Shown here: piece by piece, positions 1 to 64,000 of the stretch
How positions within the stretch are numbered: the stretch's first letter is position 1
How the letters are laid out: each line of letters starts with the position of its first letter
Assembly (NCBI GenBank): GCA_963575745.1
Contig: CAUYUJ010016059.1
Location: forward strand, 976,849 to 1,040,848
DNA length: 64,000 nt
Source of the DNA: Prorocentrum cordatum
Lineage: Eukaryota > Sar > Dinophyceae > Prorocentrales > Prorocentraceae
Reading direction: 5' to 3'
The notes under the pieces: model-generated
What the model was told of the DNA's origin: nothing
The model's database searches: none
What the model saw: only the letters and a program-made list of their open reading frames with translations
Program-made: the position numbers and the translations under genes

Positions 1-596
1 TGTAGCTGCCTGCCGAATATGCTGTGGAAGGTCGTGTGCGCGTACGAGAAGCCCGAGGCCGACGGTTGTTGAATGATGAGCTGGTGTCCGATGAGGATGA
101 CGAGGTGCAGGTAGATGCCGATGACGAAGAAGTCGAAGATGAGCTGGAAGTTGAAACCGAACCATTCTGAGTCATATTTGTTTTGGGAATGTGAGCTTGT
201 TCGGGCGGCAGAAGAGCTCGCTCGGGATGAGGCAGATCATGTTGCAGAATAAGCGAATCTGGTGGGCACTCCAGGCCCGAGAAATCTGAAATGACATCAG
301 GAGGGCTCCCCCGACCCTTGGGGTCGACAGGGGCATCCCTCTCCCCGTGCGCCTGTCGACGCGGTGCGGGTAGATCTGCTGGTGCTCTATGAAGCTGAAG
401 ATCGGGTCTGGGTCCCCGTGGAGCACGATCAGGATAAAGAGGAGCTTGCGCGGCTTCAGAGCAAGGAAGCTGGAGGTCAGGTGCTGGCCGAAGGTGTTGT
501 AGAGGATGAGAGCGATGTTCCCGTGGTGCATCAGGCCCAGGAGGTCTGGCATGGTCTCCGTCTGAGGTCGTGGTTCTCCATGGAGACCAGCGTTTG
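1..596. other. Unresolved open region at window edge
   Basis: No gene can be assigned. A minus-strand frame is open from the ATG that overlaps the stop of the upstream ORF (about 600) down to 172. Its codons end mostly in C or G and it reads as Phe/Leu/Ile-rich. The plus strand is open over the same bases: an acidic Asp/Glu-rich frame ends at about 171, and another runs 364-600. Acidic plus frames and hydrophobic minus frames are mirror images of each other, so neither can be preferred by codon use. The position just downstream of a LINE ORF1-like gene would suit the start of ORF2, but I see no endonuclease motif here. Confidence 0.3.
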
Positions 597-2141
597 TTAA
601 AGCCATTGTATTGTGTCCTCCGCTTTGTAGAGAGCGGCAAATTCTGCAGCGATGGTGGCTTTGTTGATAGGAACCTTGGCCAACGCATCTTGATTCCATC
701 GAATGGCCGTTGCCGCGTCCATGCTAGTGAGCTCCAGTTTGGCTGTGGGAACGGTATTGCAGAAAATACGTCCTTGATCCCGACGTGCACGCCAGTTGTG
801 CGTAGGGAAGTGTGTCTGGCAAAGAGCGAGTAGCTTTTTAGTTTGGGTTTCCAATCTGATGCGCTTGGAATTCTTATCAGGGTTGACGTAGAGCGGGACG
901 TACTGGCCGTGATTGATGACGCAGTTAGTGGGGGTCTGAACTGTGAACTTTCTGTAACCTCCGCGTCCTGGAAGCTGAAGGGCACGTGCGAGCGCAATGG
1001 ATTTGGGAATGGCGACAGAACGACCGCCCAGAAGCTGAAGTATGAAACGCCGATTGGGTCCTTCTCCGTGAATCTGAAACTGCTGAGGGGCCACTTCTGC
1101 TGCATCCAACCATTCTGAGATGGACGCGCGAACTGCGGCAGTGTCGACAGGTTGTGCAGAGGAAAGAACGTAGATGGCGGGATCGGGTTCGCGATCCCAG
1201 TCAGAGAGCTTGGCCATGTCCAGGATGGGAGCGTCGGCTTCGCCCAGGCTGAGCTGCTGATTGATGCGCTGGATGGCACTCCAGACTTCCTGATGCTGTG
1301 CTTCTTGCTTGGCTTGAGCAATCTTGATGGCCATGAGGTCTTGTTCATGCCCGCCCAGTCTGCGAGTGGTCGCTGCTTCATGTCGCTGTAGAGCGGCGAA
1401 GAACTGCGTTTGCGAGGCGGATACGGTTTCACCAACTGCATTATGGATTGCTGCCACTTGTGATGCCATGAGCTGCTTGAGCTCACGCTGGATGTCTGGG
1501 TCCAGCGTTGACTGGGGCCGCGGTCCTCCTGCTGGCGTGGCGGTGCCTTCCGCTGTATTGGCTGGCTCTGTATCCGGTGCCGTATGTCCAGAGCTGGCTG
1601 CGGCGGTAGAGGGGGCTGCTGTAATAGGAGCGAGCTGCTGAGCTGCGTGAGCCAAATGTTGAGCATTCCATTGATGTTGCGATGTGTCGGCTGCGGCGGG
1701 AGGCTGAGTGGCTTCGTGGACGTCACGAGCGGCTTGAGCCTCTTGGAGTTCACGTGCTTGTCGTTCTCGCTGTGCCTGTCGATGAGCTTGCCAGTGGGCT
1801 TGTTCTTGAGAGGGGGAAGTAGGTGCTGCATCGAGTTCTTCCAGTGCTGCTCGCTGCCATGCATCTTGAGTGGCTGCTTGATGAAATCCACGAGGTGCGC
1901 CATCTGCTTCACGTTCGAGAGGGCCTTTAGAGCGTCCACTGTGTCCTCTGTGCGGAGGGCGTGATCCTTCAGACGAAGAAGTACGTTGGCGTCGATCCCT
2001 ATCACGTCGGCGATGTCGATCACGGTCACGGTCTCTGTCTCTGTCGTACTTATCTGAATGTCTGCGGCGATCCCGACGGTGTCCGCTGGCCTGACTCCTG
2101 CTCTTGGAGTCGCTGCGAGATGAAGCGGAGGCGGAGTCCAT
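597..2141 (-). CDS. LINE ORF1-like RNA-binding protein with an Arg/Ser-rich N-terminus
   Basis: A 514-residue ORF begins with an ATG at 2141. Residues 1-75 are Arg/Asp/Ser-rich with Asp-Arg dipeptide runs, like an SR protein tail. Residues 75-210 are Ala/Gln/Glu-rich with coiled-coil potential, as in L1-type ORF1 trimers. The C-terminal 200 residues include WDREPDPAIYVLSSAQPVD, a FILQLLGG stretch and LYVNPDKNSKRIRLETQTKK. This order matches a conserved ORF1-type domain I associate with dinoflagellate non-LTR retrotransposons, possibly an RRM-like fold; that link is from memory and unverified. The likely role is binding its own RNA as a ribonucleoprotein. A spliced-leader relic lies 226 bp upstream, implying that a trans-spliced mRNA was copied back into the genome. 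No intact ORF2 follows. A cellular SR-like protein is the alternative. Confidence 0.6.
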   Translation of the reverse strand: MDSASASSRSDSKSRSQASGHRRDRRRHSDKYDRDRDRDRDRHRRRDRDRRQRTSSSEGSRPPHRGHSGRSKGPLEREADGAPRGFHQAATQDAWQRAALEELDAAPTSPSQEQAHWQAHRQAQRERQARELQEAQAARDVHEATQPPAAADTSQHQWNAQHLAHAAQQLAPITAAPSTAAASSGHTAPDTEPANTAEGTATPAGGPRPQSTLDPDIQRELKQLMASQVAAIHNAVGETVSASQTQFFAALQRHEAATTRRLGGHEQDLMAIKIAQAKQEAQHQEVWSAIQRINQQLSLGEADAPILDMAKLSDWDREPDPAIYVLSSAQPVDTAAVRASISEWLDAAEVAPQQFQIHGEGPNRRFILQLLGGRSVAIPKSIALARALQLPGRGGYRKFTVQTPTNCVINHGQYVPLYVNPDKNSKRIRLETQTKKLLALCQTHFPTHNWRARRDQGRIFCNTVPTAKLELTSMDAATAIRWNQDALAKVPINKATIAAEFAALYKAEDTIQWL

Positions 2142-2366
2142 ACGGAAGTGTTGTACAGAGCTATGCCACGAATTGCCTGTCCGATGCCAAGCGAGAAAAG
2201 AGCCAATCCAGATGCCTGCAATTGAATTAGTCGAATTAGTAATTGTGCGAAGGGGCGCTTCGTCTTGCGAATATGGAGCGGAGCCGTGGGCTGGGCAGCC
2301 CTGTCGGTCCTGTGGGATATGGAATGAAACGGAGCTGAACGGCCAGCTGCCTTGGGAAATGTTTTA

Positions 2367-2393
2367 CTTGAGCCAAAATGGCTACGGCTACGG
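2367..2393 (-). other. Genome-encoded dinoflagellate spliced leader relic, with a partial second copy
   Basis: On the minus strand bases 2388-2367 read G followed by CCGTAGCCATTTTGGCTCAA and a final G. This is the full 22-nt DinoSL with its variable first base as G. Immediately 5' (2393-2389) is CCGTA, the start of another SL, so two leaders appear stacked. The base after CTCAAG is T, not the GT donor expected of an SL RNA gene. This is therefore a leader carried by a trans-spliced mRNA and reverse transcribed, not an SL RNA locus. It heads the ORF at 2141-597. Confidence 0.93.
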
Positions 2394-2640
2394 GGGAGGA
2401 GGAGGAGGAGGAGGAGGAGGAGGAGGAGGGAAGGTGGAGGATAAGGGAGGGGAAGAGGGGAGGAGGGAGGAGACAAACTGAAGAGGAGGGGGGGGGAGGG
2501 GGAAGAGGGACGCGAATGGGGGAGGAGGGAAAGGGAGGGAGAAGGGAGCGGAGGAAGGAGAGGGGGGATAGACGAGGTAGGAAAGAGAGCGAAGGGAGGT
2601 GGGAAGATGGGCAAGGAGAGAGAAAACTGTATAATATAGG
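2394..2640 (+). repeat. Purine tract with (GGA)n
   Basis: The plus strand is almost entirely G and A: (GGA)n at about 2396-2428, then irregular GGGA/GGAGG runs to about 2625. Long open frames here on either strand are compositional, giving poly-Glu/Gly/Arg or poly-Pro/Ser. The tract lies directly upstream of the SL relic. Confidence 0.9.
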
Positions 2641-2649
2641 GGGGAGGGG

Positions 2650-2698
2650 GGGCCTCGCCGCAGGATGGGGGGATTCCCCCCATCCTGCGGCGAGGCCC
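2650..2698. repeat. Perfect 24-bp inverted repeat with a 1-nt spacer
   Basis: Bases 2650-2673 and 2675-2698 are exact reverse complements around a single T at 2674. The arm starts GGGCCTCGCCGCAGGATGGG. Transcribed from either strand it would form a very stable hairpin. It lies at the end of the purine tract and no flanking duplication was recognised. Confidence 0.95.
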
Positions 2699-2774
2699 TC
2701 CTTCGTTTGCAGGAAGACAAACGCACTTGCGCAGAGCGCCCCGCGCCCTCCGCCCAGGACTGCCAGAACTCTTA

Positions 2775-2960
2775 TGGCACTCTGATCCAGCTCTGGTTTG
2801 GCTCTGGCTTGAAACTCTGATTCATCTCTGGTTTGGCTGAAACTCTGATTTGGCTAGGCCTGAAACTCTGACACATCTCTCTGGTTTAGCTGAAACTCTG
2901 ATGGTCTGGAAGTCTGATTAACTCGGACTTAGCTCTGGCTGGGGGAAGAGCCAGATCAGA
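2775..2960. repeat. Degenerate tandem repeat of about 35-45 bp
   Basis: The words CTCTGGTTTGGCT and GAAACTCTGA recur at least five times with drifting spacing. No coding potential is seen. From 2961 to 3060 the related words CAGAGTT and GAATCAGAGT continue the pattern at lower density. Confidence 0.75.
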
Positions 2961-4675
2961 GTTAAAACGAAGTTCGGACCAAAGTTAAATCAGCGCTGCA
3001 AGAAACCATGGATGAAACAGAGTTCCGGGCCAGAGTTGAATCAGAGTTGAATCAGAGTGTTACTGGAGTTGTTTGACTTTGGTTATTGAAGCTAGTTTGC
3101 CTCCAAAAGACACACTCAATTCTATGGTGTCCAACAACAGGTGCGGTATTACAGATATGGTACAATATATGTGGTGCGCAAATGATGGGGTGCAGTCGAC
3201 GTGGAGCAGTATAAGATACAGTGTACGTTTTCCAAATGGTGCGATATCTGCTATGCAATCTACGTGATGCAACCTACGCGCGTAATTGGTAAACAAATAC
3301 TGACACTTTCCACGCTCTTGCAAACATCCCACCCACCCACCCGCAACTTGGTTTGCAAAACCAATGCGCCGGCGATTGTTATGAGTACTTGGCGCTGGCT
3401 GGTGCAGCTCTGCGGCCGCGCCAGCCCGCGCATGCACGCGCGCGCAGCGGCCAGGTAGTTTGGCGCGACCAACGCGGCCGCGTTGGCGCTGACCGCTGGC
3501 CACAGCCCAGCTGGCACTTCAGTGCGATGCGGCGATTTGGGCGGGCGCGGTACCATGACAACGTCGACGACGTAGGCACGATGATGGTAGCGATGCCGGT
3601 GGCGACGTTGACAAAGACGACGGCACGGCCAATGACGGCGCCGATGCTGATCACGCCGACGACGATGACGGAGTCCTCGCATCGGTGATGAAAGCTTTCG
3701 AAAGAGTTCGATATGCGCGCGCGGCCGAGGAGAGAGTAACCCGCATGGAATTATTTGACACGGATCGTGCCCCACCAGCAAGCGCGCAAAGGCGTTCGAA
3801 TGGTTTGGGCATGCGGAGCGCGAGGCTTGTTTGTCAGAGTTCAATGGACATGTTGCCCACATATTGCTTTCGTAAAGATTTGCCAGCGCAGCCTTCTTTG
3901 AACATTGATGTTGCGAAACGCCCGGTTTTGAAATCACTGCGAAACCTAAGGTGTTGGACAGATTTCGGCATGGGCGCGCACGACGACGCGCGATTCTCGT
4001 CCCACGGTTTGCAAAAAGGACTCTCGCGACAGCACGCGCGCACGGGCAGTCAAACGATTTCGACATGCGCACGCGAAGCCCTTTCGGTCGGATATTATGG
4101 AAATCGTGCAACCTGATGGTTGTCTCAAGAATTCGCAAAAACTCGCGCGCAAGCTGTTTCTGAAAACCCGTGTTGCGAAACCTTTTTTTCATGGACACTC
4201 GATTTTGAAATCCTCAGGACACGTATGTTTTTGTTGGAAGATTTCGGCATGCGCGCGCGACGACGAGTGCGTGCGCATGCCGTCCCAATGTGTACAACAA
4301 CTTCCTGAGAATTGATAAGTTTTGATTAACGGGTGCGCGCACAGTATTTGTTGCAAATGACGGCGAGGGGGGTCGATAAAAGGTCCCACACTGGGATGGT
4401 GCGAGTTCATATCTCAGATGGGCGAGTGCGCAGAATCATATGTAAGTTGCAATACGACGAGGGGGGCGGACAATCCCGGGGGGGGGGGTCGCATCACCTC
4501 TCTTTGAACCAAAGAGAATCCATGTGTGCGACCTGCGTTGGTTAAGTAACCGATGATGAACCACATGCGTTCCGCAAGTCACGAGGTGCAACCGATCCTG
4601 TGCAACCTATGTGGCTGGTTCCAAGTTGTGCAACCTATCTGGTGCAACATACGCGGTGCAATCTACGTTGTGCAA
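2961..4675. other. Non-genic stretch with short dispersed words
   Basis: No gene is supported. Two families of diverged words are visible. One is GTGCAACCTA/GTGCAATCTACG, around 3140-3290 and densely at 4585-4675. The other is a TTTCGGCATGCGCGCGCGAC-like word at about 3700, 3810, 3963, 4060 and 4245. Overlapping open frames on both strands at 3260-4198 have no recognisable protein and shift frame freely. Confidence 0.6.
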
Positions 4676-4880
4676 TCGAGTCGGCGACGGCGTGGCGACG
4701 ACGATTACATACCTGCCAGACCGACAATCGTGCCGAGACGGCGGGCGGCAACGAAGCTGCGATAGGGCGGCGACGGCGACAACATAGCCGCCCCACCGAC
4801 AATCAGGCCTTTACGACGGGCGACGACGAGGCGGCGATGGCGACAACATACCCGCCAGACCGACATTCAGGGCCACTTCC
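4676..4880. repeat. Tandem repeat, three units of roughly 65-75 bp
   Basis: Three diverged units each carry an ACATAnCnGCCnnACCGACA word, at about 4707, 4782 and 4847, with GGCGACGACG/GGCGGCGACGGCGACAA between them. Confidence 0.75.
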
Positions 4881-4984
4881 TTAAAGAAGACATGAAAACC
4901 CCTGTGCGCGAGCACTGTTTGGGACATTATTGTCGGCCACCCCTGCTCGGTGCACCATGCGTTCTTTCTATTAACGTGCTCCTC

Positions 4985-5690
4985 CCAAGGCCCTCACCCT
5001 GCCTGTTACAAGGGAAAGCCTTCGGTCTCAGACTGTGCCCCTGGTCCCCGGTTTACACCAACAACGGCTCCAACATAATACTGCTTCACAATGCATTGAA
5101 TACGCGCGTTGTTACGCGGGACTCCGTTACAATCTATCTAGGAATCGCGCTCTCGCGTGGGATTTCCTTGCAATGAATTGAATCGCCGCGCCCCCGAGAC
5201 TCAGGAATCGCGCTCTCGCTCTGGATTGTCTTGTTATTTGCTTGGGGTTCGCGGTGTCGCTAAAGACTCCCTCGCGATTCATGCAGGACTGACGCTTCAA
5301 CAGCCCGCCCGCTCGACCCTGCCGTCTGGGCCCGCCCGCCCGACCCGCTCCGCCTGCCTGGTTCTGTCGCTTACTCTTCTGCTCCTGAGCCCCATGTTGT
5401 TACTCTCTGTCGTGTTCCATCCTTTTCTCTTCCCGTTGCTCGTGCCCCATATTGGTTTCATGTTCTTCATCATGTTGAAGGGCTGCGCCACCTACGCATG
5501 GCGTGTAAGGAAGATGTACGCCCAAGTGGGGTACGATTTAAGACGACGAGGGCGGGTATCGAGGGTTTGGGATATACGAATTGAGCGGTACGCTCGCAAC
5601 TGTGCGTCAACAAAAAATCGTCACCCCTCCCCCTCAAGGGCCGAGTCTGTGTTTTTGAATTGAATTGCACCTCCCGCGGCTCGGCCCCTG
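4985..5690 (+). repeat. Dispersed repeat family R1, copy 1
   Basis: First copy of a family I call R1. In order each copy holds: a head with GGCTCCCGCCTGATACTTCC; three or four degenerate subrepeats built on GGAATCGCGCTCTCGCG; a C-rich block of GACCCGCCCG words; a pyrimidine tract ending before CACGTGGCAGGTAAGGAAGA; a small inverted repeat of the form TACCCC...GGGGTA; and GAAGACGAAGAGGGCGGGTA leading to a GGCACGCGAGC tail. Copy 1 has all parts. No conserved protein frame spans the copies. Confidence 0.85.
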
Positions 5691-6362
5691 TTGTTTACAA
5701 TGGAACATCCTGAGGTTCAGCAAGCGTGGGCCCTCGAACTCAAAATCAGGGTCGCGCTCCCGCGCGGGCTTTCTACACAGCTATCCAGGAATCACGCTCT
5801 GGTGCTGGACTCCTTCACAATCTATTCGCACGCCCCGTCCCCGACACTCAGGAATCACGCTCTCGCGCTAGACTTCCTCACGGTTTACTTGGGAATCGCG
5901 CTGTCGTTCGAGATTTCCTCGCGATCCATGCTGGACTGGCGCTTCAACGACCCGCCCGCTCGACCCCGCCGTCTGGGCCCGCCCGCACGACCTGCCCGTT
6001 AGGGTCCGCCCGCCCGGCCCGCCTATCTGGTTCAGCCGCTTGTCTTCCTGCTCCCAGACCCCCTCCTGCTAATCCTTCTTCGTGTTGCATCAGTTTCCCT
6101 CCCCCTTGTCTCTTCCCTCCTCCCTCCCGTCCCCTGCTTTAGGTGCTGTTCTAACTACACGCGGCAGGTATGGAAGGTTTACCCCCAAGGGGGCACGATC
6201 GAAAACGAAGATGGCGGGTACCGAGGGTTGGTGATATACGTGTTGCACAGAACGCGGGCAGATACAAGCGAGCAGTCTGAAAATGGTGAGAATTGGACCC
6301 CCATTGAGCGGTGACCGTGGTGTTTTTCAATGAAAAATGATCCTCCCGGGGCTCGCACCTTG
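5691..6362 (+). repeat. R1 family, copy 2
   Basis: Follows copy 1 head to tail. It retains the CGCGCTCTCGCG subrepeats (5750-5910), the GACCCGCCCG block (5945-6030), the pyrimidine tract and the TACCCCC...GGGGGCACGATCGAA tail (6180-6240). The head is diverged. Confidence 0.85.
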
Positions 6363-6930
6363 TTATCTACAGCAAACATGTGGGTCACCAACCTCATTGG
6401 GGCTCGAAGTACACCAACACTGGTTCCCGCCTGATGCTTCCTCACAGTGTATGCACAATGTATGCAGGAATCGCGCTCTCGCTGTGGTTTTCTCGCGATT
6501 AACTTTGGAATCGCGCTATCGATCGAGTCCCCCTCGCGATTCACGCAGTGCTCACGCTTGAGCAGCTCGTCTGCTCGACCTGGCCGCTTGGGCCCGCCTC
6601 CCCGACCCGCCCGTCAGGGTCTACCCGCCTGATCAGCCCGTCTGGTTCTGCCACGTGTCTTCTGCTCCTAGCCCCCCTCCTGCGAATCCCGTGATCCATC
6701 CTTCTCCCTCTCCCTTCCGCCCGCCCTCTCTTCCCTTGGTTTCAAGGCTGCACCAATTACACGCGACAGGTGAGGAAGATATGCCCCGAGGGGGGTACGA
6801 TCGAAGACGAACAGGGCGGGTATCGAAGGTTTGGGATATACTTGATGAATGGCACGCGAGCAGCTAGAAGCCCCCTGCCCAGTGACCATTCTGCTTTTCG
6901 ATTAAAGTACCACCCACAGAGCTCAAGCCA
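6363..6930 (+). repeat. R1 family, copy 3
   Basis: Plus orientation with the head at about 6418, subrepeats at 6465-6545, the C-rich block at 6565-6650 and the tail at 6770-6860. A further truncated head follows at 6930-6990 (TTATTTACAAGGGAAAATC), so a thirteenth, mostly deleted copy may lie between copies 3 and 4. Confidence 0.85.
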
Positions 6931-7009
6931 ATAGTTATTTACAAGGGAAAATCAGGTGCCAACAAAATGGCCCCCTGTTTCTCGAGTTAAAACAACGACA
7001 ATATATGTA

Positions 7010-7545
7010 AGTTTGTTCGCTCTCGTTCGCTCGCGTGCCATTCAACATGTATCCCATACCATCTATACCGGCCCTCTTCATCTTCGATCGTATCCCCTTA
7101 TGGGGTATATCATTCTTACCTGCAACGTGTAGTTCGTGCAGCCCGAGAGGCTGGGGAAGGCAGCACGGATGGAAAGACGGGACAAGGTGCAGGTGGGTTG
7201 CTGAAGCGTGCGTCCTGCATGAATCGCGAGGCGGTCTCGAGCTTTAGCGCGATTCCAAAATTAATTGTAAGGAAATCCGCGGCGCGAGAATGATTCCTGA
7301 GTGTCGAGGGCGCGGCGTCTGAATAAATTGCGAGAAAGGCCCACGCGAGAGTGCGATTCCTGCATGTATTGAGGAAGTACCCCGTGAGAGCGAGGTTTGG
7401 GAATGAAGTGTGAGGAATATCAGGCGGGAGCCGCTGTTGTTGTACACCGTGGGCCAGTGGTGCAGTTCGGTGACCCCGCACTTTCCCTTGTACGAAACAG
7501 GGTGCGAGCCCCGGGAGGGGCACTTGAATTGAAACATGTAGTATG
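7010..7545 (-). repeat. R1 family, copy 4 (inverted)
   Basis: Minus orientation. The tail is met first (7035-7110, ATACCATCTATACCGGCCCT), then the subrepeats in reverse complement (7200-7400) and the head (7430-7545). The C-rich block is shortened. The orientation switch from copy 3 creates a large inverted arrangement. Confidence 0.85.
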
Positions 7546-7576
7546 TAGTGGTTACCGGGGGGGTTAAAACACACAC

Positions 7577-7655
7577 AGACACACACACACATTCTGCAGA
7601 CATGAACATTCAATAATAACCACCACCACAACAACAACAACAACAACAACAACAA
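7577..7655. repeat. (CA)n and (CAA)n microsatellites
   Basis: CACACAGACACACACACACA lies at about 7571-7590 and an ACC/ACA tract with (CAA)n at 7618-7654. They sit exactly between R1 copies 4 and 5. (CAA)n also appears at the heads of copies 7 and 12 (11296-11313, 14931-14952), suggesting it belongs to the family's end. Confidence 0.9.
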
Positions 7656-8572
7656 TCAGTTTAAGACTGTTCGTTTCGACCCGCCCGCGCAACATTCGAC
7701 ACACTTACCCCAAACCCTCGGTACCCGCCCACTTCGTCTTCGGCGTCCCCCCCGTTGGGGGTATATCTTGCTTACCTGCCACGCGAATTTAGCGCAGCCC
7801 CTGAAACATGGGAAAAGGCAACGGATGGACGGGGAGGAAGAAAGGATGGGGCTCGGAGCAGAAAACACGCGGCAGAACCAGACGGGCTGATCGGGCGGGT
7901 AGATTTTAACGGGCGGGTCTGGAAAGGAGGCCAGGCGCCCAGGTCGAGCAGGCGGGTTGCTGAAGCGTGTGTCCTTGCGTCCTTCATGAATCGCGAGGAA
8001 CTCTCGAGCGGCAGCGCGATTCCGGAATACCTCGGGAGGACGTCCGCACCGATGGCGCGATGCCTGAGTGTCGACGGCGCGGCGTCTGAATAAATTGTAA
8101 GGATGTCCCACACGAAGACGCGACTCCTGCATACATTGAGATGAGGTGCCGCGCGAGAGCGCGGTTTTAGAGGCCTCCTAGATGGGGTCGGAGTAGATGG
8201 GGTCGGAGGATCGCGCCGCATCGCCGATGCATCGGCGATGCATCGACGATGCATCAGCGATGTATCGGCGACGTCGGCGGTGCATCGGCGACGCCTGCGC
8301 GGAGAAAATCGGGCTCCACATCGAGCCGCATCGGCGACGCATCGACGATGCGGCGCGATCCTCCGACCCCATCTACTCCGACCCCATCTAGGAGGCCTAG
8401 AGGTTTGGGAATAACTTGCGAGGCAATATCAAGCGGGAACCGTTGCTGTCGTTGTTGTAATCCGGGGGCCAACTATTGAATGTGGTGGCACTTCGCTTTC
8501 CCCTGTAAAAGGATCGGGTGCGAGGTCCGGGAAAATCCCTTTCGCTGAACCATACAATGCTTACCGGGGAAA
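7656..8572 (-). repeat. R1 family, copy 5, interrupted by an inverted-repeat element
   Basis: Minus orientation. Body at 7680-8167 and head at 8402-8572. The two parts join cleanly if 8168-8401 and one GGTTT are removed, as shown by the uninterrupted equivalent in copy 7 (around 11850-11870). The insertion is therefore younger than the R1 copy. Confidence 0.85.
8168..8401. mobile_element. MITE-like element with 53-bp perfect inverted arms and a GGTTT target duplication
   Basis: Bases 8171-8223 and 8346-8398 are exact reverse complements, starting AGGCCTCCTAGATGGGGTCG. The interior (8224-8345) is an imperfect palindrome of GATGCATCGGC-like words. GGTTT flanks the element at 8163-8167 and 8402-8406, and the insertion splits R1 copy 5. 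No transposase is encoded. This is a non-autonomous DNA transposon by structure; the 5-bp duplication does not by itself name the superfamily. Confidence 0.85.
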
Positions 8573-9088
8573 AAACAGCAACAATTATTCCTACTGGCGC
8601 AGCACCTGAAACAAGGGGAAGAGAGGACGGATGGCATGGGGAGGCAGAAAGACGGAACACGTGATTCGCAGGAGGGGGGGCTAGAAGCATAAAACACGTG
8701 GCAAAACCAGACGGCCTCATCGGGCGGGTTGACCCTTACGGGCAAGTTGGGAAGCCGACCCCAAGCGGCCAGGTCGAAAAGGTGTGTAGCTGAAGCGTGG
8801 GTACAACATGAATCGCGAGGAGAGATCGAGCCATAGCACGGTTTCCACGTAAATCGTGAGCAAGGCAGGGCGGGACCGCGATTTATAAGTGTGGGGGGCG
8901 CGGCACCTGAAAAAATTGCAAGGATGTCCAGGTTGGGGCGCTTTCGCGCGATTCCTGAATACATTGTGAAGAAGTACCGCGCGAGAGTATGATCTGGGAA
9001 TCCACTGTGCGAACAAATCAGACGGGATCCTTGTTGCTGTAACTCGGGAGCCAGGGGCCCAGTCTGGTGACCCCCAGCTTCCCCAATG
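8573..9088 (-). repeat. R1 family, copy 6 (tail missing)
   Basis: Minus orientation. It begins within the pyrimidine-tract part (8595-8700) and continues through the C-rich block (8715-8790), the subrepeats (8810-8990) and the head (9020-9088). The GAAGACGAAGAGGG tail is absent, so it is truncated where it meets copy 5. Confidence 0.8.
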
Positions 9089-9241
9089 TTTCCCAACTCT
9101 CCTGTGTTGGGTTATCGTTTATCGTTTTGAATAGAGCAGTGTGGTGGCCCCGTCCTTCCTTCTTCCTCTTCCCCTCTCCTCCCCTCCTCCTTCTGTCTTC
9201 TTTCCTGTGTTCCCCTCTCCTCTTCTCTCGTGCCGTCGGCC

Positions 9242-10262
9242 TGCAGCGATCTGCGCAACTGCCGCCACGTTCGTGGGCTCCTGGGAAGCCCAGCGGAAGT
9301 ACGTCCCACGCGGACCACCTCGGGACCTTGCCGCCCCCTGGGGGGCTTGCGATCTGCGCAACTGTCGTCGCTTTCGTGGGCTCCTGGGAGGCCCAGCGGA
9401 GGTGCGTCCCACATGGACCACCTCGGGACCTCGCCGCCACTTGGGGGGCTTGCGATCTGCGCAACTGTCGCCACGTCCGTGGGCTCCTGGGAGGCCCAGC
9501 TGAGGTGCGTCCCACGCAGACCACCTCGGTACCTTGCCGCCCCGTGGGGGGCTTGCGATCTGCGCAACTGTCGCCACTTTCGTGGGCTTCTGGGAGGCAC
9601 AGCGGAGGTACGTCCCACGCGGACCACCTCGGGACCTCGCCTCCCCCTGGGGGGCTTGCGACCTGCGCAAGTGCCGCCACTTTCGTGGGCTCCTGGGAGG
9701 CCCAACGGCGGTACGTCCCACGCGGACCACCTCAGGACCTCGCCTCCCCCTGGGGGGCTTGCGATCTGCGCAACTGCCGCCACTTCTGTGGGCTCCTGGG
9801 AGGCCCAGCGGAGGTACGTCCTACGCGGACCACCTCGGGACCTCGCCGCCCCCTGGAGGGCTTGCGATCTGCGCAACTGTCGCCACTTTCGTGGGCTCCT
9901 GGGAGGGCCAGCGGAGGTACGTCCCACGCGGACCACCTCGGGACCTTGCCGCCCCTTCGAGGGCTTGCGATCTGCGCAACTGTCGCCACTTTCGTGGGCT
10001 TCAGGGAGGCCCAGCGGAGGTGCGTCCCACGCGGACCACCTCGGGACCTCGCCGCCCCCTGGGGGGCTTGCGATCTGCGCAACTGTCGCCACTTTCGTGG
10101 GCTCCCGGGAGGGCCAGCGGAGGTACGTCCCACGCGGACCACCTCGGGACCTCGCCGCCTCCTGGGGGGCTTGCGATCTGCGCAACTGTCGCCACTTTCA
10201 TGGGCTCCTGGGAGGCCCAGCGGAGGTACGACCCACGCGGACCACCTCGGGACCTTGCGGGC
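9242..10262 (+). repeat. Satellite A: about ten tandem units of exactly 103 bp
   Basis: The word GCTTGCGATCTGCGCAACTG (with substitutions) recurs at 9345, 9448, 9551, 9654, 9757, 9860, 9963, 10066 and 10169, always 103 bp apart. A diverged first unit starts near 9242. The unit has no stop codon in most frames, and 103 is not a multiple of 3, so long open frames arise on both strands and cycle through three different peptides. These frames should not be annotated as proteins. The unit is homologous to Satellite C at 36.3-38.3 kb. Confidence 0.95.
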
Positions 10263-11165
10263 GAAAATGCCAAATTGGGTTTCCGGGACGCATGCGGGCG
10301 GTCCCACTGGGAACTTCGGTGGAGCTCCCTATGGGGCCACGAAGCGCTGTGCTGGGTGCGTGAAAATTTCAAATTAGGTGGGTTTCGGGGACGCACGCAG
10401 GCGGTCCACTGGGGGTTTGGGTGGAACTCTCTATGGGGTCACGAAATGTTGTACTGGGTGGGTGAAAATGCGAAAGTTGGCTTCCGGGACGCGCGCGGGC
10501 GGTCCCACTGGGGGCTTCGGTGGAGCTTCCTATGGGGCCACGAAGCGCTGTACTGGGTGATGGAAAATGCCAAATTGGGCTTCGGAGACGCATGCGGGCG
10601 GTCCCACTGGGAGATTCGGTGGAGCTCCCTATGGGGCCGCGAAGCGCTGTACTGGGTGCGTGAAAATGCCAAATTGGGTTTCCGGGACGCACGCGGGCGG
10701 TCCCATTGCAGTGGGGGGCTTCGGTGGAGCTCCCTATGGGGCCACGAAGCGCTGTACTGGGTGATGGAAAATGCCAAATTGAGCTTCGGAGGCGCATGCG
10801 GGCGGTCCCACTGGGAGCTGGAGCTCCGTATTGGGCCACGGCACGCTGTACTGGGTGGGAGAAAATGCCAAAAAGGGTTTCCGGGACGCACGCGGGCGGT
10901 CCCACTGGGGGTTTTGGTGGAGCTTCCTATGGGGCCACGAAGCGTTGTACTGCGTGGGCGAAAATGCCAGATTGGGCTTCCGGGACGCATGCGGGCGGTC
11001 CCACTGCAGTGGGGGTTTGGGTGGAGCTCCCTATGGGGCCACGACGCGATGTACTGGGTGGGCGAAAATGCCAAACTGGGCTTCCGGGACGCACGCGGCC
11101 AGTCCCACTGGGGGCTTCGGTGGAGCTCCTTATGGGGCCACGAAGCGCTGTACTGGGTGGGTGAA
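10263..11165 (+). repeat. Satellite B: about nine tandem units of 99 bp
   Basis: GAAAATGCCAAATTGGGCTT starts units at 10263, 10362, 10464, 10563, 10662, 10767, 10861, 10960 and 11064. Spacing is 99 bp except where a short insert (TGCAGTGG region) lengthens a unit or a deletion shortens one. As 99 is 33 codons, one plus frame reads a 33-residue repeat (ENAKLGFRDARGRSHWG...). All three plus frames stay open, so selection for protein is not shown. It directly abuts Satellite A. Confidence 0.93.
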
Positions 11166-11264
11166 GCGCAGGGAGGGAAGAGGAGGGGGGAGGGGGAGGA
11201 GGGAGGAAGGAGGTAACGCGGGGACCGTCTCTTCAAAACGAGGACCCAACACCACAGGATGGTT
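11166..11264. other. Short spacer with a G/A-rich tract
   Basis: Between Satellite B and R1 copy 7. It holds a GGGAGGAGGGAGGAAGGAGG tract and nothing recognisable. Confidence 0.6.
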
Positions 11265-12015
11265 GGGAATATTTATTTCTAGAAATGGAAACTCAACAAC
11301 AAGAACAACAACACTCAGTTTAGGACTGATCGCTCTTATCTGCCCGCGTGCCACTCAACACGTATATCCCAAACCCTCGGTACCCACCTTCTTTGTTTTT
11401 CGATCGTACCCCGTTTGGGGTAGATCTCTCTTACCTTTAACGTGTATTTCATGCAGCCCCTACGGCAGGGAAATAGAGGACGGATGGAAGAGAAGGACAA
11501 AGGGGAGGGAGGAGGATGGAGCATGATACATCAAAAAGTATCAGAAAAAAGGGGCAGGAGCAGAAAACACGTGGCAGAACCAGACAGGCTGATCGGGCGG
11601 GTGGACACGAACAGGCGGGCCGGAAAGGCGGGACCAGGCGGCCAGGTCGAGCAGGCGGGTTGCTGAAGCGTACGTCATGCATGGATCGCGAATCTCGAGC
11701 GATAGCGTGATTCCCAGATAAATCGCAAGATCGGCCAAAGCGAGAACGCGATTCCTGAGTGTCGAGGGCGCGACGTCTGAATACATTGCGAGGAAGCCCC
11801 ACGCGAGAGCGCGATTCCTGCATCCTTTGTGAAAGGGGTACCGCGCGAGAGCGCGATTTGGGAATACATTGTGAAGAAATATCAGGCGGGAGCCGTTGTT
11901 GTTGCAACTCGAGGGCTTAAGGCCTAATTTTGAACCCAAAACTTTCCCATATAAAAGACACGGTGCGAAACCGTGAAACGCACTTCAATTGAAGAGTGCC
12001 ATGTGCCCCGGGGGG
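11265..12015 (-). repeat. R1 family, copy 7 (inverted)
   Basis: Nearly full-length minus-strand copy: (CAA)-containing end at 11290-11315, tail at 11345-11420, pyrimidine tract at 11460-11560, C-rich block at 11575-11660, subrepeats at 11690-11880, head at 11880-12010. It is a good reference for the undisrupted sequence at the copy 5 insertion site. Confidence 0.88.
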
Positions 12016-12049
12016 GCAACAACTAATCATTCTTGAGCAGCGAGAATCA

Positions 12050-12675
12050 ACAACAGCAGAAACAACAAGGGATCCCGCGTGACACGTCCTCACAATGTAC
12101 TGACACCTTATGCTTTCGCGCTTTATTTCCTCACAGTGTATGCAAGGATCGCGCTCTCGCGTGATCCTACCTCGCATTTTCTTCAGACGCCACGCCCTCG
12201 AAACTCAGGAATCACGCTCTCGTTTTAGCATCTCTCGCGATTAACTTGGGAACCGTGCTATCGCTCGAGACCTCCTCGCGACTCATTCAGTACTCACGCT
12301 TCAGCAACCCGCCTGCTGAACCTGGCCGTTTGGGCCCGCCTTCCCGACCCGCCTTCTAGGATCTACCCGCCCACTTCGCCCGCCTGGTTCTGCCACGCGT
12401 TTTCTGTTACTAGCCCCCCATCCTGCTACTGTCTGTCGTGTTCCATCCTCCTCCCTTCCTTTTGTCCCTTCCTGCCGTCCGCCCTCTCTTCCGCTGTTTA
12501 CGGGGCTGCACGATATACTCACAAGGGGGTGCGATGGAAGACGAAAAAGGCGGGTATGGAGGGTTTGGGATAGCAGAAAAGAACGAACAGTCTCAAAATG
12601 ATTGTTGTTCCTGTTTTTTTTTGAAATCTTACTTCTAAAGAGCAAGTGTAACTGCTCCCCCGGTGCCCCTGCCGA
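12050..12675 (+). repeat. R1 family, copy 8
   Basis: Plus orientation, facing copy 7 head to head. The subrepeats have drifted (12130-12290). The C-rich block (12300-12390) and pyrimidine tract are intact, and the tail carries a GGGTGCGATGGAAGACGAAA variant at 12525-12545. Confidence 0.83.
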
Positions 12676-13395
12676 ATCTTCCTTTAAACAGTTATACATC
12701 CGTGTTCAAACAAACATTTTGCCCCCAGTGTGCCACAAAAGCGGGTCGCCTGATACTTCCTGACAATGTACTCCAAGCTCGCGGTCTCGCGCGGGATTGC
12801 GGAATCGCGCTCTCGCGTTGGATTTCCCCGCAATGTATTCAAACGCCGCGCCCTCGACCTTCAGGCCTCACGCTCTCGCTTTAGCCTTCCATTCGGTTTA
12901 CGATGGAATCGCGCTGTCGCTCGAAACGCCCTCACGATTCAAACAATTTTCACGCTTCAGCAACCCGCCTGGTCGACCCAGCCGCCTGGGCCCACATTCC
13001 CGGCCTGCCTGTTTGGATCCACCCGCCCGATCAGCCCGCCTGGTGTTGCCACGGTTTTTTCTTGCTCCTGGCCTCCCTGTTGCTAAATCTCTCTGGTGTT
13101 CCATCCATCCCCCTCCCCCATTGTACTCCTTCCTTCTATCCGTCCTCTCATCCCCAATTCTAAAAGTTGCGCCAAATACACGTGGCAAGCAAGGAAGACA
13201 TATCCTTTAAAGGGTACGATCGAAGACGAAGAAGGCGGGTATGACTGGCTTGGCCTATACGTGTTGAGTGGCGCGCGATCAAACAAGAACGAACTGTCTC
13301 AAATTGACTATTGTTTCTGAATTCCCATATATGAAAAATTGTGACCCCCCTTGCCCGGTGCCTATTGATTTCCGATTCAAATGCTTCTCCTGGCG
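12676..13395 (+). repeat. R1 family, copy 9
   Basis: Plus orientation, complete. Subrepeats at 12780-12940, C-rich block at 12960-13060, pyrimidine tract at 13090-13150, CACGTGGCAAGCAAGGAAGA at about 13180, tail at 13210-13320. Confidence 0.85.
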
Positions 13396-14100
13396 TTCGC
13401 ACCCAGTTTCCGTGACCATACGTTGTGGGCCGTCGGCTTACATCAACAACGACTCCCGCCTGAGATGTCGTCGCATTGTGTTCATCATCGCGTTTTCGCA
13501 TGGGATTTTTTTACAATTCCTCCAGGAGCCGTGCTCTCGCGTGGGACTGTCTCGCAACGTATTGAACGTCGCGCCTTCGACGCTCAAGAATCACGCTCTC
13601 GCCTTGGACTTTCTCGCGGTTTACTTGGGGATCGCGCTGTCGCTCGGAACTTCCTCGCGGTCCATGCCGGATTGACGCTTCAGCGACCCGCCCGTTCGAC
13701 CCAGCCGTCTGGACCCGCCCGCCCGACCCGCCCCGCCTGACCCGCCCGTCTGGCTCTGCCACTCGCTATTCTGCTCCTAACCCCCTCCTGTTTGTCTCTC
13801 CCGTGCTCCATCCTTCTCTTTCCCCGCTGTCCCTTCCCACCATCATTCCCCTGATTTCGGGGGTTGTGCAAATTACACGTGGCAGGGAAGCGTTGACCTC
13901 CAACGGGGGGATAGATCGAAGACGAAAAGGACGGAGATCGATGGTGCGGGATCGGCATGTTCAATGGCACGCGAGCGTGTAGGAACGAACAGCCTTACAA
14001 TGGTTGTAGTTGTTGAGTCCTCACCCCTACAAAACAATTATTGTTGACCCCCCCGTGCCCAATGAGAATTATGTTTGTTACTTAAAATGCTCCTTCCGGG
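13396..14100 (+). repeat. R1 family, copy 10
   Basis: Plus orientation, complete. Subrepeats at 13490-13680, C-rich block at 13685-13765, pyrimidine tract to 13860, ACACGTGGCAGGGAAGCGTT and tail to about 14000. Confidence 0.85.
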
Positions 14101-14870
14101 GCTCGCAACCGTGTTTTCTGTTTTCCATGAGGGAATATGTGGGGTCACCAAACTGCGTTTTGTCCCCCGGTTTAGAACAACAGCGGCTCCCGCCTGATAC
14201 TTCCTCGCAATGTATGTCAAAATCGGGCTCTCGCGCGGAACTGCCTTACAATGTATGCAGGAATCGCGTTTTCGCGAGATCTCGCGCGGGAGCTCATTGC
14301 AATATATTCACACGCGGCGTCCCGACGCTAAGAAATCGAGCTCTCGCTCTGCTTTTCTCGCGATTAACTTGGGAATCGCGCTATCGCTCGAACCCTCCTC
14401 ACGATTCATGCAGTACTCACGCTTCAACAACCCGCCTGCTCGACCTGGCCGATTGGGTCCGACTCTTCGATCCGACCGTTAGGGTCTACCCACCCGATCA
14501 GCCCGTCTGGTTCTGCCACGTGTTTTCTGCTCCTAGCGCCCTTCCTGCTGATCCCGTGTTCCATCTTCCCCCTCCCCCTTCCATCCGTCCTCCCTTCCCC
14601 AGCTCCCAGGTTTTAAGGGCTGCGATAAATCCACGTGGGAAGTAAGGAAGCTATATCCCCAACGGGGTACGATCAAAGACGAAGAGGGCGGGTATCGAGG
14701 GTGTCGAAGAAAAGTGGAGTGGCACGCGTGCAGGTAGGAGCGAGCAGTCTTCAAATGATGGTTGCTGTTGCTGCTGCTTTGGTCCGATTGAACTCAATAT
14801 TGCTTTAGCCCCCACCAATGCACATTGTGCACGTTTCAGTTGAAGTGCCCCCCCTCGGGGCTCGCACTCT
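14101..14870 (+). repeat. R1 family, copy 11
   Basis: Plus orientation, complete. Head at 14180, subrepeats at 14220-14420, C-rich block at 14425-14510, pyrimidine tract to 14610, CACGTGGGAAGTAAGGAAGC at about 14630, tail to 14870. Confidence 0.85.
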
Positions 14871-15104
14871 GTTTGATTTTTGATTGAAAGCATGAATGCT
14901 CAAACTGCGTTGTTGCCCCCGGAATACAGCAACAGCAACAACAACAACAACAACGGCTCCCGCCTGATACTTCCTCACTGTGTATGTCAAAATCGAGCCC
15001 TCGCGCAGGACTTTCTCACAACTTATGCAGGATTCGCGCTCTCGCGTGGGATACCCATCGCAATTTATTCAAACGCCGCGCCCTCGCCCGTCTAGTCATC
15101 TGGC
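14871..15104 (+). repeat. R1 family, copy 12 (truncated)
   Basis: Plus orientation. The head with (CAA)n (14931-14955) and two subrepeats are present. The copy stops abruptly after the CGCCGCGCCCTCG word at about 15088. This ends the R1 zone. Confidence 0.8.
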
Positions 15105-17317
15105 CCGTACGGTTCAGGTCACGATGTAAAGCGCTCCAAAACGACGTTGCGTGCCGTGGCAGCCGTCAGGCGGATCGGACAATAACGCGGTTTTGAAACA
15201 AGGGCCGTATCCATGTTGGATCCAGCCATTTAGGGCAGCTCCAGTAATTAAGTCGAGCTACGCGTTCTCCCTCTCTTCCCCTCTCCATCCTCCCCTGGAC
15301 CTCCCACCCTCTTCCCCTCAGCGCTGCCTGCACGTGGGCGCCGAGGACCTGCGGTCGGCGCTGCGCTCGGCCCCGGCTGGCGCCTGGGCTGCGCGAGCCG
15401 TGAACGGGCTGCCTCTGCGTGGCCTTTTCTCGGAATAGACGGCGTGGGTATCGACGTCGCGTCGTGTCTGGCCGTGCGCGCGGTTGCTAGCTCGGGTGGG
15501 CTGGCTGGCTGGCCTGACACCAGCTCCGCGTGCACCACCACCTCGCGTTGGGGCCCACGTGTTCTCGGCTGTGACCGCGGAGGGGTTGGGCACCGTGCGG
15601 GACCTCGGGGGAGCTGGGGCGCTGGCCTGGGGCGCGGGTCGCGCACTTGTGGTGGTCTTTCTTCCTCCTCCTTCCTCTCCTGCTCCTCCTCCTTGTCCTC
15701 TCCTCCTCCTCCCTCTCCTCCTCCTCCCCATCATCATTTTCCTCCTCCTCCTCCTCCTCCTCCTTCTCCTCCTCCGCCTCCTTCTCCTCCTCCAGTGTTT
15801 CTACTTAGAAATAACACTCCCTGTCGCGCACCGAAACCGGTCGAAATGGCGGGCTGGTCGTTTCGCCTGAGACGTCCTCACAACGTATGAACCTGAAGCG
15901 TAAAACGTGGCAACAGCTTCGCAGATGAAATGCGGGGCGCCTCCAACATGTGACTCTCGCCTTAGCGCCGCGCGCACTCGTCTCAAACATGTGCAACAGT
16001 TTCACGAATAAAAGGCGGGCCGTTTTCAACATGTGACTCCGTTTCAAAATGTAGCTGTCGCCTTAGCGCAGCTCACGGGGTCGCATGGCTAACGTACCAG
16101 AAATGGTGTATGGAACGGTTCAGAGCTGTCAAGGCGCAACAGTTACGTTGATTAGCGGTGTTCAAGCACCAGGAACGGTATTCTGGCACGACTCAGTATC
16201 GTCTAGACGCAACAAGCAAGTTGATTCGTTGCGTTGGAGACCCGACAAGGGTGTTTTGGCACGCTTTAGGATCTTCAAACAGTTGTCTCCCCACGGGGCA
16301 CTTCCCCAGTGGAAAGGAATCCTTGTAGGGTCCTGTGAAAAACGAGTTTCGAGGGAAGGCTTATTCCGACATCGTTGATGAGTTTTGGACTTGCACTAGT
16401 TGTCGTCGTCCTCCTCCTCCTCCTCCTCCTCCTCGTCGCCGTCCCTGTCTGCACCTGCGGGGCCCGCACTGGCGAGGGCTGCCGCGCACTGGCGCCTGCC
16501 ATTGGGCGCGCTGGGTCCTCCGTCGCCCTCCTCGGGGCGTCCTCCTCCGTCGCCTTCTCGAAGCCTTCTCCTCTGGCGCCCCCTTCAGGGCGCCTGACTT
16601 TCGTCGCCGCCCTCGGGGCGCCCGACTTTCGTCGCCGCCCTCGGGGCGTCTGCTTTCTCTCTCCTCCCTCCCCATTATCCTCCTTGTCTTTCTGTCAATA
16701 TCTTCCGTATTCATCGTCGTGGTCGTCGGCGTCGTCGCTGCTGCCATGGACGCCGCCGTGCCTTTGACGCCGCTGCTGCTTGCGTCGTCGCCGTTGTCGG
16801 CGTCGTCGGTGCGGTTGGCGTCGCTGTTGTTGCCGGCACTGTGTCGCCGCTGCGTCTGCTGCCGCCGCCGCCGCCGTCCTCGCTGTCGCCGTTCCCGTCG
16901 GCGTCGTCTCCCTTGCCGTCGTTTTCCACTTGGCTGCGGGCGCGGTTGGAGAACGTGCTGGCTGCGTGCGCAATTGCGCCGCGCATTTGCGCGCCGCCAC
17001 TTGGAGTTGACAGACGAGGTGCTGCGGTGGCCATGAAACTGTTTCGCACTTGCGAGACCCTGGAACGGAGTCATGACGGAGTCATGCGTGCCCTTTGCCC
17101 AAGGCGTAAACGCGACCAGACCGGACCAGACCAGGAGGGCAAAATCGAGGCGAGAGGGGGCTGATAATGGCGCTGCGCGTGAATCACCTCATGGTCCAAC
17201 CGACCATGAATACGATGAGGCAGCACGAAGCAACAAGCCTAAGGACATCGCGCGCTGCAACTAAGAAAACGGCAGTCCATGCGGACACGCAACTGATAGC
17301 TAGATTTCTATCGCGCG
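15105..17317. other. Non-genic, microsatellite-rich stretch
   Basis: No gene is supported. It holds a pyrimidine-rich run (15262-15320), (TCC)n at 15660-15800, a duplicated CAACATGTGACTC...CGCCTTAGCGC word (15945 and 16035), (CCT)n at 16405-16432, two or three units of about 30 bp reading GCGCCCGACTTTCGTCGCCG (16588-16650), and a GTC/GCC trinucleotide-rich zone (16715-16910). Poly-Leu/Val or poly-Ser/Arg frames here follow from these repeats. A small plus-strand frame at 16085-16378 starts with ATG and has mixed composition, but matches nothing I know. Confidence 0.6.
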
Positions 17318-17322
17318 GAAGG
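17318..17322. other. Target site duplication of Element 1 (left), GAAGG
   Basis: GAAGG immediately outside the left LTR. The same pentamer follows the right LTR at 35354-35358. Confidence 0.9.
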
Positions 17323-17519
17323 TGTGTATGGGGTTAGAATACAAAGGTACAGAACCCCTGATCCGTTGGTAGAGGAAAGGAGGGAAAGATGGATATATTC
17401 TCCTCCTGCACGATCAAAGGTCTGATCGATCTAATCCAATACCTGAGCCCAAACGGCCAGGCGCAGGAGAGGTGAGGAAAAGGAGTATATATGAAGGTAT
17501 TATACGGGTTCTATTCACA
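17323..17519 (-). repeat. Element 1 3' LTR, 197 bp
   Basis: Starts (minus sense) TGTGAATAGAACCCGTATAA and ends ...CCCATACACA. Same length as the right LTR with about 13 substitutions. A TATATA-like AAGGAGTATATATGAAG word (17480-17496, plus) lies inside and could be a promoter element in either strand sense. Confidence 0.95.
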
Positions 17520-17534
17520 CACCCCGTCCCGAAT
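17520..17534 (-). promoter_or_regulatory. Candidate polypurine tract of Element 1
   Basis: On the minus strand the bases just before the 3' LTR read TTCGGGACGGGGTG. A purine-rich run abutting the 3' LTR is where plus-strand DNA synthesis primes in LTR elements. Element 2 has the matching TTCGGGACGGGGGGG at the same place. Confidence 0.75.
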
Positions 17535-18239
17535 CCCGCCCGCGAGGGCAGGACTCGGGAAAATGAGGAAAAGAACCTGTCACCCTTTTACTCCTCAAAT
17601 CTTCAGCACTGTGAGGCAGCTGAGCGCGAAATCTGCATCGCTTCAGCTGCGTCCTAATCACGACAGCGGTGTGCAAAAGGAAACGTAGCACAACGGCTGT
17701 CATGATCAGGCAAGTAAAGGTAAGAAGGAACACCCAGGGTCCCTGTTTCTTCGCCAAGCACACTTCGGTGCCCCCTCGGTGCGCCCCCAAAAAACGCTTC
17801 GGCACTCGAGGGCGGAGAAGAATGAGACACGGGTGGGCGGAGCAAGAGGATCTGATCACATTAAAGCGACATCAGAAGCTCCCGCGCCTGAGCGCGGCAG
17901 GTGTTGCCACCAGCTCTCAAACTAGAGCTGGGCATCATATCATTCTCAACGCAATGTAATGTCACTGTGAAGAATATATGAAGTCGTGTTGAGGAACACG
18001 GTCGCGGTAAAAGCCACGTCTAAATATCAGAAAGCAAAAGTCTGGCCAGACGTAAAGTCGCGTTGACAGACACGAAAAGTTGTATACATACATTCTGCAT
18101 TTGGTTACTCCCCTCGGCGGTGCTCCTTAGGAGTCTGCCTTGGGTCTCACAAGTATGAGTGTGGCCGCTTTTCTTGGATAGTGAAGTGGCCTAAAACTAG
18201 ATTGTTATTCACTGCTCGAGGCGAACTTGTGTAAAGATG
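17535..18239 (-). other. Element 1 3' untranslated region
   Basis: About 0.7 kb between the last recognisable coding block and the polypurine tract. Blocks are shared with Element 2: the GAATCCCGCCCGC word, CGCTTCGGCACTCGAGGG (about 17790), GTGCTCCTTAGGAG (about 18120) with AGGAGCAC-type inverted symmetry, and GAAGTGGCC...CTGCTCGAGGCGAAC (about 18185-18230). No ORF is conserved. Confidence 0.7.
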
Positions 18240-19025
18240 AAGTTCAAGCCGATCGAGAGGCGGGCCTCGCGGCCGACTAAACGACGAGGCCCCTGTCATG
18301 TTGAACCTCTGGCCCCGCACCCTGTGGCAATCATCCGCGACGGAGCTCGTCGAGAATGTCTCCCAGGACGCCCTGGGCGTCCAGTTGGGAAACCTGTCGT
18401 TGTTGCGCAGGTCGCGGACTTACACGAACTCGTCGTTGTTGTCCGCGATGTATATCCAGCATTTGGCGAAGTAGCCCCAGCACCTGGGGCCCCACTGGCT
18501 TTCCCCCGGGATCTTGCGCCACCGCGTCGCGTAGTCCTCTGTCGTGCGCGCCCGCTTGGCGCGCGGAGGCGTTGTTGGTCTGCGGCTGGCGTCGCTGCTC
18601 TGCCGCTGCGCGGCGGCCGCGCCGCGCAACCCAGCGGGCGTGTCATCCTGCGCAGCAGAGGCGCGGGATCCAACGGCGTCGCCATTGGCAGGGCGAGGCG
18701 GCGGCGGGCGCCGCGGCTGCCGCGGCTCCATGGCGCCATGTGTGTGTGAGGAGTGTGTGTCGGGGTCGTTAGGATCGGTTCTAACCCCTGAACTCACCCC
18801 CCTTTGATTGGCAGGTCCCATGGCAAGTTCGATGGAGGCCAGTTTGGCAAGCTTGCGCTGCGTGGCTTTCTCACAAGTGCCGCCCCCGCGGGGCAGAGCA
18901 ATTGCGATGGGACCACGCTCTTGCCTAGTGCCTCTGTCGAGCCTAGCACTGTTCAACCACCAATTCCTGCGACCAGCGGAGCCAAGCCTAACGCTGTGAT
19001 CATGGATGTCACAAGCGTCGCGCAT
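18240..19025 (-). pseudogene. Element 1 extension block F2 (conserved C-terminal domain, function unknown)
   Basis: The last coding block before the 3' end. The conserved part reads ...WGPRCWGYFAKCWIYIADNN then DEFV and stops at an in-frame TAA at about 18420. In Element 2 the matching peptide continues through a Trp/Tyr/Arg-rich stretch for about 50 more residues to a TGA at 39947. An Arg/Ala/Pro-rich segment precedes it. No family is recognised. It is probably the C-terminus of the giant polyprotein. Confidence 0.6.
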
Positions 19026-19397
19026 TTATTCGATGGTCCAAGCCTCTTTGCCAGTCTCGACGCGAGCGGCAGCCATGTGGCGGTGGAAACGTGGGTCACT
19101 CAGGAAACGCTGAACGAGATTGGCGAAGGGGTGGCATAGAGGTCGCTCATCTTCAGTCTCGCCCATCAGCCTGCACATGTGTGCAGGAGGGGGGCCTGCG
19201 TTAAACCACCTCTGATACCTCCCCGCAGCTTTCTTCGCGACTCTCCTCAAGGTATCCTTCTCATGGCCAGCTATGGAGCGCTTGCCCATCATGTAGACAC
19301 GCGTTCCATCTGACATGTAGCTAGTGACGTCATCCTGGGAGAGGTTCGTCTTGATCCAGTTGTTCAACTGTTGGAGGTATGCCAGGTCGCTCTCCAC
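19026..19397 (-). pseudogene. Element 1 extension block F1 (conserved, function unknown)
   Basis: A 123-residue frame, clearly homologous to 40709-41140 in Element 2. Shared features are YLQ-LN-WI-TNLSQ, AKKA--RY, CRL-GE, LCHP and QRFLS--RFH. Conserved Cys and His residues hint at a metal site. It continues directly from the zinc motif at 19440-19628. No known family is recognised. Confidence 0.65.
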
Positions 19398-19439
19398 GGC
19401 AACACCTTGGCCTGTAGCACCTACAGAGACAATGTACTG

Positions 19440-19628
19440 TCAGCAGATATCACACATTGTACCGTCACCTGTGACGCTTCCCAGAGACAGGAAACGATCG
19501 CAATTCCGACATCGCGCTATATCATGCTGGATCTTTTCAGGAGCCCCAGAAGCTGCAAGGTCCCCAAGAGATCCCCAGTGGGTGTAGCCACCGTCAGTGG
19601 AAGCAAGACCACGGCCGATTTGGTTCAT
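19440..19628 (-). pseudogene. Element 1 extension: CxxC...CxxC zinc motif
   Basis: Reads CRNCDRFLSLGSVTGDGTMC followed by DIC and a stop. This is a C-x2-C-x15-C-x2-C arrangement typical of a treble-clef or ribbon zinc site. Element 2 has the same motif at about 41150-41210 (CDNC-RFLPL...CGIC) with a stop inside the loop. It sits between blocks E and F1 of the extension. Confidence 0.6.
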
Positions 19629-20731
19629 TGCCTCACGATGGATCTCAGCGGTCGGACGGGAGGCGATCGATCGGCCGATCCCTCGATTTCGATATTAGAC
19701 AGTCTTTCCCCCGGTAATCCTGCGTACCCGGAGATGTCGGTGTCCGCAGTATCAATATCACCATGGTGTATGTTGTCCGTATGGATGCGGGTAGCCTCTG
19801 CCTGCAAGATGGCCTCGTTGTCGCCCACCTTGCGGTCAATCTTCTGTGTCTCGGCTATGATATGTACCATGGTCTCTTGGTCGGGAGCTGCGGAAGCAAC
19901 GCTACCTGGATCCCTGGGGATATCCTGCTTGGCGCCTGGGTCGTCCTGGTCAGGCGCAGCAGGCGTTCCCACCGGCTCCTTCCATACGGGGAAGCCTGAG
20001 TTGCCATGTGTCCTGATGCATTCTGCGAAGAAAGCACGCAACGTATTGAGGGCAGGATGGTTCTGATAGATCGCATCGTTAATGAACTGGTGCAGCTCCT
20101 TGATGCTGTCCAACAAAATGATTTGGTACACTTTGGAAATCCATTGAGAGATGCCCGTGGTCGATTCTTCGATAATCTCTGGGTCAAGGTAGTGTGCCAT
20201 CTTTTTGAAGAAACAGTCAGCACTGCAAATCGGTAAGTCGCGTGCCCATTTATGGGTATGATCGTAATCCATTTGGTCTGCTTCTGTTTTTGCACCGAAT
20301 TGTATCTCAAATCGCAGGCATGACTCGATCCTGTCCACCACAAGGTCGGCCCTACCAGTGTGTAGCTCAATAATTTGTTTTACCTTTACCATTGGAGAGT
20401 CCACCAGTAGTTCCGACGTCCAGCGGTATATGCGGTGGTCGCAAGATTGCAGAATCCACTTGGTATTGTCATCTGGGTCGTAGTCGGGGTGGTTGAGGAA
20501 ATCATCTGGCGGACCGATGATATTATCAAGGATGGACGAGCCAATGTCCTCATCAGCGTGAATCTCCGCCGATACATCCGCTTTCATGGTATCATTGGCT
20601 GCTCTTTCCTCATCTGTGAGTGGTATGGTCGATATGTCGACTATGACAGCGACCAGAGGGTCGTTGGATTGGCCTGCGTCGTGTCGGGATCCCTCGTCGT
20701 CTGCCGTGGGGTCTTCGGCAGGTGTCGCCAC
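19625..20731 (-). pseudogene. Element 1 extension block E (conserved, function unknown)
   Basis: A 368-residue open frame. The N-terminus is acidic and disordered. The middle (about residues 90-230) is conserved with Element 2 (41743-42306): a W-rich segment, YRWTSELLVDSP, a GAKTEADQMDYDHTHKW-type segment with the DHT and WxRDLP motifs, and HPAL-LR-FF. The C-terminal third contains VASAAPDQETMV, also in Element 2. No enzymatic motif is recognised. Comparison with Element 2 suggests it was part of one continuous polyprotein rather than a separate gene. Confidence 0.65.
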
Positions 20732-20851
20732 CAGCTCAGCTCGTCGGGATCGGGTGTCCGAGGAGCGGGGCGTCTGGTCGGTGTACGTGGGATACGTGGT
20801 TTGTAAATGCTCGGCATTCCAAGATATGGTAGATCACCTGTTTGTTTAAAT

Positions 20852-21667
20852 TTATTGATCTGACCGCTGCATGAAGATGGGCCCTGAAGTGCAATATTCA
20901 GGTGAATCGGGTTGATGTCGGCACCTACTGGCATAGCGAAGACAACGCCCCTGGGGGGCTTTTTTTTTGCCGCAATAACAAATGTTTACCCATCGTAAAC
21001 CGTAGTTCAGTATAGGTATGTGTACTGCAAAGAACTTCTCGAAGACTCCGAAGTGCATGACTGGTCCATAAATATGGCCCTTGTTCATGCGGACATTCGT
21101 GTTGTTGTCGCCCTTGGGGTAATGATTGTCAGAGTGGTAGCAATTAGTTGAGCCCAAATTTCCGACGATAATGAAGTCCCCCATGCGGGCATCGTTGAAG
21201 ATCGGCCGTCGATCCCAGTCTTTCTGTGTATGATTTGCTGTAATGGGTCGTAGGGCCGCTCTGCAATGTGATATAGCTAACAACCATTCTTTATCCTGTG
21301 TGTTGTGCCCACAACTGTTGACCAGATCACGAACAATGGCCTCATCCAATGCGTCGGCGTCAGCTGTGTGGCCAGCAGGGGTCGCCCCCAGCGGAGGGGC
21401 GATGGGTCGCTGGGCCGATGATGCTGAGGCGGACTGTGTCTGTGGCTGCTGAGCCGTGTCGTAGGCCTTGCCAGTTGGGGCAATCCCAGGGGGATCATCA
21501 ATTGTGTCTGTTCCGGGGGGAACAGCGCAAATCTCGCAATGGTTGTCTCTCAGCCAGCAGCGGGTAGACCCACGTAGTGCCTGTTTCTGGCCACATCTGC
21601 CTGCCATTCTCGCTGCGTGGTGCGAGACGGCGAATGGCGAGAACTGCAACGGCTGGAACCACATCAT
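20852..21667 (-). pseudogene. Element 1 extension block D (conserved, function unknown)
   Basis: The conserved core covers about the last 170 residues: DEAIVRDLV, QDKEWLLAISHCR, QKDWDRRPIFNDARMGDFII, HSDNHYPKGD, RMNKGHIYGPVMH and GVFEKFFAV. Element 2 (43283-44170) matches this at roughly two thirds identity by eye, the best conserved stretch of the extension. It is rich in His, Asp and Tyr, compatible with an enzyme or nucleic-acid-binding fold, but I recognise no family. The first 35 residues are probably out of the ancestral frame. Confidence 0.65.
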
Positions 21668-23420
21668 CAGTCATGATAGCGCCCTGCGCCCCCAGCCAAA
21701 ATCTGCATCCAGCCTTTGTGGCAATTCGCATGTCGATCACCAGCTCCACCTCGTTCTTGTAGTGCTTGAGCTTGTACGATTGGACCGAGGTGTGAGGGTT
21801 CTTGTTGGCGTTGTGCACATAGGTACTGGAACTGAAGAATGCCTCCGTGCGTTTTGATCATCTAAAATGTTTGTCTCTCTGGGAAGACGGATCAACATAG
21901 CCTGGAATAATTCCTGACTTGAGGATGCTGCGCCAGGCACGAAGTGTCGTGCCGCGGTGGAGGTACTTCACGTCTATCCATTGTAAACTCTCCCAGCCCA
22001 TATTCCATGGTTTGGAGAGTGGATTGACGCAACTGTGGCCTCCAACGCATCTGATAGCGATAACGCTGTTCCAATCGAAGCAGCTGGGATCGATCCCGTC
22101 GGGGACCGGCTTGGCATATATCTCGATCCGGTTCTTCTCCGGGTAAATGTGCTTCTGGAACGCACGAATGACAAAGATCGGGTAGTAATCAGTCCAACAC
22201 ATATATCCGTTTGGTTCACCGTCTTTGTGAAAGTGTGCCATGGCCGCCTCGGTGGACGGTCCGTTGTGAGGTCCACGACGCTCTTGAAATTTCCACTGAA
22301 CCATGCCCTGAAATGATTTCCACTTGCTGGGGATCTTCCAAGAGTGCTGCGCCGAGTTCGGCCATATGTTGACACGTCGATCAAGAAATTGGTCAATATG
22401 GAACTTTTCGTAGTGGATCTCATGACGTAGCATTGTCGTGATGTCTTTGCTCATCCAAACAGGATCTCCAAGCCACTCATAGATCAGCTCAGGTCCGTTG
22501 CGTACCTCGTCGTACGGCGGGAGAGATATCCATTTCCATTCTGGGAAACAACCAGACTGAACAATGTCAGGTCCGTGGGCGATCACGCAATCGTCGCATG
22601 TCAACTGGCTCGTCCAATCATCGTCCTGCAAGCAAGCCATGCCATTGATCGCTGACGTGCCCCGCAATGGAGGAGGTGCGTATGGATGATCATCCACGCG
22701 ACCTGCATGAAGCTTGTACTCGCGAGGAGTGCACGCAGTGTCGAGTGTCGGGATCTGGCTGGTGTCCTCATGGGAGGAACGCTCGCGACAGTCTTGCCAC
22801 GACAGTATGTATAGTGTATCTGATTGTTGATCAGGCGAAGGCCCGTCGTCAGCAGGAATTGCTTCCAGCTCCGCCGCATCCACATCAGCGCCCTCGTCGG
22901 GGAGCGGGACTGACGCGGCTGTCGGGAGCGGGTCTGGTGGCAATGGATCAGCAGGCGTGCTAATCGGAAGCGGACCAGGCGGCAATGGCTCTGGTAGCGG
23001 GATCGGCCGCGGGCCTGGCGGCAGTGGATCAGGCAGCGGGCCTGGCGGCAGTGGCTGCCTGTCCTCGGTCTGCTGGGCTGCCGCGGAGCCTTCGGGAGGC
23101 GCCGCGCCGAAGGCAGTAGTTGGAGCGTCGGCCGTGAGTCCCAAGGTGATACGATCCAAGGCATTCTGTGTGTAGAAACCTTTGCATGCCGCAATGGTAT
23201 CTGAGTTGTCAATGCGAGGGCCGGCACGATGGGAGCTCAACCTGTTGCGCTCTGCAATGAGGCGTGATTTCGTCGGGTCGCCATCTCCTGCCATGTCGTT
23301 AACCTGGAGCAGGAACTGTTCGTATACAACCCATGTAACTGCGTGTGCGTCCTTGGTGTCTTTCACGATTTTGTGGTGAAAGAGCTCTCTTTCTTCTCGT
23401 CTGATTCCCAAGATGCCCAC
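21498..23420 (-). pseudogene. Element 1 extension block C: Tpt1/KptA-like RNA 2'-phosphotransferase domain
   Basis: A 520-residue frame (23420-21858) continues in the same frame past one TGA to about 21570. After a Pro-rich linker (LPPGPLP repeats, 22930-23060) come the landmarks of NAD-dependent Tpt1/KptA enzymes in order: MLRH (22422-22433), IRCVGGHS (22032-22055), KYLHRGTTLRAW with GIIPG (about 21915-21965), and VIDMRIATKAGCRFWLGAQG then IMTDDVVP (about 21680-21770). In the family, the Arg-His pair of LRH, the Arg of the R-x-x-Q-G-H-S motif and a later Arg are catalytic and remove splice-junction 2'-phosphates. Gln is Gly here and the HGT motif is altered, so activity is uncertain. A related ADP-ribosyltransferase fold is the alternative. 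Confidence 0.6.
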
Positions 23421-25704
23421 GCCCCAGGGTAGTCGTTGATCAGCAGGAGAAGCTGATTGAACAACTCTTCGTATGCCTCACCATATGGATCGCTAGCAGG
23501 AATAGCTTTCGTCGGATCCGGTGCTGGTGGCTCTTTTGCGAGTCCAGGAATGGGCATGCAAGGATCGCTCGTTGCCAACGGCATCGATTTCGGCAACGTG
23601 CCGCTGGCGCACGAGGCCATCCAGGCACAATGAGCCATCTCCCCTGCAGTCTGAGTCATCGGCGTCGTGAGGCTGAGGTTCCTCTTCCATTCGTTGGTCG
23701 TCTTCTCACGAAATTGAAGAGCCTCCATAATCTCTGTGGCTTGTGTGTAGACCTGTGAATCCGTGACTGCTGTCAGGACAGGAGGTCTGAATGGATATGG
23801 CTGTGACGGTAGTGACTGGATCAATGCACAGAAATTGCGGTAGCATACTGCATCACAAAACTGAGTCGTGATCGTCGCCAGATTGTGATTATTCTGCTTT
23901 GAATGTCAAGCCGATTGCGTGACTCTGTCGTACGCATCAATCCAGTGGTCTGAGGGAAGAACTGTAATACCACGCATTTGCATTGTCCTGATCAGGTCGC
24001 CCGCGTGGTAGTCGAAAGTAGGGTGTACGCCCCATTGTGCCGCTATGCCTGGCCCCATGACGGTGGGGCAACGGAAGTACTGCATCACGTCGATGAAACG
24101 TGACAAGTCCACTTTCACATGTACTGGCATAAGCGTCGGGGCGCCGCCCTCGCAGTCCATCTTCATGAGCTCGCGCACGATGGTAGGAGCGCGGTCCTGA
24201 TAGCGACGGGTGTCCAACATGGTCTGGCCATGATTAGCGCACGCAATGTCGTTTGCGCTCCAGACCGCCAGTGTCTTTGTTTCACGTATGCAGGGAAGTC
24301 GTTAGCCCAATATTCCCATATGACCTCATTCAATTTACGCCACTCTTTTATGGAAGCATTGTCATTCATCAGCTACAGGCCTCTGGCCTTGCGGATCATG
24401 ATGATCACGTTGCGCTGTTCGAGTGTTGACTCAAACAGCGACGCCAGGATAGCTGTGATACGGTTCTCCTGTGCCTTGACAGGCTGCTCGCGGAATTGCA
24501 CCATATCGCAGCGGGTGTCGCCGCCAGCCTCTGGCAATAGAATGCAGTCCTGGCCAATCGCCGTGTCGTTCTGTTTGAACCATTCTTTGTCATTGCCAAA
24601 CGAGAATGCCCACATCATAATGTCGTCGCGGATAACGGTCGACAAGTGCTCGAGGGTGGCGCCGCCGATGTATTCTGCACGGTTGAGGCACGGCATGAAA
24701 AGAGGTACGAGGCCAACATTCGCCGCCCTGGCGAGGGCATCTCACTGCTGTGGGCTGTTGAGCTCGTCGATGCCGTGGCTTGGGTACTTCTTGTGCGCGG
24801 CGGCCTTGGTCCTGGGATGCATGATCCATGTAGAATCCGCATGCAAATTTGCCCATTTGTATGCGTGCCCTGACGGGCAAAAGGCATGGTGAAGGAGAAG
24901 TCCGAGGTCCTCCTGTATGATCCCATGCCATCCGCTGTCTGAAAGAAGAGCGGAAACCAATCGACCACCACAAAACGCGCTGTATTTTGCCTGTGCCAGC
25001 TCGAGCGGGTCAACGGCAGCACCAGGGGTAAGACCAGGATCCTCCATGGTAGGCGTTTCTCCGGCGAGCACAGATCCTTTCTCGTATGGATGCCAATGAT
25101 TCTCGTCATACTCCGGGCGGATTTTCCAGCCGTCGCGGTGATCGGACGGCGTTGCCACCGTCCTGGGGCTTGATCCGATGCCTCCACACCCTCCACGTGT
25201 AGTCTGCCAAGTGCTGAGCTTACGGCGGGATTTGCCTGTCTGGTGGATATCGGAGAAGGCCCTCATTTCGGTGACGAGGTGATCCTCGACAGTGTGGCCG
25301 AGGTGTCCCGCCGTGTCCGATGTCCTGGCCATGCCAGGTGGACGCACGGGTAGTTTGATCGCAGCGCGATCAAGTTTCGGAGCGTAGCTGGAGGTCGATA
25401 AACCATTGTTGTACACATCTTGCGGCGCACAAAGCCCGTCCTTGTACACCTGATTTGTATCCTGAACGCTGTCTTCAGAATATTGCCCAAGAAGTGCACT
25501 GCCCACTTTTGACCTGTCGTTGTGCATCATCATCCACTCTGCCTTCAACACCACCGTCGCAAGCTCCATTGGTGGACACTTGCGTGCGAATTTGGAATCA
25601 CAGCATGCAAGTGACCACGCAAGCCACGAACGTTTTCTTGGACAGAAGAGTTGCGCGTGAAGAGGCTGGAGATCATGCACATGGCCTTCATGAGTGACAT
25701 TCAC
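23363..25704 (-). pseudogene. Element 1 extension block B (conserved, function unknown)
   Basis: Collinear with the 586-residue frame of Element 2 but broken into four pieces here (25704-24742, 24696-24373, 24220-23906, 23824-23363). Shared segments: MARTSD-AGH-GH-EDHLVT, LDPLELAQAKYSAFCGGRLV, GHAYKWANL, HGIDELNSP, AGGDTRCDM, HVKVDLSRFIDVMQYFRCPT then VMGPG, and AVCYRNFCA-IQSLP. No catalytic motif is recognised. The strong conservation of a region with no known enzyme suggests a structural or host-factor-binding role. Confidence 0.65.
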
Positions 25705-26564
25705 GGTGTGGCCGTGGTCGCACTGTATTCATAGCGGGCGTCGCCGCCGACTCCTCCAACAGCTTTGCCGATGCAACTCGTCGCGTCGACGGGCGCGGAG
25801 CGGGTAACTTCGACAATGGTGGATTCGTCGGGCACTCGTAGATCATACTCTGCACTACGATCAAAGTGCAGATGATGTACGTAGGCGAAGCCATCCTCGG
25901 GGTCGCGAGGACGACCCGTCTGAGCGTGGTGCGTGAAGCCCACGCGGTCGTCGTCCTTGGCGTTCGGGTCGTAGTTGGCGTCGTGGGCGATGGCCCAGCC
26001 GTTGAGGTGGAGCGGCGATGCCTGGTCCATCTCGGGGATGGGGGGATCGGGGTTAGAACCGATCTCACTTGATTGCGTCTCGCGCACAGCGAGCAAGATG
26101 CTGGTAAGCTTCGTCGCTCTAGTGGTAAAACAGCTGCGGCACGATCGTACAATAAGTGTTCTAGACCTCCCTGTACCATGCGATGGCGAGGGAAGATGGC
26201 GAGGGTGTCTACCGTGCGGTGAGCGAGCCCTCGCTCGGGGTGTTCGCGAATCGGTAGCCGCCGCAAGAACACCTATATGGTACATGCATGCACATGCTCC
26301 CTCGTGGTTGGCTTGTCCAACACACAAACATCCGCATTCTGACCCTGTCTCGCCCCATTTTTCTTTGCTGGTAAGTAATATCTTACATATTTCCGGACAT
26401 CCATCCAGTTGTTGGAGGTTCTGCGACATGAGGTAAACCATCGGGCCTCTGAGGCCCTCGGAGTGGTTTCCTTGGATCCTTTGGAGCGCACTGTAATGGG
26501 GTAACAGGAAAGATGAGCGAGTGTTCGAATAGATCCCTCCAAAGGTCTGCTTTCTTTGGCTCAA
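25701..26564 (-). pseudogene. Element 1 extension block A with a Cys/His motif
   Basis: First block after RNase H. An N-terminal Cys/His cluster (CGCLCVGQANHEGACACMYH) may bind zinc. It is followed by an Arg/Ser-rich stretch, SCFTTRATKLTS, and a C-terminal region with PLHLNGWAIAHDA, DDRVGF, QTGRP and SAEYDLRVPDES, all echoed in Element 2 (48177-48965). The frame upstream joins the end of RNase H with no obvious ancestral stop, so pol reads into the extension. No family is recognised. Confidence 0.6.
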
Positions 26565-27447
26565 AATGTTTAGCCATCATATCTGCAATTTGTGTTTTTG
26601 TACCTACATACTTGAGCTCAGTATGTTCAAATTGGCATGTCTCACATATCCAATCCAAGTTAATACGATGAGTACGGTGAAGATGACGAAGTGAGGGTGC
26701 ACGTCCCTTTTGGGCAATCTTGATCACGGCCTGGTTATCCTCGAGGAAGATGAGATGCACTTTGGGAGAGCTGCTCTCCTGAGCGGGCTCTGGTTCCACG
26801 TGTAGCACAGTACCCTCATGGGATATCGTGCGCCTCTTTGGAGGCACAGGTGGCTCCATCTTCAGCGGTAGCTGTCTACGGCTAGGAGAAGATCCAAGTG
26901 TAGGGGATGCCTTGCGAGGCGATGGCTTGCGCCTTTTCTTTTTGGCGGCCAGCGTCGGACATATCGCCGCAGCGGCGCGTCTCAGGCAGCCCAGGCAAGT
27001 AGTCTTCTCTTTGCAAGTGTTGGCAACCTCCACCACGGCCTCCCAGAATGAGAGTAGTGGTAGTCCCTCCAGTCGTAACGCCGAGTCAAGAGCAAAGATC
27101 TCGGACTCTGTGGATGAGTGCGATGCGACCGTTTGTTTCTTGCACACGGCGTTGACGGGGAAGAACGTGTTGGGTCCAACAAGCGCCGCGAAGACGCCGG
27201 TAGTGGACTTGGGGGAGGTAATGCAATCGGCGAACGAGGCGTCAGTGAAGAGCATGATGGATAGCTTGTCTGAAAGATCGCCAATCCATCCATGTAAACA
27301 ATGGGTGCGCGTCGTTTTGATGTAGCATATCAGCCGATGAAGGCGTTTACCACATGTGGTATTCCATTTAGTAATCTCTCTGGCTAGCATACATACGGGA
27401 TGTAAAAGATCGAAACGACAACCGCGTGCCAGGTAGAGAATCTTCAT
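26383..27447 (-). pseudogene. Element 1 RNase H (copia type)
   Basis: A 354-residue frame. Copia RNase H signatures are present: LSIMLFTDASFADC with KSTTGVF, the HSSTESEIFALD segment, and LEDNQAVIKIAQKGRAPSLR then HLHRTH. It ends with VGTKTQIADMMAKHFEPKKAD, the usual end of copia pol. RNase H degrades the RNA of the RNA-DNA hybrid. An inserted Lys/Arg/Pro-rich stretch between the SSTESE and EDNQ parts contains CLGCLRR and is also present in Element 2. The frame then continues into block A. Confidence 0.85.
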
Positions 27448-28561
27448 CAGTACACTCGCCGCGTCCTGGCCGAGGATGCCCTCGTCGGAGTAGTCGGACT
27501 CGATAAAGGAGGCGTCCTCGATGCCAGGAGTCTCTGCGTCGGGTAGATCATAGTATGTGACTGTCGTTGATTGTGTCGTAGTGGAAGGTCTGTCGACCGA
27601 TCCAGCCGGGCTGGAAGATCGCGACCGTTGAGCGCGCTAGTGGGTCTCACGACCGACCCGGAGGAACTCGGCGATTTGGATCGCGAAGCCCTCGGTGAGT
27701 CAGACCGTTTACGACGTGGCCCTGGCCCATGGGTACGCTTGGAGGCGCACTCCAGGTAGCGCTCAATACATTGATCAGTAAAACCAAGCATGCCATGTCG
27801 TATTCCACGAACTTGTTTAGCTGTATGATATGCTTTATCATTGTGGGCAGGCAACATAGGTCGAATGGTAGACATTCTTTTGTCGAAGACGTTCTGCGGT
27901 ACGTCGTATGCCTGTTGTCCACAGCCAAGGTATTGAGAGTATGGAGTAGGCGGATCCAAATCAATGCCACTTCTTGCGGATATGATCCCAGCCGGCTTGT
28001 AGGTTGATGGCTGGTCCTGCTAGTTTGAAGTCGTCCACGTATACTGAAAGTATCAATCCCAGCTTGTTGTGTCTCCACACACATTCCCAGCCTGGGATGG
28101 GCTCAAATCCAACACTTTCAAGACACGTACGACACTTTCTTTCCCAAAAGACACCTGCGAGAGGGTGTCCGTATAGTGCCAATCGTCGTCGGCACACGGG
28201 ATTCCTGTATATACACCAAGATGCAGGTTGGCGCCACTTGGGTATGGCAATCCAAGATCGACTGGGTCGATTCGTCCATCTCCGTATAGCAGCGCCTGCG
28301 TGCATGCGCCAGGTGCATCGCTCTGCTCGCCCGCGTACTTGGGCACTAACTCGGTGGCGTCACAGAGTTTGGAGGCCTCAATATGCGACGCACTGGGCGC
28401 GGCGCTGGCAAATATGGCGGCCAAGCCAGTTTCATCTTTGCCGGAGGAAGTTCTTCATGTTTGACTGAAGATAGCTCAAAGATGTTGAAGAAGTGAACCT
28501 TCTTCCCAGTACGAATCGCCTGTGATTCAATCTCATCTTTCTCAGCAACAGTTTCTAACAT
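27447..28561 (-). pseudogene. Element 1 reverse transcriptase core (frameshifted, YVDD retained)
   Basis: The RT palm lies across three overlapping frames (28561-28346, 28424-28053, 28305-27961), continuing at 27959-27447. Recognisable parts are a KKVHFFN start, a fingers/palm region with QGNTGKDETG in Element 2 and its relic here, IFASAAPSASHIEASKLCDA, and LSVYVDDFKLAG, where YVDD carries the catalytic aspartates. The connection domain follows with YLGCGQQ and MLGFTDQCIERYLECASK. At least two frameshifts break the palm. YVDD is intact, unlike Element 2. Confidence 0.8.
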
Positions 28562-28621
28562 CCATGTCTGCTTCTTCTCAAGTCGCTCACATTCTCTGCG
28601 TAGGGCCTCCTGTGCACGTGG

Positions 28622-30142
28622 TTATGCGGCAACTTCTTTCTTACTCAAATTTATGGTAACAAGGGCTGGGCGTGCCCACTGTGTGTCAGGAATCTTATCT
28701 CTGCGTGCCGGTGTGCATGTCGGCCCGCGTGGCATAGTGGGCACTGCTACCGACGGGGTGAACTTGCGCGTGAGCGGGTTCACGGTCCCGAAGTCGTTCC
28801 CCTCACTGTCAACAAGTGCCAGAGCACGTGCGACTCCAGCGGGCTGCGGTGAGGGTTGGCGGTAGTGCGATACTGTAGAACTGTCACGTGGTCCACCAGG
28901 TAGTTTGCCATGCAGCATTTATTTGTTGGTCACGCCCTTGACGTCTTCGTCACGAATGACAGCACCGCTGTCCGTATCGTAAGTAATCCGTCGTTCCACG
29001 GTATTCCATGTGGGTCCACCAGCTGTAGTAGTACGGAAATGTTTGGCTTGTTTGTCCTGTCGGGTCCACGCTCGAAGTGCGGCTCGTTCACGAGTGTCAC
29101 GAGCTTGTTTGATATCTTCGGCATACTCAATATCCTTCTTTTGCTGTCCACGAGATAGGTCTTCCAATGCTCGGGAAGAATGTGGTCTGGACGCGTAGTA
29201 AACTGTGCGCGGGTCTCGCGGCCGCGGAACACCATTTTGCCGTCTGGCAACATTTCAGGGAGCTCATAGAATCGAACCAGGCCGGTCCAAGGCTCGCTCA
29301 GTTCTCGGTGGTCTGCGGCGCTAACACCATCCCAAACATCGCGAAAGATCTCCCTCGAAGGTAGCAGTCGTCTCGAAGTCTCGTGTCGCATCGAGCTGAT
29401 CAACAGGCGCAAGTATGTTCATAACGTCGTCCGTTGGTATGAACAATTTCCTGCGTGGAGTACGGATGTGTCGGATGACGCAATATCCACGCAGTTCCCA
29501 ATAGTTGGGCTCCGGTGCTGGTGCAGCAACCTCGGAGGCCGATGGATGAGCATCGGCGAGGTTGTCGTCCATCGTCATCATAGAAGGATCATCCCACTCC
29601 TTTGGGTAGGCAAGTGGAAGGTCGGGCATAGGTTTGTCGCCCAAGGGGCGAAAAGTAGATGCCTTGACCTCGTCGTGTGCCTCTGGGTTGTAATGTCGTA
29701 GGGTACCGTCTTTCACAGGGAAGGTGACCTTGCCGTCGGGGATAATAATGTCTTTGACTCTGCGTACGCGTAGCCGCATCCAGGACAAGATAATCACCCG
29801 ACCAGCGCCCACCTGAGTGTAAATGGTAACCCAAAAATAACCCTTCCCGAGTATTCTCTTTGAACTTTGCAGTCTCGTTGTTAATCTCGGGATCGAGACA
29901 TTTCCAAAAGATCCGAGCACCAAATGGAATGCAGTGCCCGGGGAAACTTTCACCAAAACGCATCTCATGAGCTGTCTTTTCAGTATGCTCGTCGTTAAGG
30001 GCGGCGACGCCCGTAGATGGATGCGCAAAATTATGTCCACAGCAAAAGGCTTGCATGGCCTCTTTCCACCATTCGTGTCCCAGGCCAGACATGTGTAACA
30101 CAGCTCTCGCACCGAGAATGACGATCTTGACGACGCGCTCAA
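28622..30142 (-). pseudogene. Element 1 integrase C-terminal/linker region
   Basis: Frames 30142-29321, 29412-28930 and 28918-28622 together give the region between the integrase core and RT. Shared with Element 2: VKDGTLRHYNPEAHDE, LPLAYPKEWDDPS, ELRGYCVIRHIRTPRRKLF, DDVMNI--PVDQLD, the REL-EPWT-LVR-YELP-MLPD segment, RPDHILPEHWKT and TYDTDSGAVIRDEDVKGV. The order matches a copia integrase C-terminal domain leading into RT, but the sequence is unusually long. No separate function can be assigned. Confidence 0.6.
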
Positions 30143-30911
30143 TCAATCCATTTGTTTGTGGACGATGAGCAGTACTAGTGTCATGTCTCCATCCCAGTTG
30201 GCGGCATGCCTTCTGAAGCTCTCCATAATTATCTGTATATATGTGCTTCACCTCATCGTTTGCGGCGATGAACTGCTGGAAGGATGTCTTCGAAGTAGCT
30301 GCGTCTCTATGTAATGCTGGGTGCGCCATGAAGATGCCAGCGTATCTGTCCAGTACGACGAGTGCGTACTTGTCACCGTGCTTGTCAGCGGCATCGTCTT
30401 TGGCCAAAACGATCTGGTCGGCAGTTAAAGCCTCCTCGAACTTCTTCGGGACGAAGGCCTCGTAGGCTGTGTCCTCGTCGGTGGCGGCTGCCGGTGGGTG
30501 TGGTTTGCGCTGTCGTCGGCACGGGACGTCCTGCGCCATAGTGCGAGAGCAAATCTCACAGTCGGGATGTTTTGGACTGTGGGTCATGTAATGCATAGGG
30601 TCAATCGGTTTTTTTCTGTCTGTTTGGAAGAACGCGATCACTATCATGGCGCACTTTGACGAGCGTCTCCATCGGCAGATCCTCGAGGGAGGTCGACGCG
30701 ATGTCGGTATCCGCTTGAGCTGTATCTGCAGGCCCCCCGCATGTGGGAGGATAACACTGTATCTGAGACGTAAGCGAGTCGGTGTGTGTATCCACGTTGG
30801 ACTCGGCATTATTTGTGTCGGGAGGTTATTCGACCGTGGCGGTCCGCGCTCCTCCTCCCTCACCGACATGTGGTCTCTTGGGACAGGTCCCCATGTGGGG
30901 CTGCAGCTCAT
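29589..30911 (-). pseudogene. Element 1 integrase
   Basis: A 440-residue frame. A zinc-binding N-terminal relic (HSPKHPDCEICSRTM) is followed by the catalytic core: Asp in ALTADQIVLAKDD, Asp in HIYTDNYGELQKACRQLGW, and Glu in TNGLIERVVK. The second Asp and the Glu are about 30 residues apart, shorter than the usual 35. WWKEAMQAFCCGHN and FGARIFWKCLDPE are standard copia integrase motifs downstream. The enzyme inserts the cDNA. Catalytic residues appear intact here. The first 90 residues overlap the protease frame and are likely out of frame. Confidence 0.85.
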
Positions 30912-32247
30912 CTGTAAGTGGTGACTGCTCTGTAGTCTTGCAACGCCGGCATATGTCGTTGCAGCGTGCGGATGAACGCTTGCGCTGACGACGTCTGGGT
31001 GCTGCTGGAGTGCACAGTCGTGGTGGTGGTATCGTCACCAAATCGTCGAGTCGTAGTTCTGGAACTCTGTTATAGACGGGAACCTCATACCATTGGCCCC
31101 CCGGATCCTGAAGCAGGTAGCCAAGTTCTGGATCCCAAAGCTGCCGAAAGCCATCAACTTCAATCAATTGTCCAACTGATAATAACGATGGGCAATCTGG
31201 CAAGGCGAGGGCTGAACTCTTCAAGCCCACTTCAGGTAGTTGTATGTCATAGTGCTCGTTGACAGTGCGATCACCACTGGCGTTTCCCAGAATATGCTCC
31301 TCGCGAATAGATATGCGATCAGATTCGGTCTGCGTCAGCTCGTTTTTATTCTGAATATGGTGCGCAGATCCACTGTCGAGAACCCAGGGGCGTGTCAACA
31401 CAGCGGTCGATCGTGGAGGGTCGACTTGCGAAGTCATTGTCTTCTTCTGGTGTGTCTCGGAGGACTTTATGGTAGAGTCGTCGGAATCTGGGATCGCAGT
31501 TGGTGTCTCCACCGGCCCCTTGTTGTGTCGGTAGTCATGTAGATCCTGACACCATAACTTTGCTTCCCGTTGACAACGTTGTAGGGCGCCTGCACCCTGC
31601 TTCCACCACCATTGTGGCAGCGGGTCTGGTACTTTGACGATATCGCCCTCGTTCGGCTTCTCCATCCACTTGTCCAGAGTGGACCTGCCAGAAACGATGT
31701 GCGGGCAGTATTCCACGGTATGTGTGTCGAAACGTATCCGACGCCGTGGTTTGGTTGATGCTGTCTTGGCCTTGTTGGCGGCCATGAGAGTCTTGTCGCG
31801 CATGACGTAACTGCGGTCGGAGTGGCGCGGGCGGCGATAATTGGCAGGAGAGCGTGCCCTGAACTTGGGAGAACCACGGGACGAACCGCGGCTCGTGGAA
31901 CGTCGGTCACGTCCGCTGTCGCTGCCGTACGATCTGTCACGGCCACGTGGGCTGCCACGCCCCCCGCCACGCCCGTCTCGCTTTCGAGAAGAGGATCGCG
32001 AATTTCTATCGTAACGACTTCTCGACTGACTGCGAGAGTCGGCAGACCTCCAGGAGGATGGGCGAGATCGGTCGCATTGGCGTCGGTTGTCACGTCTATT
32101 GTATGAGCCCCCCGCGCTGCGGGATCCCCCGCGTTGTGGAGAGCGTTGGCTCCCAGATCCGCGGGGCGGCGGTCGGCCGCGACTGTCGTGACTGGAGGTC
32201 CGTGGGCGACTGGGGCTGCACCAGGTGCCAGGTGAGCGTATTTGCAT
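30826..32247 (-). pseudogene. Element 1 Gag C-terminal RS domain and aspartic protease
   Basis: A 473-residue frame. Residues 1-140 are Arg/Ser/Asp/Gly-rich, continuing the nucleocapsid after the CCCH fingers. Conserved Trp-rich DPLPQWWWKQGA follows. The copia protease signature is WVLDSGSAHHI (Asp-Ser-Gly active site, about residue 293), then HYDIQLPEVGL and PSLLSVGQLIEVDGF. The C-terminus has a CNDICRRCK Cys cluster. The frame overlaps the Gag frame at the fingers, so one frameshift separates them. Confidence 0.8.
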
Positions 32248-33305
32248 TTGTCACCCTTAGGGCACTTGTTCTGCGCGAAGTCTCTGCGCTGCGCCATGTG
32301 TGGGAAGTTGCACTCGCCGCCTCTGGCGCAGGTGTTGCGCTTGGCGAACTCGAAGCAAAATGGCTTCGATGCTGGCTTCTTGGGATTCGCAGGGGCTGAT
32401 ACGCTGCGGCGAGAGTTGCCGCCAGCGGTCGGTGCTCTGGAAGATCTGCTGCTCCTCCAATCCCAAGAGAAGGTATGTAAAGCCTTGCAACGTTCACCAT
32501 TGCGACAGTTGCCTTTCTTCCAGGCAGCGCAGACATGCACCTGAGAACGAGTCTCATGCTCGTACCGTAACTTGTTTTGATTACTTTCCAGTTGTTTGAG
32601 CTCCAGTACGTCTAGAACGCGCTGTCGGAGCCAATCATAGGTACGATTCGGGCCGCTGATCTTCATGCGCTGGTATTCGTACACATCCTGTTTCATCCAG
32701 GCATGTCGGCGAATCTGCGTGCGAAACAGAGATTCCAAGATCTGTGGGTCGGGTGCCTCTCGGCAATCCAACAGTAAAGCGTCCCAATCAGTAATGAAAC
32801 GTTGCAAATCTTCATCTCTCATCCTCAGTTCTTTGAGGCGCTCGAAATCATGCAGGTCGTCATCAACCTCTGTCACTTTGTAGGACTGTAGGATGTGCCA
32901 GTATATATGGCGTCCTTTGAGCATGCGTCCTGCTTTGTGCTCTCTGGTCTCGATGAGCCTGATCTGGTAGCGCAAGTCGGAAAATAAGATGTCGCTGAGA
33001 GCGGTGGCGAGTTTGCAGTCGATGCTCTCAAAGTTTCCGCTGTCTTGTAAGTCTTCAAAGGTACACTCGGGCTGCCCGGCCACGCATAGGAAGGCATATG
33101 CTTTGGATGGTCGCCCTGAGGCGGCTCCAAAATCCTCCCGTACTTTTTGCTGCCACTCAAGCAGTTGCGTGATCTCAGGCAAGACGGGGACTCGGACGGT
33201 GTCTGACTCCTTGATCGGAGTAGTAGTGTTGACCGAAACCGCAGACAATGGTTGTGAGGGTATCGGTACACCGTCGGTAGTTGGTTCTGTGGGCACGGGA
33301 GACAC
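32230..33305 (-). pseudogene. Element 1 Gag capsid/nucleocapsid with CCCH zinc fingers
   Basis: The first 360 residues of the frame starting at 33305 are the true Gag. A capsid-like helical region contains ITQLLEWQQKVREDFGAASG, CTFEDLQDS, AGRMLKGRHIYWHILQSYKV and LFRTQIRRHAWMKQDVYEYQ. The fingers follow: CAAWKKGNCRNGERCKALH (C-x7-C-x5-C-x3-H), CFEFAKRNTCARGGECNFPH (C-x8-C-x5-C-x3-H), and a third, KCPKGDKCKYAH, whose first Cys is Arg. CCCH fingers replace the CCHC knuckle usual in copia Gag. Beyond about 32230 this frame is no longer the coding one. Confidence 0.8.
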
Positions 33306-33341
33306 GTGGCGTGTCTGTGCTGAAGCTGCCGCGGAGGCTGC

Positions 33342-35091
33342 TCATGGTGACGTGCGTCTTTGTTGTCCTGCAGAAGCGCGTGGTGCTTGAGCGGACGCTG
33401 CCGTCGGCCTGTGCAGGTCGGTTGCAGGCTGAAGGTGAAGTGTGGTGTCGTTGGTGTGGTCAATCAGCTGATTGGTCCAGCCCGTCACGTCCTCGTGTAT
33501 TTGGTCCACTTTTTGGCGTTTGTACTCATCAGTATCCCGAGAGCGTTGTGAATGCCGATCAAGTCGTTGCTCGTAGGCTCGGAGACGGGCGCTGTGCGCC
33601 TCCAACTCACTGTCCAGACGTGCGAGGTGCTCCTCGACACGTGCATGTTCAGCATCTCTCTCACGGATGACCTGGGAGAGCTCAGACTGCGTGGGGCCCG
33701 CCGCCTTCTCAACCTCCTGCAACCTGTCAGCGAGGCGGGCGAAATCGTAAACCGTGGGAGGAGAATCCAGCTGATCAGTCTGGGCTCGTCCGACGCGCAA
33801 CTCTGCCAGGGCGTCCTGTACACCAGGAAAACGCTGCTCGATTTCAGAGACCCGGTTAGCGAGTGGCTGCGCGACAGCGTTGGTCGCACCAAGCCTTTGA
33901 GTGATAACTCTCTCAGTATTTTGCAACATGCCGAACAGGTTCGACGAGTTGGTGTGTGACTCGGTGCGAAGCGTCGCGGTAGTGTGGTCCATGTGGGATC
34001 GAAGATCGTTGATCTGAGACTGAACATCGCCAAGGTCGGTGGCCTCGGCTGGAGGCGGTCGGTTGCGGAGCTGGTCGTGGATCTCGTCGTGGAGAATCCT
34101 GACTGCTGAAACGCCCGTGTCGCGTGCGATCACAAGCTGTTGCTCCATCTGCGCAAGGTAGTTGCGCAGGTTCTCGACCGTCGCCGATCGTTCACCTGAG
34201 TGTGACAACTCACGGTCAACCTGGCGCCGCAGCTCACCTAGGACGCGGCGATCTTCAGCGATCCTGGAATCGATGATCACTAAGGCGCCGTCGAGATCTT
34301 GGCGTAGAGCAGCAGTGTTGGCAGCGTTCGTCTGGACGCTCTGCATCAGTCCAGAGTACTGCCTGGACACGAAGGTTTCAACCTGGTCTCTCAGCTCAGC
34401 TATTTCACCTGCAGCGGACGTTGCCGCCAGACGGTCATCTGAGATGGAGAGGTGGGGAGCGTCGGCTTCCCCCTGCACCCTTCCGCGAGGAGTGCATGGC
34501 CTCTGCGAGGCAGCACGCGGGCGTGACCTTTTCTCGTCGTATGGGCCTGTGGCCCCGCGACGGTTGCGCAAGGACGAGCTGCGGCTAGGGCCGCGTGTGT
34601 GCGTGGTGTCTGATGAGATGATACCTGGGGGTACTGCGTGTGCGGCCGTGCCGTCACTGGTCTACTGAGTTCCTCGAAGGTGGCAACGTGCTCCGCTACA
34701 GGAACGGTCGCAGGGCTGGTCATGCCAGTACCTGTGTTCCATCGGCGGTTAGCGCGAAAGCGCCCTGGGGTATCAGGACCAGCGGGGCTCGCGCCCGACG
34801 CAGTTGGGATTGCTGCCGACGGAGGAGGAGATAGAGGATCGAAGGTAGGCGTGTGGAATTCTCTACTGCCTGCTCCTACTCCTTCTCCTGTCCCTCCGCG
34901 GGCGGCGTGGCGGTGAAGTTCAGCAGCTAGCCGCGCCTCGGGTCCGTCGGAGCTGGGGGGGGGGGGCCTGGGACACCTGCACGGTCCACGCTAAGGCTCT
35001 CCAACTCATCACCGAGCCGTCGCGCCGTCGGAGGGCTCGGACGCGAGGCCCCGATGGACCCCTTACGGCGCATGCGCCGCTGGGGTTCCAT
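33342..35091 (-). pseudogene. Element 1 Gag N-terminal coiled-coil region
   Basis: The start is placed at the ATG at 35091-35089 (MEPQRRMRRKGSIGASRPSP), because Element 2 has the matching MDPPRRLRRKGSV at 57734. A run of 12 G (plus strand, 34955-34966) follows and the frame changes there. The main frame (34571-33342, 409 residues) is Gln/Glu/Arg/Leu-rich with long coiled-coil heptads (LRDQVETFVSRQYSGLMQSV, LAQMEQQLVIARDTGVS). It probably drives Gag multimerisation. Three frames are needed to cover it. Confidence 0.7.
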
Positions 35092-35136
35092 CGAGGCCGC
35101 GTGCGAGATCGCGACGCGGGGTTCGATGAACTGTGA

Positions 35137-35156
35137 GCTTTAAAGGGCTGATAACC
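35137..35156 (-). promoter_or_regulatory. Candidate primer-binding site of Element 1
   Basis: Directly downstream (minus) of the 5' LTR the sequence is GGTTATCAGCCCTTTAAAGC. Element 2 has GGCTATCAGCCCTTAAAGCT at the same place. The position and TATCAG core recall tRNA-primed copia sites, but the matching tRNA cannot be named by eye. Confidence 0.6.
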
Positions 35157-35353
35157 TGTGTATGGGGTGAAAGTACAAAGGTACAGAACCCCTGATCCGC
35201 TGGTAGAGGAAAGGAGGGAAAGATGGATATCTTTTCCTCCTGCACGATCAAAGGTCTGATCGATTTAATTCAATACCTGAGCCCACACGGCCAGGCGCAA
35301 GAGAGGTGAGGATAAGGAGTATATATGAGGGTAGTATACGGGTTCTATTCACA
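35157..35353 (-). repeat. Element 1 5' LTR, 197 bp
   Basis: Starts TGTGAATAGAACCCGTATAC (minus) and ends ...CCCATACACA. It aligns without gaps to 17323-17519. Confidence 0.95.
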
Positions 35354-35358
35354 GAAGG
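35354..35358. other. Target site duplication of Element 1 (right), GAAGG
   Basis: GAAGG directly outside the 5' LTR, identical to 17318-17322. Confidence 0.9.
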
Positions 35359-36289
35359 CGGAAACTAGAAAGGGAGAGGAGAAGAGGCGGAGAAGGAGGG
35401 TAGACAATGATATGGGACCCGTGTTACCAAACTGTTTGTGTGCGATCGTTTTGCATGTTATGTACGCCTGGTGTGCACGCGTGTTGCATCATGTGCAATA
35501 GCTGTGTGCGTCCTCTGCGCGTGCTACTGAAACATGCTTGCTCACCTGTGCGATTTGCGCAAAAACAACACGTCCACCACAACTGTTGCTGTTTGGGGGG
35601 AGGAGGGGGAGCGGACAGAGCTGCACCATGACCAGCTAGGCGATGCAAGAGTGAAACTACTGTGCTACCTGAAACGCCGTTCACACGAACGTCGAGCAAC
35701 ACAGACGGGCAATCTTTAGAAACACCGCTCATACATATGGTCCCTCGGCGGCGGCAAGCTCAAGCCGGAGATGCGAAGCGCGAGGAAGTAAAGCACGGTG
35801 CATCCATGGATGCTGCACATGGACAGGGGCCATCCCGCAGCATCCCGAACAAGAGGGAGGGACAGATGATCGCACGCCACTAAGGGAGAACATGAGAGAG
35901 AGAGAGAGAGAGAGAAAAAAAAAAGAGAGATAATCCGACGGTCCAGCAAAACCCCCAGGGGGTCCATCGGAGAGGACCTTTTTGTCACCCTGGCAGGAAG
36001 GCCGAAGACCTGCCAGGGGCCTTGACAGGACCCCCCCTAAGAAAACATTGCCCTGCGACGTACCCAACCCATGTGCATCAAGTGGCAAGAGGAGTAGGCC
36101 AACATTCGCAGGAACAACGACACTGTAGACGCGGTGAATTGCTGCGCAAACTACATGGGCTGCGCATGCGTTCCACGACTCACAGGACGACGATCGAAAG
36201 AACGAGGATTGAGGCCCCAGGCTCGAAGAATAACGGGGACAGGAACGAGGGGCAGGGGAAGGATGAAATGGGGGGTAATCTGAATCTGC
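35359..36289. other. Non-genic spacer with a (GA)n tract
   Basis: No gene is supported. (GA)n lies at 35893-35914, followed by an A-run and GAGAGA. A GGGGGTCCATCGGAGAGGAC...CCTGGCAGG...CCTGCCAGGGG inverted pair lies around 35955-36017. Short frames on both strands are not convincing. Confidence 0.55.
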
Positions 36290-38295
36290 GTATGACGTTA
36301 CTCTGCTGGGCCCCCCAGCAGCCCTCGAAAGTGGCGACACTTTCGCAGATCGCAGCCCCCCAGGGATGTTGAGGTCAAATCTGAATCTGCGCATGACCCC
36401 CCTCCGCTGGGCCCCCCAGCAACCCTCGAAAGTTGCGACAGTTTCACAGATCGCATCCCCCCCAGGATGGCGAGATCTAATATGAATCTGCGTATGACGT
36501 CACTGCGCCGGGCCCCCCAGCAACCCTCGAAAGTGGCGACCGTTTCGCATATCGAAGCCCCCCCCAAGGATGGCGAGGTCAGATCTGGGTCTGCGTGGGG
36601 CGTCACTCCGCTGGACTCCCCAGCAGCCCTCGAAAGTGGCGACAGCTTCACAGATCGAAGCCCCCCAAGGATGGCGAGGTCTAATCTGAATCTGCGTATG
36701 GCGTCACTCCGCTGGGCCCCCCAGCAGCCCTCGAACGTGGTGACAGTTTCGCACATCGCACCCCCCCAGGGATGGCGAGGTCTAATATGAATCTGCGCAT
36801 GACTCCACTCCGCTGGCCCCCCCAGCAGCCCTCGAAAGTGGTGACACTTTCGCAGATCGCAGCCCCCCAGGGATGGCGAGGTCAAATCTGAATCTGCGCA
36901 TGACCCCCCTCCACCGGGCCTCCCAGCAGCCCTCGAACGTGGCGACACTTTCGCAGATCGCAGCCCCCCAGGGACGGCGAGGTCAAATCTGAATCTGCGT
37001 AGGGCGTCACTCCGCTGGCCACCCCAGCAGCCCTCGACAGTGGTGACAGTTTCACAGATCGCAGCCCCCCAGGGATGGCGAGGTCAGATCTGGGTCTGCG
37101 TGGGGCGTCACTCTGCTGGCCTCCCCAGCAGCCCTCGAAAGTGGCGACAGCTTCACAGATCGAAGCCCCCCAAGGATGGCGAGGTCTAATCTGAATCTGC
37201 GTATGGCGTCACTCCGCTGGGCCCCCCAGCAGCCATCGAACGTGGTGACAGTTTCGTTGATCGCAGCCCCCCAGGGATGGCGAGGTCAAATCTGAATCTG
37301 TGCATGACCCCACTCCGCTGCCCCCCCCAGCAGCCCTCGACAGTGGTGACAGTTTCGCAGATCGCAGCCCCCCAGGGATGGCGATGGCGAGGTCTAATAT
37401 GAATCTGCGCATGACTCCAGTCCGCTGGGCCCCCCAGCAGCCCTCGAAAGTGGTGACACTTTCGCAGATCGCAGCCCCCCAGGGATGGCGATGGCGAGGT
37501 CAAATCTGAATCTGCGCATGACTCCACTCCGCTGGGCCCCCCAGCAGCCCTCGAAAGTGGTGACAGTTTCGCACATCGCGCCCCCCCCAGGGATGGCGAG
37601 GTCAAATCTGAATCTGCGCATGACCCCCCTCCACCGGGCTCCCTTGCAGCCCTCGAACGTGGCGACACTTTCGCAGATCGCAGCCCCCCAGGGATGGCGA
37701 GGTCAAATCTGAATCTGCGCATGACCCCCCTCCACCGGGCTCCCTTGCAGCCCTCGAACGTGGCGACACTTTCGCAGATCGCAGCCCCCCAGGGACGGCG
37801 AGGTCAAATCTGAATCTGCGTGGGGCGTCACTCCGCTGGCCACCCCAGCAGCCCTCGACAGTGGTGACAGTTTCACAGATCGCAGCCCCCCAGGGATAGC
37901 GAGGTCAGATCTGGGTCTCCGTGGGGCGTCACTCCGCTGGACTCCCCAGCAGCCCTCGAAAGTGGCGACAGTTTAGCAGATCGCAGCCCCCAAAGGATGG
38001 CGAGGTCTAATATGAGTATGCGTAGGGCGTCACTCCGCTGGACCCCCCAGCAGCCATCGAACGTGGCGACACTTTCGCAGATCGCAGCCCCCCAGGGATG
38101 GCGAGGTCTAATTTGAGTTGAGTCTGCGTAGGGCGTCACTCCGCCGGCCACCCCAGCGGCCCTCGAAAGTAACGACAACTCACAGATCGCAGCCCCCCAG
38201 GGATGGCGAAGTCTGATCTGAGTCTGCGTGGGGCGTCACTCCGCTGGCCACCCCAGCAGCTCTCGAACGTGGCGACAGCTTCACAGATCGCAAAC
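36290..38295 (-). repeat. Satellite C: about twenty tandem units of 101 bp, homologous to Satellite A
   Basis: The word CAGCAGCCCTCGAAAGTG starts units at 36316, 36417, 36518, 36621, 36722, 36823, 36924, 37025, 37126, 37227 and 37328, then with 107-bp spacing where GATGGC is duplicated (37435, 37542), continuing to 38254. On the minus strand the unit contains GGCTGCGATCTGCGAAAGTG, CCACTTTCG-GGGCT and GGGGGGCCCAGCGGAG, which align with Satellite A on the plus strand. Open frames of up to about 220 residues here are repeat artefacts. Confidence 0.95.
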
Positions 38296-38355
38296 CGAAG
38301 AGAGGAGGACGGAAGAGAGGAGGAGGCGGGAAGAGGACGCGACCACAACAGTCCT

Positions 38356-38940
38356 CTATGCATAACGAATACCCATCCAAGGAGGGTTGGGAACAAAACC
38401 GTCTTGGGCGTCGTCGGGCAAGTCCGCCCGATTCTTCTGCGAAAGTCTGGTCCCCAGGCTTCGGGCTTCATCCTCGTTGACACCATCAGCCTGCAGGCAG
38501 TCAGCCACGCAAAGATCCCACCCAGCTTGGCGACTCAAAAGCCGCCCCGCCCTGCTCGCCCCTGGGCTGGGCCCCTGACGGAACGAAGGACCAGCCGAAC
38601 CTATCCCGCGCCAGACCCCCCGGAGAGACCCAGGGGCCCAGCCTAAGAGGGCGGTTCGGATGCTTGCCCTTGGAAGAAGCACGCTTGTTCTTGCGCCCTG
38701 GATCGACGAAGGCAATTTGGGAACCCAGACGGAACCCCTTGAGACCCCGAGCCCCTGGGCAGATGGTCGCATACGCCCCGCAAGTGGAGCAGCGCCAAAG
38801 CGGACCCTGCTTATCACCGAGGACTGGGAATTCAAGCATGTGGTGGCTTCCTTCGGCCCACGGGCTCTGGCCTGCGTCCGCAGCCGGGCGGGCCAACTCA
38901 GGCGCCAAAGGCTCTGGGGGGCCTGGGAAGGGCTCTCGGG
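38356..38940 (-). pseudogene. LINE ORF2 C-terminal remnant
   Basis: Two overlapping minus frames (38908-38501 and 38835-38356). The segment HHMLEFPVLGDKQGPLWRCS with CGAYATICPGARGLKGF, then KGKHPNRPLRLG, fits a C-terminal pattern I associate with dinoflagellate LINE ORF2 (a single Cys pair, then a GxHPxxxxPL motif); that resemblance is from memory. A terminal stretch (NEDEARSLGTRLSQKNRADL) ends with a stop at 38356. No RT or endonuclease remains. The fragment lies between Satellite C and Element 2. Confidence 0.45.
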
Positions 38941-39056
38941 TTGAGGCGGGGCGGGGGCAGCAGCGGCAGCAGCAGCCGCCTACTCTTCCCCCCCCCTAGC
39001 CACCTCCACAGCCCCCCCCCGCGTCAGCCCCCCCCCCCCGGGAGACCCACGCGAGC
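38941..39056. other. Low-complexity C/G-rich tract
   Basis: (GCA)n-like bases (38955-38975) and runs of C (38988-39047) between the LINE remnant and Element 2. Nothing else is seen. Confidence 0.7.
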
Positions 39057-39061
39057 CCTTG
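39057..39061. other. Target site duplication of Element 2 (left), CCTTG
   Basis: CCTTG immediately outside the left LTR, matched at 57987-57991. Confidence 0.85.
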
Positions 39062-39247
39062 TGTGTAAGGGGTTAGAATACAAGGTACAAAACCCCTGAT
39101 CCGTAGGTAGAAGAAAGAACGAAAAATAGGGATCTGTTCCTCCTGTGCGACCAGCGTCCTGGTCTCTTCCAGTACCTGAGCCGGTAACGCAGGCAACAAG
39201 GCGAGTGAGGAGGAGAGTTGGGGGAATGAGACGGATTCCTTTTCACG
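39062..39247 (-). repeat. Element 2 3' LTR, about 186 bp
   Basis: Aligns with 57799-57986 through CTGATCCGTAGGTAGA and TGTGCGACCAGCGTCCTGG. The outer bases are CGTGAAAAGG where the right LTR has TGTGAAAGG, so the terminal TG is mutated to CG. Confidence 0.9.
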
Positions 39248-39262
39248 CCCCCCCGTCCCGAA
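39248..39262 (-). promoter_or_regulatory. Candidate polypurine tract of Element 2
   Basis: Minus-strand TTCGGGACGGGGGGG abuts the 3' LTR, at the same place as in Element 1. Confidence 0.75.
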
Positions 39263-39946
39263 TCCCGCCCGCACGGACAGGAATCGGGAAACAGGAAGAA
39301 AGAACCTGTCACCCTCTTACTCCTCAAAACGCACATGGCCCGAACACACCAGCAGGGCCCGCCTGTGTAATTGTGTAGCGCCGCCGCGCAGTGCGAAAGG
39401 GCAAGGTAAGGGGCGAAGGGGCATCCAAGTGTTCCGAACACCCTTTAGGTGCCCCTCGGTGCGCCCCCCCAAAAACGCTTCGGCACTCGAGGGTGGAAAG
39501 GAATGGAACACGGATGAGCGGAGCAAGAGAAACTGAGGAAACGAAAGCAAAATCAAAAGCCGCTGCGCCCAGCCTCATCGATGAGGAAAGGACGCAGCGG
39601 GCGTTGCCACCGGCATCGAAATAAAAGCAAGTCGTATCAATTCAATCAATGCTCCGCCAGCTGTAATATAGGAGCTGTCGCACAGAGGTTATATATATAT
39701 ATATAAGTAAATCAAAGTCAATGTCGTGTTGATGAACGCGAAAAGTTACATGAACGAGCGCTGTATCGGGTGAATATCTTTGGCAGTGCTCCTAAGGAGC
39801 GTGCCTTGGACATCGCCAAGATGTGTGTGTGAGGCCACTTATCGATAGTAGTGAAGTGGCCAAAAGGTTGTGTGTTGTACTGCTCGAGGCGAACTCTGCA
39901 AAGGCTAAGTTCAGGCTAACTCGAGCAGTGGGCCTTGCGGCCGACA
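39263..39946 (-). other. Element 2 3' untranslated region
   Basis: Homologous blocks to 17535-18239, including CGCTTCGGCACTCGAGGG (about 39476), the CAGCGGGCGTTGCCACCGGC word (39595), (TA)n at 39689-39705, GTGCTCCTAAGGAG (about 39787) and CTGCTCGAGGCGAAC (about 39881). No ORF. Confidence 0.7.
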
Positions 39947-40600
39947 TCAGCAGGCGTTGCCGCGCGGGTAGAGCTCACTTGCCCATGCGCGGCGGCCATC
40001 AGGACCAACGTAGCTGGTCCTGTACGCATCCCACGCAGTCCGCGCGTGCCAGTTGTGGAAGCGAGGGCGGTGCTGGATGTCACGCAGGTACACGAACTCG
40101 TCGTTGTTCTCCGCGATGTAGATCCAGCATTTGTTGTAGTAGCTCCAGTACCTGGGGCCCCACTCGCTACCCTCAAGGTTGTTGCGCCAGTAGGCAGCGC
40201 ACTCCTGGGCGATGCGCGCCCGCTTGGTGCGCGGAGGCGTCGCCGGTGCGCGGAGGCCAGCGCTGCTGCCGGCTGCCTGTCAGCCGCTCGGATGGGGCGT
40301 GGCGGCGGCGTCGCCGCCCGGTCCAGCGGGCATCGCCGCCGGCGCGCCTGTGGCGCGCGCGGCAGCAGCAGCGCCGGGGCCATCGCGAGGCGGCTGCGCC
40401 ATGGCATGGAAAGGAGAAGTCGCATGTGGAGGGTTTGTGATAGGATCGGCTTCAACTCCTGAACTCTTCCCCCCATCGCCTTTACCTCCCCACTATGTAC
40501 GTGGGATGTCAGATCCAAGGGCAGGCGGGACGGAAGCAGCCTTGGCAAGATCACGACGCGAAGTCCGGTCGAACGCGCCGTCCCCGCGGGGCGCCGCAAA
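39947..40600 (-). pseudogene. Element 2 extension block F2 (polyprotein C-terminus, function unknown)
   Basis: A frame not visible as one long ORF. From about 40245 it reads ...WGPRYWSYYNKCWIYIAENN then DEFVYLRDIQ, a Trp/His/Arg/Tyr-rich tail, and stops at TGA 39949-39947. The KCWIYI-NNDEFV core is identical in type to Element 1. The Arg/Ala/Pro-rich part upstream (40260-40600) is poorly conserved. No family is recognised. Confidence 0.6.
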
Positions 40601-40708
40601 CGTGACCAGACCGCGCTCTTGCCAGGTGCGCCTGTCCATCCTGCCCTCGTTCAACCGCCCTTTCCTGCGACTGGCGAGGCCAAGGGCCTGGCTGCGATAG
40701 TGGATATC

Positions 40709-41140
40709 TCACGCCCAACACATGTCCTCTTCGGTCCAGGGCACTTTGCCGCTAGCCTCTCGGGCTTCGGTCATCTGGTGGTGAAAGCGAGACTCGCTGA
40801 GGAAGCGCTGAAGGACGTTCCGGTAGGGGTGGCACAACGTACGATGGTCGTCGGGCTCGCCCACGAGCCGGCATTCGCTGGCAGATGGACAACCCGCGTC
40901 GCACCGCAGTTCGTACCTCTCCTCGGCCTTCTTCGCCATTTTCCTCAACCTGTTGCGCTGTTCATTTTCTTCCGACCGTTGTCCCCCGAAGTAGATCTTC
41001 GCGCCCACCGCGAGGAAGCGGGCCACCTCGGTCTGAGACAGGTTGGTCGTGATCCACACGTTGAGCTCCTGCAGATACGCACGGTCCGATGCCTCTGCGC
41101 GGCCTGCCAAGGTGGCACCCACAGACGAACTATAGCGCAA
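40709..41140 (-). pseudogene. Element 2 extension block F1 (conserved, function unknown)
   Basis: A 143-residue frame homologous to Element 1 19026-19397 (YLQELNVWITTNLSQTEVAR, RKMAKKAEERY, CRLVGEPDDHRTLCHP, QRFLSESRFHHQM). The CxxC...CGIC zinc motif lies just upstream at about 41150-41210, broken by one stop. Confidence 0.65.
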
Positions 41141-41294
41141 GCATATGCCACACAGAGATCAGTTGGTCACGACGGTGTCCAGGGGAAGGAAGCGACTGCA
41201 GTTGTCGCAGCGAGGGATATCATGCTGGAGCGACTCAGGGGCCCCGCCTGAAACTAGATCCCCAAGAGTTCCCCAGCGGGTTTTGCCACCGGCT

Positions 41295-42467
41295 TCAGAA
41301 GCGAGAGCATGACTCAGAAGGGTTCATCGCATCTCGATTGAGCTCAGCGGTGGCACGAGAAGCGACCGATCGACCGATCCCCTCGATCTCAGTGAGCGAC
41401 AGTGAATCACTGGGCACTCCAGCGCATTCGGTCGGTCCGTCATCTGAAACATCTAAGGTCCCGCAAGTCTTGGCCAACTCCGCGCGGATGCGCGTGGCCT
41501 CGGCCTGGAGGGTGCTCTCGTTGTCACCCTCGTTGCGGTCAAGCTGCTGCTGCTGTGCCAGGAGCTTAACCATCGTCTCCTGATCCGGTGCTGCCGAAGC
41601 CACACTGCCTGGGTCCTGGGGTACCTCGACGGGAGCTTCGGGCTCGGCGGCGCCTGACTCGTCCTGGCCAGGCGCAGCAGGTGTTGCCGCCGGCTCTTCC
41701 CATGGAGGGAATCCTGGGGATCCGCGTCGGTGTTCGCAGTTTTTATAAAAACGAGCGAAGTGCAGCAAGGGCAGGATGATGAGCATTGATGGAGACCTTG
41801 TTAAACTCGGTCAACTCTTGGATGCCTTCCAGCAAAGAGTGCTGGTACACCTTGGCGGCCCACTGGAATATCCCCGTCGCAGTTCCCTGCGCAGACTCGG
41901 AGTCGAGGAACTGAAGCAGCATCTTGAAAAAATGCTCTGCGGTACATGCGGGGAGATCGCGTACCCACGTGGTAGTGTGGTCATAACAAATATTGTACAT
42001 GTCGTTCTCAGCCCCGAAACGGAACTGAAATATCAAGTATGACTCGAACTTGTCCTGCACGGCATGATTGGGGCCGCCGTGAATCTCGATCACCTGTTCG
42101 AGCTTGAACGACGGCGACTCCATCAATGGTGCCGAAGTCCAGTAGTACACAAAATGCGTGTCTGAGTGGGCCGTCCAGCTATTGCTCTCGCCCAGGCGAT
42201 AGTCCGGCTGATCAGTGACCCGTTCTGGAAGGTCAATGACGCATTCAACGAGCGAGGTGCCGGAGTCCTGATCCGCCTGGGTCCCGGCCGCCATCTCAGC
42301 CTCCATAGTTTCATTTGCGGCCCTCTGCTCGTCGCTGACCAGAACCTCAGAAAGGTCGACGATAATGGTCGAACTCTCGGCGCAGGCGCTGACATCAACC
42401 GTCGCGCTCTGCTGATTGTCTGATTGTCCTCGTCGACTTGCATGTGGTCGTCAGCGGGCGTTGCCAC
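41295..42467 (-). pseudogene. Element 2 extension block E (conserved, function unknown)
   Basis: Three frames (42467-42123, 42306-41743, 41786-41295) are homologous to 20731-19625. The first begins MATPADDHMQVDED, the middle carries YYWTSAPLMESP, FRFGAEND, CYDHTTTWVRDLP and HPALAALRSFL, and the last carries VASAAPDQETMVKLLAQQQQ. The block is Gln/Glu-rich with no known domain. Confidence 0.6.
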
Positions 42468-42589
42468 CGGCTCCTCAGTGGTCCGCGCGGTCCGAGGAGC
42501 GGCGTCTCGAGGCGGTGCCCGTGGAGCGCGCGCCCGCTGAAGAGAAGGGGCGCCAAAGCAATGCGGGATGACGATTAAGAAAAAAAGGA

Positions 42590-43200
42590 GGGGGGAACGA
42601 TTAAAAAATAGTTTCCCACATCGGGGGGGAACGCTCAGATGCAGGGCTCGCCTGTGCGGTCGTCACAGAAGGCCCGCCTCTGCGACGATCACACAAGCAG
42701 GGCCTCCCGTGTCGAGGCTCAAACAAAAGGCCTGCCTGCGACGACCGCACAGGCAGCGCTCCCCTGTGACGAGGCGCAGGGAAAGCACCCGCCTGTGACG
42801 ACCACGCAGGCAGCGTTCCCTTGTGACGAGGCACAAGGGGAGGGCCCGCATCTGCGACGGCCACACAGGCAGCGTCCCCTTGTGTGGAATGTGAATGAGA
42901 GGACCCGCCTTTGTGACGACCATGCAAGCAGGGCCCCCCTGCGTCGAGGCGCAAGGAAAGCACCCGCCTGCGACGACCACACAGCCAGCGCCCCCCTGTG
43001 ACGAAGCGCAAGGAAAGCGCACGCCTGCGACGACCACGCAGGCAGCGCTCCCCTTTGCCGAGGGTCAAAGAAAGCGCCCGCCTGTGACGACCACACAGGC
43101 AGAGCTACCCTGTGACGAAGCTCAAAGAAACTTCCACCGCGGGGGGGGCGCGCTCCCGAGGACGGCGGGGGTGGGGACGATAAAAAAATAGTTCCCAGCC
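42590..43200. repeat. Array of 57-bp units inserted in Element 2, bounded by direct repeats
   Basis: GACGACCAC-type words recur at 42683, 42739, 42796, 42855, 42914, 42971, 43028 and 43084, 56-59 bp apart. Each unit contains CCCGCCTGTGACGACCAC, GGCAGCG and CCCTTGTGACGAGGC-like words. The array is bounded by the near-identical ACGATTAAAAAATAGTTTCC (about 42597) and ACGATAAAAAAATAGTTCCC (about 43177), each next to a G-run. Element 1 has only about 120 bp between blocks D and E, so this is an insertion in Element 2. Frames of up to 155 residues across it are artefacts. Confidence 0.85.
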
Positions 43201-43282
43201 CGGGGCCGGTTTTTTCTAATCATCATCCGGGGCGCCGCCGCGTGAACACGACACCCGGTCATCTTTTCATCGTCATCCTCCA

Positions 43283-44325
43283 TTAAGGAAGCGCGCGAGA
43301 CTGGGCGCAATCGGCGATCAGGGAGTTGCAGGACGACGGGCCCTTCATAGCAAAATCCATATAGTCACAACGAATTGTGTCTGTGCGAATTGGCAAGCCG
43401 TAGACGACGCCTTTGAGGGGCAGATGCTTGTCGCAGTACCAGATACTTACCCAGCGCAACCCGCAGTGCAGCATGGGTACTTGTACGGCGAACCACTTCT
43501 CGAAGACGCCATGATGTATTATTGGTCCGTAAATATGCCCCTTGCTCATGCGAACTTTCTGCTGATGATCGCCGTTGGGGTAGTGGTTGTCGTAGTGGTG
43601 GCACTTGACCTTGCCCCAATCTTTCACGATAATGAAATCGCCGACGCGGGCGTCCGTGAAGATGGGACGACGGTTCCAATCTTTCTGCTTCAGCTCTGCT
43701 GCGATGGGCCTTGGCTTCTCCCTGCAACACGCCATCGCGATGAGCCAATCCTTGTCCTGCTGGTTATATTTGGTGCTGTCATATGTTTCGACTAAAGCAC
43801 GGGCGATGGCCTCGTCGTTGGACGTATCGGGTGCGGGAGAGGCTTCTGCCGAAGAAACAGATGCTGTTGGCTCTGCATAGCGGCCAGCTGGGTTTGCCCC
43901 CGGCATTGGAGCGCGGGGCTGCTGTGCCGAAGATGCAGAGGCAGGCCCATGAGCAGGAGGTGACGCCACTGGGAAAGCCTTCGCAGCATGCGTTGCCGCC
44001 GGCGCTGATTGGTGCGTGCCAGAGAAGGATGCCGGAGCTAGTGTGTCCGCAGGGGCAGGCATACCATCGGCCCCTAAGCCCCGGGTGACTTGCTCCTGTC
44101 GTGATTGATGACAAGTGTGCGGCGGCGATCCAAAGACGGGCACCCCCAGCGTGGCGTGTTCAAGGGCCACACCTGCTTGCCGCAGTCGCGGTCGTCTTTG
44201 GAACGACGAACGGCCACGATTGCTGCGGGCGGAACCTTATCTTCCGTCATGATGCCGCCTTGAGCACCGAGCCAAAAACTGCAACCGGCCTGTGTGGCGA
44301 TGTACATATCTATCACGATGTCCAC
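43283..44325 (-). pseudogene. Element 2 extension block D and end of the Tpt1-like domain
   Basis: The frame 44325-44074 begins VIDMYIATQAGCSFWLGAQG then GIMTEDKVPP, the C-terminal part of the Tpt1/KptA-like domain. The frame 44170-43283 continues into block D: DKDWLIAMACCREKPRPI, QKDWNRRPIFTDARVGDFII, YDNHYPNGD, RMSKGHIYGPIIHHGVFEKW. Block D is nearly collinear with Element 1 20852-21400. An Ala/Pro-rich linker separates the two. Confidence 0.65.
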
Positions 44326-44434
44326 CTCATTCTTCCAGCGCTTGAACTTGCAAGGCAGGACACATGTATGAGGGTTGGGCTGCGCACCTTTGATGTAGTT
44401 GCTCGAGCTGTGAAAGGCCTCGGTGCACGGTTCC

Positions 44435-46026
44435 TCATATTGTTTCTTGTCCCGCTAGTTGTTGTCTCTGTAGCCGGGAATGATCCCCTTTGCCAGGATG
44501 TTGCTCCAGGCCCGAAACGTCGTGCTGTGGTGGGTGTACTTCACGTCGGTCCACTGTAAGCTCTCCCAGCCCATGTTCCACGGCTGTGAGCGCACGTTGA
44601 CCGAACTGCGACTTCCCACACAACGGATGGCGAGGACGCTGCTCCAATCGAAACAGCTGGGATCGCTCCCGGCGGGTAAGGGCTTGACGAAGACCTCGGT
44701 CCTGTTCTTCTGCGGATCGATGTGCTTCTGCAAAGCACGCAGGATGAAGATCGTGTAGTATCGGTCCAAGAGTTCCACCCCTCCCCGTCCTTTTCGAAGT
44801 GCGCCTTGGCAACGTCGTTGGACGGGCCATTGTTGCGGTCGCCGCGGTTACGGAATTTCCATTCCACCATCTCTTCGAAAGAGCACCAAGTGCTGGAGTA
44901 TTTCCACCGAGCAATCCCCGAACGCCTACGCCAAATATTGATACGCCGATCAGCGAACTGATTGAAGCTGAAATTTCGTCTTTGCATGGCGTGGCGTAGC
45001 ATGGTCGCGATGCCCTTGCTCATGAACTTGTCGTCACCAAGATACTCAGTCAAAATGAGCTCGGGGCCATGCGCCGCGTCGTTGTAGGCTGGAAGGGATA
45101 TCCACTTGTATTGAGGGAAGCAGCCAGAATGATCAAGGTCCAGTGCGTGGGTGAGCAGGAGATCGTCGTAGTTCATCTGAGCTGCCCAAGCCTGGTCAGT
45201 GGTGCTCTCGGTGCCTCCTGGTGCATGTGTGCCCCGAAGAGGAGGGGGCACGTGGTAATGCTCGCCACGTCTGGTTGCTGGGCACGGAGCTTGAACTCAC
45301 GAGGAGCGCGCGTTCGAACGCGGGGAATCGACCCGGCCCCTCGTGGCAAGAGAGCTCGCAGCACTCGGTCCAGGCAAGCGCGCGCACGTTATCCACGCGC
45401 TGAACAGACGTAGGGACGTCGTCAGCGGGAGTTGCCTCCGGGACCGTGGCCATGACCACATCCGGCGGAGGATGGGCAGGCGGCCCCGCGACGGAGCGCG
45501 TGACCGGCATGGCCTTCGGTGGTGGACCCGGGGGCAGTGGCGGCTTGACGGGCGTAGGTTTGGGCTTTGGTAAGGGCGCCGCTTTGCGCGCGGGCTGAGC
45601 TGCAGGTGGTGCTGCAGCGGGCCTCGCGGCCGGCGTAGGCTCGGAAGTCTCGGAGGTCGGCGCCTCGAGGGGCGGAGCCGGCGGGACTCTTGGAGAGTCG
45701 CCCTGGGGAACGCCGGGTGGAGGTGGCGGGGCCGCGATGCGGTCAAGCGCGGCCACTGCGTGAAAGGCCCTGCACTTCTGGATGATCTCTGCGTTGTCGA
45801 TCCGAAGCCCATCGCGGTGAGAGGCGAGCAACGCGCGCTCTTGGATGATGCGGCTACTGTTGGCCGTAGTCCGCTCCGCCTTTGCCTCGATCTTGTCCAC
45901 GAACTGCACGTGGGCCACCCGGGTCAGAGCGTGCACCTCGATGGGATGGAAATGGGGCTCTGACTTGAGCGTTGCCCTGTCATCGGAATCGTAGCTGTTC
46001 CAAATGCCCGGATACGTGTCGATCAA
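44435..46026 (-). pseudogene. Element 2 extension block C: Tpt1/KptA-like domain (degraded)
   Basis: Frames 46026-45196 (276 residues, Ala/Pro-rich), 45251-44541 and 44778-44455. Tpt1-like landmarks: MLRHAMQRR (LRH at 44991-44999), IRCVGSRS (44605-44628; His lost relative to the GHS of Element 1) and KYTHHSTTFRAW with GIIPGYRDNN, then an in-frame TAG before the block resumes at 44325. Trp-rich PWNMGWESLQW and DPSCFDWSSV are shared with Element 1. The motif order supports the same fold, but this copy is more decayed. Confidence 0.6.
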
Positions 46027-46089
46027 AGGGATCAGACAATTGTACAGCTCCTCGTGGGCTGGACGGAACGGGTCGTCGTTATCTGGGAA

Positions 46090-46545
46090 TTATGGTGCCG
46101 GTGGTGCTGGTGGCGGCTCGCCTGTCGTGCCAGGGATGGGACGAGGCTGCTGTGCCCGCTCGCCAGCGGGTGTTGCCACCGGCATGGATTGTGGAAAATC
46201 GCTGTTTGCGCATGAGGCCATCCAAGCGCAGTGGGCCAATTCTCCAGCGGCCTGATTCGTCAGCGTAGTAAGACAGTAATACCGCTTCCATTCGTCGGTA
46301 ATCTTCTTGCGGAAGTCGAGGGCCGCCGATATTTCCGCGGCCTGAGTGTGCGCCTGGAAGTCCGTCACGGACCTCAGGAGAGGTGGCCGAAGCGGATACG
46401 TCTGAAAGGCAATGATTGGATGACGGCGCAGAAGTTGCGGTAGCAAACTGCGTCGTTGAACTGGGTAGTCATCATCGCCATGTTGTGGTTGTTCTGTTTG
46501 GCGCGCCAAGCTGTCGGAGATGTCCTGTCGTGGGAGTCGATACAC
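46090..46545 (-). pseudogene. Element 2 extension, B-C junction
   Basis: A 151-residue frame matching Element 1 23824-23363: PPLLRSVTDFQAHTQAAEIS, FRKKITDEWKRYY-LTT, and AAGELAHCAWMASCANS. It links block B to block C and shows these are consecutive parts of one polyprotein. Confidence 0.6.
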
Positions 46546-48134
46546 TGGTCTGCGGGAAGCACAGCGATACCCATGGCTTTCATGTGACGCGTAAGGTCAG
46601 AGGTCAAGTAGTCGAAACTGGGACTTAAGCCCCACTGTTTTGACAGACCTGGACCCATGACCGTAAGGCATCGAAAATACTGCATCACGTCGATGAACCG
46701 TGAGACGTCGACTTCCACGTGTGCAGGCATGTGCTCCGGGACGCCGGACTCGCACCTGATGTAGTTGTCATTGTTGCGTCCGGTCTTGTTTGGAGCCCGA
46801 TCAGCATGACGTCGAACGTCCAGCCACTGGGCGTTGTTGTCGACGCAGCCGACGTCATTGGCGCTCCAAACGACGAGAGCGTTGAGGCCCCTGCAATAGT
46901 GCCTCTGCTTCACGCACGCCGGGAACACTTTGCTCCAGAAACTCCAAACTTCCTCGTTGAGCTTGCGCCACTGTGCCACGGACTCCTTATCGTTGCAGTA
47001 CAGTAATGCTCGCGCCTGACGTGTCGTGGCGATCATCAAGCGCCGTTCGAGCGTGGCAGTGGTCTGCATCTGGAGGATCTGTGCGATACGCTCTTCCTGC
47101 GCGGCGGCGGCACGTGAACGCAGGGTTTGCATGTCGCAGCGGGTGTCGCCACCAGCTTCTGGCAACTGGATCAAGTCCTGGCCGATGGGTGTGTCGCTCT
47201 GCTTGAAGAATTCCTTGTAGTCTACGTGCGAGAACGCCCACATCATGATGTCGTCGGGGACCATAGTTGCCAGATGCTCGAGCGCGGCGCCCATCATGCG
47301 CTCTGACCTGCTAAGACACGGGACGACGAGCGGGACAAGGCCACCGTTGGAAGTCTCCGCGAGCTCACCACGTCGGGTCGGGCTATTGAGCTTGTCAATG
47401 CCGTATCCCGGGTAGCTTTGGGAGTTATTGGCCCTGTCTCGGCCCTGCTTCTGCATGGCCCATGTGGAATATGTGTAGAGGTTGGTCCACTTGTACGCAT
47501 GGCCTGCAAGTCCGAAGGCATGAACGAGAAGCATGCCCAAGTCCTCTTGCGCCATGCCCATCCAGCCCCTCCATGAAAGAAGAGCCTTGACCAATCGACC
47601 ACCACAGAATGCACTGTATTTCGCCTGGGGCAGTTCGAGCGGATCCAGCAAGGAACCGGGAGTAGCGCCAGACTCGTCTCCCGTCGGAATCTCGGACTGA
47701 CGATCGGTGCCCTCTTCGTCAGGCTGCCACTGTCGGACGCCGAAATGCGGGAGAACAGCCAATCCATTGGGGTCATCAGAGGGTGTTGCCACCGTCATGG
47801 GTTTCGAACCTATCCCCCAAAAGCCGCCACGATTCGTCAGCCACGTATTGAGCTTCTGGGCGTAGCGCTTGCTGTTCTGGATGTCATGAAAGGCTCGCAT
47901 GTCGGTGACAAGCTGGTCCTCTTCGACGTGGCCGATGTGCCCCGCCGCATCGGACGTCCTGGCCATGGCGGGTGGCTGCGCAGGCAAATTCACATCTGCC
48001 TCGCGATCAAGTGGATGTGCGTAATTCGGGGTCTTCAACCCCTCCGCGCAGCACGCCCGACCTTCGACCAGTCCGCGTGCATCAGCCTCCACTCGGCCTC
48101 GAGCATGTTCGTGGCGAGGTCCATCGGAGGGCAC
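46374..48134 (-). CDS. Element 2 extension block B: longest intact frame (586 residues), function unknown
   Basis: An uninterrupted frame collinear with four broken pieces in Element 1. Segments conserved between the two: MARTSDAAGHIGHVEEDQLV, LDPLELPQAKYSAFCGGRLV, GHAYKWTNLYTYSTW, GYGIDKLNSPTRRGE, GALEHLATMVPDDIMMWAFS, PEAGGDTRCDM, RKLNEEVWSFWSKVFPACVK, HVEVDVSRFIDVMQYFRC. Trp, Asp and Cys are frequent; I see no membrane segment, signal peptide or catalytic motif. That it stays open for 1.76 kb in an element with about 20% LTR divergence is notable. It is part of a polyprotein, so the true N-terminus is upstream. Confidence 0.7.
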   Translation of the reverse strand: MPSDGPRHEHARGRVEADARGLVEGRACCAEGLKTPNYAHPLDREADVNLPAQPPAMARTSDAAGHIGHVEEDQLVTDMRAFHDIQNSKRYAQKLNTWLTNRGGFWGIGSKPMTVATPSDDPNGLAVLPHFGVRQWQPDEEGTDRQSEIPTGDESGATPGSLLDPLELPQAKYSAFCGGRLVKALLSWRGWMGMAQEDLGMLLVHAFGLAGHAYKWTNLYTYSTWAMQKQGRDRANNSQSYPGYGIDKLNSPTRRGELAETSNGGLVPLVVPCLSRSERMMGAALEHLATMVPDDIMMWAFSHVDYKEFFKQSDTPIGQDLIQLPEAGGDTRCDMQTLRSRAAAAQEERIAQILQMQTTATLERRLMIATTRQARALLYCNDKESVAQWRKLNEEVWSFWSKVFPACVKQRHYCRGLNALVVWSANDVGCVDNNAQWLDVRRHADRAPNKTGRNNDNYIRCESGVPEHMPAHVEVDVSRFIDVMQYFRCLTVMGPGLSKQWGLSPSFDYLTSDLTRHMKAMGIAVLPADQCIDSHDRTSPTAWRAKQNNHNMAMMTTQFNDAVCYRNFCAVIQSLPFRRIRFGHLS

Positions 48135-48176
48135 AGACGAGAACCGCCCTGACCAAGGATCGCGGCTCTCAGATGG

Positions 48177-49080
48177 TCAGGGAGATTGCGGGTTGCCTCC
48201 TGCACAACCGTGTTCCGCGTGAACAATCCCGACAGCGTGCACATGGCCATCGGCATCGAAAGCCATGGGGTCGCTGTAATCGACGGGTTGCTCCATGCTG
48301 TTGCCGACCACCCCAGTCACGTCGAGCGTGGCAGCGCGGGTGGTCTCGACGAGCGCGGAGTCGTCCGGCGCGCGCAAGTGGCACTCGGCGCTGTTGTCCA
48401 GGCGGTGGTGCTGCAGGAAGTGGTAACCCTGATCGCCCCCACGATGGCGGGCGGTCTGAAGCGTGACGGTGGGGCCCACACGATCATCATTAGTGACCTC
48501 GGGACCCCAGTGTGCGTCGCCGCCGACAGACCAGCCAACGAGGTGAAGGGGTGGGGCCCCGGGCATCTCGTCGGGGGGGAAGTCGGGGGCGAAACCGATC
48601 CTCTTAACAGTAGTTACTTGCGGAGTGAGCAGACGGCTTGTAAGTGTACTCGCTCGAGTCGCAAAACAGCTGCGAGTAGGACGTGATCGGATCACATGCG
48701 CCCTGGAGCGTGTGGGACGATGAGGAGACGAGGAGGACTGATTCGAGCGTCTGCCATGTGGCAAACGGGCCCGTGAACGAGGTTGGCGAGAGGGGCCAGG
48801 CGCGGCAGGGACACCGTAATGGCACATGCACGCATGCAGTCCCTCGTGCTTCTTCGGCCCCACACTGTTTGCCGCAACGAGTACCCGGCGCGCCCCAATT
48901 CTCACGATCAGTGAGCAGCACCTCGCATCCATCCTCACATCCGTCGATCTTCGGAGGCTCGGCAACGCGCGGTAGACCGTCTGGCCTCCTGGGCCCTTTC
49001 AACGGCCCCCGAGGATTCTTAGGTGGGCACTGCACTGGGGCGAAGGGAAGATGAGCGACAGCTCTAACAAATCTTTCCAA
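48177..49080 (-). pseudogene. Element 2 extension block A with a Cys/His motif
   Basis: Frames 49080-48604 and 48965-48177. The first runs from the end of RNase H (FAPVQCPPKNPRGPLKGPRR) into a Cys cluster. The second has KKHEGLHACMCHYGV, an Arg/Ser/Pro linker, SCFATRASTLTSRLL, PLHLVGWSVGGDA, NDDRVGPTVTLQTARHR and SAECHLRAPDDSALVETTR, matching Element 1 25701-26300. Confidence 0.6.
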
Positions 49081-50308
49081 ATATCTGCTCTCTTAGGCTC
49101 AAAATGTTTGGTCATCATGTCTTCAATCTGTTCTTTAGTACACACGTATTTGAGCTCGACATGTTCAAATCGGCATGTTTCATATATCAAATCCAAGTTG
49201 GTACGATGTGTTCGATGAAGATGACGAAGTGCTGGTGTACGTCCCTTTTGGGCAATCTTGATCACGGCCTGGTTGTAGGACAATGAGGTGCACTTAAGGT
49301 GAGCTGCTCGTAGGAGCGGGCTCTGGGTCCACGTGTAGCAGTGTACCTTCATGGGAAATCGTACGCCCCTGGGGAGTCGCAAGTGTCTCCGACTGCAGCG
49401 GGAGTTGCCTCCGGCTAGGAAAAGATCCTCTTGCATGGGGGCGCCTTGCGAGGCGGCGTTTTACGCCGCCGCTTCTTGGCGGCCAGGGCTGGACAGACCG
49501 CCGTAGCGACCTGTCCCAAACAACCTAGGCAATTATTCTTCTCCTTGCAGGTTCGAGCAATCTCCACCACGGCCTCCCAAAAAGGAAGCAGCGGTAGCCC
49601 CTTAAGTTGTAGTGCAGAGTCAAGAGCGACGATCTCAGACTCCGTGGAGGAGTGTGAAACGATCGTCTGTTTCTTGCACACGGCATTGATAGGGGGGAAT
49701 GTGTTTGGTCCAACGAGCGCCGCGAAGACGCCCGTTGTGGACTTCGAAGCAGATATGCAGTCGGCGAAAGAGGCATCAGTGAAGAGCATGATGGACAACT
49801 TGTCCAGAGTATCACCGATCCATCCATGGAGACAATGTGTACGAGTCGCCTTGAGGCAGCAGATAAGCCGATGAAGGCGTTTGTCACACGCAGTGTTCCA
49901 CTTAGTGATCTCTCTGGCTAGCATGCACACGGGGTGCAGTAAGTCAAACCGACAACATCGTGCCTGGTAGAGAATATTCATCAACACGCTCGCCGCGTCC
50001 TGGCCGAGGATTCCCTCATCAGAGTAGTCAGACTCGGTGAAGGAAGTGTCCTCGAAGCCAGGTGTCTCCGCGGCGGAAAAGTCGTCGTAAGTGATTGTCG
50101 TAGCATGCGACACATCAGTAGGTCTCGCGACCGACCCAGATGGGCTGGGCGATCGGGACCGGGCGTCGAGCACGCCAGTGGGTCTCGCGACCGACCCAGA
50201 GGGACTAGGCGATCGCGACCGCGAAGCCCTCGGGAGTCGTAGCGTTTTCGGCGCGAGCCTGGCTTTCTGGCAATCTTGGAGGCACACTCGAGGTTGCGCT
50301 CTATACAC
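48999..50308 (-). pseudogene. Element 2 RNase H (copia type)
   Basis: Frames 50308-49415 and 49436-48999. LSIMLFTDASFADC, KSTTGVF, HSSTESEIVALD, then NQAVIKIAQKGRTPALRHLH and VCTKEQIEDMMTKHFEPKRA. A tandem duplication near the start (50105-50210, about 60 bp) repeats RSRSPSPSGSVARPT. One frameshift lies between the two catalytic halves. Confidence 0.83.
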
Positions 50309-51066
50309 TGATCAGTAAAGCCAAGCATATCGTGACGTATACCGCGAACATCTTTAGCCGATGTATAATCTTTCTCGCTGTGTTTGGGCAGCATTGGTCG
50401 AATGGTAGCCACCCGCTTGTCAAAGACGCTCTGTGGAACGTCATGACCCTGTTGTCCACAGCCGAGATATTGAGAGTGCGGAATAGGCGGGTCGAGCTCG
50501 ATGCCGCTCCAGCTGATCAGGTCCCAGCCGGCCTCGAGGTTGGCGGCGGGGCCCTCAAGCTTGAAGTCGCCCACGTAGACGGAGAGTATTAGGCCCAGTT
50601 TCTTGCGCCTCCACACGCGCTCCCAACCGGGGGTGGGCTCGAAGCCAACGCTCTCCAGGCATGCGCGACATTTGCGCTCCCAGAACACGCCTGCTGAAGG
50701 GTGTTCGTATAGTGCTAAGCGGAGTCGGCACCCAGGGTTCCTGTGCTTAGCCCAGGAATCGGGCTGACGCCACTTGGGGAGCGTGATCCACGTGTCGACG
50801 GGGTCGATCCGGCCGTCTCCGGACAGTAAGGCCTGAGTGTATGCGCCTGGCGCGTCACTCTGTTCGCCTCCGCAATGTGGCAATAATGCGGTAGCGCCAC
50901 AAAGCTTCGAAGCCTCCATATGTGACGCACTGGGCGCCGCATCAGCGAAAATGGTAGCTAAGCCAGTTTCGTCTTTGCCAGTGTTGCCCTGAACCACCAC
51001 GCGGCCCTTGAACTTGCATAGTTCCGGAGGAGGTTCCTCATGTTTCATGGATGAAAGCTCCAACAT
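49981..51066 (-). pseudogene. Element 2 reverse transcriptase core (YVDD changed to YVGD)
   Basis: A 361-residue frame covers fingers, palm and connection without a break: FKGRVVVQGNTGKDETGLAT, IFADAAPSASHMEASK, GAYTQALLSGDGRIDP, ERKCRACLESVGFEPTPGWE, ILSVYVGDFKLEG, YLGCGQQ and MLGFTDQCIERNLECASK. The YxDD catalytic box has its first Asp replaced by Gly, which would abolish polymerase activity. This reading frame is the best guide to the RT of the whole family. Confidence 0.85.
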
Positions 51067-51109
51067 GTTGAAGAAGTGAACCTTTTTCCCGGCGCGAATC
51101 GCCTCGGCT

Positions 51110-51996
51110 TCAACGTCTTCTTTTTTCTGCGACGGTTTCTATCATCCTAGTTCGTTTCTTTTCAAGGCGTTCGTATTCCTTGCGCAGGGCCTCGTGTGCT
51201 CTTGGCTCAGCAGCAACTTCTCGTTTGTTCAGATTTCGTGTGACGAGGGCCGGGCGTGCCCATGGTGAGGCAGGGAGTCTTTCTCTGTGCGTCTGTGTGC
51301 AAGATGGTCCACGTGGCATAGCGGGCATTGCTACCGACGGGGTGAACTTACGGCTGAGCGGGTTCACATGCCCAAAGTCGTAGCCCTCGCTGTCTAGCAG
51401 TACCAGAGACCGAGCGACTCCGGCAGGCGATGCTGGGGGTTGGCGGTAGTACAATACGGTAGTAACGTCACGTGGCCCATCGGGAATTCTGGCGTACAAG
51501 ATCTCCTTGTCATCACGCCCTTGACGTCCTCGTCTCGAATGACAGCTCCGCTGTCCATATCATAAGTAGTGCGGTGTTCCTCGGTGTTCCACGCGGGTCC
51601 ACCGGTTGTAGCACCAAAGATTTTGGCTTGCGGACCCTGTCGTGTCCGCGCGCGAAGGGCAGCATGACCGCGCACTTCGCGGGCTCGTTTGATGTCCTTT
51701 GCGTAGGCGATCTCTCTCTCTCTCTCTCTCTCTCTCTTCTGTTGACCTCGGGACAGAGTCTTCCAGTGCTCCGGAAGGATGTGGTCCGGGCGCGTGGTAG
51801 TCTGCACGCGTGTCTCGCGACCGCGGACCACCATCTTGCCGTCTGGCAACATCTTGGGGAGCTCGTAGGACCGAACAAGGCTGGTCCACGGCTCGCTGAG
51901 TTCACGGTGGTCTGCGGCACTAACGCCGCCCCAAACGTAGCGAAAGGCACTCTCGCCCTCGAAGGTAGAAAGTCGTCTCGAAATCCCTTGTGACAT
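51110..51996 (-). pseudogene. Element 2 linker between integrase and RT, with an expanded (TC)n
   Basis: Frames 51996-51394 and 51499-51110, matching Element 1 29412-28622 (YELPKMLPDGKMVVRGRETR, RPDHILPEHWKT, TYDMDSGAVIRDEDVKGV, LVTRNLNKREVAAEP). A (TC)n microsatellite at 51711-51737 (plus strand) has expanded inside the frame and reads as RERERER. Element 1 lacks it. Confidence 0.6.
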
Positions 51997-53435
51997 CTAG
52001 CTGATCGACGGGGACAGGAATGTTCATCACGTCGTCCGTCGGTCGGAAAAGCTTCTTCCGCGGAGTGCGGATGTGCCGGATGATGCAGTAACCACGCTGC
52101 TCCCAATAATCAAGCTCTGGCGCTGGTGCAGCGACTTCTGAAGCTGATGGAGGAGCAGCAACAGGACTGGCGTCCGGCGGTATGAGAGAGGGGTCGCCCC
52201 ACTCGGCTGGGTAGGTGAGCGGTAGGTCGGGAAAAGAAGTTTCGCCCAGGGTACGGGACGTAGCTGCCGTGATCTCGTCGTGTGCCTCAGGGTTGTGGTG
52301 TCGCAGGGTGCCATCCTTCACCAGGAAAGTGAACTTGCCGTCCGGGATGATGATATCCTTGGCTCTGTGCACGTGGCACAAGTCGCCGCCAGGGTGTTTG
52401 GCGCATGTAGCCGTGTCCAGGACAAGGTTATCGACAGACCATCGTACACCGGAGTGTAGATGATAACCCATGAACAACCCCTCCCGAGTATTCTCTTCGA
52501 CCTTCGCAGTCTCATTATTAACCTCGGGATTGAAGCATTTCCAAAAGATCCGAGCACCAAAAGGTATGCGGTGCCCGGGAAAACTCTCTCACCAAATCGG
52601 ATTTCGTGTGCTGTCTTGTCTGTGTGCTCATCGCTGCGGGCAGCAACGCCGGTGGAGACATGCACGAAATTGTGTCCACACCAGAAGGCCTGCATGGCCT
52701 CCTTCCACCACTCGTGTCCCAATCCAGACATGTGTAACACAGCTCGAGTACCCAGACTGACGATCTTGACAATGCGCTCGATCAGTCCGTTCGTCCGTGG
52801 ACGATGAGGAGCACTGGTGACGCGGTGTCATGTCGCCATCCCAGTTGACGGCAGGCCTTCAGGAGTTCCCCGGAGCTCTCCGCGTAGATGTGCTTCACGT
52901 CGTCGTTTGCCACAATGAACTGCTGAAAGGATGCCTTCGTAGTAGCTGCGTCCTTATGCACGGCTGGGTATGCCATGATGATGCCGTTGTATCTGTCGAG
53001 GGCGACATGAGCGCACTTGTCGCCGCGCTTGTCAGCGGCATCATCGCTGGTCAGAACAATGCGGTCGGCAGCCAGCGCCTCTCCGAACTTCTTCGGCACG
53101 AAAGCCTCAGCTTATGCTGTCGTCTGCACGGGGCGTTCTGCGCCATAGTGCGAGAGCAGACCTCACAGTCAGGGTGTTTTGGGCTGTGGGTCATGTAGTA
53201 CATAGGGTCGATGGGCTTCCTCTGACGGTTCGGAAGAACGCTGTCGCCATCGGAGTTGGACGCAGGCGTCGCCACCGGCAGATCCTCGAGGTCGGATGAG
53301 GTTCCGAAGGACTCTGCGCCGAACGGGTCGACAGGATCTGTCTGGAAATTGCCTGGGATGCCCTCGCAGGTACCCGTAGCCCCCCCGCATGAGTGAGATC
53401 AACACTGCTGCTGTGACACTATCACGCCACAGCAC
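51920..53435 (-). pseudogene. Element 2 integrase (second catalytic Asp lost)
   Basis: Frames 53435-53169, 53275-53051, 53099-52782, 52740-52318 and 52477-51920. MTHSPKHPDCEVCSRTMAQ (zinc-binding relic), ALAADRIVLTSDDA (first Asp), HIYAESSGELLKACRQLGWR (where Element 1 has TDNYGE), and a damaged NG-ER region. WWKEAMQAFWCGHN follows. The Asp-to-Glu change in the second catalytic position and four frameshifts make it inactive. Confidence 0.8.
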
Positions 53436-54469
53436 GAAACTTTGGCTCGTCTCTTGGGGCAGTTCTCGCGGTGGAACTGTGGTTCAGGCGGCGGTGGAAA
53501 CTCCGCTGGGTCCTTGCAGCACCAGCATATGTCAGGGCAGCGTGAAGGAGAATGTCTGCACCTGCGACGCCGTGGTGCTGTTGATGTGCACAGTTGTGGT
53601 GGTGGTATCTTTTCAAGATCGTCGAGGCATAGTTCTGGAACTCGGTTGTCGACAGGAACTTTGTACCATTGGCCCCCCGGATCCTGGAGCAGGTAGCCCA
53701 GGTCGGGGCCCCAAATCTGTCGAAAACCATCAACTTCTATCAGTTGTCCCACCGAAAGTAAGGATGGACAGTCAGGCAGGGCAGGAGCCGAGCTCTGTAA
53801 GCCTACCTCTGGGATTTGAATGTCGTAGTGCTCGTTGACGGTACGGTCACCATTGGCCGTTGCCAGAATGTGTTCCTCGCGAATAGAGATGCGATCAGAT
53901 TCGGTCTGCGTGAGCTCGTTGTCCTGAATGTGATGCGCAGAGCCACTGTCGAGAACCCAGGAGCGCGTCAGGGCGGCTGTCAATCGTGGTGGGTCGACAG
54001 TAGGTGTTGCCACCGACTCCTGGATCGTCTCAACCGACTCCGTTGCGAAGTCGAGTGAACCTGGAATCGCAGTGGGCGTTGCGACCGACACGAGTGCGTG
54101 TCGGTAGTCTAGTAGGTCTTTATGCCATACTTGAGCCTCCCGTGGGCAACATTGAAGGGCGTGAGCGCTCTGATTCCACCACCACTGTGGGAGCGTGTCT
54201 TGGACGTCGACAGTGTCGCCTTCGTTCGGCTTGTCGATCCACTTTTCGAGCGTGGCCTTGCCGGAGACGGTGCACTGGAAGTACTCCACGTTGTCTACGT
54301 CAAAACGTAGCCGACGTTGTGTTTTAGGAGACGCACCCCAGGCCTTAGTCACGGCCATGAGGCTCTTGTCTCGGATGACGCAACTGCGGTCGTAGCGGCG
54401 TGGTCGGCGACCAGCAGCTGGAGAACGCGCGCGATACCTGGGAGAGCCACGAGATGAACTGCGGCTCAT
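53399..54469 (-). pseudogene. Element 2 Gag RS tail and aspartic protease
   Basis: A 356-residue frame. RS-rich start, QDTLPQWWWNQSA, then the protease WVLDSGSAHHIQDNELTQTE (Asp-Ser-Gly about residue 168), HYDIQIPEVGL and LLSVGQLIEVDGFRQIW. The protease-to-integrase junction has a CPDICWCCK Cys cluster, as in Element 1. The active-site triad is intact. Confidence 0.8.
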
Positions 54470-54577
54470 TGAGCGTCGGTCACGCCCTCTGTCGCTGCCT
54501 GGTGATCTGTCGCGGCCACGTGGGCTGCCGCGTCCTCCGCCACGTCCGTCTCTGCCTCGGGATGATGAACGAGATGA

Positions 54578-55579
54578 TCAATCATGTCGGCCTCCCGAAG
54601 GGCTGCGAGAGTCATCATATCTTCGGGAGGATGAGCGAGAGCGGTCGTGGTGGCGTCTGTAGTCACGTCGGTGATGCGAGCCCCCCGCACTCCGGAACCC
54701 CCCGCGTCGAGGGGGGCGTCTGCTTCCGGGTCCGCGGGATGGTGGGCGGCCGCGGCTGTCTTGACTGGGATTCCGCGGGCGGCTGGGGCTCCTGTCGGGT
54801 GTCTTCGTGCCAGCAGCAAGGCGGGCAGATTTGCATGTGTCACCCTTTTGGCACCTGTTCTGGACGAAGTAACTGCACTGCGCCATATGTGGGGAGTTGC
54901 ACTTGTCACCACGCGCGCAAGAACTGCGCTTGGCGAACTCGAAGCAGAAGAGCTTCGCACTTGGCTGTTGTCTGGCACTCGCAGGAGCCGACAGGATGCG
55001 GCGGGCGTTGCCGCCGGCGTGCGAAATACGGGAAGATCGGCCGTCTCTGCTGTCCTTGGGGTACGTATGCAACGCCTTGCAACAATCCCCGTTCCGGCAG
55101 TTGCCTTTCTTCCACGCAGCGCAGATGTTCACCAGACAGCGATTCTCGGATTCGTACCGCAGCTTGTTCTGGTTTTCCTCGAGTTGTTGCATCTCAAGAA
55201 CATCGAGAACTCGTTGACGAAGCCAGTCGTAGGTACGATTCGGATCGCTTTGTTTCATCCTCTGGTATTCGTACATGTCCTGTTTTATCCAAGGATGCCT
55301 GCGAATCTGGGTCCGGAACAAAGACTCGAGGATCTTGGGGTCGGGTGCCTCACGGCAATCCAACAGGAGAGCGTCCCATTCAGTGATGAATCGTTGAAGA
55401 TCTTTATCCCTCATCCTCAACTCCTTGAGGCGCTTAAAATCGTGCAGGTCATCGTCAAGCTCGGTCACCTTGTAGGACTGTAGAATGTGCCAATAGATCT
55501 GGCGACCCTTCAACATGCGGCCTGCTTTGTGCTCTTTGGTTCCGGTGAGCTTGATCTTGAAGCGCAAGTCAGAGGACAA
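54578..55579 (-). pseudogene. Element 2 Gag capsid/nucleocapsid with CCCH zinc fingers
   Basis: A 333-residue frame. AGRMLKGRQIYWHILQSYKV and LFRTQIRRHPWIKQDMYEYQ (capsid region), then three CCCH-type fingers: CAAWKKGNCRNGDCCKALH, CFEFAKRSSCARGDKCNSPH and CSYFVQNRCQKGDTCKSAR, the last with Arg in place of the final His. An RS/Arg-Gly tail follows. The upstream end of Gag lies in the frame before 55709. Confidence 0.8.
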
Positions 55580-55708
55580 GATGTCACTGAGAGCAGTTGC
55601 CAGCTTGCAGTCAATGCTCTCAAAGTCGCCGCTGTCTTGTAAGTCCTCAAGGGTGCATTCAGGATGTTCGGCTACGCAGAGAAAGGCGTATGCCTTAGAG
55701 GGGCGCCC

Positions 55709-57734
55709 TTAAGCGGCGCCGAAGTTATTCCTGACCTTTTGCTGCCACTCGAGGAGCTGAGTGATCTTAGGCAAGACAGGTACACGTACGGTGTCAGACT
55801 CCTTAATAGGAGTGGTAGTGGTAACCGAAACTCCAGACAATGGCTGCGAGGGTAACGGTACGCCGTCATTAATGGGGACTGTGCGCGCTGGAGAAACGTG
55901 TCGTGTCTGAGCAGAAGCTGCCGCTGAGGCTGCTCCTGGTGACGTACGTCGTGGTTGTCCGGTAGAAGCGTGTGGTGCTTCAGCGGACGTGGCCGTCGGC
56001 CTGTGCTGGACTGGCGATGGTTGGGTGTGAAGTGTAGTATCGTTAGTGTGGTCGGTCAGTAGAGACGTCCAGTTTGTCATGTCCTCGTGCATGTGGTCAA
56101 CTTGTTGGCGTGCGGAGCGTAGATCGTGCTTCGACGAGCTGACCTCCTCGTCAGTGTCCTGGGAGCGCTGGGAATACCGATCAAGTCTCTGCTCGCAAGC
56201 TCGGAGACGGACGTTGTGGGCCTCCATTTCGCTCTCCAAACGTGTGAAACACTCCTCAACACGTACCTTTGTTTCAGCATATCTGTCCCGAAGGGCCTGG
56301 GAGAGCTCAGACTGCGCGTGGTCCGCCGCCGTCCTAACTTCTTGCAACCTGTCAGTGAAGGGGGCGAAATCGTAAACCGAAGGATGAGATTCCAGCTGGC
56401 CAGTCTGGGCTCGTCCAACACGCAACCCTGCCAGGGCGTCCTGTACTCCAGGCAAACGCTGCTCGATCACATAGATTCGGTCAGCGAGGGGCTGCACAAC
56501 AGCGTTGGTCGCATCAAGCCGTCGAGCGAGGTTCTTTCAGTATTCTGCAACACCCCGAGCAAGGTCAAAGAGTTAGCACTTGCTTCAGCACGAAGCGTAG
56601 CCGTAGTATGTTCCACGTGCGATCGAAGATCATTGATCTGGAACTGAACGTCGCCGAGGTCATTCGCCTCGGTCGGAGGGGGTCGGTTGCGCAGCTGATC
56701 GTGGATCTCATCATGCAAGATCCTGGCCGCAGACACGCCTGTGTCGCGGACGACGACAAGCTGCTGCTCCATCTGCGCAAGGTAGTCGCGCAAGTGGTCG
56801 ACCGTCGCGGACCGTTCACCTGAGTGTGGCAAATCACGGTCAACCTGATACTGCAACTCTCCTAAGATTCGGCGATCTTCGGCGGTCCTCGAATCTATGA
56901 TCGCTAAGGCGCCGTCGAACTCTTGGCGAAGCGCAGCAGTGTGTGCAGCGTTCGCCTGAACACTCTGCACCAGTCCAGAGCGCTGCCTCGACACGAAGGT
57001 TTCAACCTGGTCTCGAAGCTCAGCGAGGTCACCTGCAGCGGGCGTAGCCGCCGGCAGGTCGTCTGAGAGAAAGAGGTGAGGGGCGTCAGCCCCCTGGGGC
57101 ACTCTCTCGCGAGAAGTGCGTGGCCTCTGAGAGGCCGCACGCGAGCTCGACCTTCGCTCGTCGCAGGGGCCTGCGGCCTCGCGACGGGTGCGCTGAGACG
57201 AGCTGCGGCTAGGTCCGTGTGTGTGTGTGTGCGGTGTCTGATGAGATGATGATACCTTGGGGTTCTGCGTCGGCGGCTGTGCCGCCACTGGTCTTCCGAG
57301 CCCCTCGAATGCTGCCGCGTGCGCCGACGCGGGAACGGTGGCTGGGCTGGCTGGGCCAGCGCCACTGCTCCAACGGCGGCGTGCGCGGACCCCCCCAGGA
57401 GTATCGAGACCAGTGGGGCTTGCGCCCGACGCAGTAGGGATTGCTCCCGACCTAGGAAGAGGAGAGATATGATCTAAGCTGGGCGTGTTGGGACTAACCC
57501 CTCCGACGCCTGTTCCTATCCCCCCCTGTCCCCCCGTGGGCATCGATGCGGCGAAGTACTGCCGCGAGGCGCGCCTCGGGGCCGTCGGAGCTGGGGGGGG
57601 GGGGGGGTATCGGGGACGCCCACGCGGTCACCTCCAAGGCTCCCAATAGCGCCACTGAGCCCACGCGCCGTCGGAGAGCTCGCACGCGGAGCCGCGACGG
57701 ACCCCTTGCGGCGGAGCCGCCGTGGTGGATCCAT
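55709..57734 (-). pseudogene. Element 2 Gag N-terminal coiled-coil region
   Basis: The start is placed at ATG 57734-57732 (MDPPRRLRRKGSVAAPRASS), shared with Element 1. A 15-G run (plus, 57593-57607) changes frame, and the next frames are 57543-56467 (358 residues) and 56497-55709 (262 residues). Long Gln/Glu/Leu heptads (LRDQVETFVSRQRSGLVQSV, YLAQMEQQLVVVRDTGVS, TRLESEMEAHNVRLRACEQR) predict coiled coils. The last part ends ITQLLEWQQKVRNNFGAA. Confidence 0.7.
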
Positions 57735-57778
57735 CGCAGCCGCGGGCGAGACCGCGGCGCGGGGTTCGGTGAACGTTG

Positions 57779-57798
57779 AGCTTTAAGGGCTGATAGCC
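57779..57798 (-). promoter_or_regulatory. Candidate primer-binding site of Element 2
   Basis: Minus strand GGCTATCAGCCCTTAAAGCT directly after the 5' LTR, matching Element 1 at all but a few bases. Conservation between two diverged elements supports function. Confidence 0.6.
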
Positions 57799-57986
57799 TG
57801 CACATGAGGTTAGAGTACACAGGTGCAGAACACCTGATCCGTAGGTAGAGGAAGGAGAGAAATATATGGATATTTTCCTCCTGTGCGACCAGCGTCCTGG
57901 GGTCTCGCCCAGTACCTGAGCCGATAAGGCAGGCAAAAGGGCGAGTGAGGAATGGAGTTGAGCGTGCAAAACGGGATCCTTTCACA
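57799..57986 (-). repeat. Element 2 5' LTR, 188 bp
   Basis: Starts TGTGAAAGGATCCCGTTTTG (minus) and ends ...CTCATGTGCA. Pairs with 39062-39247. Confidence 0.92.
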
Positions 57987-57991
57987 CCTTG
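57987..57991. other. Target site duplication of Element 2 (right), CCTTG
   Basis: CCTTG immediately outside the 5' LTR, matching 39057-39061. Confidence 0.85.
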
Positions 57992-60420
57992 GGCCCCGAT
58001 GTTGTCGCATCGGCCCTCTTCTGAATAAAAGACTTCAGCGCGCATGATAAACCTGGCAAGCAGGCGCGCCACAAAAAGCATGCCCGTTGCTGCCAGTACC
58101 TCCGAGGGGTCATGCCTGCTGAGGGTGGCTCCAGCTTTGGCCAAGCGGTCCGCTTCCGAGCTGCCCGTTCGTTCGTTCGTTCGAAAGCAGAGATCCGCCC
58201 CTCTTGAACATCGACCTCCGACGGGTGAGCAACCATTTGGTTCAACTAAATGTCGCCTTGTGAGCCCTGGGCAAAGGTCTGACTCCGCACATGCGCCCTG
58301 ACATTGCTCGCGCGACACGCGAGCCGCGGATCTGCTACACACTGGGGCGCGCCCTTGCAATCCGAATAGAGGGTGTAGGTGCCGCCCAGGAAACGAGCGG
58401 CCACAAACACAGCATATTCTTCACCATCTCTGGCTACTTGATCTGGGCACATCGTGGGCGGGACGGAACCGAACCACCCAGACACCCAGCGACGCTCGCG
58501 GTCGCAGACAGCACCCCCCCCCCCCCAGCCCGCAGCTCTAAGCGAAGGAAAAAGGCCGCCCATGCCAAAGCCGTCGCAAAAAAAACGCGCCCCCCTTGGA
58601 GCATGAGCGGCGCACCCTGCCCTTTCAACCCTGAACTCCCACGTCGGATCCCACGGCCTACGCGAGTGGAGCTGGCAGGGATCAGGGAGGGCGCCTCTAG
58701 CGAAACGTTCCTGGAGGCCCACGGGGCAAAAAGTCAAACGAAGAGCAGAGGCTTGTAATTCAGCAGGGAGATTATCGCGGCGCCACGCGTCTTTGGCTGG
58801 CCACGTGAAGTGCCTGTGGAACGGGGTGCTTAGTTCTCCACAGAACAGGCACTGATATGATAGGTCCTGGTCGTTTTGACGCAGTCCATGCTGGCGCCAG
58901 TGCGACCCTATGACCATTCCCCTCAAGGTTCGCTGCTCTCGGAAACCCCAAGCACCACCCATCCCAACCGCCACCTCCCCCGAATCGTCTTCAGCGGCCT
59001 TGAGGTGCAACAGCTCATTGAGAGGGCGCCAGAAGATATCCCCAATCCAGGACCTCCCCCCGCCCATCTTGGCCAATCCTGCCGCGTCCGAGAGACGCTT
59101 GGCAGCAAGCTTGGCCCTGCGGGCAATAAAAGCAGGCGTGAGGTCGCGGAGATTCCATGTCTCTCCAATGGCTTCGACGACCCTCCAAGGGTCTAGAAAC
59201 TTAAAACCAAACCGGCTTATAGTGAGGACGAGGGCGCCCGCTGGATCTTGCACTCGGGCCCAGGGCCTGGGTTTCTCGGCCGTGGCAACGGCCCCAATAA
59301 AAAGAGCCGAGACAACAGGGTCGGTCAGCTGGCCGTCGTGGAGGATGCGCGCGCGCGGATCGCATCGGCCGTCAGCGCCACAAGCGGGTCGCGAGACCAA
59401 CCCCCTCGAGAGCACATCGAGGTTAGCTCGAGCGAGCAGCCCCTCGGCAAACGGCCCTCGGCGCGGAGCGCAGAGACCCTGAGGCTCCTGAGCTTGCCAG
59501 TGGGGAGCCCTTGGACGTTGGCCCCCCACGGCGCCTTGGCCGAGACCCCCGCCCTGAAAACGTTCCCGACGGACGCCCCCGCTTCCCTGAGGGCGAGAAC
59601 TTTTGAAACCTCCCTCTGGGCGTCCAAGAACGGTCCTGGCGGGAGGAAGCCCGATGTCGTGAGCCGTCGGTCGCATCTCCTCCCAAATCTGCGTGGACCC
59701 GGCACCTCACCTCTGGCGGCAAGTTACAATCTTCCAGAACCTGCTCCGCCAGAAGCTTGGAGGAAGACAGAAGGCCGAGCTTGTCCAGAGCAATGGGCAG
59801 GCCCTTCTTTTTCAAGTCCGCCACAACGGTGGTGCAAGCTGAGACGAGCTCGCGCCTGACATTGCCTGCGCCGCCTGTGGCGTGCAGGGGCGCGTCACCC
59901 ATCGCACGTTTGAACCGGGCCGCGGGTTCGGCATGGGCAGCGCGGCGCAGACAGGCTAGCAACAAGAGGCGAGCCAATGATGTGGCCCCAGAGCAGCCAG
60001 CTATCACCGCGCCATTGCAAAACAAGTTGGCGACTGATCGACCCCTGCCGAGTCACTCTGCGAGGCGCTCGATGCGCTGCACAGCATGCACGGAGCAACG
60101 GCATGGGGAACTATGCGTGTGCTGCTGCAGCTCGCAGCCCCTGGTGAGAGATAGGTTCGTAGAGTTCGCGGAGGTCCAGAAAAAAGAATGCAAGTCTCAA
60201 GACCTGGGACCGTCCGCGCATATGCTGCAAGAGCGTTGTGCCCCTAGGCACTCTTGTCACAAGCTGTGCTCGCACTCATCCCCCAGAAAAGCAGAACATC
60301 CAACGCGCGCTCCCATTTCGAGCCCAGCCTGTGGCGGATTCTGCTACAGGCCCGAGCCCAAAGGGGCATCGACCCTATCGGGCGGACCCCCCCGTGCGAC
60401 CCTTTGTTTGTATGATTACA
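57992..60420 (-). pseudogene. LINE ORF2 C-terminal half with RNase H domain (broken)
   Basis: Read right to left: a diverged RT-like part (about 60420-60025), then AVIAGCSGATSLARLLLLAC (60010) as in the RT of some LINEs, VADLKKKGLPIALDKLGLLS, and the 476-residue frame 59676-58246. That frame has a Cys/His zinc motif (CLFCGELSTPFHRHFTWPA) and an RNase H domain: ARFFCDGFGMGG with AAGWGGGG, EEYAVFVAARFLGG, and LYSDCKGAPQCVAD. Its end (SSEADRLAKAGATLSRHD, about 58160) lies in another frame, 58360-57992. The order RT, zinc motif, RNase H is that of RNase H-bearing non-LTR elements. Endonuclease and N-terminal RT are missing. Element 2 is inserted at or just beyond its 3' end. Confidence 0.7.
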
Positions 60421-60597
60421 ACAAGGCCTTTTTGATGGATTTCCTTGTGATTGGAACGCTATGTATCATCATAGGTTCTTCCTGGGCGCGCGCGCATATC
60501 GGTGCCCCTGCTTTTCTTGTCGTAGAAGAAGACTCTGGCATCGATGCCTCTCTTCTTCACTCATCTTCCTCCTCCTCCCCTTCCTTTCAATCGAAGT
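60421..60597. other. Non-genic spacer
   Basis: Fewer than 200 bases between the LINE and the pentamer repeat. A CT-rich run (60560-60595) is the only feature. Confidence 0.5.
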
Positions 60598-60690
60598 GCA
60601 TCGCATTGCACTGCATTGCATTGCATGGCAATCATATTCCATTGCATTGCACTCGCACGGCATTGCAATCACATTGCATTGCTTTGAGGG
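60598..60690. repeat. (GCATT)n pentamer-based microsatellite
   Basis: GCATTGCACTGCATTGCATT and variants occupy about 90 bp (60600-60688). Confidence 0.88.
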
Positions 60691-60707
60691 AGGGAGAAGG
60701 GAGGGAG

Positions 60708-61660
60708 GATGGGAGACACGGACGGAAGCTGAGGAGGGAAGGAGGAAGGAGGAGGGGGGGAGGACGGGGAGGAGGGAGGGCGAGGCAGAGAGGAAGACGG
60801 CGAGAACGGACGGAGGAGAGGAGGGAGGAGGATGGGGAGGAGGCAGGGACGAACGCCGCACACTTCCACAAATATGACATTTGGAAGGGGGAAACGCTCG
60901 CAAATTTTCAAAAAATGACTTTTTTGTTGTTTCCGTAGCATGCTTGCGGAACGCGGTACATTTCTCGCAATCCGCGAAAATCAAGATTTTCCAAATGTCA
61001 TTTTCATTATGACGTTGTGCATTTTTACTATCGGTGTCGATCTCGGAATTCTGAGGAGACGTTTTTTCGGGTGCCTTGCGGGTGCCTTCGGGTGCCTTGC
61101 GGGTGCCTTGCGGGTGCCTTGCGGGTGCCCTTCGGGTGCTGTTCGGCTGTCTTCGGGTGCTTTCGGTACCCTGCAAGGGGCTCGGGAGAAGCTGAGGAGG
61201 GAAGGAGGAAGGAGGAGGGGGGAGGACGTGGGGGAGGGAGGGCGAGGCAGGGGGGAAGACGGCGAGGACGGACGGAGGAGAGGAGGGAGGAGGACGGGGA
61301 GGGGGCAGGGACGAACGCCGCACACTTCCACAAATATGACATTTGGAAGGGGGAAACGCTCGCAAATTTTCAAAAATGACTTTTTTGTTGTTTCCGTAGC
61401 ATGCTTGCGGAACGCGGTACATTTCTCGCAATCTGCGAAAATCAAGATTTTACAAATGTCATTTTCATTATGACGTTGTGCATTTTTACTATCGGTGTCG
61501 ATCTCGGAATTCTGAGGAGATGGTTTTTCGGGTGCCTTGCGGGTGCCTTGCGGGTGCCTTCCGGGTGCCTTGCGGGTGCCTTGCGGGTGCCCTTCGGGTG
61601 CTCTTCGGTTGTCTTCGGGCGCTTTTCGGTACCCTGCAAGGGGCTCGGGAGGGGGCGGAA
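60708..61660. repeat. Two tandem copies of a 463-bp unit
   Basis: AAGCTGAGGAGGGAAGGAGG occurs at 60726 and 61189. The units share a purine tract, GACATTTGGAAGGGGGAAAC, TTTTTTGTTGTTTCCGTAGC, GACGTTGTGCATTTTTACTA and an 11-bp GGGTGCCTTGC array (about 61069-61150 and 61528-61600), each ending GGTACCCTGCAAGGGGCTCG. Inside each unit ATGACATTTGGAA and TTCCAAATGTCAT form an inverted pair about 115 bp apart. The copies are nearly identical, so the duplication is recent. Frames over it are artefacts. Confidence 0.9.
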
Positions 61661-61669
61661 ACGGAACCC

Positions 61670-61985
61670 AGGAACCCAGGAGGGACCCAGGAGGGACCCA
61701 GGAGGAACCCTGGAACCCAGAAGGAACCCAGGAGGAACCCAGGAACCCAAGAGGAACCCAGGAACCCAGGACCCAGGAACCCAGGAGGAACCCAGGAACC
61801 CAGGAGGAACCCAGGAACCCAGGAGGAACCCAGGAACCCAGGAGGAACCCAGGAACCCAGGAGGAACCCAGGAACCCAGGAGGAACCCAGGAACCCAGGA
61901 CCCAGGAACCCAGGAGGAACCCAGGAACCCAGGAGGAACCCAGGAACCCAGGAGGAACCCAGGAACCCAGGAGGAACCCACTCCC
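61670..61985. repeat. Tandem array of about 19-bp GGAACCCAGGAGGAACCCA units
   Basis: About 16 units of 8-, 11- or 19-bp combinations of GGAACCCA and GGAGGAACCCA. No stop occurs in any frame on either strand, giving false Gly/Ser/Val-, Pro/Gly- or Arg/Asn-rich proteins of up to about 340 residues. It ends about 110 bp before the start of the plus-strand gene. Confidence 0.95.
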
Positions 61986-62097
61986 TCCTCCATCCACGGC
62001 CGTTTTGTCTCAAGCGCGACTCGTGGTCCACGCTCCTGGTGTTAGCTCTAGCGGTTCTCCAGCCCGTGGCGCCACTGCGCCTCCTCCGCTTGCTGAG

Positions 62098-64000
62098 ATG
62101 TCGGCGTACGACGACAGCAACGTTGCCGACTGGCTGCTGGCGTTCAAGATCCAGAACGGCTTCCTGGAGGTGGTGAAGAACAACGATATGCGGGAGACTC
62201 GCTCAGACCCAGGCGATCTGTTCTACCCCGAACCTTCGCTTCACGGCCACACCGCGGGGCAGACGGTCTATTGGGCCACCAGGGACGCCGCCTACGGCAT
62301 GAAAGGCACCGTCGTCCGTGGGAGCAGCCGCTTCAACGAGGCTTCGTTGTTGGTATCGTTCAAGGGCGAGAACTACCACGTCAAGCTGGACGCCTTGTCC
62401 ACGCGCCGCCAAGTGAGAGGCCCCTTTCGGGGGGGTCGGGCGGCCGGCTCGCCAGTCGCGGAGGCCAGCGATGGCGGGGAAGTTTCCTCGACGCGGCTCC
62501 ACGGCTACGCCGTCGGGACAACTGTATTCTGGAACGTCAAGAAGCGCCAGCTGCTTGGGCCCCGGAAAGGTGATTCCATGCACGGCATGAAGGGCGCAGT
62601 CGTCGGCGAGAGCGACGAGTTCACGGAACCGCCCCTGCTCGTGGCGTTCAAAGGCAGGGACTTCCACGTCAAAGTAAACGCCATATCCAGAAGGCGCCCA
62701 AAGAAAAGCCCCCGTGCGACGTCACCCTTCGAAGTTGCCGACGCCAGCAATACTGCAACCGCTGACTGGTACGAGGAGAGCGACGACGCCTCGCCGCAGG
62801 TTGTCGGCGTCGGTGACGCACCCAGTGCTGCTCAAAGAGGGCGACGTGCGGCGGCGGGCACTGGGCTGCCTCACATCACGATCGGCACGCAGCTGCTCTT
62901 CGTGGCACTGCTCGACGCTGTATGTGGGCCCATTAGCATGCGCAAGGCGCCGTTCGCAAATGTGTGTCTCAAAAAGAGCTTACGAAACCTTGGATACAAA
63001 GTTGCGATTGATGAGGACGGGCCCTACTATGCTCTGCGCGACGGCAACCGCTTCCTCGAGCCGTTCGGGAAGGCATTAAAGTACGTCCAAGGTCCCCGCC
63101 CCGATGCGTTCCCAATGAAGTACGTGGTGCACGTACACGGCTATCATTTCATAGCCGTGAAAACGTTCGAGGATGGGTATCATGTTATTGACGACAAGGA
63201 GTTGCTCCAGTTTGACGAGAATATTGGCGCCCTCGTTGAAGCATTGGGACCTGATGCGACCTGGTATGCCGTCACCGACGCCTCCGAGGTTTCCGAAGGC
63301 ACAGACGAGTCGGAGCCACATCCACGGGATTCGGGGGGGAGTTCTCGTTGCTCCAGCGACGCGGGCCTGTGGCCCAACGGTGCCGCGAGTGCTTCTGATC
63401 GCACGGAAGAATCGGTAACGGAAGGGATGATGTTCGATCAGCAGGCGTTTGGCGCTTATTTGCGGCGTCTCGACGACGAGGGCGATGCGTCCGACGCTGA
63501 CCAGAGTTCGTCTGCTCCGGATGACGCTGACTCAGAGTCCACCGACGCCCCAGTGCTTTCCGATGGCACAGAGAGGTCGGATGCCGATTCACTGGGCGAC
63601 CCGCATCGGGGGCAGCCGCAACTGCGGCATCCGCGGCCCGTCCGTTGCGGCGATCTGGAAGACGTCGACAGATGGGGCGGCATGGACTCAGGGGAATTGT
63701 ATCCCGACGACGCCAGGCGACGCATTCTGGAAAAATGGGAGCCTGCGAAGTACAGGCGCCTTCAGGGATTACCAGGGCCAGCATTGCAGGCGGAAGTCGA
63801 GCCCGACGGGGGCGACGTGAGAGAAGCAGCGAAGAGAATCGTCGCCAAAACAGACGAACTGCTACAAGCATGGGATCCCCAGCCCGCTGGCGCCGAATAT
63901 TACTGCATGAGACTTCTGACTATGTGCGCCACGGAGACATCGCATTGGAACGCGAACAACGACCTCCTCGTCACCCGCATCGCCGCCCTGATCTTGTCCG
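62098..64000 (+). CDS. Two SH3-like barrel repeats plus a papain-like region (3' end outside window)
   Basis: A plus-strand frame is open from ATG 62098 to the window end (634 codons) with no stop and strong G/C third positions. Two homologous repeats cover residues 48-101 and 134-197: LHGHTAGQTVYWATRDAAYG, MKGTVV, LLVSFKGENYHVKLDALS; and LHGYAVGTTVFWNVKKR, MKGAVV, LLVAFKGRDFHVKVNAIS. They look like small Tudor/SH3-type barrels. Residues 265-390 have FANVCLKKSLRNLGY, GRFLEPFGKAL-type spacing, then VVHVHGYHFIAVKTFEDGYH and VIDDKE, resembling the Cys...His...Asp layout of papain-like (Josephin/OTU) peptidases. An acidic Ser/Asp-rich linker follows. The frame also stays open upstream into the tandem array, so the start is the first Met after it. 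Function is inferred only from pattern. Confidence 0.7.
   Translation, partial: MSAYDDSNVADWLLAFKIQNGFLEVVKNNDMRETRSDPGDLFYPEPSLHGHTAGQTVYWATRDAAYGMKGTVVRGSSRFNEASLLVSFKGENYHVKLDALSTRRQVRGPFRGGRAAGSPVAEASDGGEVSSTRLHGYAVGTTVFWNVKKRQLLGPRKGDSMHGMKGAVVGESDEFTEPPLLVAFKGRDFHVKVNAISRRRPKKSPRATSPFEVADASNTATADWYEESDDASPQVVGVGDAPSAAQRGRRAAAGTGLPHITIGTQLLFVALLDAVCGPISMRKAPFANVCLKKSLRNLGYKVAIDEDGPYYALRDGNRFLEPFGKALKYVQGPRPDAFPMKYVVHVHGYHFIAVKTFEDGYHVIDDKELLQFDENIGALVEALGPDATWYAVTDASEVSEGTDESEPHPRDSGGSSRCSSDAGLWPNGAASASDRTEESVTEGMMFDQQAFGAYLRRLDDEGDASDADQSSSAPDDADSESTDAPVLSDGTERSDADSLGDPHRGQPQLRHPRPVRCGDLEDVDRWGGMDSGELYPDDARRRILEKWEPAKYRRLQGLPGPALQAEVEPDGGDVREAAKRIVAKTDELLQAWDPQPAGAEYYCMRLLTMCATETSHWNANNDLLVTRIAALILS

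Follow-up and report, generated by a model that had tools for sequence, protein, structure and literature searches.

A giant copia-type LTR retrotransposon in the dinoflagellate Prorocentrum cordatum carries, fused into its coding region after RNase H, a domain of the Tpt1/KptA (RNA 2'-phosphotransferase) family. We found it in a stretch of 64,000 nucleotides of contig CAUYUJ010016059.1 (the window, to whose first letter all coordinates refer unless a locus is named), where a sequence-only reading had proposed such a fusion. That proposal is supported by a Pfam match, by decoy comparisons, by all ten of the open relatives scanned elsewhere in the genome, by conserved catalytic positions and by purifying selection. 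The stretch is probably a decayed copy of a domain that forms a stable part of a high-copy element and is predicted to be an NAD-dependent enzyme with RNA phosphates as its substrate.

The element (element 1, E1) spans 18 kb and lies on the minus strand, as do all its features given below. It is bounded by 197-bp LTRs with TG...CA ends, the 5' LTR at 35157..35353 and the 3' LTR at 17323..17519, which differ at 13 of 197 positions (93% identity) and are flanked by a perfect 5-bp target site duplication (TSD; GAAGG at 17318-17322 and again at 35354-35358). A gag-side ORF (33305-31470) contains CCCH zinc fingers (32232..32285; PF18345, E = 8.9e-9; PF00642, E = 2e-7) and a Torus-like match. It is followed by an integrase core (rve, 30159..30386; PF00665, E = 3.5e-5, 24.4 bits, below the cut-off of 32.6), by a broken reverse transcriptase (RT) recognised by direct reading of its motif SVYVDDFK (28024..28047), and by an RNase H stretch (26560..27252), also read directly (LFTDASFAD ... 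LEDNQAVIKI ... ADMM), whose motifs we take to be of copia type. Neither the RT pieces nor the RNase H piece of E1 matched a Pfam family. Beyond RNase H come a conserved extension with no known domain (22557..25446), the Tpt1-like domain (21501..22556), a conserved C-terminal extension (19484..21538, NRRPIFND..GDFI) and the 3' LTR. E1 thus has both LTRs with TG..CA ends and a TSD, and an integrase upstream of RT and RNase H, as a copia-type element should. No tRNA was found by Rfam in window positions 34800-35400, which include the stretch beside the E1 5' LTR, or by ARAGORN in the whole window. The window also holds two related tandem arrays (9243-11165 and 36254-38296) with units of ~101-103 bp in opposite orientation, ~72-75% identical.

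We took the E1 domain as the minus-strand translation of 22556-21501 with its single TGA (21860-21858) read through, which gives a domain of ~340 residues including inserts. The four landmarks named in the sequence-only reading, LRH, IR-x4-HS, an HGT-like motif with GIIPG and a C-terminal block, were all present by direct reading where it had placed them. The first lies in SKDITTMLRH (22422..22451), which holds the Ser, Lys, Arg and His of the RNA-lobe site as judged by direct reading, alignment with kin and the published description (PMC6333775). The others are IRCVGGHS (22032..22055), aligned with both kin and KptA; LHRGTT (21945..21962), the HGT site, in which the E1 copy has Arg instead of the His of its kin (HHGT); SILKSGIIPG (21900..21929); and the block VIDM...FWLGAQGAIMTDDVVP (21654..21740; in full VIDMRIATKAGCRFWLGAQGAIMTDDVVP). 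Two further motifs carry tetrad residues: KNRIEI (22119..22136), with K-x-R and the third tetrad Arg by direct reading and by the kin and KptA alignments, and RTEAFFSSS (21825..21851), with the fourth tetrad Arg and EAF in place of HVH.

In CthTpt1, the available part of the published work gives Arg18-His19-Arg68-Arg121 as the essential tetrad, with Lys66, Ser10 and Lys11 nearby and an HGT that binds NAD (PMC6333775). The Ser-Lys pair of E1 stands eight and seven residues ahead of the LRH Arg, the same as in CthTpt1. The series of catalytic landmarks proposed from the letters stands with one correction: the third catalytic Arg is not the Arg of IR-x4-HS but that of K-x-R, which the sequence-only reading did not list, which is present in E1, which corresponds to Lys66 and Arg68 in CthTpt1 (PMC6333775), and which is invariant in all 12 KptAs aligned. 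The fourth is the R of RTEAF when the E1 type is aligned to a second Tpt1-bearing type described below (hhalign E = 0.06). In the hhalign alignment to prokaryotic KptA, KptA YVH pairs with the later STYVH of E1, which leaves the fourth Arg unmatched in the E1 type. The E1 type does not keep HVH and VGxRHG (NAD phosphate-cage arginines), with EAF and a KFKHYKN stretch instead; neither belongs to the essential tetrad. It resembles Tpt1/KptA in having S-K...LRH, K-x-R, IR..GHS, HGT, an R before the next strand and a G..F...G...T block in the same order, and differs in its size of ~340 residues with inserts, in lacking HVH and VGxRHG and in being fused into an LTR-element polyprotein.

PF01885 (PTS_2-RNA, Tpt1/KptA) was the sole Pfam family matched by the E1 domain up to E = 10, and the match (E = 2.9e-7) was above the cut-off, at 31.1 versus 26 bits. 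It aligned residues 166-297 to positions 73-176 of the 177-position profile; the score was just 14.9 bits when the part beyond the stop was removed. In a profile-profile comparison (hhalign), the E1-type family (38 rows) scored 53.0 (E = 3.8e-7) against 12 prokaryotic KptA sequences drawn from public records, compared with at most 31.6 for decoys with columns shuffled within blocks (283 run of 300) and 12.3 for the reversed family. The same comparison with 28 open natural copies of the E1 type gave E = 2.5e-9 and a probability of 96%. When 1,225 ORFs of the window and the two read domains were searched with a KptA HMM, ranks 1-6 were all E1 or E2 domain sequences (E = 5.1e-5, 0.011, 0.014, 0.19, 0.25 and 1.3; E2 being a second element of the window), rank 7 was another frame at the E1 place and rank 8 the N-terminal part of E2 (E = 4.3). 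The likeness thus goes beyond chance, as had been claimed.

Other searches were less productive. At E <= 10, PF01885 was matched by 4 of 30 rows of the family alignment and by 3 of 10 short database fragments, the latter all below the cut-off (13.9-15.5 bits). Five proteins had no match in NCBIfam, which may not cover KptA. PDB sequences yielded nothing by phmmer or profile search, two scans of viral contigs gave no confirmed relative, and a phage search and a search for longer homologous proteins had no result. Two AlphaFold2 models were poor (pLDDT 31 and 48.5; the alignment for the second consisted of family rows alone). Of 46 Foldseek matches to the second, mouse and human Tpt1 ranked 1 and 2 and Aeropyrum Tpt1 ranked 9 and 14, with a best E of 0.56, which is not significant.

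Element 2, on the same strand, contains the same domain in a broken state. Its N-terminal part (44763..45128) is 54% identical to E1, and its C-terminal part (44200..44760), in another frame, matches PF01885 below the cut-off (E = 1.7e-3, 18.9 bits); a frameshift near 44760 divides the two, and the second is interrupted by a TAG at 44457-44455. The motifs SKGIATMLRH (45020-44991), IRCVGSRS (44628-44605), THHSTT (44535-44518) and VIDMYIATQAG...GGIMT (44316-44245) lie where the sequence-only reading had seen the same series, in a more decayed form. Of the catalytic positions, KNR is kept, HST occupies the HGT site and Cys replaces the fourth tetrad Arg. The extension past the domain is partly present (43942-43328 and 42369-41325), and E2 and E1 have a series of pieces in common. 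An LTR piece at 39071..39220 (3') is 84.3% identical over 153 columns to another at 57808..57960 (5').

The domain is repeated many times in the host genome. A search of 4.13 Gb in 21,875 contigs gave 115 scored E1-type places, one of them E1 itself, among 1,633 first-look candidates; many were listed as stop-free, with open frames of up to 1,997 aa. From the 115 rows we sampled 34 loci for dN/dS, 14 as the best-scoring and 20 picked as stop-free. A full-length open domain was present in 28 of the 34, which is no estimate of the open fraction because the picking of stop-free places makes the sample lean to intact copies; L059, which is among the 28, begins six residues in, past a TAA. Across these open copies, the R before EAF and the HG are kept in 28/28, HGT in 25/28 and IR in 27/28, and among the 27 copies with printed rows RH is kept in all and the Arg of K-x-R in 25. 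Median dN/dS was 0.165 over 378 pairs (range 0.09-0.64), and all ten open copies scanned exceeded the PF01885 cut-off (28.7-36.8 bits).

The open copy L089, of which 9.9 kb were read, shows the surroundings of an unbroken domain. Its 1,997-aa frame is colinear with E1 from 25446 to 19484. The extension ahead of the domain is largely colinear, with aligned pieces 72-74% identical, and the extension past it is 61% identical; neither matches a Pfam family in L089. The Tpt1-like domain lies ~1,000 residues into this frame, after RNase H, and as a separate piece scores 22.5 bits, below the PF01885 cut-off. Upstream, in other frames, are RNase H motifs and an RT (RVT_2, E = 2.1e-6, 28.0 bits, below the cut-off of 31.6). 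Protein searches with 3 and 35 matching rows gave mostly fragments for the E1 domain, from a EukProt set that bears the label Pyramimonas sp. (34 of the 35 rows, P0001, P0002 and P0004-P0035, some above 80% identity), with one partial protein labelled Prorocentrum cordatum. The Pyramimonas label may reflect the host, contamination or transfer.

The same genome contains a second Tpt1 domain, closer to the canonical form. Searching with PF01885 returned 150 scored places among 2,877 candidates, all above the cut-off. The first seven (L016-L022) have the appearance of Tpt1 genes of the host, or of what is left of such genes; two of them, L020 and L021, have identical 316-aa Tpt1-like ORFs at different genome places. 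The other 143 score 71-92 bits and have open frames of up to 2,943 aa, plus two rows at 4,482, one of which (C19443) adjoins a stretch open in six frames. In the copy on contig C1962, the first ORF combines a zinc knuckle (18.6 bits, below the cut-off of 20.8), a Tpt1 domain (E = 1.1e-24) and a RING finger (PF17123, E = 1.3e-8), and the next ORF contains RVT_2 (E = 1.6e-9). The first ORF of the copy on contig C310 has the same three domains. The Tpt1 domains of these two copies, between zinc knuckle and RING finger, score 87.9 and 85.3 bits. The RING finger (PF17123, 1.3e-8) shares its ORF with the canonical Tpt1 at L024:7105-9999 (plus) and L026:1289-4288 (minus), and could possibly be a ubiquitin ligase carried by a retrotransposon.

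The C310 element has 99-bp LTRs with two mismatches and the TSD ATTAT; in the 37 kb examined around the C1962 element there was no convincing LTR pair, and matches of at least 80 bp looked like repeat arrays. Two RVT_2 frames lie in the C310 element (L032:838-4128 and L032:5158-6666), which could mean a nested insertion or a second RT. Its 5' LTR is followed by TGGTAGCGGGAGC, which presumably resembles the complement of the initiator-tRNA 3' end. The sequence beside this LTR (L027, around contig C310:74990-75017) ends in ...GCTCCCGCTACCA, which we take to resemble a tRNA 3' end.

Conservation in the second type was assessed on 20 regions of the 150 rows and four earlier loci; since L028 equals L044, the 24 rows represent 23 distinct copies, and L028 was dropped from dN/dS. 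All 24 rows keep RH, RASQGHS, HGT and the GRSHIHF Arg, as well as Ser-Lys...Arg-His; HIH is kept in 23/24, and K-x-R takes the form KQR. Median dN/dS was 0.19 (216 of 253 pairs with dS > 0.05), and 0.22 in the flank. By hhalign the two domain types match each other at E = 0.06-0.07 and prokaryotic KptA at 2.5e-9 (E1 type) and 3e-17 (second type). Both are therefore closer to KptA than to each other, which allows two captures without demonstrating them. In a tree that leaves the E1 type out, the second type falls outside the prokaryotic clade, beside a host-like ORF, with 91/86 support and on a long branch. A wider reading, which we put forward tentatively and hold to be somewhat doubtful, is that copia-type elements of this one genome acquired Tpt1 twice, in one case after RNase H and in the other on the gag side, next to a RING finger. 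They would then have multiplied it into hundreds of copies or more and maintain it under selection. Such retroelements would bring along an NAD-dependent enzyme for RNA repair or capping and use it to protect their RNA or their tRNA primer from the RNases of the host.

We propose the following scheme for catalysis, substrate and packaging. Tpt1 enzymes are reported to remove 2'-PO4 (PMC6333775) and, in vitro, to ADP-ribosylate 5'-phosphate ends (PMC8883491). The Tpt1-like domain would be translated within the polyprotein and enter the particle with it; its placement in polyproteins suggests such co-packaging. It would bind NAD+ and, through the Arg-His-Arg-Arg site, act on an RNA phosphate. 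This would be a 5'-phosphate or else a 2'-PO4 that cleavage, ligation or host RNases have left on the genomic RNA or the tRNA primer. Priming and copying of the RNA would then still be possible. The most likely identity is an NAD-dependent enzyme whose substrates are RNA phosphates inside the particle of the element, and a role at the tRNA primer is possible. The E1 and E2 copies are broken (E1 has a stop inside the domain and Arg for the His of HGT; E2 has a frameshift) and are not expected to be active. The elements nevertheless seem to have made an RNA-repair enzyme their own, because further copies hold an unbroken, selectively conserved version.

The alternative that survives best keeps the KptA fold and shifts its job: the domain would cap 5'-phosphate ends of RNA or DNA by ADP-ribosylation, or would ADP-ribosylate a protein of the host, perhaps so that sensing by the host is blocked, with 2'-phosphate removal lost. 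Tpt1 enzymes can modify 5'-phosphate ends in vitro (PMC8883491), and the E1 type has changed both HVH and the arginine-cage stretch. However, it preserves the tetrad positions by which the 3'-PO4/2'-PO4 junction is recognised, and the second type retains both its tetrad residues and HIH (23/24 rows), and we regard a shifted job as unlikely, if worth keeping in view. Considerably less probable is a catalytically dead module whose winged-helix-like RNA lobe is retained for packaging or assembly. Some catalytic residues are missing in E1 and E2 and the NAD-side loops are divergent, but the open copies keep two features of the NAD lobe, HGT (25/28) and the R before EAF (28/28), at a dN/dS of 0.165.

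That the motifs match by chance, in a polyprotein under little constraint, a view for which one might cite the modest HMM E-values of E1 alone, the mostly unmatched short fragments and the poor structure models, is rejected by the low decoy scores, by the ten of ten natural copies above the Pfam cut-off and by the ordered motifs at conserved spacing. Equally improbable, and rejected for the family, is the view that a Tpt1 gene or pseudogene of the host simply neighbours one insertion or was passively carried by it: host-like Tpt1 ORFs do exist in the genome (L016-L022), but there are 115 scored E1-type places and 143 further PF01885 places, of which 23 copies were inspected, the domain lies within long open frames, and E1 and L089 are colinear in element sequence on both sides of it.

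A Tpt1/KptA-family enzyme built into a copia-type element thus remains the preferred reading, and it can be set beside several known systems. KptA inside the polyproteins of two RNA viruses is already known (PMC9503650). The E1 domain is likewise part of a polyprotein, but those are positive-strand RNA viruses, and the available part of that report makes no mention of a retrotransposon or retroelement. Literature searches over titles and abstract openings found, among the matches listed, no earlier report of Tpt1 in a retrotransposon. The Gypsy-AlkB giants of Phalaenopsis are also giant LTR elements (25 kb) with an added RNA-modifying enzyme and many copies, but belong to Ty3/Gypsy and carry an m6A demethylase; as far as the available text of that study goes, all 15 extra domains from its screen of 121 angiosperms were confined to Gypsy elements, with none in Copia (PMC9289625). 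Host-type enzymes have been captured into retrotransposon ORFs in Symbiodinium and K. nitens too, dinoflagellates included; these carry a DNA methyltransferase and are LINE, DIRS and Gypsy elements, the Gypsy case being under purifying selection with Ka/Ks < 0.2 (PMC5890265, available part). Compared with Ty1/copia, E1 shares the order of integrase, RT and RNase H, the LTRs and the 5-bp TSD, and differs in its length of 18 kb and in the long extra frame after RNase H (1,997 aa in L089). The role of Tpt1 in lineages without a fungal-type tRNA ligase is described as an open question (PMC6333775), and its retention by a selfish element points to some natural RNA substrate or some conflict, either of which is open to experiment. 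NAD-dependent RNA chemistry would then join the enzymes taken up by LTR elements, here those of the copia type.
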